Source: Siphonodentalium dalli (taxonomy: Eukaryota; Mollusca; Scaphopoda; Gadilida; Siphonodentaliidae). Taken from it: a stretch of 64,000 nt of DNA. Shown here one piece after another: positions 1 through 64,000 of this stretch. Position 1 is the first letter of the stretch; every line of letters begins with the position of its first letter. The stretch is taken from contig CP136069.1 of assembly GCA_032622095.1 (NCBI GenBank), positions 155,797,043 through 155,861,042 of the forward strand, given 5' to 3'. The position numbers and the translations under genes are program-made. The notes beneath the pieces were generated by a model that made no database searches, was not told the origin of the DNA, and worked only from the letters and a program-made list of their open reading frames with translations.

Positions 1-360
1 CAGTAACTGGATAGGGATTTGGGGTTTTTACTATCAAAACACGTCACGTGTAGAGTGTCCCATATAGATTGATCCACGTTTTCAAAACAAAATTATCGAG
101 AAGTGTCTGCAGTGAACGTTTTGATGAATGAAACTTAAATTAACAAAATTCCGAATGCGGTCGACTAAGGTTGTGTTTTTCTCGAAAACTGATATCTGAA
201 TTTTCTCTGAACTCCCGCCACAGCATAAATAGACATTGCCTATATTATATACGTCTTCCATTGATTATTGTATAACTTCTAAATTGACTATAGTATGACT
301 TCTAAATTGACTATACATGTATTTTAACTAATTAAACTAGCCCTGGTATGGAAAACGCTG
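1..360. repeat. Interspersed repeat, inverted partner of 23711-23990
   Basis: The reverse complement of this stretch reappears at about 23711-23990. Shared landmarks are GTTTTCCATACCAGGGCTA near one end and TTTTGATAGTAAAAACCC near the other, with the block around CGAAAACTGATATCTGA also matching. The copies differ by small insertions and substitutions. The copy here begins at or before the window edge. No coding capacity is recognised, and the family is unknown to me. Confidence 0.8.
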
Positions 361-665
361 TTATAGCCCATGTGCGGTTTACGGATCCCCGCACCAGGGT
401 TTACTGCCCGCAGCGGGGATAATAAGGTGACAAGCGTGACCAGATGTACGCTCTTTAAATAATTATGTGTTTCTACTGTGTCCCGCGCCGTCCAACTGAA
501 TAACCGGTATATGTCCACTATTGGCTTTTTCCATAATCAAATAAGGTCAATATATGCCAATGTCAATATTTAAGTCCAATACGAATCTATCTGCACGAGG
601 CTATATTGAAGTAGCATAAAAATAGATATGTCATGTGCGCGAAACGCGCACATATATATATATAT
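361..665. other. Unassigned AT-rich spacer ending in a TA run
   Basis: I see no gene, splice-like exon or recognisable element here. The stretch ends in a short TA dinucleotide run (about 649-665) directly against the first unit of the next repeat cluster. Confidence 0.6.
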
Positions 666-666
666 A

Positions 667-1470
667 CTAGAAGGTGACCCGACTTCGTCCGGGCTTTGAC
701 CTTGAATTGACCATTGTTAAGGTCAAGGTCAGGTGGGGTCAAACACCAACACCCCAAAAATGGTGGAAATCGGCCCAGCGGATACCGGGAAATCGGCCCA
801 GCGGATACCGAGATACCCTATGCATCAAATTTCGTCCGTAAAAATCCGCCAGTTTAACCCGATTTGATATCCACTCAAGTATATAAACGCGCCTCATATA
901 CACACGCTCATTAATTATCAAGTTTCAACGTAAAGATAAATTACCATCGGTGCCCGAGATATCGCCAAGACGTCTGAAACAGTCAAATGTATCGGCCGGT
1001 TACGCGTTAACGTGATCTAACGTTATGACCTCTAACGACGTCATAGAAGTTGCGCATTGTTTTTATCCTGATGGAAGATAGTACCACTTCTTCTTGATAA
1101 TTGAGGCAGATAACTAAAGCGGATACATACGCATTATATATCGTTGGAAAGAGGAACCACGAAAGATTCTCACAGTGTCATTATTATGACTGGCATTTTA
1201 TTATTCGCGCTGTTTCGAATCGATTTGTAAGCACCGAACTCAAATGAAAGTCCCGTAACACAGCGTAAAAACAGATTTGACCTCGGCACGTGATAAGTTG
1301 ACCTCGGATCTGAAAATTAATATGCCTATGTCACCCCGGCCGAAAATACCCCCACATACCAAGTTTCATCGAAATCGGTTCGGCCGTTTTCGAGTCCATT
1401 GATTACAGACAGACAGATACACACACACACACACCCTCACACACACAGATCTTCCAAAATATATAATAGA
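667..1470. repeat. Repeat unit 1 (804 bp, type A)
   Basis: Type A interior: a GGTCAAGGTCAGGTGGGGTCAAAC segment, a short internal duplication of AAATCGGCCCAGCGGATACCG, and the TTTGACCTCGGCACGTGA segment. It is nearly identical to unit 4 (2924-3681) except for about 45 extra bases near 917-962. Confidence 0.8.
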
Positions 1471-2204
1471 CTAGAAGGTGACCCGACTTCGTCCGGGCTT
1501 TGACCTTGAATTGTCCATTTTGAAGGTCAAGGTCAAGTGGGGTCACGATTTGACCAGTCCAAAACACTGCCCGGACAAAAGTACCCGACAAACGTGCCCG
1601 TCGAAATCCATCCGGTTTTACCAGATTTGACCTTTAATTGATCATTTTGAAGGTCAAGGTCAGGTCGGCGTCACGATTTGACCCGTCCAAAACACCCAGT
1701 GGACAAAAGTGGCCCTATGTATAAACTTTCGTCGAAATCCCATCAAAATTGGCGATTTGACCTTGAATTGACCCCATTTCAAGGTCACGTCGCACGGGAA
1801 AATGAATATGCTTATGAGACTGCCCATACGAAAGTATCCCCACATACCAAGTTTCATCGAAATCCCGTGATATTCGGGCGTTTGACCTTGAAATGACTCG
1901 ATTTCAAGGTCAAGGTCACGCCGCACGGGCAAATTAAACGGTTTATGCCACTCCCCGGCAGAAGGTACCCCCACATAACAAGTTTAATCGAAATCCCGTG
2001 ATATTCGGGCGTTTGACCTTGAAATTATCCGATTTCAAGGTCAATGTCACGTCGCACGTGCAAATTAATAGGCCTATGTTACTCCCCGACTGAACATACC
2101 CCCACATACCAAGTTTCATCGAAATCGGCTCGGCCGTTTTCGAGTCCATCGATTACAGACAGACAGACACACACACACACAGATCTTCCAAAATATATAA
2201 TAGA
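1471..2204. repeat. Repeat unit 2 (734 bp, type B)
   Basis: Type B interior: four to five successive modules pairing TTTGACCTTGAA with TTCAAGGTCA, separated by CACGTCGCACGGGCAAATTAATAGGC. Closest relative is unit 3 (2205-2923). Confidence 0.8.
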
Positions 2205-2923
2205 CTAGAAGGTGACCCGACTTCGTCCGGGCTTTGACCTTGAATTGTCCATTTTTAAGGTCAAGTGGGGTCACGATTTGACCAGTCCAAAACACTGCCA
2301 GGAACAAAAGTACCCGACAAATGTGCCCGTTGAAATCCATCAGGTTTTACCCGATTTGACCTTGAATTGATCATTTTGAAGGTCAAGATCAGGTCGGGGT
2401 CACGACTCGCCCGTCCCAAACACTCAGTGGACAAAAGTAACACTATGTGTCAACTTTCGTGGAAATCCCATCAAAATTCGCGATTTGACCTTGAATTGAC
2501 CCGATTTAAAGGTCAAGGTAACGTCGCACGGGCAAATGAATAGGCTTATGAGACTCCCCATGCGAAAGTACCCCCACATACCAACTTTCATCAAAATTCC
2601 GTGATATTCGGGTGTTTGACCTTGAAATGACCCGATTTCAAGGTCAAGTTCACGTCGCACGGGCAAATTAATAGGCTTATGCCACTCTCCGGCCAAAGGT
2701 ACCCCCACATACCAAGTTTCATCGAAATCCCGTGATATTCGGGCGTTTGACCTTGAAATGACCCGATTTCAAGGTCAATGTCACGTCGCACGGGCAAATT
2801 AATAGGCCTATGTCAATTCCCGGCCGAAATACCAAGTTTCATCGAAATCGGCTCAGCCGTTTTCGAGTCCATTGATTACAGACAGACATACACACACACA
2901 GATCTTCCAAAATATATAATAGA
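2205..2923. repeat. Repeat unit 3 (719 bp, type B)
   Basis: Close relative of unit 2 with the same module order. It ends in a shortened ACAGACATACACACACA tract. Confidence 0.8.
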
Positions 2924-3681
2924 CTAGAAGGTGACCCGACTTCGTCCGGGCTTTGACCTTGAATTGACCATTTTGAAGGTCAAGGTCAGGTGGGGGTCAA
3001 ACACCAACACCCCAAAAATGGTGGAAATCGGCCCAGCGGATACCGGGAAATCGGCCCAGCGGATACCGAGATACCCTATGCATCAAATTTCGTCCGTAAA
3101 AATCCGCCAGTTTAACCCGATTTGATTTCCACTCAAGTATATAAACGCGCCTCATATACACACGCTCATTAAAGATATCGCCAAGACGTCTGAAACAGTC
3201 AAATGCATCGGCCGGTTAAGCGTTAACGTGATCTAACGTTATGACCTCTAACGACGTCATAGAAGTTACGCATTGTTTTTATCCTGATGGAAGATAGTAC
3301 CACTTCTTCTTGATAATTGAGGCAGATAACTAAAACGGATACATACGCATTATATATCGTTGGAAAGAGGAAACACGAAAGATTCTCACAGTGTCATTAT
3401 TATGACTGGCATTTTATTATTCGCGCTGTTTCGAATCGATTTGTAAGCACCGAACTCAAATGAAAGTCCCGTAACACAGCGTAAAAACATATTTGACCTC
3501 GGCACGTGAAAAGTTGACATCGCATCTGAAAATCAATAGGCCTATGTCACCCCCCGGCCGAAAATACCCCCACATACCAAGTTTCATCGAAATCGGGTAG
3601 GCCGTTTTCGAGTTCATCGATTACACACACACACACACACACAGCTACACACACAGACAGATTTCCAAAATATATAATAGA
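2924..3681. repeat. Repeat unit 4 (758 bp, type A)
   Basis: Close copy of unit 1, including the doubled AAATCGGCCCAGCGGATACCG. The alternating A-B-B-A order argues for several insertions or for duplication of pairs of units. Confidence 0.8.
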
Positions 3682-5062
3682 CTAGAAGGTGACCCGACTT
3701 CGTCCGGGCTATTCAAAAACCAAATTTCAAGTCGATAGCTCCACCCGTTTCCGAGATCTGGTCTGCGCATGCGCGAATCTGGGTCGCACGGGTTCGGCGA
3801 CCCGATAAAATTCCTATCCGGGGCAAGATACATTCACATACCAAATTTTAAGTCGAAAGCTCCACCCGTTTCCGAGATATATATATTGCCCAATGTCATT
3901 TGCGGATACCTCGGCCGGTGATGAGTTAACGCGACATCGGCCGGTTAAGAGTTAAACGCGATCACGTCACGATCTCTTGACGGCGTAATATATTTACGGA
4001 ATGTTTTTCGATGACCGAAGCATGGTCCTGCGTTCTTCCCGATAATTAAGGTAGAAACTTTAAACGGACACATGCGTGTGATAAATCGATGGAAAGAGGA
4101 AGCGCCACAGATTCTAACCGTGCACATTATATGACTGGCAATTTATTATTCGCGCTATATCGAATCGATTTGTGAGCACCGAACTTAAATATATTAGCGC
4201 AAAACGGCGTAAAAACAGATTTGACCTCGGCACGTGAAAAGTTTATCTCGGATCTGAAATTTGATGAGCTCATATTGACCGCCTGGTCAAACTACACACA
4301 CGTACCAAGTTTCGTCCCGATCGGTCGAGAATCTTCCGATATCTGGTCTGCGCATGCGCGAAGCTGGCGTCGCACGGGCTCGGCGACCCGATAAAATTCG
4401 TATCCGGGGCAGATACATTCACATACAAATTTCAAGTCGATAGCTCCACCCGTTTCCGAGATCTCGTCTGCGCGTGCGCGAAGTGGGTGCCGCACGGACA
4501 AATTAATATGGCCATGCCACCCCCCCCCGGCCGAAAATACCCCCACATACCAAGTTTCATCGAAATCGGGTCAGCCGTTTTCGAGTTCATCGCGAACACA
4601 CACACACACGGACAGACAGATCTTCCAAAATATATAATAGACTAGCCGATGAGCCCGACGTTGTCCGGGCTATTCAAAAACCAAATTTCAAGTCGATAGC
4701 TCCACCCGTTTCCGAGATCTCGTCTGCGCATGCGATAGCTCCACCCGTTTCCGAGATCTCGTCTGCGCATGCGCGAAGCTGGCGTCGCACGTGCTCGGCG
4801 ATCCGATAAAATTCGTATCCGGGGCAAGATACATTCACTTAGCAAATTTCAAGTCGGTAGCTCCACCCGTTTCCGAGATCTCGTCTGCGCATGCGCGAAG
4901 CGGGTGCCGCACGGGCTCGCCAATACGAAAACGTCGACCGCCTGGTCAAACTACACACACGTACCAAGTTTCGTCCAGATCGGTCGAGAATCGTAGATTT
5001 GTATCACTGACAGACAAACATACATACAAACAGACAGAGGTCTTCAAAATATATTATAGATA
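3682..5062. repeat. Repeat units 5 and 6 (type C, 3682-4641 and 4642-5062)
   Basis: Both open with the family start but continue with GGGCTATTCAAAAACCAAATTTCAAGTCGATAGCTCC, then repeats of CACCCGTTTCCGAGATCTCGTCTGCGCATGCGCGAA. Unit 5 still carries the TTTGACCTCGGCACGTGAAAAG segment of type A. Unit 6 is shorter and ends at TTCAAAATATATTATAGATAG. Confidence 0.75.
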
Positions 5063-6974
5063 GCATTGTCACGAGTAAACCGTTCCATCTGACAATTCGA
5101 AAATCGCACTCTTGATGCGCCTGAACATTACCCATCAGATTCACTAGTCAAAATAATTGTATCTCGATGTTTAAACCCCCTCCCCCTTTACGATTTCTGA
5201 GGAATTTTCCAAAAGTCACACCCACCCCTAATCGCACTCTCCATTGGACAGGTTGCTATTAGAGTATAGCAGTCAAATTTTGGGGGCGTACCTACAATAT
5301 GCCGACGTATCTGCTACGGCATTACCTTGCTCTTTCATTAGCCCGTTTGGATTTGGCGGGAAAAATAGGTGCAATATTTCCGTTCCCCGTATAGCGCAAA
5401 GTCAAGGGAGAAAAAACGTTTAAGCGGTATATTCGGCTCCGAATCACTCTTCCAATTCGGAAAATTATAGCGCTGGACAATTAATTTCTGAATATTTCCA
5501 AATAAACGGAAAACTACCCCAATAGAAAAACAATATACTTCCTTGGTTACACCATGGAAGTATAATAATAGGGAAACCGCGAGGTGAAAGAATCGCAGTT
5601 TAGGTGCGGAAAATATGAAGTAGGATGATTATATGTTGTCCTAACATGTGTATGTTGATCTCAAATGTTTGGAATTGACCCACCCCTGCCTCGAAATTAG
5701 GTGACGGGATTAGGAAATTGTCAACCCGACCCAAAATTCGAACTTTGAAGGCCCGTAACTTCGTTATTTTCCAATAGATTTAAAAATTGTTTTCAGTTTT
5801 AAGATCTGCTACTATCCTAGATTGTATTTTATAAATTTCATCTGATTCGGAGACGAATAACATTTTGGTTAGTGACAAACATATTGGTCCAACTTCAAAT
5901 TTTAGGACCCATAACTCAACTATTTTCCAACGGATTTACGATCTGTTTCCAGTTTCGGGATCAACTTATATGGTAGATGTTATATTCCAAGTTTCATCTG
6001 ATTTTGAGACGAAACAAAATTTGGTACCACGGCCCACCCCTCCCCAGACCCACAATACTGAACCAAAACTGGCAAAATTTGGCCCACACCGAGCACTATT
6101 TATTCGGGATGCTTAGAAGTATGTGACTATATCCAATATTTGTCCGTTTGAAAGGAGATACAGCCAAAAGCCGATTGCCCAAAATTTGTCATTTTTGAGG
6201 GCTCACAACTCTGGTATTTCTACTCAGATTTCAAAAACTTTCGTTGTATATAATCTGCTTTATTCATACACTTAAATAGATGAGTTTTGTAACGAAAACA
6301 AATCATAAAATTTGGCCCCCACCCCAATGTAAAAATATGAAATCGACCATGTCCAGTTTTCGTTTTGGCACTGAATAGTCAATGACCCAGACGACTGTGA
6401 AAACCAAATGCAGTTATCTGGAATGATACGAGAGGACAGCTGAGTACAATGAATTCGAGGTTTGCCTATCTATGGGCGGTAACTCTGCACGGAGAGCGCG
6501 GACAACAGTTTTGATGCCCGTGGTCAGTAGAGTTGTGCATATAGTCCAAATTTGGATGCTCTGTTCCTCTTAATTTCCGAGATAGTAACATGATATTTTT
6601 TCAGATAAAGGGAGATAACTCCGCGGGAAAAACGCGGACAATATTCGTTATGCGTTCAATGCATTCAACACATTGGCCCCCACATACGTACCAGATTTTA
6701 GTTTACTACTTCTCATACGTTCAGAGATTAAGGCGTTGAAAAATGGTTAAGTATATTAATAATAATAAGAAAATAACCGTAAAAGGCCCATAACTCCGTC
6801 AAGAAACAATGGACCGATATGCGGGCACCTTTATTTTTAGTAGACCTCAGATGCCTACATTCGTTAGAGATTTCGCATTCCTATTGCAATTAGTTTCTGA
6901 GTATTTACAAATAAACGGAAAACGAACCCAATAGAAAAACAATATACTTCCTTGGTTACACCATTGAAGTATAA
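5063..6974. repeat. Diverged repeats, no gene
   Basis: About 5745-6330 holds three diverged units of 150-200 bp sharing CATAACTC..TATTTTCCAA..GATTT and TTTCATCTGATT..GAGACGAA. A separate 90-bp sequence (AAACAATATACTTCCTTGGTTACACCAT) occurs twice in the same orientation, at about 5484-5573 and 6888-6974. No splice-bounded exon or conserved domain was recognised. Confidence 0.65.
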
Positions 6975-7215
6975 TAACGCTCTTTGTGTTTACCATATCC
7001 GGATATAAACAAAAGCCAGGTTCCGTAACGTTTTTTGCTTTTGTGTACATCACAAAGGAAAAACATTTGACAATAACATACTGTTTATGTCATATTTCTG
7101 ATTGGTATAAGAACAAGGTCTGTCTATATTTTACTATTCTTTCTGTTTATGGCGGTTTTTGACGGAGGTGAATATTTTAACAGCATACCCACCGCCAACG
7201 CCGCCCGTGTCTTTA
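6975..7215. repeat. Repeat matching 52672-52915
   Basis: From AACGCTCTTT to CGTGTCTTTAA this stretch matches 52672-52915 in the same orientation. Shared strings include CATAACATACTGTTTATG and TTTCTGTTT(A/G)TGGCGGTTTTTGACGG. At 52.7 kb the sequence sits inside a larger inverted-repeat element as an apparent insertion, so it behaves as a mobile or duplicated unit of its own. Confidence 0.75.
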
Positions 7216-7299
7216 AACTCGGTCTCGTATTCTGGATAATATATTGTATGGTTGAGAATTGAAAGTACTTGCACACAATTTCCACCAGATTGCATGCTA

Positions 7300-7510
7300 A
7301 CATTCCCAGTTAGTCGTTATGACTCAACCCCAAGGCTGGTCATTTTGACTAACACAATTATAGTATGATGGCCTAATTAGTCGCTTTGACTAACATCCGC
7401 TATAGTCATTGTGTTTAAGTGTCTGTCTTAGTCGTTATGACTAGGCTAAGTTAGTCATCCTGCTGACAAACAGTTGACTAACCAAAGTTAGTCATATTAA
7501 TTAACTTTTT
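7300..7510. repeat. Cluster of TTAGTCA / TGACTAA inverted motifs
   Basis: About a dozen TTAGTC or GACTAA heptamer-like motifs alternate in orientation, forming short imperfect palindromes such as TTAGTCGTTATGACT. The cluster recurs in copy B at 57150-57360. Confidence 0.75.
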
Positions 7511-7892
7511 TTCTTCAGTGTTGGGGACAAAAGGAATTCCCCGGACTGATATCCCTCTAGCCACGCCCACGAATGCTCTCGGTGACAATCAATATAGTAC
7601 CTATATCTAGTATAAAACATTATGTAGTCGCAGTGGCTCGATTTACATCACCTATAAATCGATCTTTCCACAGCTGTCAATCAAATATTTTAGCAGATAT
7701 TTTCTACCAACCAGCGACTGAGCTGGTCGTTTTGCTGCAATTGCGACGCCCTCTTTGTTTGGATATACGATATATCATATGTTTATGCAATAATTATACT
7801 TAGATTGAATGGATATTTAATTAACTCAGATTTCTATGCAATGCGATCATATATGTTTTTCCTTCTTCTTTTTTTTTGGCATGATGCTATAC

Positions 7893-8342
7893 CTTCGATA
7901 AAATACAGGCTGATGCGAGCAGACCTGGTGGAAACATATAACATTTTGAGGGGCTTATACAACATGGATTCTACACAATTTTTCACATACAATACCAACG
8001 AAGCAACTCGGGGTCAAGGTTTCAAACTGCATGTTAGTCAGAAAACTAAAAATGTAAGGAAATTCACAGTCTCACAACGAGTGTGTATCGAATGGAACAA
8101 ACTACCTAACTATGTAGTTGAATCACCAACACTGACCATTTCATCGAAACTTTGGACTTTCATCTATCCGAACATAGATTTACCCACGACCTAGAAGAAT
8201 AATCCCCCAATATGCATCTGAAGACTCCAGTGCGATCCAAAGACATTGAAACATGTATACTCTATTAATCATTTATTTATTTGTAAAATTGAAATCATAA
8301 ATCCAAATTGGATTTGTTTCAATAAAAAAAAATATATTATAT
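7893..8342 (+). pseudogene. 5'-truncated non-LTR retrotransposon insertion (reverse transcriptase C-terminus)
   Basis: The frame from about 7900 to the stop after 8190 reads YRLMRADLVETYNILRGLYN, then TRGQGFKL and SQRVCIEWNKLPNYVVESPT. These are the familiar last 90 or so residues downstream of the reverse transcriptase core in CR1/Jockey-type non-LTR elements (R-L-x-x-D-L-I-E-T-Y; T-R-G; Q-R-V-x-x-x-W-N-x-L-P). A short 3' tail follows, ending in AATAAAAAAAAATA. Copy B of the segmental duplication reads straight from GGTGCTATAC to ATGGAATTGG, so this 450-bp block is an insertion with an intact empty site. Only the extreme 3' end is present, so it cannot be active. Confidence 0.85.
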
Positions 8343-8522
8343 ATGGAATTGGCAACATTTCAGCAGAAGTGGGTACATGTAGTTTTAGAAAACGCATCAG
8401 CCTTCTCACAATAGTACACAACCGGCAGATATATTCCATTTATTCCGGAAAACTGAACACGATTTGAAGGTTATATCACAGAGAATTTGGCGAGATTTGA
8501 ATACACATCTGGGGAACCTATG

Positions 8523-9050
8523 CAGTGTAGTGATAACAAATTTGACAAATAATTTCTCAATCCCATTCTGCAATTATGATGTCAATATGATCAGTCGGAA
8601 ATTAACAATAACACTTTGAATGTAGGTACCCACGAAATATTGGGATAACGATGCACACTGGTTATTTGGTATCTTCGTGAATCCGTAACAATAACTATTG
8701 TTCATCGTTACCACAATGGTTCTTGGGTAAGTACTTTCAAACTATTATTTCACACTTGTCGTAAGGACACCAGGAAGAGATTTAGAAATTATTTGTCTTA
8801 ACATTTTATGAATAAAATACCAGAATGTGTTATCAAGTGGTCTATATAGTTTCAGTATAATTTCATGTGAATGTCGCGAAAATGAGAGAACTCTTTCGGA
8901 AATCTAACAATAAAAATAATATCAAAGTTTGACGAAAATTCAACGCTTTCCTGTTCTAGCGATATATCATCTTAGAAAAAGGAAGAGTAACGATGTTCTA
9001 TAACCAATAAATAGTCCACTAAATTATCAAGTTAACTGGTCCATATGTAA
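8523..9050. other. Segment present in copy A, absent from copy B
   Basis: Copy B jumps from the equivalent of GGAACCTAT to GGTTCTACCAATAACCAG, so about 530 bp here is either an insertion in A or a deletion in B. It contains CACACTGGTTATTTGGTA (about 8654), the inverse of TACCAATAACCAGTGTG at about 9060, which hints at a foldback insertion. No coding region is recognised. Confidence 0.55.
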
Positions 9051-9496
9051 TAGGTTTTCTACCAATAACCAGTGTGAATCATTACCGTTACAAGTGTGCA
9101 TCCGTATCTGCCCCCCCCCCCCTTGTGTTACCCGGGCTACTGACATTTGCCTTCAAATACCCACATAACATGTATGATCGATTATTGCGAGACAATTGTG
9201 TGTAAATATACAGGCAAATTGCGATATCAAACGGGCAAATTACTGAGATTTTACTTCTTACATATACATGTAGTTCGATGTGATACAGATGCATTTTATA
9301 ACAATATTTGCTTTCGTTTGCTGGCACACTGCGTGTAGCCATCTGTATTGAAATGCCTGTAAGAAATGTCAGCCAAATTTGCCAGCTGTAAAACACATGC
9401 AGCCTTATTCAGTCCTCTATTGTGTATTGCCTGTAACATTTCCAGACATGTTTGTCAGCGTGTGACCACACCCTCAGTAAACACTTTTCTCTCCAG

Positions 9497-9793
9497 ATAA
9501 CATATTCGATGGATCCTACTGACTCCGCAGGGAACAATTTTGCTATGAGCAGTTGCGGTGTTATAACCATGGTCTATCCAGTAGATCTCACAGAAGTGAG
9601 ATACGTCATGGCTCGTATCCTAGCAACACATGGAGGGACTCCTGCCAACACAGGGACGGCAACGTTCATCTGGGGAATTATAAATTCGCAATGGCTAGAA
9701 ACAACGACCAAGACTTCGTCTACCGGGAACTGCTTCTCTGCAGGTAAGACAACTTGGTCGCTATCATTTGTCTCATGGTTATATATATTATAA
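9497..9793 (+). pseudogene. Frameshifted duplicate of the last cadherin exon
   Basis: The acceptor CTCTCCAG precedes ATAACATATTCGATGGATCC at 9497. The translation runs ITYSMDPTDSAGNNFAMSS and on through TGTATFIW, the second half of a cadherin repeat, nearly the same as the exon at 58343. Differences include the calcium-site aspartate of ATDGG becoming histidine (ATHGG) and a glycine becoming cysteine. The TTCTTCTGC of copy B is TTCTCTGC here, a one-base loss that replaces the hydrophobic C-terminal tail with an unrelated frame ending at the stop 9791-9793. CAG|GTAAGA at 9741-9749 would be a good donor, absent from copy B, so an alternative is an internal exon of a diverged paralogue. It lies 7 kb upstream of exon 1 and cannot belong to the same transcript in order. 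Confidence 0.8.
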
Positions 9794-9974
9794 CTTTTAC
9801 TTCACGTTTGCACGTTCAAGGATTATCTGTTTTGAAAGGTTACAGTGGTCTGAATATTTGTCCATATAGTCATCAGTGCAAACGTTTGGAGTATACTATT
9901 TTCATTTTGATGAACAAGTGATCAAGATTTTAATTAAATCATCTAACATCTCAATGAAAGATTGATAGTTTTGG

Positions 9975-10108
9975 CATGAGTGGATATGAACTAATCACAA
10001 ATATGTCTAATCACAAATAAAGTTTTATTCAAAGCATATAGCGATACTTGAGATACACTATGTTACTTATATACACCCATAATGCTTGGACATATATATT
10101 GTATGCCT
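9975..10108 (+). repeat. Interspersed repeat, second copy at 27522-27661
   Basis: GGCATGAGTGGATATGAACT ... AATCACAAATAAAGTTT ... TATTGTATG(C/T)CTGG recurs at 27522-27661 in the same orientation. In copy B the flanks join directly (GTTCTGGTAAC), so this is an insertion in copy A. Confidence 0.75.
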
Positions 10109-10220
10109 GGTAACTATATATGGACTCCATGCATCGAATCTACATGTCTTTAAAACCCGTGGTGTATATGTGACGAGAGTTAGAGTCTCATGCCATTATC
10201 ACACCACACTAACTTGTCAC

Positions 10221-10645
10221 CAAGTCTATATTTAGTGTGTCTGACATGTTCAGAATGAGGTTCCCAGTGGGTGTATTGAGTGACGCTATCCCACTCTCGC
10301 TATTCACCCTCTGGGAACCTCATTCTGTTTAGGCCTCAGCCGCTGTGGGAGACCTAGGATCAAATCGAAGTTCCCCAGTTGAAGTTGGTGATGTTCACCC
10401 ATTAGTCTCCTCAATTATGCAATTTATTTTCTGCAAATTAGGGAATATAGAAACTGAACAGAAAATTACTAAAAACAAATGTTAATTTGAGACTATAGAT
10501 ACTTAACAGAAGATGATGCCTTTGCAGAATGAGGTCTTCAGAAGATAAATATGGTGATGCTAGCCCGCTGTGCAGTATAGCCTAATTAAATTCACACTCT
10601 GTGGACCCCATTCTGCAAATGTTAGACACACTAAATCCAGGCTTG
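10221..10645. mobile_element. Foldback element with about 50-bp terminal inverted repeats, copy A
   Basis: The left end CAAGTCTATATTTAGTGTGTCTGACAT..CAGAATGAGGTTCCCAG is the imperfect inverse of the right end ..CCCCATTCTGCAAATGTTAGACACACTAAATCCAGGCTTG. Inside the left part sits a strong stem-loop (10252-10329) whose arms are CAGAATGAGGTTCCCAG and CTGGGAACCTCATTCTG. The equivalent in copy B is 59341-59764. At 425 bp with no coding capacity it resembles a MITE-like non-autonomous DNA element. Confidence 0.75.
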
Positions 10646-11488
10646 CGCCACACATAAAAATTCAAACTGACCTAAACAAATGGTTATCGTCTTTGCCACT
10701 TGTTTATTATTTACGCCCGATATGGGTGTTTTCTGTGAAAGTGTTTTTTTTACTTGTCAATGGAGCTGTGGACCAAATATGATTAAAAAGGTACTTGGAT
10801 ATTTTCGTACTCGAACCATATGGTTAGGAAAGGTATTTTCGTACTTCGTACTCGTTTTATTTCAGAGGGAGCATCAGCTATTATGTCGTGGTGTATATTT
10901 ACGTATCGCTTTGCGACAGGCGTCTCTCGATACATGCATTATTGAACCATGGCTTGCTGTCCGCATGCTAAGAAGTGTGCACCGAGTAATGGGAACGGGA
11001 ATTCATGCGTTAACCCTTAACACTGCGCGTTGTGTGTTTTGATTGTTCTTTAACCTGCTTTGTTGCATTGTTATTTGAACATCTTTCATTTATTTTCACA
11101 TGACATAAACCGGAATGCTATCTACTATTGCATGGGGAATGGAGGTTGGTATAAGAAATTTAATTCGCATATGAACCCTTCGAGCTGTTTGTTTATATCG
11201 GTGTTTAACATATGTTATATACTGTTGGTTAAGGAGTGTGATCTGATTTGATCCGGGAAAAACTCACTAGTTGTGATCCGACGATTTGGATTAGATCGTC
11301 AAACAATAATGGTATTTAGGGAAGAACATATATTCATAGAATAAAATACATACATATTGTCTCTCTTTATTGGTGGAGTAACAATCCATCTATGTCTGCA
11401 TGAGATGACTTGATGATATTGTAATAACTAGTACATAATGTGGATTAAAGACACCAAAGCATGGAGAGAGAAAATAAAAATATATTAA
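10646..11488. other. Duplicated non-coding flank
   Basis: This segment aligns with 59765-60620 of copy B with scattered substitutions and small gaps. No reading frame is conserved between the copies, and open frames here are interrupted at different places in copy B. I see no functional element. Confidence 0.65.
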
Positions 11489-11834
11489 AGGGTTGCTATA
11501 TACTAAATCCGGCAAATTATGGGACCATCTCCTTTTATAACTCTACAGAATATATGCAACAAATAAATGAATTTGAGCCATGGATTCATGCAAAATAGAA
11601 TTGTCTGCTCTATGAGCGATGCAAAAAACATGGTAATTATAATGAAAATGAATTTATGACTGGAGTCATAAATTAATTTTCATTATAATTACCATGTTGT
11701 TTGCATCGTTCGAGAGCACATGAGTGTATTTTGCACTAATCCATGGCTCAAATTCATTCGATTGTTGATTATATTCTGTTGAGTATAAAAGGAGATGGTC
11801 ACATAAATGGTCAGATTTAGTGTACATTACCCTT
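11489..11834. mobile_element. 346-bp palindromic element flanked by TTAA
   Basis: The element begins AGGGTTGCTATATACTAAATCC and ends with the imperfect inverse (GATTTAGTGTACATTACCCTT). It is flanked on both sides by TTAA (11485-11488 and 11835-11838). Copy B has a single TTAA at the matching position (ATATTAAAATATACAAC), giving a clean empty site. The two halves are complementary over nearly their whole length around a centre near 11660, with perfect stretches such as ATGGTAATTATAATGAAAAT. A TTAA duplication is the signature of piggyBac-type insertion, so a piggyBac-mobilised foldback MITE is the likely class. Confidence 0.85.
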
Positions 11835-12054
11835 TTAAGATATACAACACGTTACCAAACAGTAAATCAAATTGGGAGTTGATTTGTGTTTACCGGCAGA
11901 CATATTCACTGAGATATAACGGCCCACTGTGAACTTACCATTCGTTGGGAGGTATCTGAACAGCATGACTATTGGACGGTTGGCAGACAGTTGACAAAGA
12001 ATGTGAGCAACCGTGCGTACTTAAAGGGGTAGACTCGTCTAATGGATCCGAACC

Positions 12055-12185
12055 GAGCCTACTAATAGTGTGTCTGTTATTTTCAGAATGAGGTCCCCAT
12101 AAGATGAATTTAGTGATGCTATCCCACACCGCGGGCTAGCATCACAAAATTCACCCTCTGTGGACCACATATGCATAGGATAGGC
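12055..12185. repeat. Stem-loop relative of the CAGAATGAGG foldback family
   Basis: TTCAGAATGAGGTCCCCATAAGATGAATTTAGTGATGCTA is followed by the near inverse TAGCATCACAAAATTCACCCTCTGTGGACC. It shares its outer part (AGTGTGTCTG..CAGAATGAGG) with 10221-10645. The copy B counterpart is at about 60870-60970. Confidence 0.7.
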
Positions 12186-12206
12186 CCCGTCTTCTGGGAA
12201 GTATAG

Positions 12207-12715
12207 AGTGCCATAAAAAGAGGAAACGTCCAATGACCAAGGGAGTAGTTGTGAAACCAATCCTGACGACGGAGTTCGCATCCAGAGGACATATTGACCT
12301 TATCGACATGCAGTCCATGAGCCACAATAGTTTCAAGTGGATCATGGTGTACCAGGACCACTTGACAAAGTTTTGCATTCTACGACCACTAACTTCCAAA
12401 CGAGCCACTGAGGTAGCGTTCCAGCGTACAAGATTGCTACAAGAAGTGTTATCCTGAAAGGCAGCTATTCTCGAAACCAATTCGACGTTTGTCCTGAACG
12501 ACTTCTGACCGACAAAGACATTGACCAAAGCACCGAGCTCTCCCTATATACGACAGGCCGTTACACAATCTTCGATAAGTGGAGGACAAGGTTTCGTGAA
12601 TTGTTCCTGTAGTGGTCCGAAAAAGTGTCAGACGAGAAGATGTAAAGGTTTCAAGGCGGGACTACTCTGTAATAGCCGGTGCCACAGCAGTTTGAGCTGC
12701 TCGAACAAGTGACTC
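12207..12715 (+). pseudogene. Decayed integrase (rve) gene of a KRBA2-like transposon
   Basis: From 12209 the frame reads CHKKRKRPMTKGVVVKPI, then GHIDLIDMQSM and YQDHLTKFCILRPLTSKRA, the N-terminal part of a retroviral-type integrase core. The first catalytic aspartate lies in the D-L-I-D-M-Q-S motif. A TGA at 12455-12457 stops it, and the segment carrying the remaining catalytic residues is missing. In the same frame from 12521 a cysteine-rich tail follows (GGQGFVNCSCSG..CQTRRCKGFKAG..CNSRCH), closed by a stop at 12710. This tail is characteristic of the KRBA2-like integrase family as I remember it. The block is absent from copy B, so it inserted into copy A or was lost from B. It is clearly non-functional. 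Confidence 0.8.
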
Positions 12716-12844
12716 TAATCATTTGAAACTATTTCAATGTATATTTTATGTTTCTATTACATTTATGATTTATGATTATGAATAAAAATTAAATCAAGTC
12801 CTAATTTTATGTTCACAATTGAAGTCCCCGAACCAAAAATAGTA

Positions 12845-12975
12845 TTCAGTCATTTCGTGAAATGTCTGACCACTAAAATGACTGGAAATTTCAGTCATTT
12901 CACGAAGTGACTGGCCCTCACCGTGGTTTCGCGAAATGACTGAAAATTTTAGTCATTTCACGAAATGACTGGTTT
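12845..12975. repeat. Cluster of CAGTCATTTCGTGAAATGACTG palindromes
   Basis: Three to four copies of the palindrome CAGTCATTTC(G/A)(T/C)GAAATGACTG lie within 130 bp (near 12849, 12893 and 12949, with further half-sites). They are joined by AAAATTTTAG or GAAATTTCAG, themselves palindromic. They sit at the 3' side of the integrase pseudogene, inside the same copy-A-only insertion, so they may be the terminal repeats of that element. Confidence 0.75.
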
Positions 12976-13105
12976 CAAAATCTGACTGTACCATATAATA
13001 TTATACGGTATCAAATTAACATGGTCTTTAGTTACTTTTTCTCTTCTGTGATGTTTCTATATTCCCTTAAGTTGCAGAAGATAAACTGCATAGTCGAGGT
13101 GAATA

Positions 13106-13486
13106 ATTGGTGAGCATCACATACTTCAACTGACGAACTTCAATCTGATCCTAGGTCTCCGATAGCAGTTGAGGCTTAAGCCACTAAATTCACCCTCTGT
13201 GGACCTCATTAAGAGACACATTATTTGCAGACGATCGTTACAAGTACGGAATTTACATAGATATATTCCATTTGGGCCGAGAAATAATCAACATTATAAA
13301 CAAGTTGGTGCTGTGAACTTTGAATACATATTGGAATCCCGGAACCAGTGAACATGGGGTATGATATGTTATGAATCATACATGCACATCATGCTATAGA
13401 CGGCTACTATACGGGTGTATTCACTCGAAAATATATATAACTAAAGTTTAGTCAAACTGTAAACAAACGTTTAGACGACGTTTACA
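13106..13486. repeat. Inverted fragment of the foldback family, then unique sequence
   Basis: About 13108-13210 (GCATCACATACTTCAACTG..GATCCTAGGTCTCC..AGTTGAGGC, then AAATTCACCCTCTGTGGACCTCATT) is the reverse complement of the interior of the foldback element at 59395-59530. The remaining 270 bp shows no recognisable feature. Confidence 0.65.
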
Positions 13487-13650
13487 CGACGCCGACGTTT
13501 AGACGACAACGACGATGATGATGATGATGGTGATCACGATGATGACGACGATGACGGCGATGATGACGACGACGACGATTATGATGATGAAGACGAGGAT
13601 GATGATATTGAGGAAGACGATAATTGTGATGGTAATGTTCCGGATGACGA
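13487..13650. repeat. GAC/GAT trinucleotide-rich tract
   Basis: An impure GAY trinucleotide repeat with interspersed GAAGAC and GATATTGAGG. It encodes poly-Asp on one strand and His/Arg runs on the other. No splice sites or conserved flanks suggest a coding exon. Confidence 0.85.
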
Positions 13651-14755
13651 AGAAGTGGTGATATAATGACGATGACAAAAATAGTAATAGTATATGAGCA
13701 CTCCTCTGCCATAAGAAAATGACAAGTTCTACATTAGTGGCTCTTTTTGAATTTTTTAATTTAATTTATATTTTTTGAATTTTTTTTGTTCAACAGCAGA
13801 TGAGAGTTCAATAAAAAATATATAATAAATTGAATTTAAATAAAAAAATTTAAATTAAACTATTTAAAAGATCAAAATTTGCACGAATCATGAGTCTGTT
13901 TCGGCTAATTAACATAAGGTCAAGTGCTGATGTGTTCACTTCGGAAGTCAATCTCGGGTAACAGACAATATAAAATGGATAAAGTCTTATTACCAGTGGG
14001 CGGTACTACCACTGTGTGTGTGGCCTTTGTGGAAAGCTCCATTATCACAAGACTCTTTAATTAATATGCCATAGCTAGCCATGTCGCCCGCTGCATATTC
14101 GCACAATGAGTCTTCCAAAGTTCGTTATAATCAGCCTTTTTCTTTTGGACCTTGTATAGATCGCGTTGTTTATTCCATTATTTTCTCTCAGCTGCATTTC
14201 CTCCAACAGTTCAGACACAGCTTCATCGGCCCACATGATAATGTTAGCGGAATTATATACGCAGAACTAAACGTCGCAAAATAAAAAAACGCAATTGGGG
14301 AACTGTCTTAATACGCATGAAATTAATATAAGTAGATAAACATGCATCGAGATCATATGAATAAAACGTACTACGTGCATGATATGTGAATGGATGGGGA
14401 CCATCCAATCGGATTGAGTACCTTTAACTTTCGTTATTATATTTTTCATGCTTACATAAACGTGTTCTTGGTAGCTTGGCGAGTTTGATGAATCACTCAT
14501 TCAAGACAATTGAGCAACTTAAATAAACTAAACGGTGGGGAATGACGTGGTTTCCAGGTTGGTGAATACCACGAATTCAAAATGGCCGAGGCGATTACAA
14601 ACCATATCATTTTGACTGTTGCGAGCATATGCTAGTTTATTTTTAAACCTTTTATATACCTTATCTGTTCGGAAATACTCACTAGTTTTCTATAACATTC
14701 TGACCAAATTTGCCAGTCGGAGATTCGATATAGCTCATAATTGTATCAGCTTGCT
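13651..14755. repeat. AT-rich stretch and a repeat shared with 18983-19205
   Basis: 13740-13870 is very AT-rich with complementary A- and T-runs. About 14068-14300 (CATATTCGCACAATGAGTCTTCCAAAGTTCGTTA ... AACGTCGCAAAATAAA(A)AACGCAATTGGG) recurs at 18983-19205 in the same orientation with about 85 percent identity by eye. The rest, to the minisatellite, holds no recognised feature. Confidence 0.65.
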
Positions 14756-15995
14756 GATATCTTTAGAAAATATAGAAAACTAATGTTGAAATTGACAGGT
14801 GTGATATCTTTAGAAAATATAGAAAAACGAACGTTGAAATTGACAGGTGTGATATCTTTAGAAAATATAGAAAACTAATGTTGAAATTGACAGGTGTGAT
14901 ATCTTTAGAAAATATAGAAAAACGAATGTTGAAATTGACAGGTGTGATATCCTTAGAAAATATAGAAAACAAATGTTGAAATTGACAGGTGTGATATCCT
15001 TAGAAAATATAGAAAAACGAATGTTGAAATTGACAGGTTTGATATCTTTAGAAAATATAGAAAACAAATGTTGAAATTGACAGTTGTGATATCCTTAGAA
15101 AATATAGAAAACTAATGTTGAAATTGACAGGTGTGATATCTTTAGAAAATATAGAAAAACGAATGTTGAAATTGACAGGTGTGATATCTTTAGAAAATAT
15201 AGAAAAACGAACGTTGAAATTGACAGGTGTGATATCTTTAGAAAATATAGAAAACTAATGTTGAAATTGACAGGTGTGATATCTTTAGAAAATATAGAAA
15301 AACGAACGTTGAAATTGACAGGTGTGATATCCTTAGAAAATATATAAAACAAATGTTGAAATTGACAGGTGTGATATCTTTGGAAAATATAGAAAAACGA
15401 AGGTTGAAATTGACAGGTGTGATATCTTTCGAAAATATAGAAAACAAATGTTGAAATTGACAGGTGTGATATCCTTAGAAAATATAGAAAACTAATGTTG
15501 AAATTGACAGTTGTGATATCTTTAGAAAATATAGAAAAAGGAATGTTGAAATTGACAGGTGTGATATCTTTAGAAAATATAGAAAACTAATTTTGAAATT
15601 TACACGTGTGATATCTTTAGAAAATATAGAAAACTAATGTTGAAATTGACAGGTGTGATATCTTTGGAAAATATAGAAAAACGAAGGTTGAAATTGACAG
15701 GTGTGATATCTTTCGAAAATATAGAAAACAAATGTTGAAATTGACAGGTGTGATATCCTTAGAAAATATAGAAAACTAATGTTGAAATTGACAGTTGTGA
15801 TATCTTTAGAAAATATAGAAAAAGGAATGTTGAAATTGACAGGTGTGATATCTTTAGAAAATATAGAAAACTAATTTTGAAATTTACACGTGTGATATCT
15901 TTAGAAAATATAGAAAACTAATGTTGAAATTGACAGGTGTGATTTCTTTAGAAAATATAGAAAAACGAATGTTGAAATTGACAGGTGTGATATCT
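14756..15995. repeat. 47/48-bp minisatellite, about 26 units
   Basis: The unit is GATATCTTTAGAAAATATAG, then AAAACTAATG (47 bp) or AAAAACGAACG (48 bp), then TTGAAATTGACAGGTGT. The two length classes often alternate. A six-unit block of 284 bp beginning GATATCTTTGGAAAATATAG is duplicated exactly (about 15374 and 15658). Minus-strand open frames reading FSIFSKDITPVNFNI are a property of the unit, not a gene. Confidence 0.95.
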
Positions 15996-16495
15996 TGCCA
16001 CCATTATCGAGTAAATTATGACGTAGGTTCCTGACCCTGTAACGATTCGTCATTAGTGAAGATGTATAAGTTTGACAAGGTGCTTACTGACTTATCTTAA
16101 TTAGAGCACTGTTGTGGTCCACAAATACAATAGACACGCTGTGATGTGTTCCAACAAATTAACTCGCTACCATTGATTAACCACAATCTGAAGCAATTCA
16201 GACATTCACCTTTAAAACATTGATGGGATCAGAGGCACGATCTTTTATTTGGTCTTATGTCAAGAGATAATGGCCTATAAGGCATAGAAAACTTCTGTAA
16301 ACTTAATATGTCAACAAAACCGCATACATGGGATTAAGATCTACCAATGCCAACATAATAACGTCATGTGAATGAACAAACTTACCTTTCAATACTCTGC
16401 ATTGAAGTTTAGAGTGCCTATTGCACAGCGTTTTATATTAGTTATTAGTATACAAGCGAGCGTTGTCAACAATTCGTGAGTTGGTTCGATCTAAA
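15996..16495 (+). promoter_or_regulatory. Upstream region and probable 5' UTR of the cadherin gene
   Basis: This 500-bp interval between the minisatellite and the start codon should contain the 5' UTR and promoter. A weak TATA-like string (TTTTATATTAG, about 16430) lies 66 bp before the ATG. No further core element is convincing. An additional non-coding first exon further upstream cannot be excluded. Confidence 0.35.
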
Positions 16496-16562
16496 ATGAC
16501 TCCGAGAATATGGACACCGCTTGTGCTCGCCCAGGTTCTTTGGATTTGTGTTCGTGCCCAAG
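16496..16562 (+). CDS. Cadherin gene exon 1: signal peptide
   Basis: ATG in good context (AAAATGA) opens MTPRIWTPLVLAQVLWICVR followed by AQ. This is a short basic start, a hydrophobic core and a plausible cleavage site after VRA. The exon ends CAAG|GTACTT in phase 1, matching the phase of the next acceptor. It is too short for an open-frame scan and was found by reading upstream of exon 2. Confidence 0.8.
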
Positions 16563-19500
16563 GTACTTATTTTCTTAAAAGAAATAGCACTTGTTTCGAG
16601 TAAGATTATGTAGTTACTGTTTTAAGACAAATTCTATAACGCGCGATAATTCAAGTGTTATTTCTTATTATCTGATCCCAGTAGTAGCGAGTTTGCGATA
16701 CCCGTCCGACGGGAGCTGGTACGGGTGAATCGGTGAACATCGTCACGGTCACTTGGGTACTTTAAATGCAACACATAAAGCGATAGCGAATTGAAACGGA
16801 TAGATGTGTCCCATTGACCGGTAGCCTTTCAGTACGATTTTCTCACGCAAAGGCCCATGAATTCAATGAAATTGCAGTCAGCTATGAGTTAACATATTTA
16901 TTGCAAGATTTCATGGGCAAATATCATTGATAAAGTTGTCATTTTAACCCAGGTTTGGTGTTCAAATTCTCGAGGCGGCTTCTAGCACTTAGATAAATAC
17001 GGAAGGCCGATCTTTTCACTGACAACTTTGTTCACTGCATTAATGGCAGGTTGTGGTCAATAGAATGAGTAGATGGTGCTATAGACGCATTCTCGACCCA
17101 TTGCAGCGACGTGGCTATAAATGGTCTCCGCGTTAGGAAGGGTGTCCACCTTCGAATTTCTAACTACACCCCTTCAACCATATCAAATTCACAAGTTTTG
17201 CGCATTTGCACCCCCTTTGAACCACAATACTGGTGAATATTGTAGTGGGATAATATAGGTCGCCAACGACACGAAATACCTATATACATACTCTACAAAA
17301 TCTAAACATAATCAGAACGAGTTTCAGCTGTTTTCTTTGTTCGCACAGAAGTGAAGCAAACGCTCTTTATTCAATCCGTATAATAAACAGACTACATTTC
17401 AACCAACCTCTTGGGATAAATATTCCCTTGCCCCGACGGACCGACCATTCGATCTGTTGAAAGATTGCAAACCAATATTTACATAAAGGTACTCAATCCG
17501 ATCAGACGGTCACCATACCATCAAGTTACAACAACAATATTCCTTCAAAATACGCCTTTGTTATCAGAATCGATTATTTACAACAAAATAATGCGAATCG
17601 GTGTCAACTATAGTATAAAATTTCACAAAACGTGTTATTTATAATACATGTTTATCAACGAAATATGGCCGAATTATCACGAAATTTGACCGTTTTCCCA
17701 CTTGATTTTAGAGATAAGCATCTTCATCCACAATTTTGTCCGAGACCGTCGGTGTGATGACTATATTCTGGGACACAAATAATTATACATTTCAAGAAAT
17801 ATTCAAACTTCAAAAATCGATAACTGATCACTCTGAGCTTTGATGGGTGTGTTCCTCGACTCGAATCAAATATATTTTGACCCCCGAAGCCAAAGAAATA
17901 GTAACTTGGGAGCGTTAATTCGAATTATGCATCGCTCATATGACTAAATATAAGGGACAACTGCGGTCTTATATCTAACTGAAAGTACATGTCGGACATT
18001 ATTAGACCCTTGGTCTAAAACAGTACATTTTACACCGAATGTTGGTTGGAAATTTTTAACTATAACGTAATTGTATATTTGAGCTATCATAATCTATTTT
18101 CTAAGTTTAAAAATTCCAACCGATTTATAGTTCAACACTCGATCGGTCTATGACATGTAGAATCCAATTGTTGAAAATGTTACCAATATGAGTGAAAGAA
18201 AAGCAACATCCTCTTCTAATTGCCACCTCGTCCTCGATGAAAGCAACTGATTATCCTGGGGCTCATCTAATCTAAATAAAAAAAAATCCAACAATCCATA
18301 ACACTAAGTATAACATCGGCCAATAAAGCGAATAACAATCTATTTATATCATAGTATCTTTTTTGTTGCAGTTGGCTCACCATACATTACCAGTCGATGT
18401 GATGAGTTATATCGGTAAAACAGTTTGCGATTACAAAAGGTGTATCGGTACGGGTAGCTACCCGTACGCGTAACCGTACCCGTACCGGTTTGAAATCGCA
18501 AACTCGCAATTATTTTTTTCAAAAAAAGTCCAGTTTACACCAGTTTTTACTGAGCTTTCTGAGAGGGTGACTGACAACAAATACGGTTATCGAGAAATAA
18601 CTTAAAGTGATAACCAATATTGTATTACAGTGTATTATGAATTGCGATTATGTTTAAAGAGTTTTATGAAATGAAATTATGATTAAATTATATCCACATT
18701 GGCAGAGCTTCATTTTTGTATAGGCGAATAAAACACAGTAACTCCCGTTGACAGAGTCATTCATTGTGGTCAATAGTTCATATCCATACCAATGAATGAA
18801 TGGGAACTGACACGCAGGTGCGTCTTTGCCTGTCATATGTCTGTTTTATTTGAAAGCATAATGCAAGAATGAAGAATTGGCTTTTTCTAATGGCTGCGAC
18901 ACACGTACCACCGTAGCGATGGCATAGCAGGTGTGACAATTTATTATGGTGGGTGGAGTTTGGTGACAATTTGTCGTATAACATATTCGCACAATGCATG
19001 AGTGTTCCAAAGTTCGTTACACTCAGCCTTTTTCTTGTTTGGTCCTTGCATAGTTAGCTTTGTTTATTCCAGAAACTTTCTCTCAGCTGCATTTCTTCCA
19101 ACGGTTCCGACACAGATTCATCGGCCCACGTGATCATGTTAGATGAATTATGTCTATAGAACTGTAAACGTCGCAAAATAAAAGAACGCAATTGGGCGGT
19201 GTGACTAATTACCACTCGGGACAGCCCGGGCGCCCCCATGGGACCGTGGACGCTATATATATCGACGTTATAAGCGATATATACCACCTGAGCGCAACAT
19301 AGAAAATTCTACTCGCTCGCTCGTATCCGGTCGGTGTTTTTAACCCCTCGAATGGCGATATTGGCTAAGAGAGCCCGCGGGACCCCGGGGTCTTCGTGTG
19401 GATTCGGACAGTATATTTTGATGATGCGTGGTAGTACAATGCCACCTAAGTGTGATATTCAAATATTGACTCGCGAACGCGTCCACGCCGGTGTTATTAA

Positions 19501-22500
19501 TCCCTCGGTAACCGGTAATATACCGTATAAACAAAAATAACCCGGAGGGGTCGGGACCGCCAGGGGGAGCCCGGGCGCCCACATGGGCACATTGACACTA
19601 TATTTCGACGTTATAAGGTAGCGACATACTACATGAAGGCAACGTAGAACATTGTATTGGCTCGCTCGTCTCCGATCGGTGTTATTAACCCCGCAAATGC
19701 CAATATTGTTTAAGAAAGTCCTGGTGAGCCCGGGTGTCTTCGTGTGGTTTCGGACAGTATATTTTGATGATACGCGGTAGTACAATACCACCTGTGTGAC
19801 ATCCAAACATTGACTCGCTGACGCGTTCGCCGATGTTATTACCCCCCCCCCCCCCCAAATCCGGTAAAATACCGTATAAACACAAACTAGAGAACTAGCG
19901 CTCGTGTGGTAAAACATTCCACTCACCCGGCAACACACACCAAGCGGGAGCCGGAGTAAAAACCGACCCATCACGAGCGTATTAGGATGGGGTGCAAGGA
20001 AATTCAGACCCACAAGAGGTCAAATTACCTCTCATCGAGTTGGGACGGGCTTGCCTCTCTGGCCTTTCTTCGGTTTTGTCAGTCGAGAATGGTCCATCAA
20101 GATGAGTCTGTTCCACAATATTATTGTGTATTTCAGTTCTGCCCCCGGTGATAGCTGTGGAAAATAAAGCTGTCACGTGGCTTGAGAATTCAGTCGTGTC
20201 GGCAAACATGACCCAGTATACTGCCAGGTGTACTGAACCACAGGACAATGCCATCACTTACTCTATTTACAGCAACAACGGAAATGACCCGTCCGGTGTA
20301 CTCAATCTGGACTCAAACACTGGTAAGTAATATATTGGGCTAGATGTACAGTGGTCTCAGAGTAATATAGGTATTCGGCATCTATAGCGATGTTACGCAC
20401 GCAGATGCGCGGATGATTGTAACTATGTAACGTCACAGGTCATGTGATTGTTTGGTCGTTGGCTATAAAGGTCCCGGGCAGATTTGAGCAAACAAGCTTA
20501 GCAATCGGACTCGCAAGCAACATTGCTCGCGAATCAGGTTTGCCGAAGACTTGAGCAATCCTGTTGAGGTGTATTTTAAAATTGAGGGAAGCAACGCCAT
20601 GCAAATTCATCCAGATTTGTTTTTTTTCTAGAATATTTATCAGTTTCTGACTGGCCACTGGGGACGGACCGGCACTCACCGGATCGACCATGGTTCGGCT
20701 CGGTGTGAGAAATTGTTTTAATCTGAACATGAAATTTGCTAAATCATAGCATCCAGACTGGCATCAATCTTTCCAATTGTTAGAAATGTTGACACCTGAC
20801 ACCCCCCCCCCCCCCCCCCCCCCGCTAATAAATTGTTGTTGTGAAATTTCCAACAAATGTTGTATCAGCTATATCAAATTTTCAATTGTTGATAATTTGA
20901 CCAAAGTTGGGGTGGTGACCTGTCGGCACGTCCCTGTCTCAACCCTTGGTACATGGGGATCAATATGTCGACATTTGAATATAGCCGTTTAGTTACTAGA
21001 TCGTATGTAGGTCGCCTCGCATATATAAGAGAATGCATTGGCCTAACAATGTTTTTTAAATAAAAGTTTCTTACAATTTTTAGGGCATAAAATAAAAAAC
21101 ATCCATTACCCTGCAGGGAGCCCCACACATATATAGAAGCATATAGAAGAGTGTCGTCTGTTCATGTTTGTCTGGGGCTCTGTATGGGTGAAATTATAAA
21201 ATTGTTAAAGAATACAAGAAAAAATTATTGAAATTGTAAAAAATTGTTAGGCCAATGCATTCTCTTATATATGCGAGGCGACCTATGGTCGACTCGCATA
21301 TATAAGAGAATGCATTGGCACAGGGTAAACAAATCACAAATGATTATCATTTTAATTTATATTTACTATCTGAACGGACATAGCGAATTGGAACCGTGTA
21401 TATTGTAGTGGGGATAAAATATGTCGCTAAAGACAAGAAATACCTGTATACATAGACCTACTCTGCAAAATATAAGCACAATCAGGGCGAGTTTTCTGTG
21501 TTTCGTACAGAAGCGAATCAAAGGCTCCTTCTCCAATTCGTATGATAAACAGACTACATTTTAACACCTTTTATCGTTACCAAATTTAACTCTTCAACCT
21601 ACCTCCGGGTTTAGATCCCGAAAAAAAACCCAATTCTTGGGATAAGTATTCCTTGCCCCGACCCTTCGATCTGTTGAAAGATTCCAAACCAATGTTTACT
21701 TAATATGACTAAATATTCCCCAACTAAAATAAGGGCCAAATTCTGTCTTATGTCTGACTGAAAGTACGTGTAGGACATTATTAGACCTTGGTTCTAAAAC
21801 AATACATTTTACACCGAATATTGATTGGAAAATTGAATTATAACGTAATTGAATATTTGACCTATATATCATAATATATTTTCTAAGTCTGAAAATTCCA
21901 ACCGATTTACAGTCAACACTCGATCGGTCTATGACTTGTAGAATCCAATGTTGAAAATGTTACCAAGATGAGTGAAACAAAAGCACCAACCCCTTCCAAC
22001 TGCATGATAAAAGCAATTGATTATTATGAGGCACATCTAATCGTAATAAAATTCTCAACAATCCATAATGGTAACGGTTGATTCACCATATATTACCAGT
22101 CGATGTGATGAATTCTAGCCGTAAACAGTTTGCGATTACAAAACGTTCACCGGTACGGGTACCTACCCGTACGCGTACCCGTATATGCCCTTACCGGTTT
22201 GAAATCGCAAACTCTCTATTATATGCACAATTTAACATGAAAGTTTGATTATGATACACCATTATGACCGTAAAATGTCACTTTTTCCGATGTATATAGC
22301 ATCAGGTAGTGAATTGCAGGGCAAAATCGATTAAAAGTTACAAAATCTCCCACCACTGGATATGGATGTAAATTATGCTACATAAAGATATACACACGGG
22401 ACTTCGACGTAAAACCATAGTTATTCTAGTTAAGCAATGGTTTTACTATGGTGTACTTGTGAAATTGATTAGACTTTAGTTCACCATAGTTTTACCACAA

Positions 22501-25131
22501 CCATTATGGTAAACCCAAACATGGTATGCAAATATCCAAACATTATACCATGGTAAAACCATGGTTACCATGCATCTATATATACTAAGTAAACAATGAT
22601 GATTACGACGGGTGATTACCAGCCCTCGTCCACAGAAGCTGCCGGCAGACAATAGCTACCTGAGAGACGCCCAGATGGACCCTCCTGTCAGGAGATCGGA
22701 GTCAGCAGACCAGGGGAGACCGACATCACCACAGCCACCCACGGCAGACTTCGTGTTGGAGATGGATACACTTCCACCAAAGACACCGAAATACCATCAC
22801 AGCTCGGTGTCTTCCATTTCCACCAGTATCATCAGTAGCTCCGTCTCCTCACAGCGGTGGAGCAGACAGCTATTATGGCCAGGGTTGAGGCAGAGTAAAA
22901 GTGACAAGTTCAGGACATCCTAGATGAATGTAAAATGAATATTGACAACACTCATATCTCAGCCACCAGTTTGCCACCACCACAACCAACAACAACAACA
23001 ACTACATCAACAGGGAAAAAGTGAAGAAGAAAAAGAGAAGGAAGTAACAACAAAAATGGCCCTTCCGTATCATCCCGGGTCCACCCCCAAATCCCTAATG
23101 AAGGATGATCCCTGGTTCGTCTGAGTACATAATTAAAAATCTACCATTTACTTTAATTTCGGCGAAGCACCAGTCACAATGTCCACGTCTAGGAATCTGT
23201 TGTTTGTGTTTGTTTGTCTGTTTTGTTTTTGTTTTTGTTTTTGTTTTTTTGTAGCGCGCGTTGGCCTTGTAATCATTACATTAAAACAACAGTTTCGCTG
23301 TTGGACTTTCAGGTAATGTGGAAATCCTCGCCGGAGCGACTCTGGATCACGAAACTGTTACGAGCTACAAGCTGTGGATCCAATGCACCGCGGCAGCCAC
23401 TGGACTTACAAGCACCGCCCACACGACCTTCACCTTGGAAATAGCTAACGTCAACGAACCCCCAGTTAACACAGGAGAGGCGTCCACAACAGTGACTTTA
23501 ACGGAGGGTACCGTTGTAAGTTGAATTGCATATCGAAACAATTTTTTTTCTTCTGATGAATAGTATTTACTCCCATTCAAAATATAATAAATATATAATA
23601 CATATTACTAAGCTCCTTGTGTATACAATGTGGGCATATAGTAGATTAATAATTGCTGTCTCCGGGTGTGCCTCTATCTTCGATATCATTATATGCATGT
23701 ATAACAGATAGTTTTCCATACCAGGGCTAATTTAATTAGTTTAAAGTAGTCAATTTAGAAGTTATACCAACCAATGGAAGTCGTATATGATATAGGCAAC
23801 TCAGATATCAGTTTTCGAGAAAAACACAACCTTAGTCGAGCGCATTCGGAATTTTGGGGGTAAATTTAAGTTTCATTCAGCACTGTTCGAGAATTTTGTT
23901 TTGAAAACGTGGACCAATCTATTTGGGTCACTCTACCCGTGACGTGTTTTGATAGTAAAAACCCTAAATCCCTATCCAGTAACTCTAATAAAGACATCTT
24001 TCCAAACATACCGTACATCGATAAAGGAAAACGATATGCGGGTAGGAGTTAACTGCGATGCGGGCAAAAGTCTTGCCCACTTCGGGGATTATTCCGACAC
24101 CGTGGAGTGTCACATGCAATTGTCAATATTTTCCTACTTCAATGCAGCAAATTTCACCAATGTGAATGCAGATTTAGTTTCCTAAACTATCTGTAACAAA
24201 TTAACAATGGACAGTTGGCAATGTTGTCACCACGCACTCATCGTGGAGCTGAAAACACACAGAATTGAAACGTGGAAGCTTATCCTCACACTTCATCGAG
24301 TATTTTGTCACTTTATGGAAATGTATTTATCGAACTGTTGACAGTTGGTTGAAGCTGGGGTCATCAAGCACATCGTGGGTCCTGAGTTGAGTCCGAAGAA
24401 AAACAATTAACAACATTTCCCTCAAAACAAACAAACCTACACCTGTGGTCTTCACTCGTGCCCGCAACGGTTTTTGGTTTAAATATATTTTAATAGTATG
24501 ATGATATACAGATACTAAGGGATTGGAGGACAAGTTCTTAAAACTTAGATGGACCTCCGATCCCCACAATACAGAATAAGTATAACAACAAATATAAACA
24601 GCATATTAAACAGAATAGGTTTGGCATGACGGGTGCATGTATACAATAATAATTGAATATATTTACATACTAAGTGTGATTATCACTAAATCCAGCATAC
24701 CGATTGGTCGGCGCCCACGTGACTAGTTGCAATTATTTATGGGTGAACGCGCAAGAGCTCATAACTGCAACCCCATAATTACATCGACGCGTCATCGATT
24801 TCGGAAATAAGAACGCGTAATGTTTTGGGCGCATTTGGACTCGCGCAGGATTGACTTAATAAATAATCAGATTTCAATATAAAGAGTCTGGTTGTTCCTG
24901 TTAACTTTTGCCAAGGGTGCTATGGGATATTTTGGGCTGGTTTTGTCATGATACACTTTTCGATTTAAATTTTGGGTTTTACATACAAGTTATGACCACT
25001 TACCTCACGGTTACATCTCCATAAAAACAGTCCACATGACAGTTAATCCTTATATGAATAACTATACTATTAAGTATTACTGGTGAGTGATAGTGTGGTG
25101 GTGGGGGGTTAAGTGTGGGTACATTCAATCA

Positions 25132-25185
<54 letters not shown>

Positions 25186-28100
25186 CGATGTACACATAGA
25201 TAGACATATATACACAAGGATACATATATAATACATTTAGTTTATTGATTAATCACGAGAATCTGCCGGACGATTTAATAAATTTTAAGGCTGCATCAAG
25301 GAGAACGAAATCGTCATTGCTACCGCAACGGTGTTTACTCAATACTTGCCCTCAGCGGATATTGTAGTATGACCAGCGTGCTGGTGCTGCAACTTATCCT
25401 CGTACACATAGGTTTTTATTGGACCTGCGTTCCCCGCAACCATGGCATCGGAACTCTATATAATAAAAACATCATCACATATGACAAAACAGGCCCTGTA
25501 TAATGTACATATACCTGAATAAAGCTTGTAAGTCGTGCAATCAACATGTTTTCAACTGAGTCATCCAAAACTTCATATATATATTCGGGGTGCGTGATCT
25601 CTAGATGGAGCTGTAAAATATTTCCTAATTTCGTTAAAAACATGGCTGTCAGCGACCATCTTGGATTTAGAATTTGAGTCCATCGGCGCACTCTGTCGTG
25701 TGTCGAATTACCCATACACTGCCGTTAACGACGTTAGTCGAAATGGGGTGCATGCTACCAGCAGGACTCGTACATGTGATGTAAACATGGTCATCACTTA
25801 ATGTGACGTGTATATATATATACTAGTATAATATGAGACTCAGTGGTGGACACATACATGTCAATGTCATGATTATAAGTTACTGATTATATAAAAAAAA
25901 CACCAGGAAATGTGTGAGATGGTGCAGATGAGACGCATTCTCTGTATATAGTCATCAGGAGCAGTGGTTTGGGGTCTAACCCCGGGAGTCTCGAAAGGGT
26001 CTAGTGGCCCTTTTCCTAACCCCTCATTTTCAGCTTTTATTTTAAAACACATAAAAAAGAAACAATTTTTACAAATATTTTCATTTCTTCTTTTTCTTCT
26101 CTTTGATTGTTGTTTTTCACTACAAGATGGAATAGATGTTCTATGTCTAGGATGTTGTTGTTGTTCTTTACGCCGTTGATCTTATATCCATACCTGGCTT
26201 TCTTCATTAAATCTGTCTAATTCTCTTGTCATAGTTTTTAAGATCAAGGCTGCCTTTTCTGTTACTCCATCTTCTGTGGGTGACGCCGGCCTCTCCAGGT
26301 TTATTGGCGTCGCAGGGACGGATGTGGTAGATGCCGCCCCTGTTGGAGACTGGCTAGGTGGTGTTGAAGACAGCGGAGGGGACGTCCGGGTGACGTCGGT
26401 ACCACCGTTTCCGCTGTCCTCGTCGATGACCGGGACATCCGGAATGACTTCGGCGACCCTGCCTCTGTCGGTTGTGGTGACTTCAGCCGTATGCCGATCT
26501 TCCGGGCCGGAGGCCAAGTGGGAGGGAACTGTGCGTCTCTCAGTTCCCCGTTTCCACCAAGCCCTCCTGTCGGCGTCTTGGTTGTTTTTTTTTTTTTTCT
26601 TCTTCCTGGTGGTCTTGCAGCCGGTGTGGTATGCCCCGGACCGGAGGAGTCCGGTCGGTCCATCCAGGCCACGGCCGATAGAGGATATCCAAAACCACTT
26701 TAGCATGGAGAGTCCAGCTAACACAATGGGCCGACTGGAAACCGCCCAGCGCATGCAAAAGCTCGGTGGGGATCTGAGTAGAATCCAGTGTCCACCGAGC
26801 CTTCGACAAAAGACTCACGGTCACTCAATTTCTTAGCGTGTCTAGCACTAATGCGACCTTCCCATTATAGCGACCGGATCGAGAATACAAAATTCAATTG
26901 AATTGGTGTACATATTCATATCTGACGCGAGCCGCTATATAAGGGCAATTGGTGATGTCATGCTCACGTGAACTTTACACAGGTCACGTCTGTGTCTCTA
27001 GCTATCATATTTTAACAAATAATATACAAATTAAACTAAACTACAGCAACCTACCCAGCATGTTTCACCACAACCTTATAACCTAATAAGGTCAGACAAT
27101 ACCCCCTTAAGATATGGTTTTACTGCCGTTATATCTAGATCTAAGATGGGCGCCAAGATCACGTGCCCATGTGTCGGGTGGGCAGTGTTGCTGCAACATA
27201 TCAACAAGTGTATAATAGTCCAACAACATAAGACAAAGACATTTGCGATATAATAAAAATGGTAATACATTATCCGTATGTAATGGGATATGTGATACAC
27301 ATAAGTTCATGGTTATCAACACGGTCACGTGACCAATTCAAATGTGATTATATATACTTTACTAATGAAGGTAAGGTGAGAAAAAGATGTTGAGAATAAC
27401 CTAGTTCTGCAGTGATAGCACCCATATATACCAAAATACAAGCAAGCCTGATTATGCATTACATATAAACATTAGTGTGTAAACCAAGATGGCCACCAAT
27501 GTCACGTGACCGCTATGGTGGTGGCATGAGTGGATATGAACTTGCAATGCATATGTCTAATCACAAATAAAGTTTCAACTTATTCAAAGCGATACTTGAG
27601 ATATTCCATGTTACTCATATACACCCATAATGTTTTTATATATGTATTGTATGTCTGGCAGTGGGGTCGTCCGTCTGTGGTCCTGATTGGCAGCGAAAGA
27701 GCCAACATTTTCCATCCGATTAATCCCAAACTTCATACTGATCTTCGTGGCTGACCTTTAGATTGGGGGATATCGAACTAACGATTTTCGATTAAAACAT
27801 GGGCACTGGTACCATCTTGGAATTTACTCTTTGCGAGCCAACATTTTTCAGCCGATTGGTCACAAACTTTAAATGGCTCTCCGGGTTGTAATTATTTAAG
27901 GAATAATCTCGGTTTCCTAATGTAATTACACAGTCTAAAGGCATATGCCGAATAACAAACCTATAAATCGCGAAGCGATTTATAAGAGTTTGTGATTCGG
28001 CATATGCCTTTAGACTGTGTAATTACATTAGGAAACCGAGATTATTCCTTATAATTATGCCATCGATTGTTAATTTTAAAGACATATTCGCCCTTAAAAT

Positions 28101-31100
28101 ACGATTGAAACAAGGAACTATATGTTCTCAAATAACAGACAAGACTTGAGCCGAAAACAACTCGCTGCATTCCCGTCCGAATAATATCGATCGATCTGCA
28201 GATCGAGTGGGTTTTTCCCGAACGTATGTCAAGGACGAAACAAAACATTAATAAACTTTTGATCAAAATTAAACATTATTAGCAGAATTTTGGAAGAGGA
28301 AAATATACAGTTAGTCTCCATGTCAACTGGGAATCATGAACATGCGATAATCAAAAAGTTTAGTGAGCATTTTCTTACAGGAATCATCCTATCTATCGGC
28401 AATGAGCCAAATACTTTTCAATTTTCTATTTTTCGCACAGTCATTTTGTGTCATTGTGATTTTACCGAGAAACAAGTTTTCAGAAGAATTAAATCATCAT
28501 GGCATTTAAGGAATTTTAAGATGATTTATTTTTCAAAAACTAATATATTTGGTAAAATTTAAAGTGATTATTGAATCGCTTGTGTCCAGATAATGCAGAC
28601 ACGTAAACCTTTAACACTTTTTAACATATCGGTATACTGAGACGAGTAGAAGAAATATCCTGCGGTTTTCCCACAGGGACGTTACATTATTTGTAACACC
28701 AATCAACGAGTGGTCTCTGTGGATCTCAGAAATCATGTGTATAGCGGTCGCTTTGTAAATATAGAAGGCCGATGACTTCTCTGATCGAGAGGTCACGGTC
28801 GTTACACGCCTTGTGTGATAACCGAAGTTAAGCAATGTCGGGCGCGGTTATTCCATGGATGTGTGACCGGCTTGGGATTCCGGGTGCTGCCAACTTTCGG
28901 TGCGACTCCCACACTTCTCTCTCACTCTCTCTCGTTCTGTTACACATGTAACGTAATGCTTCGTAACAATTTATCGCTACACTGAGACGAGTTGAAAAAA
29001 TATACTGCAGTTTTCTCACCGGGACTTTATATCATTTTTAACACAGTCCTGTCTACGAGCGATCACTGTGGATCTCTGAAATCATATAACGATTCGTAAC
29101 ACTTTGTAACATATCGCTGCATTGAGATGAGTTTTAATAATATGCTGCGGTTTTGGGGGGGGGACTTAATATCATTTGTAACATGTACCGGTAACGCCTC
29201 ATAACACTTTGCAACATATCGCTACAATAAAAGGAGGTGAAGAAACATTGAACGCTGCATTTTTTTTTACGGGGACTTTGTAAGTTTCAGTTTGTAGGGC
29301 CAGTCTCTGTGGAATCTCAGAAATCATGAAACGCTTTGTACATATCGTTACACTGAGACGAAGGGAAAAAATATGTTGCAGTTTTCTCACGGGACTGTTA
29401 CAATGTTTGGGGACATCTGTAAACAGTAATTAAAAATTTCATCCTATAATTTAAATTGTAGTGCCCAGAATATATAACCACTAAATTTAATACTCTTACC
29501 ACAGGAGCTTGGAACTTGATCAATAACTGCCTTAATTATGCTAATTAGCATTTTTTTTGGCCCAGCATTATGGCAAAAAAAATGGTAATTAGGCTAATTA
29601 ATGCAATTATTAAATTAATCAAGTTCCACACTCCTGTGGTCTTACAAAATGACAAGTGGTGCCTGCTGGGAAAATGTAAATAAAATTATAAATGAAACGA
29701 AAACTAAAAAGTTGTGTATGTTTAGTCATGCATTTCGTAACGAAACGTCGCAAATACGACCAAATTTACACTCTGTAAACAGCTTGGGAATGTTTATTAT
29801 ATTTTGAGCATTGTCTTTAATTGGATAGTTATTTATTATTCTTTTATTGGCTTTCATAGCGTTCGTGAAAAAAAATGTGTACTGCGAAGCGAGTGCGAAG
29901 AAAATAGCGTCCTTAGTTACTATGCAACGGACTACAAATATCATTGCGCGCAAGTACTTTTGGGTCGTTTTTGTTGCACTGATAAATCTCGACCTAATGT
30001 AATTATCCGATATAATTACATTAGCTTTGATAAACTCAACGGCAATTTACTATAGAAAATGAAGTGGGTGTAATTATGACATTATCATGTATATCACTAC
30101 AGGCTTGTACTCCCAATACGACTGGATTATGACATTAACATATCGATCATTACAGGCTGGTAATCACATTATGACATTATCATATCTATCATTACAGGCT
30201 GGTACTCTCATTACGATTATTATGACATTATCACATCTGTCATCACAGGCTTTTACTCCCATTACTCACATTATGACATTATCACATCTATCACTACAGC
30301 CGGTACTTCCATTATGACATTATTATATCTATCATTACAGACTGGTACTCCCATTACTCCATTATGACATGATCACATATATCATTACATGCTGGTACTC
30401 CCATTACTCCCAATATGACATCACAACTATCATTACAGTCTGGTATCCCCACTGCTCACATTAATACATTACCACAGCTATCATTACAGGCTAGTACTCT
30501 CATTATGACATTATCACATATATCATTACAGGCTGGCACTCCCAATACTCCCATGATGTCATTATCACATCTATCATTACAGGCTGGTACTCCCGTTACT
30601 CACATTATGACATTATCATATATATCATTACAGGCTGACACTACCATTACTCCCATTATGACATTATCACATCTATCATTACATGCTAGTACTCCCATTA
30701 CTCCCATTATGTCATTATCACATCTACCATTACAGCCTGGCACTCCCATTACTCCCATTATGACATTATCACACCTATCATTACAGGCTGGTACTCCCGT
30801 TACTCACAGTAACACATTATTACATCTATCATTACAGGCTGGTACTCCCGTTACTTACATTATGACATTATCACATATACCATTACAGCCTGGCACTCCC
30901 ATTACTCCCATTATGACATTATCAAACCTATCATTACAGGCTGGTACTCCCGTTACTCACATTATCACATTAACACATCTATCATTACAGGCTGGTATCC
31001 CCACTGCTCACATTAATACATTATCATATATAGCATTACAGACTGGCACTCCCATTACTCCCCTTATGACATTATCACATCTATCATTACAGCCTGGCAC

Positions 31101-34100
31101 TCCCATTACTCCCATTATGACATTATCACACCTATCATTACAGGCTGGTACTCCCGTTACTCACATTATGACATTATCACATCTAGCATTACAGGCTGGT
31201 ACTCCCGTTACTCACATTATGACATTATCACATATACCATTACATGCTGGTACTCCCAGTATGACATTATCACATCTATCATTACAGTCTAGCACTCCCA
31301 TTACTCCCATTATGACATTATCACATCTATCATTACAGTCTTGCACTCCCATTACTCCCGTTATGACATTATCACATCTATCATTACAGTCGGGCACTCC
31401 CATTACTCACATTATATCATTACAGTCTAGCACTCCCATTACTCCCATTATGGCATTATCACATCTATCATTACAGTCTGGCACTCCCATTACTCCCATT
31501 ATGACATTATCACATCTATTATTACAGTCTGGCACTCCCATTACTCCCGTTATGACATTATCACATCTATCATTACAGTCGGGCACTCCCATTACTCTCA
31601 TTATGACATTATCACATCTATCATTACAGTCGGGCACTCCCATTACTCCCATTATGACATTATCACATCTATTATTACAGACTGGTACTCCCATTATGAC
31701 ATTATCACATCTATTATTACAGGCTGGTACTCACATTACTCACATTATGACATTATCACATATATCATTACAGGCTGGTACTCCCAGTGTGACATTATCA
31801 CATTTATCATTACAGTCTAGCACTCCCATTACTCCCATTATGGCATTATCACATCTATCATTACAGTCTGGCACTCCCATTACTCCCATTATGACATTAT
31901 CAAATCTATCATTGCAGGCTGGTACTCCCGTTACTCACATTATGACATTATCACATATATCATTACAGCCTGACACTCACATTACTCCCATTATGACATT
32001 ATCATATCTATCATTACAGTCTGGCACTCCCATTACTCACATTATGACATTATCAAATCTATCATTACAGGCTGGTACTCCCGTTACTCACATTATGACA
32101 TTATCACATATATCATTACAGGCTGGTACTCCCATTATGACATTATCACATATATCATTACAGTCTAGCACTCCCATTACTCACATTATGGCATTATCAC
32201 ATCTATCATTACAGGCTGGTACTCCCGTTACTCACATAAATTATGACATTATTACATATATCATTACAGGCTGGCACTCCCAGTGTGACATTATCACATT
32301 TATCATTACAGTCTAGCACTCCCATTACTCCCATTATGGCATTATCACATCTATCATTACAGCTGGTACTCCCGTTACTCACATAAATTATGACATTATC
32401 ACATATATCATTACAGGCTGGCACTCCCGATACTCACATTATGACATTATCACAGCTATCATTACAGGCTGGTACTCCCGTTACTCACATTATGACATTA
32501 TCACATCTATCACTACAGTATAGCACTCCCATTACTCACATTATGACATTATCACATCTATCATTACAGGCTGGTACTCCCATTATGACATTATCACATT
32601 TATCATTACAGGCTGGTACTCCCTTTACTCCCATTATGACATTATCACATCTATCATTACAATCTGGCACTCCCATTACTCACATTATGACATTATCACA
32701 TCTATCGTTACAGGCTGGTACTCCCATTATGACATTATCACATTTATTATTACAGTCTGGCACTCCCATTACTCCCAGTATGGCATTATCACATCTATCA
32801 TTACAGGCTGGTACTCCCGTTACTCACATTATGACATTATCACAGATATCATTACAGGCTGGTACTCACTTTACTCCCATTATGACATTATCACATCTAT
32901 CGTTACAGACTGGTACTCCCAATACTCCCAGTATGACATTATCACATTTATCATTACAGTCTAGCACTCCCATTATGCCATTATCACATCTATCATTACA
33001 GTCTGGAACTCCCATTATGACATTGTCACATCTATCATTACAGGCTGGGACTCCCTTTACTCCCATTATGACATTATCACACCTATCATTACAGGCTGGT
33101 ACTCCCGTTACTCACAGTAACACATTATCACTTCTATCATTACAGGCTGGTACTCCCATTACTCCCATTATGACATTATCACATCTATCATTACAGGCTG
33201 GTACTCCCTTTGCTCACATTATGACATTATCACATCTAGCATTACATGCTGGTACTCCCATTATGTCATTATCACATCTATCATTACAGACTTGTAGTCC
33301 CATTACTCCCATTATGACATTATCACATATATCATTACAGTCGGGCACTCCCATTACTCACATTATGACATTATCACACCTATTATTACAGGCTGGTACT
33401 CCCTTTACTCACATTATGACATAATCACATCTATCATTACAGGCTGGCACTCCCATTACTCACATTATGACATAATCACATCTATCATTACAGGCTGGTA
33501 CTCCCTTTGCTCCCATTATGACATTATCACATCTATCATTACAGGCTGGCACTCCCATTACTCCCATTATGACATTATCACACCTATCATTACAGGCTAG
33601 CACTCACATTACTCCCGTTATGACATTATCACACATATCATTACAGTCTGGTACTCCCTTTACTCACATTATGACATAATCACATCTATCATTACAGGCT
33701 GGTACTCCCATTACTCACATTATGACATTATCACATCTAGCATTACATGCTGGTACTCCCTTTACTCACATTATGACATTATCACATCTATCATTACAGG
33801 CTGGTACTCCCTTTACTCCCATTATGACATTATCACAACTATTATTACAGTCTAGCACTCCCATTACTCCCATTATGACATTATCACATCTATCATTACA
33901 GGCTGGTACTCCCAGTATGACATTATCACATCTATCATTACAGACTGGTACTCCCAGTATGACATTATCACATTATCACACCTATCATTACAGACTGTAC
34001 TCCCATTATGACATTATCACATCTATCACTACAGACTGGTACTCCCTTTACTCCGATTATGACATTATCACATATATCATTACAGGCTAGTACTCCCTTT

Positions 34101-37100
34101 ACTCCCATTATGACATTATCACATCTATCATTACAGACTGGTACTCCCATTACTCCCATTATGACATTATGACATCTATCATTACAGACTGGTACTCCCA
34201 TTACTCCCATTATGACATTATGACATCTATCATTACAGACTGGTACTCCCTTTACTCCCATTATGACATTATCACATCTATCATTACTGGCTGGTACTTC
34301 CATTACTCCCATTATGACATCATCACATATATCATCACAGACCGGTACTCCCATTACTCCCATTATGACATTATCACACCTATCATTACAGGCTGGTACT
34401 CCCAGTATGACATTATCACATCTATCATTACAGACTGGTACGCCCTTTACTCCCATTATGACATTATCACACCTATCATTACAGGCTAGTACTCCCATTA
34501 TGACATTATCACATCTATCATTACAGGCTAGTACTCCCATTATGACATTATCACATCTATCATTACAGGCTGGTACTCCCATTATGACATTATCACATCT
34601 ATCATTACAGGCTGGTACTCCCAGTATGACATTATCACATTATCACACCTATCATTACAGACTGTACTCCCATTATGACATTATCACATCTATCACTACA
34701 GACTGGTACTCCCTTTACTCCCATTATGACATTATCACATATATCATTACAGGCTAGTACTCCCTTTACTCCCATTATGACATTATCACATCTATCATTA
34801 CAGACTGGTACTCCCATTACTCCCATTATGACATTATGACATCTATCATTACAGACTGGTACTCCCATTACTCCCATTATGACATTATGACATCTATCAT
34901 TACAGACTGGTACTCCCTTTACTCCCATTATGACATTATCACATCTATCATTACTGGCTGGTACTTCCATTACTCCCATTATGACATCATCACATATATC
35001 ATCACAGACCGGTACTCCCATTACTCCCATTATGACATTATCACATCTATCATTACAGACTGGTACTCCCAGTATGACATTATCACATCTATCATTACAG
35101 ACTGGTACGCCCTTTACTCCCATTATGACATTATCACATCTATCATTACAGGCTGGTACTCCCAGTATGACATTATCACATCTATCATTACAGGCTGGTA
35201 CGCCCTTTACTCCCATTATGACATTATCACACCTATCATTACAGGCTAGTACTCCCATTATGACAGTATCACAGCTATCATTACAGGCTGGTACTCCCTT
35301 TACTCCCATTATGACATTATCACACCTATCATTACAGTCTGGCACTCCCATTACTCCCATTATAACATTATCACATCTATCATTACAGACTGGTACTCCC
35401 ATTACTCCCATTATGACATTATCATTACAGGCTGGTACTTCCATTACTCCCATTATGACATCATCACATATATCATCACAGGCTGGTACTCCCTTTACTC
35501 CCATTATGACATAATCACAGCTATCATTACAGGCTGGTACTCCATTTACTCCCATTATGACATTATCACAGCTATCATTACAGGCTGGTACTCCTTTTAC
35601 TCACATTATGACATGATCACAGCTATCATTATAGGCTGGCACTCCCGTTACTCACATTATGAGATTATCACAGCTATCATTACAGGCTGGCACTCCCGTT
35701 ACTCACATTATGACATTATCGCAGATATCATTACAGGCTGGTACTCCCGTTACTCACATTATCACATCTATCATTACAGGCTGCTACTCCCAATACTCCC
35801 ATTATGGCATTATCACATAGATCATTACAGTCTGGCACTCCCATTACTCCCATAATGACATTATCACATCTATCATTACAGCCTGACACTCACATTACAC
35901 ACTTATGACATAATCACATCTATCATTACAGGCTGGTACTCCCAGTATGACATTATCACATCTAGCATTACAGGCTGTTACTCCCATTACTCCCATTATG
36001 ACATTATCACATCTAGCATTACATTATGGCACTCCCATTACTCCCATTATGACATTATCACCTCTATCATTACAGGCTAGTACTCCCTTTACTCCCATTA
36101 TGACATTATCACATCTAGCATTACATTATGGCACTCCCATTACTCCCATTATGACATTATCACATCTATCATTACAGGCTGGTACTCCCATTACTCACAT
36201 TATGACATTATCACATCTATCATTACAGACTGGTACTCCCTTTACTCCCATTATGACATTATCACATCTATCATTACAGGCTGGTACTTCCATTACTCCT
36301 ATTATGACATCATCACATATATCATTACAGGCTGGTACTCCCAGTATGACATTATCACATCTATCATTACAGGCTGGTACGCCCTTTACTCCCATTATGA
36401 CATTATCACCCCTATCATTACAGGCTAGTACTCCCATTATGACAGTATCACAGCTATCATTACAGGCTGGTACTCCCTTTACTCCCATTATGACATTATC
36501 ACACCTATCATTACAGTCTGGCACTCCCATTACTCCCATTATAACATTATCACATCTATCATTACAGACTGGTACTCCCATTACTCCCATTATGACATTA
36601 TCACATCTATCATTACAGGCTGGTACTTCCATTACTCCCATTATGACATCATCACATATATCATCACAGGCTGGTACTCCCTTTTCTCCCATTATGACAT
36701 TATCACAGCTATCATTACAGGCTGGTACTCCCTTTACTCACATTATGACATTATCACAGCTATCATTACAGGCTGGTACTCCCTTTACTCCCATTATGAC
36801 ATTATCACAGCTATCATTACAGGCTGGTACTCCCTTTACTCACATTATGACATGATCACAGCTATCATTATAGGCTGGCACTCCCGTTACTCACATTATG
36901 AGATTATCACAGCTATCATTACAGGCTGGCACTCCCGTTACTCACATTATGACATTATCGCAGCTATCATTACAGGCTGGTACTCCCTTTACTCACATTA
37001 TGACATGATCACAGCTATCATTACAGGCTGGTACTCCCTTTACTCCAATTATGACATTATCACAGCTATCATTACAGGCTGGTACTCCCTTTACTCACAT

Positions 37101-40100
37101 TATGACATGATCACAGCTATCATTATAGGCTGGCACTCCCGTTACTCACATTATGAGATTATCACAGCTATCATTACAAGCTGGCACTCCCGTTACTCAC
37201 ATTATGACATTATCGCAGCTATCATTACAGGCTGGTACTCCCGTTACTCACATTATCACATCTATCATTACAGGCTGGTACTCTCATTACTCCCATTATG
37301 ACATTATCACATAGATCATTACAGTCTGGCACTCCCATTACTCCCATTATGACATTATCACATCTATCATTACAGCCTGACACTCACATTACTCACTTAT
37401 GACATAATCACATCTATCATTACAGGCTGGTACTCCCAGTATGACATTATCACATCTAGAATTACAGGCTGGTACTCCCATTACTCCCATTATGACATTA
37501 TCACATCTAGCATTACATTATGGCACTCCCATTACTCCCATTATGACATTATCACATCTATCATTACAGGCTGGTACTCCCATTACTCACATTATGACAT
37601 TATGACATCTATCATTACAGACTGGTACTCCCTTTACTCCCATTATGACATTATCACATCTATCATTACAGGCTGGTACTTCCATTACTCCCATTATGAC
37701 ATTATCACATCTATCATTACAGACTGGTACGCCCTTTACTCCCATTATGACATTATCACATCTATCATTACAGGCTGATACTCCCTTTACTCACATTATG
37801 ACATTATCACAGCTATCATTACAGGCTGGTACTCACTTTACTCCCATTATGACATTATCACACCTATCATTACAGTCTGGCACTCCCATTACTCCCATTA
37901 TAACATTATCACATCTATCACTACAGACTGGTACTCCCATTACTCCCATTATGACATTATCACATCTATCATTACAGGCTGGTACTTCCATTACTCCCAT
38001 TATGACATCATCACATATATCATCACAGGCTGGTACTCCCTTTACTCATATTATGACATTATCACACCTATCATTACAGGCTGGTACTCCCAGTATGACA
38101 TTATCACATCTATCATTACAGACTGGTACGCCCTTTACTCCCATTATGACATTATCACACCTATCATTACAGGCTAGTACTCCCATTATGACATTATCAC
38201 ATCTATCATTACAGGCTAGTACTCCCATTATGACATTATCACATCTATCATTACAGGCTGGTACTCCCATTATGACATTATCACATCTATCATTACAGGC
38301 TGGTACTCCCAGTATGACATTATCACATTATCACACCTATCATTACAGACTGTACTCCCATTATGACATTATCACATCTATCACTACAGACTGGTACTCC
38401 CTTTACTCCCATTATGACATTATCACATATATCATTACAGGCTAGTACTCCCTTTACTCCCATTATGACATTATCACATCTATCATTACAGACTGGTACT
38501 CCCATTACTCCCATTATGACATTATGACATCTATCATTACAGACTGGTACTCCCATTACTCCCATTATGACATTATGACATCTATCATTACAGACTGGTA
38601 CTCCCTTTACTCCCATTATGACATTATCACATCTATCATTACTGGCTGGTACTTCCATTACTCCCATTATGACATCATCACATATATCATCACAGACCGG
38701 TACTCCCATTACTCCCATTATGACATTATCACATCTATCATTACAGACTGGTACTCCCAGTATGACATTATCACATCTATCATTACAGACTGGTACGCCC
38801 TTTACTCCCATTATGACATTATCACATCTATCATTACAGGCTGGTACTCCCAGTATGACATTATCACATCTATCATTACAGGCTGGTACGCCCTTTACTC
38901 CCATTATGACATTATCACACCTATCATTACAGGCTAGTACTCCCATTATGACAGTATCACAGCTATCATTACAGGCTGGTACTCCCTTTACTCCCATTAT
39001 GACATTATCACACCTATCATTACAGTCTGGCACTCCCATTACTCCCATTATAACATTATCACATCTATCATTACAGACTGGTACTCCCATTACTCCCATT
39101 ATGACATTATCATTACAGGCTGGTACTTCCATTACTCCCATTATGACATCATCACATATATCATCACAGGCTGGTACTCCCTTTACTCCCATTATGACAT
39201 AATCACAGCTATCATTACAGGCTGGTACTCCATTTACTCCCATTATGACATTATCACAGCTATCATTACAGGCTGGTACTCCTTTTACTCACATTATGAC
39301 ATGATCACAGCTATCATTATAGGCTGGCACTCCCGTTACTCACATTATGAGATTATCACAGCTATCATTACAGGCTGGCACTCCCGTTACTCACATTATG
39401 ACATTATCGCAGATATCATTACAGGCTGGTACTCCCGTTACTCACATTATCACATCTATCATTACAGGCTGCTACTCCCAATACTCCCATTATGGCATTA
39501 TCACATAGATCATTACAGTCTGGCACTCCCATTACTCCCATAATGACATTATCACATCTATCATTACAGCCTGACACTCACATTACACACTTATGACATA
39601 ATCACATCTATCATTACAGGCTGGTACTCCCAGTATGACATTATCACATCTAGCATTACAGGCTGTTACTCCCATTACTCCCATTATGACATTATCACAT
39701 CTAGCATTACATTATGGCACTCCCATTACTCCCATTATGACATTATCACCTCTATCATTACAGGCTAGTACTCCCTTTACTCCCATTATGACATTATCAC
39801 ATCTAGCATTACATTATGGCACTCCCATTACTCCCATTATGACATTATCACATCTATCATTACAGGCTGGTACTCCCATTACTCACATTATGACATTATC
39901 ACATCTATCATTACAGACTGGTACTCCCTTTACTCCCATTATGACATTATCACATCTATCATTACAGGCTGGTACTTCCATTACTCCTATTATGACATCA
40001 TCACATATATCATTACAGGCTGGTACTCCCAGTATGACATTATCACATCTATCATTACAGGCTGGTACGCCCTTTACTCCCATTATGACATTATCACCCC

Positions 40101-43100
40101 TATCATTACAGGCTAGTACTCCCATTATGACATTATCACATCTATCATTACAGGCTAGTACTCCCATTATGACATTATCACATCTATCATTACAGGCTGG
40201 TACTCCCATTATGACATTATCACATCTATCATTACAGGCTGGTACTCCCAGTATGACATTATCACATTATCACACCTATCATTACAGACTGTACTCCCAT
40301 TATGACATTATCACATCTATCACTACAGACTGGTACTCCCTTTACTCCCATTATGACATTATCACATATATCATTACAGGCTAGTACTCCCTTTACTCCC
40401 ATTATGACATTATCACATCTATCATTACAGACTGGTACTCCCATTACTCCCATTATGACATTATGACATCTATCATTACAGACTGGTACTCCCATTACTC
40501 CCATTATGACATTATGACATCTATCATTACAGACTGGTACTCCCTTTACTCCCATTATGACATTATCACATCTATCATTACTGGCTGGTACTTCCATTAC
40601 TCCCATTATGACATCATCACATATATCATCACAGACCGGTACTCCCATTACTCCCATTATGACATTATCACATCTATCATTACAGACTGGTACTCCCAGT
40701 ATGACATTATCACATCTATCATTACAGACTGGTACGCCCTTTACTCCCATTATGACATTATCACATCTATCATTACAGGCTGGTACTCCCAGTATGACAT
40801 TATCACATCTATCATTACAGGCTGGTACGCCCTTTACTCCCATTATGACATTATCACACCTATCATTACAGGCTAGTACTCCCATTATGACAGTATCACA
40901 GCTATCATTACAGGCTGGTACTCCCTTTACTCCCATTATGACATTATCACACCTATCATTACAGTCTGGCACTCCCATTACTCCCATTATAACATTATCA
41001 CATCTATCATTACAGACTGGTACTCCCATTACTCCCATTATGACATTATCATTACAGGCTGGTACTTCCATTACTCCCATTATGACATCATCACATATAT
41101 CATCACAGGCTGGTACTCCCTTTACTCCCATTATGACATAATCACAGCTATCATTACAGGCTGGTACTCCATTTACTCCCATTATGACATTATCACAGCT
41201 ATCATTACAGGCTGGTACTCCTTTTACTCACATTATGACATGATCACAGCTATCATTATAGGCTGGCACTCCCGTTACTCACATTATGAGATTATCACAG
41301 CTATCATTACAGGCTGGCACTCCCGTTACTCACATTATGACATTATCGCAGATATCATTACAGGCTGGTACTCCCGTTACTCACATTATCACATCTATCA
41401 TTACAGGCTGCTACTCCCAATACTCCCATTATGGCATTATCACATAGATCATTACAGTCTGGCACTCCCATTACTCCCATAATGACATTATCACATCTAT
41501 CATTACAGCCTGACACTCACATTACACACTTATGACATAATCACATCTATCATTACAGGCTGGTACTCCCAGTATGACATTATCACATCTAGCATTACAG
41601 GCTGTTACTCCCATTACTCCCATTATGACATTATCACATCTAGCATTACATTATGGCACTCCCATTACTCCCATTATGACATTATCACCTCTATCATTAC
41701 AGGCTAGTACTCCCTTTACTCCCATTATGACATTATCACATCTAGCATTACATTATGGCACTCCCATTACTCCCATTATGACATTATCACATCTATCATT
41801 ACAGGCTGGTACTCCCATTACTCACATTATGACATTATCACATCTATCATTACAGACTGGTACTCCCTTTACTCCCATTATGACATTATCACATCTATCA
41901 TTACAGGCTGGTACTTCCATTACTCCTATTATGACATCATCACATATATCATTACAGGCTGGTACTCCCAGTATGACATTATCACATCTATCATTACAGG
42001 CTGGTACGCCCTTTACTCCCATTATGACATTATCACCCCTATCATTACAGGCTAGTACTCCCATTATGACAGTATCACAGCTATCATTACAGGCTGGTAC
42101 TCCCTTTACTCCCATTATGACATTATCACACCTATCATTACAGTCTGGCACTCCCATTACTCCCATTATAACATTATCACATCTATCATTACAGACTGGT
42201 ACTCCCATTACTCCCATTATGACATTATCACATCTATCATTACAGGCTGGTACTTCCATTACTCCCATTATGACATCATCACATATATCATCACAGGCTG
42301 GTACTCCCTTTTCTCCCATTATGACATTATCACAGCTATCATTACAGGCTGGTACTCCCTTTACTCACATTATGACATTATCACAGCTATCATTACAGGC
42401 TGGTACTCCCTTTACTCCCATTATGACATTATCACAGCTATCATTACAGGCTGGTACTCCCTTTACTCACATTATGACATGATCACAGCTATCATTATAG
42501 GCTGGCACTCCCGTTACTCACATTATGAGATTATCACAGCTATCATTACAGGCTGGCACTCCCGTTACTCACATTATGACATTATCGCAGCTATCATTAC
42601 AGGCTGGTACTCCCTTTACTCACATTATGACATGATCACAGCTATCATTACAGGCTGGTACTCCCTTTACTCCAATTATGACATTATCACAGCTATCATT
42701 ACAGGCTGGTACTCCCTTTACTCACATTATGACATGATCACAGCTATCATTATAGGCTGGCACTCCCGTTACTCACATTATGAGATTATCACAGCTATCA
42801 TTACAAGCTGGCACTCCCGTTACTCACATTATGACATTATCGCAGCTATCATTACAGGCTGGTACTCCCGTTACTCACATTATCACATCTATCATTACAG
42901 GCTGGTACTCTCATTACTCCCATTATGACATTATCACATAGATCATTACAGTCTGGCACTCCCATTACTCCCATTATGACATTATCACATCTATCATTAC
43001 AGCCTGACACTCACATTACTCACTTATGACATAATCACATCTATCATTACAGGCTGGTACTCCCAGTATGACATTATCACATCTAGAATTACAGGCTGGT

Positions 43101-46100
43101 ACTCCCATTACTCCCATTATGACATTATCACATCTAGCATTACATTATGGCACTCCCATTACTCCCATTATGACATTATCACATCTATCATTACAGGCTG
43201 GTACTCCCATTACTCACATTATGACATTATGACATCTATCATTACAGACTGGTACTCCCTTTACTCCCATTATGACATTATCACATCTATCATTACAGGC
43301 TGGTACTTCCATTACTCCCATTATGACATTATCACATCTATCATTACAGACTGGTACGCCCTTTACTCCCATTATGACATTATCACATCTATCATTACAG
43401 GCTGATACTCCCTTTACTCACATTATGACATTATCACAGCTATCATTACAGGCTGGTACTCACTTTACTCCCATTATGACATTATCACACCTATCATTAC
43501 AGTCTGGCACTCCCATTACTCCCATTATAACATTATCACATCTATCACTACAGACTGGTACTCCCATTACTCCCATTATGACATTATCACATCTATCATT
43601 ACAGGCTGGTACTTCCATTACTCCCATTATGACATCATCACATATATCATCACAGGCTGGTACTCCCTTTACTCATATTATGACATGATCACAGCTATCA
43701 TTATAGGCTGGCACTCCCGTTACTCACATTATGAGATTATCACAGCTATCATTACAGGCTGGCACTCCCGTTACTCACATTATGACATTATTGCAGCTAT
43801 CATTACAGGCTGGTACTCCCGTTACTCACATTATCACATCTATCATTACAGGCTGGTACTCCCATTACTCACATTATGACATTATCACATCTATCATTAC
43901 AGTCTGGCACTCCCATTACCCCCATTATGACATTATCACATCTATCATTACATGCTGGTACTCCCATTACTCACATTATGACAGTATCACACCTATCATT
44001 ACATGCTGGAACTCCCATTATGACATTATCACATCTAGCATTACAGTATGGCACTCCCATTACTCCCATTATGACATAATCACATCTATCATTACAGGCT
44101 GGTACTCCCATTACTCACATTATGACATTATCACACCTATCATTACAGGCTGGTACTCCCATTATGACATTATCATATCTGTCATTACAGGCTGGCACTC
44201 CCATTACTCACATTATGATATTATCACATCTATCATTACAGGCTGGTACTCCCTTTACTCACATTATGACATTATCACATCTATCATTACAGGCTGGCAC
44301 TACCATAACTCCCATTATGACATTATCACATCTATCATTACAGACTGGCACTCCCATTACTCACATTATGATATTATCACATCTATCATTACAGTCTGGC
44401 ACTCCCATTACTCCCATTATGACATTATCACACCTATCATTACAGTCTGGCACTCCCATTACTCCCATTATGATATTATCACATCTATAATTACAGGCTG
44501 GCACTCCCATTACTCCCATTATGACATTATCACATCTATCATTACAGGCTGGTACTCCCATTATGATATTATCATATCTATCATTACAGGCTGGCACTCC
44601 CATTACTCACATTATGATATTATCACATCTATCATTACAGGCTGGTACTCCCATTACTCCCAATATGACATTATCACACCTATCATTACAGGCTGGTACT
44701 CCCATTATGATATTATCATATCTATCATTACAGGCTGGCACTCCCATTACTCACATTATGATATTATCACATCTATCATTACAGTCTGGCACTCCGATTA
44801 CTCCCATTATGACATTATCACACCTATCATTACAGTCTGGCACTCCCATTACTCCCATTATGATATTATCACATCTATCATTACAGTCTGGCACTCCCAT
44901 TACTCCCATTATGATATTATCACATCTATAATTACAGGCTGGCACTCCCATTATGACATTATCACATCTATCATTACAGGCTGGTACTCCCATTATGATA
45001 TTATCATATCTATCATTACAGGCTGGCACTCCCATTACTCACATTATGATATTATCACATCTATCATTACAGTCTGGCACTCCGATTACTCCCATTATGA
45101 CATTATCACACCTATCATTACAGTCTGGCACTCCCATTACTCCCATTATGATATTATCACATCTATCATTACAGTCTGGCACTCCCATTACTCCCATTAT
45201 GATATTATCACATCTATAATTACAGGCTGGCACTCCCATTATGACATTATCACATCTATCATTACAGGCTGGTACTCCCATTATGATATTATCATATCTA
45301 TCATTACAGGCTGGCACTCCCATTACTCACATTATGATATTATCACATCTATCATTACAGGCTGGTACTCCCGTTACTCACATTATCACATCTATCACTA
45401 CAGTCTGGTACTCCCATTACTCCCATTATGACATTATCACACCTATCATTACAGGCTGGTACTCCCATTATAACATTATCACATCTATCACTACAGTATG
45501 GCACTCCCATTACTCCCATCATGACATTATCACACATACCATTACAGGCTGGTACTCCCATTATGACATTATCACATCTATCATTACAGTCTAGCACTCC
45601 CTTCACTCCCATTATGACATTATCACATCTATCATTACAGACTGGTACTCCCATTATGACATTATCATATATATCATTACAGGCAGACACTCCCATTACT
45701 CACATTATGATATTATCACATCTATCATTACAGGCTGGTACTCCCGTTACTCACATTATCACATCTATCATTACAGGCTGGTACTCCCATAACGACTGGA
45801 TTTTCATTCATTCATTCTCCGATCCCATGATCCCATTATCACATCTATCATTACAGCCTGACACTCACATTACACACTTATGACATAATCACATCTATCA
45901 TTACAGGCTGGTACTCCCAGTATGACATTATCACATCTAGCATTACAGGCTGTTACTCCCATTACTCCCATTATGACATTATCACATCTAGCATTACATT
46001 ATGACACTCCCATTACTCCCATTATGACATTATCACATCTATCATTACAGGCTGGTACTCCCATTACTCACATTATGACATTATCACATCTATCATTACA

Positions 46101-49100
46101 GACTGGTACTCCCTTTACTCCCATTATGACATTATCACATCTATCATTACAGGCTGGTACTTCCATTACTCCTATTATGACATCATCAAATATATCATTA
46201 CAGGCTGGTACTCCCAGTATGACATTATCACATCTATCATTACAGGCTGGTACGCCCTTTACTCCCATTATGACATTATCACACCTATCATTACAGGCTA
46301 GTACTCCCATTATGACAGTATCACAGCTATCATTACAGGCTGGTACTCCCTTTACTCCCATTATGACATTATCACACCTATCATTACAGTCTGGCACTCC
46401 CATTACTCCCATTATAACATTATCACATCTATCATTACAGACTGGTACTCCCATTACTCCCATTATGACATTATCACATCTATCATTACAGGCTGGTACT
46501 TCCATTACTCCCATTATGACATCATCACATATATCATCACAGGCTGGTACTCCCTTTTCTCCCATTATGACATTATCACAGCTATCATTACAGGCTGGTA
46601 CTCCCTTTACTCACATTATGACATTATCACAGCTATCATTACAGGCTGGTACTCCCTTTACTCCCATTATGACATTATCACAGCTATCATTACAGGCTGG
46701 TACTCCCTTTACTCACATTATGACATGATCACAGCTATCATTATAGGCTGGCACTCCCGTTACTCACATTATGAGATTATCACAGCTATCATTACAGGCT
46801 GGCACTCCCGTTACTCACATTATGACATTATCGCAGCTATCATTACAGGCTGGTACTCCCGTTACTCACATTATCACATCTATCATTACAGGCTGGTACT
46901 CCCATTACTCCCATTATGACATTATCACATAGATCATTACAGTCTGGCACTCCCATTACTCCCAATATGACATTATCACAACTATCATTACAGCCTGACA
47001 CTCACATTACTCACTTATGACATAATCACATCTATCATTACAGGCTGGTACTCCCAGTATGACATTATCACATCTAGAATTACAGGCTGGTACTCCCATT
47101 ACTCCCATTATGACATTATCACATCTAGCATTACATTATGGCACTCCCATTACTCCCATTATGACATTATCACATCTATCATTACAGGCTGGTACTCCCA
47201 TTACTCACATTATGACATTATGACATCTATCATTACAGACTGGTACTCCCTTTACTCCCATTATGACATTATCACATCTATCATTACAGGCTGGTACTTC
47301 CATTACTCCCATTATGACATTATCACATCTATCATTACAGACTGGTACGCCCTTTACTCCCATTATGACATTATCACATCTATCATTACAGGCTGGTACT
47401 CCCTTTACTCACATTATGACATTATCACAGCTATCATTACAGGCTGGTACTCACTTTACTCCCATTATGACATTATCACACCTATCATTACAGTCTGGCA
47501 CTCCCATTACTCCCATTATAACATTATCACATCTATCACTACAGACTGGTACTCCCATTACTCCCATTATGACATTATCACATCTATCATTACAGGCTGG
47601 TACTTCCATTACTCCCATTATGACATCATCACATATATCATCACAGGCTGGTACTCCCTTTACTCATATTATGACATGATCACAGCTATCATTATAGGCT
47701 GGCACTCCCGTTACTCACATTATGAGATTATCACAGCTATCATTACAGGCTGGCACTCCCGTTACTCACATTATGACATTATTGCAGCTATCATTACAGG
47801 CTGGTACTCCCGTTACTCACATTATCACATCTATCATTACAGGCTGGTACTCCCATTACTCACATTATGACATTATCACATCTATCATTACAGTCTGGCA
47901 CTCCCATTACCCCCATTATGACATTATCACATCTATCATTACATGCTGGTACTCCCATTACTCACATTATGACAGTATCACACCTATCATTACATGCTGG
48001 AACTCCCATTATGACATTATCACATCTAGCATTACAGTATGGCACTCCCATTACTCCCATTATGACATAATCACATCTATCATTACAGGCTGGTACTCCC
48101 ATTACTCACATTATGACATTATCACACCTATCATTACAGGCTGGTACTCCCATTATGACATTATCATATCTGTCATTACAGGCTGGCACTCCCATTACTC
48201 ACATTATGATATTATCACATCTATCATTACAGGCTGGTACTCCCTTTACTCACATTATGACATTATCACATCTATCATTACAGGCTGGCACTACCATTAC
48301 TCCCATTATGACATTATCACATCTATCATTACAGACTGGCACTCCCATTACTCACATTATGATATTATCACATCTATCATTACAGTCTGGCACTCCCATT
48401 ACTCCCATTATGACATTATCACACCTATCATCACAGTCTGGCACTCCCATTACTCCCATTATGATATTATCACATCTATAATTACAGGCTGGCACTCCCA
48501 TTACTCACATTATGATATTATCACATCTATCATTACAGTCTGGCACTCCCATTACTCCCATTATGACATTATCACACCTATCATTACAGTCTGGCACTCC
48601 CATTACTCCCATTATGATATTATCACATCTATAATTACAGGCTGGCACTCCCATTACTCCCATTATGACATTATCACATCTATCATTACAGGCTGGTACT
48701 CCCATTATGATATTATCATATCTATCATTACAGGCTGGCACTCCCATTACTCACATTATGATATTATCACATCTATCATTACAGGCTGGTACTCCCATTA
48801 TGATATTATCATATCTATCATTACAGGCTGGCACTCCCATTACTCACATTATGATATTATCACATCTATCATTACAGGCTGGTACTCCCGTTACTCACAT
48901 TATCACATCTATCACTACAGGCTGGCACTCCCATTACTCCCAATATGACATTATCACACCTATCATTACAGGCTGGTACTCCCATTATGATATTATCATA
49001 TCTATCATTACAGGCTGGCACTCCCATTACTCACATTATGATATTATCACATATATCATTACAGTCTGGCACTCCCATTACTCACATTATGATATTATCA

Positions 49101-52100
49101 CATATATCATTACAGTCGGGCACTCCCATTACTCACATTATGACATTATCACACCTATCATTACAGTCTGGCACTCCCATTACTCCCATTATGATATTAT
49201 CACATCTATAATTACAGGCTGGCACTCCCATTACTCCCATTATGACATTATCACATCTATCATTACAGGCTGGTACTCCCATTATGATATTATCATATCT
49301 ATCATTACAGGCTGGCACTCCCATTACTCACATTATGATATTATCACATCTATCATTACAGGCTGGTACTCCCGTTACTCACATTATCACATCTATCACT
49401 ACAGTCTGGTACTCCCATTACTCCCATTATGACATTATCACACCTATCATTACAGGCTGGTACTCCCATTATAACATTATCACATCTATCACTACAGTAT
49501 GGCACTCCCATTACTCCCATCATGACATTATCACACATACCATTACAGGCTGGTACTCCCATTATGACATTATCACATCTATCATTACAGACTGGTACTC
49601 CCATTATGACATTATCACATCTATCATTACAGACTGGTACTCCCATTATGACATTATCATATATATCATTACAGGCAGACACTCCCATTACTCACATTAT
49701 GATATTATCACATCTATCATTACAGGCTGGTACTCCCGTTACTCACATTATCACATCTATCATTACAGGCTGGTACTCCCATAACGACTGGATTTTCATT
49801 CTCCGATCCCGACGACGTTGACACACTTCGGTATTCGGTTGTAGGAGGAACTGGATCCGGACTTGTATATGTACCGAACTCCAATTTGCCAAACCTTGCG
49901 GTGATGACAACTCTTAATTACGATGCCGCATCACCATGTAAATCAGTGATATTCCAAGCCAGTAAGTGGAAGGATATATAGACCAATTTATATACCCGCC
50001 CGGTTTAAATAGTCTGAATCATCACTAGATTTTTGATGAGGCACACCAGGGTATCGAACAGTGTTCACGATTGGCCTAATTAAAAAAAACTTTGGCCAAA
50101 TTAAATCCTCATTTTCTGGTCTCACAATGAATGCATATTTTGTTTTATTCGACATCTAACATTCTATAATTATGTCCATCTCTTCAAATACCGTGTCTAG
50201 ACTCTTTATACCACGATCGCCTATCTTACTATATAAATAAAGCCATCTGTTTAAATTTTACATTTAATCAACACCTGTTGATTAAACGTGCCTACTGTTG
50301 ATTAAACTTTGCAGAGTGGTTTAAACTTTCTCCATACAATTTTAACGTAAAGGTGTTTATCCATCGCATGAACTATGATACGTTTGACTTTCATGACCCG
50401 GACAAGTGCACCGGTGTGAGTTATTTTTAGCGATGACATCTCGCGGACACAATTGGACTTAATGTCCTTAATCGGTTCATTATACAAACAAAAACCGAAA
50501 ATAAACGCTAAGGAAGACATTTTAATGCCTGTTGTATCGCAGTTGTTACAAATAACACAATACAGTATGTTTTTCTCAATATATTTTTCTCTCGAATAAC
50601 TTAAAATGAACAAGTTACGGACATTGGAAAGTACGTTTCGGGTGTAAACACATTGTAAAGATCGTGGCATAAACAAAATATACGCATAGTGTTTCTGAAT
50701 AACAAATTTAATCCACTCGTGGGATTGGCGATTTACACAACTCGCTGAAGCTCGTGGTGTAAATCGCCAAACCCACGAGTGGATTAAATTTGTTATTCAG
50801 AAACACTATGCGTATTATCTATATTTAATCCTACCAGTGTTACTTGACAATATACCACTACCCACCATCTGCCATTCAGCCTTATGACAGACAAAGGATT
50901 AATTAGAGTTAATCATCATTACCGATTTACCCATTAAGCTCTATCACCTACTCAATTAGTAGATGATCATACCATATATTTGATTCTCACGTCATTCCCG
51001 TTACAAAATCAATTTGTGTTTTGGAATTATATTTCCGATTTTGGGAGGTTAGCAAAACTTTGGTCAAAAGTTTGCTATTTGAAATTTATTCAGCCATTTT
51101 CGAGAAAAAAAATGGCTTATATGTGGGCAGGGGCGGTCAGGAACACATTTCTGGACACTAGGCGCAAAAACTAAATTCCGCCCTCTGTGTACCCACCACC
51201 AAATAATTTGAATTTTTCCGATTATCGGATAGGGACCCACCCCCCCCCCCCAAACTGCTTCAAAAGACTATTTTACTCAGTTTTCCAGATATTATCCGAT
51301 CTATGGTCCGTATGATGATTATAGAAGCATTCCTACTTGTATTTACCAGCAAGACTAATTTTTCAAAACAACTCTCCAATATATGTTGGCTGGCGGCCAT
51401 TTTTGTTTTAAACAAATTTTTGTGGAAAAAGGAAGGATCCCATCTAGAGGTCACATCGAAGATCCATGTGAAGTTTGGTAACGATTGTATGAGAAATGCG
51501 ACATGTAAGGTGTGCTAAATAAAGGATTTAGTCATACAAAGAGTAAAATCCAAGATGGCCGCTGGCAGTCATGTTTTTTTTACAAAATTCGGGGGAAAAA
51601 TGGTAGGCACACATAGAGAGGTCACACCGAGGATCTATATGAAGTTTGGTGATGATCGGATGAGGGATACGCTATGTCGGGTGTTTTAAAGGATTTATTG
51701 ATGCAAAAAGTAATATCCCAGAGATGGCTGCGTCAGCCAATTTTTATCATCGAAATTCGTTCGAATTTGACAGCTACCATCTAAAGGTGATCCTAGACCA
51801 TAAACCCATATACCAAATATCGTTGAAATCTGTCAAGTTTTTTAACGCCTTTGTTTTGGTTTTAATAGTCTAATTTTATTTGAAGAGTTTACATTTATTT
51901 GAATAATCTATTGTTGTGTTATGTTTTCATTTATATCAGGTTGAATAAATGATTTTTAATAGAACTATTCAAATCTGAGCCTATCCATGTCAATGTGCAT
52001 TGATAGATTCTTGATGAAAACATTTAGCAAACTGACCTTTTGTATTATCCATTGGTGTCATCCCTCGTTATTATCTGATCGTGAACCAAACACATTACCA

Positions 52101-55100
52101 AGAGTTAAGTGCATACCTATTACATAAAAGAAGCATTCTTAAAACCGTTTGTCCCATTATTTTGAAGAAAAAATGACTCCAGGAAAACAAGAAATTATGG
52201 CATTGAAATCCATGTAAAAAGGGACGACCATGCAGTCACGATCTGCAGTACTCATAACTCAATGTGTTGACTTATATGAACGTCAAGATTTAATTAACTA
52301 TAAATATTTATTATAACCAATTATTATAACTTTAGCGGGGAAATGCGCGTGCCAATTTGACGTCGCTTTGGATACAACATAATTATGACGTAACCTAACA
52401 GTTTAAAGGCACGTGAGGCCTTAGTTGTCGAAAATATTCATATTTGTTCCAATCACCGTAAACAGAAAAACATTAAAACGCATACAGTTTCGTTCATATA
52501 TACCATGACCATCGCGTAAACAGCATGTTATCATAAAGACCTACTATATTTTACCTAAGCAAGAGCCTGGTTGTGTTACAGAAGACAGCACAATGATACT
52601 GGCTAATCACACACAAATGGCATAAACGCTCTTTATTATATCCATATCAGGAATTCACCAACAAAGAACGCTCTTTATGTGTACCATCATAATATAAACA
52701 AACACCAGAAAAGTAACTTTTTATGCTTTTGTTTACATAACAATGGTCAAACATATGACCATAACATACTGTTTATGCGATATTTCTTATTTGTATACGG
52801 ACAAAGTCTATCTACATGTTGATGTTCTTTCTGTTTGTGGCGGTTTTTGACGGGTGGATTTATTTTCACAGGATACCCACCGTCAAGGCCAACCGTGTCT
52901 TTAAGTGAACGAGATTTTACTAATTTAATAAACCAAAGAAAGGTTTATTTAGTGATATGATATGATATTTACGAGATGAGTCATGTTGTTTTCGCGAATT
53001 GGCTGACGAAAATGTGCAGCTTTACGTAATTTCCGTCATTTTCCGAATGGCATAGCAACCCGAATCAGATCGGCAATGTTTATGATTTAAGTAATGCTTA
53101 TTGTTTTTAAAGTGTAAACCATGTAATGTCTTCACGCAATGAATACTGTTACGTTAGCTATGTGAATTTTTTTTTTAAGGACGACCAGCTGGGCAACATA
53201 TGCGCTGGTCGTCTTTATATTGTTTTCGCTTTCGAACATGGGCGCCGCCATCTTGAATTAGGGGCGCCGCCATCTTGGATTTGAGGGGCCGCCATCTTGA
53301 AACGTCATTGCAATTAAATTAAAACTACAAAATGTTACTTTTCATATAGCCAACATAACATTATTCATTGCGTTAAGGCATTACATGGTTTATTCTTTGA
53401 ACAATAATCATGACTCAACTCATAAATATTATCGACCGACTCGGGTTGATATGCCATTCGGGAAATGTCGGAAATTTACGTAAAACTGCAAATTTTCCTT
53501 AGCCACCTCGCGAAAACAACATAATTCATATCGTAAATATGTTGGATGTTTATCATATAACTAAATAAACTTTTCTTTAGTTTATTAAATTAGTAAAAGC
53601 ACGTTCCCGTAAACTGTTAGGTTACGTCATATGTTGTATCCAAAGCGACGTCATATTGCCACGCGCATTTCCCCACAAAACTTATTGACGTTTTGACAGC
53701 GACACAGCACACAACGTAGGCATAATGTTGGCACGGTTGGCATTATGTTTGGTTGGGTTGACACTGTTTCATAGTCCATAGTTCCGAGTCCGCGATGGTA
53801 TAAATGTAGCTCCACGCAATTGTAATCGAAATGATCAAATCACAACCTATAAAATCACTATTGGATTTGTACAGGTACTTAAATAAAAACATGTTCTTGG
53901 AAATTGAATGTTCTTCCTTACTTATATTCTAATTTACCTTGTGATTTGAAACAAACAAACAACCCAAATTATGAGGGGGCAAACCCAAGTTCTCCGAGCA
54001 CTCATAAGAACCCCAATTTCCAACATAGGTTGTGGAGGCGAGTATACCATTATATTTCATCCAAATTGAGAATGGGAATATGGGCCAGTCGAAAAAATGG
54101 CCCCCGGGGAGCCACGAAAAGGGTGAAAGATGAATAATACTGCATGAGGTAGACCCCATGCAGCCCCCTATCACAAGCAACCAACTTCATCTGAGTAGTA
54201 CAGTTCGTGACTGCACGGTCGTCCTTTTTTACATGGATTTCAATGCCATTATTTCTTGTTAGTTTTAATTTAATTGCAATGACGTTTCCAAGATGGCGGC
54301 GCCTCAAATTCAAGATGGCGGCGCCTCAAATTCAAGATGGCGGCGCCCATGTTCAAAAGCGAACTTACATGTAGTATAAGGACGACCAGCGCTACGTTGC
54401 TACACAACACATGCGCGGCTGGGCTGTGCTTACAAAATTACGGGGCCAGGAAATATTGTGTAAGCCGGACTGCTGGACCACCCATCCACCCCCGCCTAGT
54501 GTTCGGAACAAAATTGCAACCAACCAACCCCCCCCCCCCCCCCGATGTGGGGAAAAATCACGGACGGAGCACCCACTCCGCATTCTCACGATTATAGACC
54601 GCAGCCAATCGCTGCGATCAAGCGATGTTGAATTTGCCAGGAAAATCGTGGCGTGACCTTTCAACGCGCGCAAATAGCAAATTCAACCCATGGTTCTTCT
54701 TCAAATAAGGAACTTTTAATTTAGTTATGGCAAGAAAGGGAGTGTGTATATAATGTTCTGCCACGAGAGAGAAGATGTCCGCCGCAATGGCTGACATTAC
54801 GAAAGCGGTGCAATTGACAGATAAAAAATTAAAATTATATAAAGTTCGACTTTATATATATAAATATAAAAAATATATGGGACAATGGCTATGTCTTATG
54901 GTGGATACACACATGCATGTAATCTCTGTAAATATCGTGTATTTTGGCGTTTTACATAGATCATACACACCTGTAATATGTGTCCACTGACAATCCAATC
55001 ATTGCGGCTATGTTTGATCGCAGTGAGTCAAGCTCTGAACGTGCAGAGGGCCGTTGACTCGGACAAATTATTCGCGCGATAACACAAATGGTGGACGTTC

Positions 55101-58100
55101 TGGTTAAACAATTGTCCGTCTTCTCTAGAGTGTTATACCTGTGATGGACCTCAAGATTTCCCCCAACGCAGGGGCTATGATCCCCAACACGGTGGCTATA
55201 TTATTCTGGAAGCTACCGGACTGACCATTGTATAATTCATCGAAAGGGGAGGGGGCATGCACCACCTATAGTCCTGACCCTCATCAAGCCACTCCTGACT
55301 TATACATATTGTAGTTGACAGTCATGTCTGTTTGCTACGAGTGATTAATCTAATATGCAGCAATGTATGGTATTCATATTACTGTGAACATATTATTACA
55401 GCTTAAAATTTAAATGTACAGAATGTGGTGTTGCTGTGTGTCTTCGTTCGGGAAAAAGGGTTACGAGTTCCAAACTACGTCACATTTCCTCTCTTGTGTT
55501 ATACATGTACATGTATACGCAAAATTTACACCTATGGAATAAAGTAAAACATTATATTGTACATTCTTGCCCAGATAATCCCGGCTCTAACTCACTACTT
55601 AGTTATGCGAAGCTTTCTAGAACCAGCCCTCTACCCAATCACGGATTATGGTCGAAAATGTTATAATTCAAACCTGTACAGGCTAAAATTGTGACAGTTA
55701 TGAACTTTTTCAACCTTTGGCTTGAGAAACATATACTTTTCTGTAAATTCCGGGTGAAAAATGGGGGGGGGGTGTGTCACTCTTTTTAATTACAACGCTG
55801 TACCTGCATTAATTTGTAATGGATATTTGAATGGAAATCCCAATTGAATGTTATCACATGAGCTCGCTCTCAAATTATCCGAGCAATCTCAACAAACCGA
55901 TATCGTCAAATTCTGCATAGTTTTAATTCTGTTTTGGATGACCCTGTTTCCAAGAAACGAGGAGAAACAAATCAATTATAAAATCAACGGACTCAAATCC
56001 ACTTTTCGAAATCAATTAAAACTCGTGAAAAACAGCAACATATATCAGACAGGATTTATTCATTTCGGCATCCATGAAAGAACACATGTTTATAACTGGC
56101 CTGAAATTTATTGATAGCAGTTAGTTTGATAATAGCTTATAAAAACTCACTGGTCTCGCCTGTTGAAATGGACCGATCGCGCGTAGGTGATTAATGCTAT
56201 CGATGATTGTTTTTACCATGTAAAATACATGGATTTTACATACAGAAATTACCTACAAGTGTGTATTCACCCTTATATATTTCTTATATATGCGCTACGG
56301 GCGACTCGCATATGTAAGACAATGCATTGGCACAGGGTTTTCGCAAAATTCAGGAAGCTCCCGTCATGAAATGGTTTATCAAGTCATGGCTTGTAGGGCT
56401 AGAGCCGAACTATCGGCCAATTTATTTTATTGTATTTAAAATTCCCACATATTTGCATCAATGAAAGGATCCGAGAATTCGACCCAGGAGACCCTAAGAC
56501 TGTCTCTGTTGGCATAATTACCACCATCAATCGAAAGAAAAAACAATATAATGATAGGCAAAGGAATAAAAACATAAATAGGAGAATATTCAGGAGATCG
56601 GTCACGCGATGATTGTTGGTGTTGGCCATTTTGGTTGGCCTAGCTCTTCCTATTACGACCACTGTACCGGCCGGAAACATTATTTACAGTGCCACATTTC
56701 TACTCTCAGTTTTAGCTTTTTCGGTTTTGTCAAAAAATAATAATTGTGACGTTTCAAAATCAGATAGTAGACTATTAACGCCTTGTGATCGTTATAAGTT
56801 TATAATTGATTGGATAATCCATTAAGTATCGTCTGTTGTTTCAGCTGACAGTGGAGGGCTCACGGCCATATCAACGATGACTGTTTGCATAGACAAGAAC
56901 GATAACTCCCCCATATTCTCTGCCAGATTTTATATCGGAGCCACAGATCAATTGGACGCGGCTGTTAACGGCACCATATTAGCGACAGTCGTTGCTACGG
57001 ATGCGGATACGTCATCACAAAACAATCAGGTGAGGCAACGTACTCCTGGTCGTGGCGAAAGGGGGGGGGGCACATTATGCTGGATAATATATTATATTGT
57101 TGAGTATTGAAATTATTTGCACACAATTTCCACCAAATTACATGTTATTCCCAGTTAGTCGTTATGACTCAATCCTGGTCATTTTGACTAACATAACTGT
57201 AGTATAATAGCCTAATAAACTAACTATCATCCTAGTCGTTGTGACTAATTGTACGCCTTTGTCATTATGATTAAGCTAAGTTAATCATCCTGTTGACAAA
57301 CAGTTTTCTAACTAGTCAACTTAAGTTAGTCATATTGACTAACTTTGTTTCTTCAGTCTTCAAAGGGAATTCCCCTCTAGCCACGCCCATGAATGCTCTC
57401 GGTGACAATCAATATAGTACCTATATCTAGTGTCAAACATTATGTAGTCGCAGTGGCTCGATTTCTATTGTGCACCTATAAATCGACCTTTCCACAGCTG
57501 TCAATCAAATATATTAGCAGATATTAGCGACTGAGCTGGTCGTTTTGCTGTTTATTCCGACGCCTTCTTTATTTGGATATACAATATGCCATACATTTAT
57601 GCAATAATTATACTTAGATTGAATGGATGTTTAGTTAACTCAGATTTCGATGCGGTGCGATTATATTTGATTGGCATGGTGCTATACATGGAATTGGCAA
57701 AATTTCAGCAGAAGTGTGTAGTTCTAGAAAAGGCACTAGCCTTCTCACCATAGTACCCAACTGGCAAATATATTCCATTTATTCCCAACAAACTGAACAC
57801 GATTTGTACGTTATTTATTCACCTCTCCTGAGCTAGTAATATGGACTGAGATGGACCGCCCATACATAGAATTTAGCGAGACTTGAATACCAATTTCTGG
57901 AACCTATACCGGGTTCTACCAATAACCAGTGTGAATCGTTACAGTTACAAGTCTGCATCCTATCTGTCCCCTCTTGTGGTATCCGTATACTGAAATTTGC
58001 CTTCAAATACCCACATGTATGATTGATTATTGCGAGACAATTGCGCGTAAATTTACAGGCAAATTGCGATAGCAAACCGGCAAATTATTGAGCTTTTATT

Positions 58101-58645
58101 TCTTACATATACATATAGCTGTGATACAGATGCATGTTATAATAATATTTGCTTTCGATTTCTGGCACATTGTATCCATCTGAAAATTTCAATTTGAAAT
58201 GTCTGTAAAAAATGTCAGCCAAATGTGCCAGCTGTAAAACGCATGCAGCCTTATTCAGTCCTCTATTGTGTATTGCTTGTAACATTTCCAGACATGTTTG
58301 TCAGCGTGTGACTACACCCTCAGTAAACACTTCTCTCTCCAGATAACATATTCGATGGATCCTACTGACTCCACAGGGAACAATTTTGCTATGAGCAGTG
58401 GCGGTGTTATAACCATGGTCTATCCAGTAGATCTCACAGAAGTGAGATACGTCATGGCTCGTATCATAGCAACAGATGGAGGGACTCCTGCAAACACGGG
58501 GACGGCAACGTTCATCTGGGGGACTATAAATTCGAATTGGCCAGAAACAACGGCCAAGACTTCGTCTACCGGGAACTGCTTCTTCTGCAAATCAGACAAC
58601 TTGGTCGCCATCATTTGTCTCATGGTTATATCTGGACTATTATAA
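16496..58645 (+). CDS. Small cadherin-repeat protein, complete six-exon gene (378 aa)
   Basis: Join 16496-16562, 20137-20322, 23313-23515, 49769-49961, 56845-57029 and 58343-58645. All five introns are GT-AG with phases 1, 1, 0, 1, 0, and the joined frame is open for 378 codons. Residues 1-22 are a signal peptide. About 24-136 is EC1 (LDHE at 95-98, NVNEPP at 130-135). About 137-242 is EC2 (DPDD at 165-168, ATDSGG at 216-221, DKNDNSP at 233-239). About 243-345 is EC3 (ATDAD at 267-271, ATDGG at 321-325). The tail 346-378 is T/S-rich, has NCFFC and ends in a 14-residue hydrophobic stretch without a cytoplasmic part. Cadherin repeats bind Ca2+ between domains and mediate extracellular adhesion. 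This protein lacks a catenin-binding tail, and a GPI anchor is inferred. EC1 lacks the usual DxD calcium motif (ARCTEP instead). Its biological role is unknown. Confidence 0.85.
16687..18507. mobile_element. 1.8-kb element with GCGAGTTTGCGAT terminal inverted repeats
   Basis: GCGAGTTTGCGAT at 16687-16699 is the exact inverse of ATCGCAAACTCGC at 18495-18507. Next to the right end lies a palindromic block around GGGTAGCTACCCGTACGCG (about 18450-18485). Next to the left end is CCCGTCCGACGGGAGCTGGTACGGG. Part of the interior and the right end recur at about 21394-22213. No transposase frame is visible, so this is a non-autonomous DNA element. No target-site duplication is evident. Confidence 0.7.
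18983..19205 (+). repeat. Repeat shared with about 14068-14300
   Basis: Same orientation as the partner. Conserved strings include TTTCTCTCAGCTGCATTTC, TTCATCGGCCCA and GTCGCAAAATAAA. The stretch lies in intron 1 and has no coding potential. Confidence 0.75.
19222..19895. repeat. Two tandem copies of a 346-bp unit
   Basis: Copy one starts at CAGCCCGGGCGCCCCCATGGG (19222), copy two at AGCCCGGGCGCCCACATGGG (19568). Shared landmarks include TTCGTGTGGNTTCGGACAGTATATTTTGATGAT, GTAGTACAAT(G/A)CCACCT and ATACCGTATAAACA. The second copy contains a run of 15 C. Long minus-strand open frames here are not conserved between the copies and are not considered coding. Confidence 0.85.
20137..20322 (+). CDS. 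Cadherin gene exon 2: first half of EC1
   Basis: The acceptor GTGTATTTCAG precedes TTCTGCCCCCGG and the donor is ACTG|GTAAGT. Phase 1 to phase 1. Translation begins LPPVIAVENKAVTWLENSVV and ends VLNLDSNTG, the A-to-D strand half of a cadherin repeat (PP, EN, ITYSI, F/L..D..TG). The usual AxDxD calcium motif is replaced by ARCTEPQD, so the EC1 calcium site is probably incomplete. Confidence 0.9.
21008..21285. mobile_element. MITE-like element with 43-bp terminal inverted repeats
   Basis: TAGGTCGCCTCGCATATATAAGAGAATGC ... CTAACAAT (21008-21050) is the perfect inverse of 21243-21285. The interior is AT-rich with no frame. A partial third arm copy (GACTCGCATATATAAGAGAATGCATTGGCACAGGGT) follows at about 21290, and a related fragment lies at 56295-56335 in intron 4, so the family is dispersed within the gene. 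Confidence 0.85.
21394..22213. repeat. Shorter second copy of the 16687-18507 element
   Basis: Matches about 17228-18507 in the same order: ATTGTAGTGGGATAA, ACAAGAAATACCT, CCTTGCCCCGAC, GATCTGTTGAAAGATT, ACATTATTAGACC, AACTCGATCGGTCTATGAC. It ends in the same palindromic block and ATCGCAAACTC end. The left terminal repeat is missing and about 450 bp of interior is deleted. Confidence 0.8.
22612..23110 (+). pseudogene. Decayed retroelement ORF1/gag-like remnant, plus orientation
   Basis: The frame reads YLRDAQMDPPVRRSESADQG, then a proline/serine/threonine-rich segment. It is interrupted, then continues with Q/N-rich (HHNQQQQQLHQQGK) and K/E-rich parts. The order and residues resemble the minus-strand remnant at 26040-26830 (LRDAQFPPTW, S/P/T-rich, then QQ/N-rich and basic). 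No catalytic domain is present. The assignment to a retroelement first ORF is inference from the composition and from two dispersed copies. Confidence 0.5.
23313..23515 (+). CDS. Cadherin gene exon 3: EC1 second half and start of EC2
   Basis: The acceptor TTGGACTTTCAG and donor CCGTT|GTAAGT give phase 1 to phase 0. Translation contains ILAGATLDHETVTSYKLWIQ, with the LDxE calcium motif, then LEIANVNEPPV, the inter-repeat linker (family consensus DxNDNxP, here NVNEPP). EC2 starts with TTVTLTEGTV. It is followed by a 26.3-kb intron. Confidence 0.9.
23711..23990. repeat. Inverted partner of the repeat at 1-360
   Basis: GTTTTCCATACCAGGGCTAATTTAATTAG through GATAGTAAAAACCCTAAATCCCTATCCAGT is the reverse complement of the left edge of the window. 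The internal strings CAATTTAGAAG and CCAATCTAT..GGGTCACTCTAC are conserved. Confidence 0.8.
23991..26030. other. Intronic sequence with a TA microsatellite, no gene
   Basis: A perfect TA dinucleotide run lies at about 25135-25184. The rest is AT-rich with no conserved frame, splice-bounded exon or element recognised. Confidence 0.65.
26040..26830 (-). pseudogene. Decayed retroelement ORF1/gag-like remnant, minus orientation
   Basis: Minus-strand frames give KARWTLDSTQIPTELLHALG, then a lysine/arginine run (RKKKKKKNNQDADRRAWW), a proline/serine/threonine-rich segment with VIDEDSGNG, then AALILKTMTRELDRFNEES. Further downstream are Q/N-rich and basic stretches. The pieces lie in different frames, joined by shifts around the A-run at about 26586. 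The layout resembles 22612-23110 on the other strand. The plus-strand open frame 26276-26836 is its shadow. A nucleic-acid-binding first ORF of a retroelement is plausible but unproven. Confidence 0.5.
26831..27521. other. Intronic sequence without recognised features
   Basis: AT-rich, with scattered CACGTG-like hexamers (CACGTGA near 26965, ATCACGTG near 27160, GTCACGTGACC near 27500). No coding region or repeat was recognised. Confidence 0.55.
27522..27661 (+). repeat. Interspersed repeat, partner of 9975-10108
   Basis: GGCATGAGTGGATATGAACT through GTATGTCTGGCAG matches the copy-A insertion near 10 kb and carries the same AATCACAAATAAAGTTT core. Confidence 0.75.
27898..28050. mobile_element. 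153-bp near-perfect palindrome (foldback element)
   Basis: AAGGAATAATCTCGGTTTCC ... GGCATATGCCGAAT (56 bases) is exactly inverted at the right end. The arms continue with two small mismatches to TATAAATCGC-GAA-GCGATTTATA. Near-identity of the arms implies recent origin or continual correction. Confidence 0.9.
28051..28600. other. Intronic sequence without recognised features
   Basis: Open frames such as 28290-28562 show no domain, repeat or splice context. Nothing further is supported. Confidence 0.5.
28605..29420. repeat. Five diverged units of a 100-190-bp repeat
   Basis: The recurring phrase TAACACTTTGTAACATATCGCT(A/G)CA(C/T)TGAGA(C/T)GAG, then TGCAGTTTTCTCACNGGGACTT and GATCTCAGAAATCATG, appears at about 28612, 28965, 29085, 29200 and 29325 with considerable divergence. 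Confidence 0.7.
28790..28893 (+). pseudogene. 5S rRNA-derived fragment (pseudogene or SINE3-like head)
   Basis: ATAACCGAAGTTAAGCAATGTCGGGCGCGGTTA followed by CCATGGATGTGTGACCGGCTTGGGATTCCGGGTGCTG matches the conserved internal-promoter half of eukaryotic 5S rRNA (ACCGAAGTTAAGCAACGTCGGGC, GGATGGGTGACC, GGGAATACCGGGTGCTG). The 5' third is shortened and several stem positions are changed, so it is not a functional 5S gene. It sits inside the surrounding degenerate repeat, between two of its units, so it may be the head of a 5S-derived SINE. Confidence 0.8.
29498..29640. mobile_element. 143-bp palindromic foldback
   Basis: ACCACAGGAGCTTGGAACTTGAT at the left pairs with ATCAAGTTCCACACTCCTGTGGT at the right. 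Inner arms AATTA..GCTAATTA continue toward a centre near 29570. The mismatches show it is older than the palindrome at 27898. Confidence 0.8.
29641..30072. other. Unique spacer before the acceptor array
   Basis: No repeat or exon was recognised. A short inverted pair TAATGTAATTA / TAATTACATTA lies near 29995-30026, immediately upstream of the array. Confidence 0.5.
30073..30128 (+). repeat. First array unit with an extended exon-4-like segment
   Basis: ATTATGACATTATCATGTATATCACTACAG is followed by GCTTGTACTCCCAATACGACTGGATT (30103-30128), matching the first 26 bases of exon 4 with three or so mismatches. Interior units lose the ACGACTGGATT part. This is consistent with the array having grown from an original intron-exon junction duplication whose outer copies preserve more exon sequence. 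Confidence 0.75.
33961..43690 (+). repeat. Higher-order duplicated blocks in the array
   Basis: The unusual junction ATTATCACATTATCACACC ... CAGACTGTACTCC occurs at about 33966, 34633, 38321 and 40260, giving offsets of 667, 3688 and 1939 bp. The same offsets hold for surrounding sequence: a 0.92-kb stretch is translated identically at 34635, 38323 and 40262, and 35613, 39301 and 41240 are also identical. A further block 35947-37690 recurs 5627 bp (3688+1939) downstream at 41574-43300. These are large, recent segmental duplications within a minisatellite. Confidence 0.9.
43685..49768 (+). repeat. Second higher-order domain (offset 3991 bp) of the array
   Basis: The 43685-44490 segment recurs at 47676-48481 (offset 3991), and the following parts align with small block deletions. 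Within it, six-unit blocks of 288 bp repeat (44953 and 45241), with ATTATGATATTATC variants. The 45922-46728 segment is a shortened copy of 41574-42482. Confidence 0.85.
45777..45826 (+). pseudogene. Partial duplicate of the exon 4 start inside the array
   Basis: CATTACAG is followed by GCTGGTACTCCCATAACGACTGGATTTTCATTC then ATTCATTCTCCGATCCC, the first 42 bases of exon 4 with an 8-base insertion (extra TTCATTCA-type repeat). It then reverts to array units (CCATTATCACATC). The insertion shifts the frame and no donor follows, so it cannot substitute for exon 4. Confidence 0.85.
49769..49961 (+). CDS. Cadherin gene exon 4: core of EC2
   Basis: The acceptor CTATCATTACAG is the last array unit. 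The donor is AAGCCA|GTAAGT. Phase 0 to phase 1. Translation AGTPITTGFSFSDPDDVDTL, then RYSVVGG, and near the end TTLNYDAASPCKSVIFQA. DPDD and LNYD stand where cadherins have AxDxD and LDRE. The first four residues AGTP are encoded by the sequence shared with every array unit, so the exon boundary itself is repeated upstream. Confidence 0.9.
50681..50814. mobile_element. 134-bp near-perfect palindrome (foldback element)
   Basis: TACGCATAGTGTTTCTGAAT ... GGCGATTTACAC pairs with GTGTAAATCGCC ... ATTCAGAAACACTATGCGTA around a short centre near 50748, with only one or two mismatches over about 63-base arms. Confidence 0.9.
50815..51890. repeat. Diverged repeats, no gene
   Basis: Two units at about 51440-51590 and 51600-51740 share GAGGTCACA(T/C)CGA(A/G)GATC(C/T)AT(G/A)TGAAGTTTGGT and ATCC(A/C)A(A/G)(G)AGATGGC. 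The string GGTCACA..GAAGTTTGGT resembles the phrase order of the 5' cluster elements. No frame of interest. Confidence 0.6.
52672..52915 (+). repeat. Repeat matching 6975-7215, inserted in an inverted-repeat arm
   Basis: AACGCTCTTTATGTGTACCAT through CGTGTCTTTAAG matches the sequence just before segmental-duplication copy A. Here it interrupts the arm of a foldback: the flanks CACGTG|...|ATTTTACTAAT are contiguous in the other arm. Confidence 0.75.
53245..53299 (-). promoter_or_regulatory. Three CCGCCATCTTG (YY1-type) motifs
   Basis: CCGCCATCTTG at 53245, 53267 and 53289, spaced exactly 22 bases. It is the inverse of the AAGATGGCGGC consensus known for YY1/Pho. The inverted counterpart is at 54289-54343. 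Binding is not shown. Confidence 0.5.
54289..54343 (+). promoter_or_regulatory. Three CAAGATGGCGG (YY1-type) motifs
   Basis: CAAGATGGCGG at 54289, 54311 and 54333, again at 22-base spacing (unit CAAGATGGCGGCGCCTCAAATT). They form the opposite arm of the inverted pair with 53245-53299. Confidence 0.5.
54441..56280. other. Intronic sequence without recognised gene
   Basis: Includes a C-run (about 54530-54543), a G-run (about 55762) and scattered short open frames (for example 55848-56114) lacking domains or splice context. Confidence 0.55.
56281..56844. repeat. MITE fragment and unassigned intron end
   Basis: TATATATGCG..GACTCGCATATGTAAGACAATGCATTGGCACAGGGT (about 56285-56337) matches the arm of the MITE at 21008-21285 and its third arm. 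The remainder up to exon 5 holds no recognised feature. Confidence 0.65.
56845..57029 (+). CDS. Cadherin gene exon 5: end of EC2 and start of EC3
   Basis: The acceptor TGTTGTTTCAG and donor AATCAG|GTGAGG give phase 1 to phase 0. The split codon plus the exon gives ATDSGG, then MTVCIDKNDNSPIFSARFYI with the canonical calcium-linker DKNDNSP, then GTILATVVATDADTSSQNNQ. All expected EC calcium motifs are present, in contrast to EC1. Confidence 0.93.
57150..57360. repeat. Cluster of TTAGTCA / TGACTAA motifs, copy B
   Basis: Counterpart of 7300-7510, with motifs in both orientations (TTAGTCGTTATGACT, TTTTGACTAAC, TTAGTCATATTGACTAAC). Located in intron 5, about 1 kb before the last exon. Confidence 0.75.
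58343..58645 (+). CDS. Cadherin gene exon 6: EC3 second half, hydrophobic C-terminus and stop
   Basis: The acceptor TTCTCTCTCCAG leads in phase 0 to ITYSMDPTDSTGNNFAMSSG, then PVDLTEVRYVMARIIATDGG and TATFIWG, completing EC3. A T/S-rich linker (ETTAKTSSTGN), CFFC, then KSDNLVAIICLMVISGLL and TAA follow. Small residues, an eight-residue spacer and a 14-residue hydrophobic end with no cytoplasmic tail fit a GPI signal. A short membrane anchor is the alternative. The donor present in copy A (CAGGTAAGA) reads CAAATCAGA here, so the exon cannot be spliced onward at that place and is terminal. ATTAAA at about 58785 and AATAAA at 59298 are candidate poly(A) signals. Confidence 0.88.
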   Translation: MTYSMDPTDSTGNNFAMSSGGVITMVYPVDLTEVRYVMARIIATDGGTPANTGTATFIWGTINSNWPETTAKTSSTGNCFFCKSDNLVAIICLMVISGLL

Positions 58646-58851
58646 CTTTTACTCCACGTTTGCACGTCCAATGTTTATCTGTTTTTGAAAGGTTACAGTG
58701 GTGTGAATATTTGTCCAAATAGTCATCAGTGCAAACGTTTGGAGTATATCGTTTTCATTGTGACCATCAAGTGATCAAGATCTTAATTAAATCATCTAAC
58801 ATCTCAGTGAAAGATTCATAGTTCTGGTAACTAAAACTGAACTTCATGCAT

Positions 58852-59260
58852 CGTGGTCCAGTTGTTAGCGTGTCGGACTTGTATTCGCTGTAAACACGTC
58901 GATATGGGTTCGCAGCGCGTCGCCGGTCATTGAGTCTCCACTGAGCAGTGGCTTGGCCGCTTTGAGCGACGTACAATTGTCGGATTGCTCGCTGTTTCAA
59001 AACCCGCGCCAAGTTGTGACCCTTGACCAAGGTCGCTCGTACTGTGTCGGCTTCGCATCACTCATGCGTTAAAAGAGTACCAGTCAGTCTGTCAAATTGA
59101 TGAATATCAGAGAATGTTCTGATCAAACTAGAGCAGCACCTGCAATAGCTGCAGCCGGTACATTGGTTGGCTTGTACAAATGCTTGGGGTAATATTGTAC
59201 CAAGCGTGTTAGAGCAAGTAATTGCTTAATCGCTATATAAAACTGGTCATTATTATTATT
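58852..59260 (+). mobile_element. tRNA-derived SINE
   Basis: The head GTGGTCCAGTTGTTAGCGTG contains an A-box-like TGGTCCAGTTG, and GGGTTCGCAGC is a B-box-like match about 40 bases on. The body ends GCTATATAAAACTGGTCATTATTATTATT, the short-repeat tail typical of metazoan SINEs. Copy A has no counterpart between CATGCATCG and TTTAAAACCCG, so it is an insertion in copy B. Confidence 0.75.
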
Positions 59261-59340
59261 TAAAACTCGGGTCATTTGTGACGAGAGTTAGAGCTTCAAT
59301 AAATGTTTTATGCCATTATCACACCACACCAACTTGTCAC

Positions 59341-59764
59341 CAAGTCTATATTTAGTGTGTCTGACATGTTCAGAATGAGGTTCCCAGAGGGTGAATTGAG
59401 TGACGCTATCCCACTCTCGCTATTCACCCTCCGGGAACCTCATTCTGTTTAGGCCTCAACTGCTGTGGGAGACCTAGGATCAAATCGAAGTTCCCCAGTT
59501 GAAGTTGGTGATGTTCACCCATTAGTCACCTCGATTATGCAATTTATTTTCTGCAAATTAGGGGATATAGAAACTGAACAGAAAGTAACTAAAAACAATG
59601 TTAATTTGAGACTATAGATACTTCCCAGAAGATGATGCCTTTGCGGAATGAGGTCCCCAGAGGCTAAATATGGTTATGCTAGCCCGCTGTGCAGTATAGC
59701 ATAACTAAATGCACACTCTGTGGACCCCATTCAGCAAATGTTAGACACACTAAATCCAAGCTTG
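59341..59764. mobile_element. Foldback element, copy B of 10221-10645
   Basis: The terminal repeats CAAGTCTATATTTAGTGTGTC and GACACACTAAATCCAAGCTTG are retained. The inner stem-loop is more perfect here: CAGAATGAGGTTCCCAGAGGGTGAA pairs with TTCACCCTCCGGGAACCTCATTCTG. Confidence 0.75.
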
Positions 59765-60845
59765 CACCACACATTAAAATTCAAACTGACCTAAACAAAT
59801 GGTTATCGTATTTGCCAATTGTTTATTATTTACGCCCAATATGGGTGTATTCTGTGAAGGTGTTGTTTTACTTGTCAATGGAGCTGTGGGCGAAATATGA
59901 TTAAAAAGGTACTTGAATATTTTCGTACTCGAACCATATGGTTACAGAGGTATTTTCGTACTTCGTACTCGTTTTATTTCAGAGGGAGCATCAGCTATTC
60001 TGTCGCGGTGTATATTTACGTATCGCTTTGCGACGGGATTCTCTCGATATATGCATTATTGAACCATGGATTGTTATCCCCATGCTAAGAAGTGTGCGCC
60101 GAGTAATGGGAACGGGAATTCGTGCGTTAACCTTAGTGCACTGCGCATTGTGTGTGTTTATTGTACTTTAACCTGCTTTGTTGCATTGTTATTTGAACAT
60201 CTTTCATTTATTTTCACTTGACATAAATCCGAATGCTATCTACAAGTATACTGCATGGGGAATTGAGGATGGTTTAAGAAATTTAATTCGCACATGAACC
60301 ATTCGAGCTGTTTGTTTTTATCGGTGTTTAACATATGTTATTTAATGATGGTTAAAGAGTGTGATCTGATTTTATCTGGGGAAATCTTACTCGGTGTGAT
60401 CCGACTATTTGGATTAGATCGTCAAACAATAGTGGTATTTAGGGAAGAATAGTCATAATCATAAAATAAAATACATACATAATGAATCTCTTTATTGGTG
60501 GAGTAATATACAATCTATGTCTGCATGAGATGAATTGATGACATTGTAATAACTAGTAAATAATTTAGATTAACGACACCAAACCATGACTTCTCTTCAA
60601 TCTACTGGAGAGAAAATAAAAATAAATATTAAAATATACAACATGTTACCAAACATTAAATCAAATTGGGAGTTGATTTGTGTTTACCGGCAGACATATT
60701 CACTGAGATATAACGGCCCACTGTGAACTTAACTTGGGTACCATTCGTTTGGTGATATCTGAACATCATGACTATTGGACGGTTGGCAGACAGTTGACAA
60801 AGGGTGTGAGCATCCGTGCGTACTTAAAGGAGTAGACTCGTAAAA
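59765..60845. other. Duplicated non-coding flank, copy B
   Basis: Aligns with copy A 10646-12040 apart from the TTAA foldback missing here. Open frames differ between the copies. No gene. Confidence 0.65.
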
Positions 60846-60849
60846 TGGA

Positions 60850-60975
60850 TCCGAACCGAGCCTACTAATAGTGTGTCCGTTATTTTCAGAATGAGGTTCC
60901 CAGATGATGAATTTAGTGATGCTACCCCACACCGCGGGCTAGCATCAAAAAATTCACCCTCTGTGGACCACATAT
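60850..60975. repeat. Stem-loop of the CAGAATGAGG family, copy B
   Basis: Counterpart of 12055-12185: TTCAGAATGAGGTTCCCAGATGATGAATTTAGTGATGCTA with the near inverse TAGCATCAAAAAATTCACCCTCTGTGGACC. Confidence 0.7.
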
Positions 60976-61105
60976 GCTTATGATAGGCCCCGTCTTCTGG
61001 AAAGTATATAAACGGTCTCAAATTAACATTGTCTTTAGTTACTTTTTCTCTTCTGTGATGTTTCTATATTCCCTAATTTGCAGAAGATAAACTGCATAGT
61101 GTGCC

Positions 61106-62668
61106 AATACGGGTACATATAACTCTTAAGGCTATCAGAACTGTTTGATTATTTATATATAACAAAGTCAATAATGTTCAATCATCGGCATCTGGGTTTC
61201 TCTTCCTGTCGTCTGCTTGGTTTAGAGTCTTCTTCCGTCTTCATAGGTTGTGTGTGTCTGCTTGTCTTCTACTCGGTTGAGTTCCGGTTGAGTTCGTCTT
61301 CCTGTCGTCTGCTCTTCTTCTTCCTCCGTCGGCGCATCAGTGGGGCGTTGTTAGAAATACAAGAGCATAATGTTTACCTTGTATTTCCGTCCATTGCTCC
61401 ACTCTGCTCTTCTAAGCGTCCGAGGGTTCGTGATGATCGCTTGTGTTGGTCAGATAGAAACTGGTTAGAACTGTCTTATCATGTCGGCTTCTTCTTCCTA
61501 AAATACCCAGTGTCTGCTAATGACGGCCATGTGTATTTTCACGGCGCGTCGGTTCATCGTACTTAGGGTAATTGAGTTATCGTCATCTCCCCATGGGTCC
61601 TATTAACTCTCCTGGTTTCAGTAGCTTTCTAGGCGATACATCTGGTCTTGCTAATCCTCAAGACCGTGTTCTGTTTACTCCACAAATCATTTCCCTATGT
61701 TATTGCATGGACGCTCGCTAATTCGATTTGGTGCTCAGTACTTTTGTGATCTAGATGTGGTCAACAGCGACGCTGATATGTGTGGTAATCGAGCGCCCCT
61801 CTGACAGAGATTTCCTATCTTCTTCCCGGGTTGAAAGTTATGTCCCTGTGGTTGTCTTGGCACATTACTCCTTCACTTTTTCGATTTAAAGTTGATCTTG
61901 AAATCGCAAGTCCAATTCGTCGCTGCGCAGCAGGTCGATGATTCGTCGAAGTGTTTCGCAACAGCGGCATCGGCGATGGATAGCTGGTTCGATGTCGGTC
62001 GTCTCCGTGTAGATCGGGTCGTCTGGGCGTCTCTCAGACAACTCCGACCCACTGGCTGTGACTCTTTCGGTGTAAAACTATGATTGAAATTTCATGGCGT
62101 CGTCATTTTCGTCATCATCGGACGTCGAGGTATTTTCGTCCTCAATGTCCGAGTATGGGGTAGGTTCTGACAACTGGTCGACCCTTGTTCCACCGCCATG
62201 GTCAGCCTGTAATACTCAAACGGATATTTGTGTGAGGTTTGAGAACAAATGACACAGTCAGAATACACAATGGTTAATTTTCCAATTTATCGGTATCGCT
62301 TGAGGGTCGTCAGATCGGCCCAATACGAAAATGGAATTTACAACTAATTATATAGATGGATTTGTTGACGAACAGTTTAAACACCAGATAAGTCGGGGTG
62401 ATTGATTTCAATTATCAAAACGTATGACTGAATGTCGGGATTTATAGTCCCTATTCAACGCTTGCTATAATCATTCTGATGATTATACAACTATAATACC
62501 CTGGACATCGTTATGCAACAATTAATATTTGAAATATATGAAATGCATAAATGTCTATATACATGCAAATGATTCTGATATCCGCGCAACAATAATTACG
62601 GAGGAAATTCGGAATACATTAATATACGATACATAATTAATACTAATCCAAATCCGCCACAGATGTGG
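61106..62668. other. Decayed sequence, probably 3' region of a retroelement
   Basis: The stretch is rich in TCTTC/GTCTGCT motifs, with many interrupted frames and no recognised domain. It lies downstream (on the minus strand) of the Pol C-terminus at 63305-64000, so it may include a 3' untranslated region or LTR, but no second LTR or matching terminal sequence can be seen in the window. Confidence 0.35.
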
Positions 62669-62959
62669 TCAGCCTCTGACGGCTATAATTGGATATACAT
62701 GTAGGCGTTCCTGAGTGTTGTCCCGGAATAGCGCAGACGGCTTTGGTGCATCCGTCTCCATTGCTTCGTCGATGGGTTCTTTGAACACGGCATTCAGGAT
62801 ATCCTCAGGTCGCTGGTCTAACTGCTTACTATACATAATGGCTAACCTTGGCAACTGATGTTTAACAAATTTCCACCAGAATCGGTGGGTCAAGATAATG
62901 AAAATTACTACTGTAACTACGTTTCTAGGGCAAAATACCACCCTGGCCATCACTACCAT
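62669..62959 (-). CDS. Unrecognised minus-strand frame with one hydrophobic segment
   Basis: 96 residues: a hydrophobic stretch (NVVTVVIFIILTHRFWW) followed by a polar tail with RPEDILNAVF and DEAMETDAPK. It lies 350 bp downstream of the retroelement Pol frame on the same strand. It could be the membrane segment and tail of an additional retroelement ORF, or chance. No homology is claimed. Confidence 0.3.
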   Translation of the reverse strand: MVVMARVVFCPRNVVTVVIFIILTHRFWWKFVKHQLPRLAIMYSKQLDQRPEDILNAVFKEPIDEAMETDAPKPSALFRDNTQERLHVYPIIAVRG

Positions 62960-63304
62960 TCATTGGGGTAATACTTTTTCGTTCACTAAGTCAGTCGTGA
63001 GCATGTTTTCGATCGTGTTTATTTGAGCGGGGTGCGCTTAAACGTAGTAACCCTAAGGGTGGCGGCGCGCACGTTATCTCTCGGTGCGCGATTGCAAAGT
63101 TCAAAGCTTTATTTATTAAATCGTCATGCGCACGTGCCGGGTTTCATGGGGCGCGCGACCTGTCATTGATCCGAACATGACTATTTATTCGCGATTCGGT
63201 CTGGGGCGTTGGGCTAACTATTTTCAACATTTACGAAGCCAGGTTAGGTTTGCCAATAAGCCAGTTAAGGGTAGGGTCGCATTTCTTCTGTAATGGACCC
63301 CAGG
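62960..63304. other. Spacer between the two minus-strand frames
   Basis: Higher GC than the surroundings, with GCGCGC-type strings (TGCGCACGTGCC, GGGGCGCGCGACC). No coding region recognised. Confidence 0.45.
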
Positions 63305-64000
63305 TCACTGTTTCGAGCACTCAATTATTATTGCTGATAGCACGGCTTGAAACAACGGTTTATCTATTAAGTTGCTGCTCGCTCCATTCATGAGCTGCTT
63401 ACACTTGCGAGGGGCCGGTACGGGCCTACATTCACGAGGGTTTTGTTCAATGGCGGCCACTTCCATTAACTCATCCTCTGAGCTGTCATCACTCGTAACC
63501 ATCTTTGTTACTTTGCGCCCGTGTCGACGAGGCGCTGGAGCGCGTCGTGCCTTGGCACTCGGCTCTGGTCTCTCGTCCATGGACGAGTCAGGGTTTTGTA
63601 GCGGCTCTGAGCGCGCGAGTCGCGTTTTCCTACGCTGTAAGCGCATCTTAAGCTCGCTTAAAGGGACATCTTCGTCATCGGAGTCCGAACATTGTCTCCG
63701 ATATCGAGCGATTACATCATCTGGTAATGGTTCTGTTTCATCGCCAGAAGACCCACCCACAGGGTTAGGGGCAGGAACGTCGCTATCTTCGTCTTCGGGG
63801 GGAACAACATACGTTTGAGCACGCTTGTTGTTGTCAGTTTTGGGGATTTCCCATTCCAGGTTGGCTTTGCGCATATGTTCAGCATGGGATTGTGTGACTT
63901 TCCCAGTTAATTGATTCCTTAACTCGAAAGTAACGGGCGTTATTTGCTTGGTTATGCGGAAGTAGGGTTTCCATTTGCTTTCAAGTTTGCTTTTTCGTAA
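63305..64000 (-). CDS. C-terminus of a Ty3-type retroelement Pol (integrase end), partial
   Basis: The frame is open from the right edge for 231 codons. Its start reads LESKWKPYFRITKQITPVTF, then RNQLTGKV and SHAEHMRKANLEWEIP. This is the post-catalytic C-terminal domain of Ty3/gypsy-type integrases (k-W-x-P-Y-x-I, P-V-T-F-x-[IL]-x-x-x-L-T-G, H-A-E-x-[LM]-R-x-A). A long tail follows with acidic clusters (PEDEDSDVP, DSDDEDVPL) and basic clusters (RRKTRLAR, PRRHGRKVTK), which is unusual in length. The stop precedes 63305. The catalytic parts of Pol should lie beyond 64000. The ATG at 63874 is internal. The plus-strand open frame 63372-63818 is its shadow. Confidence 0.75.
   Translation of the reverse strand, partial: LRKSKLESKWKPYFRITKQITPVTFELRNQLTGKVTQSHAEHMRKANLEWEIPKTDNNKRAQTYVVPPEDEDSDVPAPNPVGGSSGDETEPLPDDVIARYRRQCSDSDDEDVPLSELKMRLQRRKTRLARSEPLQNPDSSMDERPEPSAKARRAPAPRRHGRKVTKMVTSDDSSEDELMEVAAIEQNPRECRPVPAPRKCKQLMNGASSNLIDKPLFQAVLSAIIIECSKQ

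Follow-up and report, generated by a model that had tools for sequence, protein, structure and literature searches.

Work on the ranking of equal 3' splice sites usually relies on small numbers of engineered copies. The window analysed here, a stretch of 64,000 nucleotides from Siphonodentalium dalli, poses the same question in a natural gene. How did the intron of a cadherin gene come to end in hundreds of copies of its own splice acceptor, and which of them would the splicing machinery choose? The gene comprises the following exons, numbered as in the original prediction.

20137..20322, plus strand, cadherin exon 2
23313..23515, plus strand, cadherin exon 3, with the donor GTAAGT
49769..49961, plus strand, cadherin exon 4, 193 nt, with the donor GTAAGT
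56845..57029, plus strand, cadherin exon 5
58343..58645, plus strand, cadherin exon 6, with the stop codon and a hydrophobic C-terminus

Joined at GT-AG borders, the five exons give 355 open codons, and by this gene model intron 3 measures 26.3 kb and intron 4 measures 6.9 kb. The spliced protein matches the Pfam family Cadherin (PF00028, 9.1e-19) and CELSR1 (8vy2, whole-sequence E 1.1e-33), the latter with its best stretch at residues 40-307. Exons 3 and 4 meet after residue 129, inside that stretch. With 355 open codons, a match to Pfam Cadherin and a CELSR1 match across the join, we could confirm the original prediction that connecting 23515 to 49769 restores an open cadherin frame. A homologue search returned three proteins, 28-29% identical, two of which align with the spliced protein without a gap at the join; both of these lack 4 residues, starting 7 residues downstream of the join. 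Compared with CELSR1, there is a one-residue difference near the join. On its own, the second cadherin domain yielded no Cadherin match, and Big_9 appeared at 5.8e-4, below its cut-off. Judged by these matches, the spliced gene is a cadherin. The first exon was not located by a simple search of 16001-20130 for an exon with ATG, a hydrophobic beginning and a suitable donor. Five other open stretches showed no Pfam match, and at default thresholds no known RNA families or tRNAs were detected in the window.

Between exons 3 and 4, the anatomy can be read directly from the DNA.

30073..49768, plus strand, tandem array of the intron 3/exon 4 boundary, 402 unit positions, 376 with AG
49726..49768, plus strand, last unit, 43 bp, frame-breaking and without TATGAC, ending in the working acceptor

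The original prediction described a 19.7-kb minisatellite that runs into exon 4, and two methods agree with it. Tandem Repeats Finder reports 30167-49782 with a period of 51 and 399.9 copies. An anchor search allowing up to 9 mismatches in 23 locates 402 unit positions, 376 of which have AG at the acceptor place; with a stricter limit of 7 mismatches, 400 positions are located and 374 have AG. The array starts near 30073 and finishes with a unit that stops at the exon 4 junction, 49768/49769. The repeat unit is composed of the intron end followed by CAG|GCTGGTACTCCC, and the exon-intron boundary of the host gene lies inside it. Most units are 51 or 42 bp long (spacings of 51 bp in 294 of 401 cases, 42 bp in 71, 43 bp in 13, 50 bp in 12 and other lengths in 11), and at the level of consensus units the 42-bp unit is the 51-bp unit minus one 9-bp block. 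The 23-mer TATCATTACAGGCTGGTACTCCC occurs 106 times on the plus strand of 30073-49800; it is absent from the rest of the window on both strands and from the minus strand of the array. When ten 81-nt exon-boundary pieces were checked, only the exon 4 acceptor proved to be tandemly repeated, and the two pieces from exon 6 had one further copy each. A copy of the gene upstream has its exon 6 at 9497.

The units are not uniform, with 169 distinct sequences among 401. Identity over -20..+3 is found at 76 of 402 positions, the real site and 75 others, and over -40..+12 at 5 of 402, the real site and four others. The expectation of about 400 near-identical acceptors in series therefore holds for their number, with 376 AGs, and only partly for their equality. 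TATGAC had been expected in every unit; the array contains 322 copies, and the working last unit has none. Another 175 AGs lie away from the acceptor position within the array, where neither AATAAA nor ATTAAA occurs.

Two places inside the array carry exon 4 sequence that ordinary units lack.

30073..30128, plus strand, 5' edge unit, with an acceptor at 30102/30103 followed by 26 nt resembling the first 26 nt of exon 4
45777..45826, plus strand, truncated exon 4 start inside the array, with its own AG

The 5' edge unit includes the exon-4-like ACGACTGGATT, which extends past the repeat consensus (GCTTGTACTCCCAATACGACTGGATT in the edge unit, GCTGGTACTCCCATAACGACTGGATT in exon 4). Over +13..+27, this unit matches exon 4 at 12 of 15 positions, ordinary units at 9 or fewer, and the site at 45777 at all 15. 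The latter is identical to the real site between -172 and +33; an ATTC expansion comes next, and then a junction that leads back into the repeat. Its exon 4 fragment closes the first copy of a tandem duplication of about 4 kb. Divergence is greatest in the first tenth of the units, at 3.93 mismatches versus 2.33-2.90. At the 5' edge, the junction reads ...ACTGGATT|ATGACATT and has ATT in common with ...GTAATT|ATGACATT of the intron, which would suit a short seed duplication.

On a larger scale, the array is built from blocks of units.

34472..38059, plus strand, first copy of a 3588-bp block, identical to 40099-43686
40099..43686, plus strand, second copy of the 3588-bp block, with zero differences in a base-by-base comparison
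41484..45826, plus strand, first copy of the tandem duplication of about 4 kb, ending in the exon 4 fragment; its partner runs from 45832 to about 49808

Much of the copy number is due to such internal duplication at the kilobase scale. Exact internal repeats reach 3588, 2083 and 1973 bp, and a second comparison, made position by position, showed no difference in the first two. Of the array, 71% is covered by exact repeats of 300 bp or longer, and 45% consists of later exact copies in that size class; 221 of the 402 unit positions, 207 of them with AG, lie outside the later copies. The duplication of about 4 kb was aligned as 41484-45826 versus 45832-49816, a slightly too distant end, and is about 98.6% identical. 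It has 3901 matches and 57 mismatches, approximately 10 of which, together with a last gap of 2 bp, represent misalignment in the last ~25 columns around the ATTC expansion. The other gaps measure 102, 255, 9, 9, 8, 9, 9 and 9 bp. This pair looks evolved and not like assembly stutter, because its mismatches are accompanied by unit-sized gaps.

On the basis of this one sequence, the long exact repeats would reflect block amplification in very recent times or, in part, an error of assembly. In the latter case the array would partly be an artefact, with a lower true copy number and with duplicated contig sequence as the long exact repeats. Exact repeats of up to 3588 bp and the 45% share of later exact copies would agree with this, and one lancelet mirage was aberrantly assembled in a draft, according to the excerpts of PMC3087553 used here. 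However, 169 distinct units and a ~98.6% duplication with unit-sized indels are unlike simple over-assembly, and more than half of the unit positions survive the removal of later exact copies, so that we regard an artefact as possible but not probable. Very improbable, in our view, is the invasion of intron 3 by an unrelated satellite that gave exon 4 its acceptor or grew similar to it. Exon-only sequence is present both at the 5' edge and at 45777, and AGTPI, the first residues of exon 4, sit normally in the cadherin domain in the homologue alignments. One 23-mer had no exact match in viral and bacterial/archaeal contig collections, a result uninformative on animal genomes. The direction of origin is judged from the array's own sequence: the 5' edge unit and the exon 4 copy at 45777 favour an array that grew out of the exon boundary over an invading satellite. 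That the array grew out of exon 4's own boundary, as originally predicted, appears well supported.

The reading frames were counted directly at the 376 AGs, leaving out the 26 positions without AG. Read in the phase of exon 3, only one of them, the last, stays open through exon 4; this point is new here. Among the other 375, 270 shift the frame, and 105 keep the phase but run into a stop. The resulting stops fall within the array in 363 cases; in the other 12 they lie in exon 4, upstream of its donor by more than 55 nt, positions from which decay of the transcripts is predicted. The nearest upstream site adds 43 nt, the length of the last unit, and hence shifts the frame. The array had also been proposed as a source of alternative transcripts, which is weakened for useful forms, with none of the 375 AGs open through exon 4, and still possible for unproductive ones.

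Could the array nevertheless have a function? If it were coding, an extended exon 4 would add repeats of 14 or 17 residues to the second cadherin domain. Spacings in multiples of 3 (366 of 399 in the 7-mismatch search) and stop-free stretches of up to 647 codons would speak for this. The multiples of 3 are, however, explained by two stop-free consensus frames and a 51/42 step equal to one 9-bp block. As no upstream AG is productive, we reject a coding function, to which we give next to no chance. Alternatively, leaky upstream acceptors might yield unproductive transcripts, and array length would tune the amount of cadherin. All 375 alternative acceptors lead to a premature stop, the next upstream one by a frame shift, which would suit a regulator. 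The column consensus shows no selection for working acceptors: the AG columns stand at 0.99 and 0.95, without a clear advantage over the 42 others, which range from 0.64 to 1.00 and mostly exceed 0.9. Last units that break the frame are not rare either, since 33 of the 401 spacings cannot be divided by 3, and 18% of the 401 unit positions would lack a productive partner in the 6 kb upstream of them. We consider such a regulator unlikely. We find about equally unlikely a splicing rheostat of variable length, in which the unproductive acceptors compete with the last, allele length sets the amount of cadherin, and 45777 serves as a natural control.

Two further candidates were rejected. Selection for the frame-breaking last unit was not significant by the above counts of spacings and partners. 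Hidden exons would need donors, and none of the 423 GTs in 30073-49740 reaches at least 7 of 9 matches to MAG|GTRAGT, nor is there any CAGGT in the array. In the comparison stretch 10001-30000, 59 of 1196 GTs reach 7 of 9, a contrast that comes close to a single observation and not 423, because the array repeats one unit. With only the last AG productive, no good donors and no special conservation of AG, the array looks like a field of neutral decoys and not like a source of protein isoforms.

We return to growth from the boundary itself. Our preferred reading, to which we assign a probability of a little under 80%, is a giant mirage: a minisatellite that arose by repeated tandem duplication of the gene's own intron-exon boundary, with the last acceptor chosen by its position. 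We infer the following order of events. The seed would be a short duplication that crossed the acceptor and took in ~26 nt from the start of exon 4, with ATT on both sides of the junction. The unit would then have multiplied by slippage and unequal exchange, and blocks of units by duplications of 2-4 kb. One duplicated block would have extended into exon 4, leaving the exon fragment at 45777. Growth of the array would be tolerated and the gene would survive each step, because a duplication across the acceptor keeps the 3'-most junction intact.

As for the choice of acceptor, we infer that the last one is most likely picked by position and not by local sequence, through exon definition. It would be favoured because it alone adjoins the body of exon 4 and a strong donor, and both flanking introns are long. 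Use of an upstream copy would lengthen exon 4 by at least one unit and bring a premature stop into the transcript. In the part of PMC9225289 that we draw on, long introns on both sides favour the sites nearest across the exon. The same part describes, for competing acceptors, an overall preference for the upstream site, which is reduced between long introns and not said to be reversed (PMC9225289). This upstream preference counts against a choice of the last site. Given the long flanking introns and the advantage of sites nearest across the exon in that excerpt (PMC9225289), we expect the last site to be used predominantly and the copies closest upstream of it to take some leakage.

The array still offers a good natural test of how an acceptor is chosen. 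A single intron presents 376 AGs in an acceptor setting, of which 75 are identical to the working site over -20..+3, and 45777 is a built-in control with the real acceptor and exon start and without exon body and donor. Should nearly all splicing go to the last site, the position next to a donor-bearing exon would decide, as the local acceptor sequence cannot.

Repeats of this kind already bear a name in lancelet genes, mirages, a point absent from the original prediction; the source paper for the Adh3 mirage is reportedly Canestro 2002. In the excerpts of PMC3087553 used here, lancelet mirages are minisatellite-like tandem repeats across an intron-exon boundary, found in the globins BflGb6 and BflGb9 and in Adh3. 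Many of their units carry splice signals, and splicing is reported as regular (PMC3087553). In BflGb6, the 3' end of the intron and the 5' part of the exon are duplicated, giving 6 and 3 units of 150-160 bp in two haplotypes, and the Adh3 units measure 10-72 bp (PMC3087553). The excerpts also state that mirage lengths vary and that cluster edges escape homogenisation (PMC3087553). Differences in length from one haplotype to another and somatic instability likewise count among the features of mirages. Tandem repeats over splice sites are described for lancelet PGBD5, and troponin C is also named, in the portion of PMC3902484 consulted.

Like the amphioxus mirages, the present array has a repeat unit spanning the boundary of its host gene, here at 49768/49769 with an open spliced frame. 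Its unit length, mostly 51 and 42 bp, is that of a minisatellite and falls within the range cited for Adh3. Its 5' edge was likewise spared homogenisation and keeps exon sequence that ordinary units lack; an effect at the 3' edge was not seen, the last unit being of the ordinary 43-bp type. Unlike BflGb6 as described in those excerpts, with its 6 and 3 units, the array has 402 unit positions over 19.7 kb, kilobase-scale blocks and an internal exon fragment. The PGBD5 repeats, as far as the consulted portion describes them, differ in being few and imperfect (PMC3902484).

Swollen introns and internal repeats are also known outside lancelets. To our knowledge, the satellites in Drosophila Y introns do not carry the acceptor of the intron itself. 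The gigantic introns of the Drosophila Y are likewise large and swollen by tandem repeats, according to the parts of PMC6508621 and PMC11207136 used. Human genes in segmental duplications contain internal minisatellites, some of them crossing exon-intron boundaries, with averages for the whole set of 30-bp units and 4 copies (excerpts of PMC2812944). As presented there, the human repeats yield novel introns or coding repeats, whereas the present array has no productive alternative frame (PMC2812944). We found no larger boundary array among the open-access papers covered here. Because it shows the structural features of mirages, as known here from sequence alone, we file the present array as an extreme member of the mirage kind, one that stands out by its size.

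In the upstream part of the window, a further copy of cadherin exon 6 lies at 9497-9784 with 94% identity, and colinear blocks across 7228-12205 match 57076-61008 at 80-92% identity. The exon 6 copy together with these blocks is the 3' end of a tandem duplicate of the cadherin gene. Searching the window revealed no duplicate copies of exons 2, 3 or 5, and the sole extra copy of exon 4 found there was the fragment at 45777, a truncated copy of the exon 4 start inside the main tandem array of intron 3.

Two distinct short arrays of 131-bp tandem repeats occupy 1779-2126 and 2451-2825. A separate minisatellite at 14755-15996 comprises 26 copies of a 47-bp unit, most of which contain CAGGTG; inspection by eye recognised no exon adjoining it.

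Exon 2 of the cadherin gene is flanked on both sides by repeated blocks (17233-18513 and 21396-22222, 78-86%), possibly a mobile element. At the 3' end of the gene, exon 6 (58343-58645) closes with a short hydrophobic tail, beyond which a cytoplasmic domain is absent; the cadherin ending in this tail is perhaps lipid-anchored.
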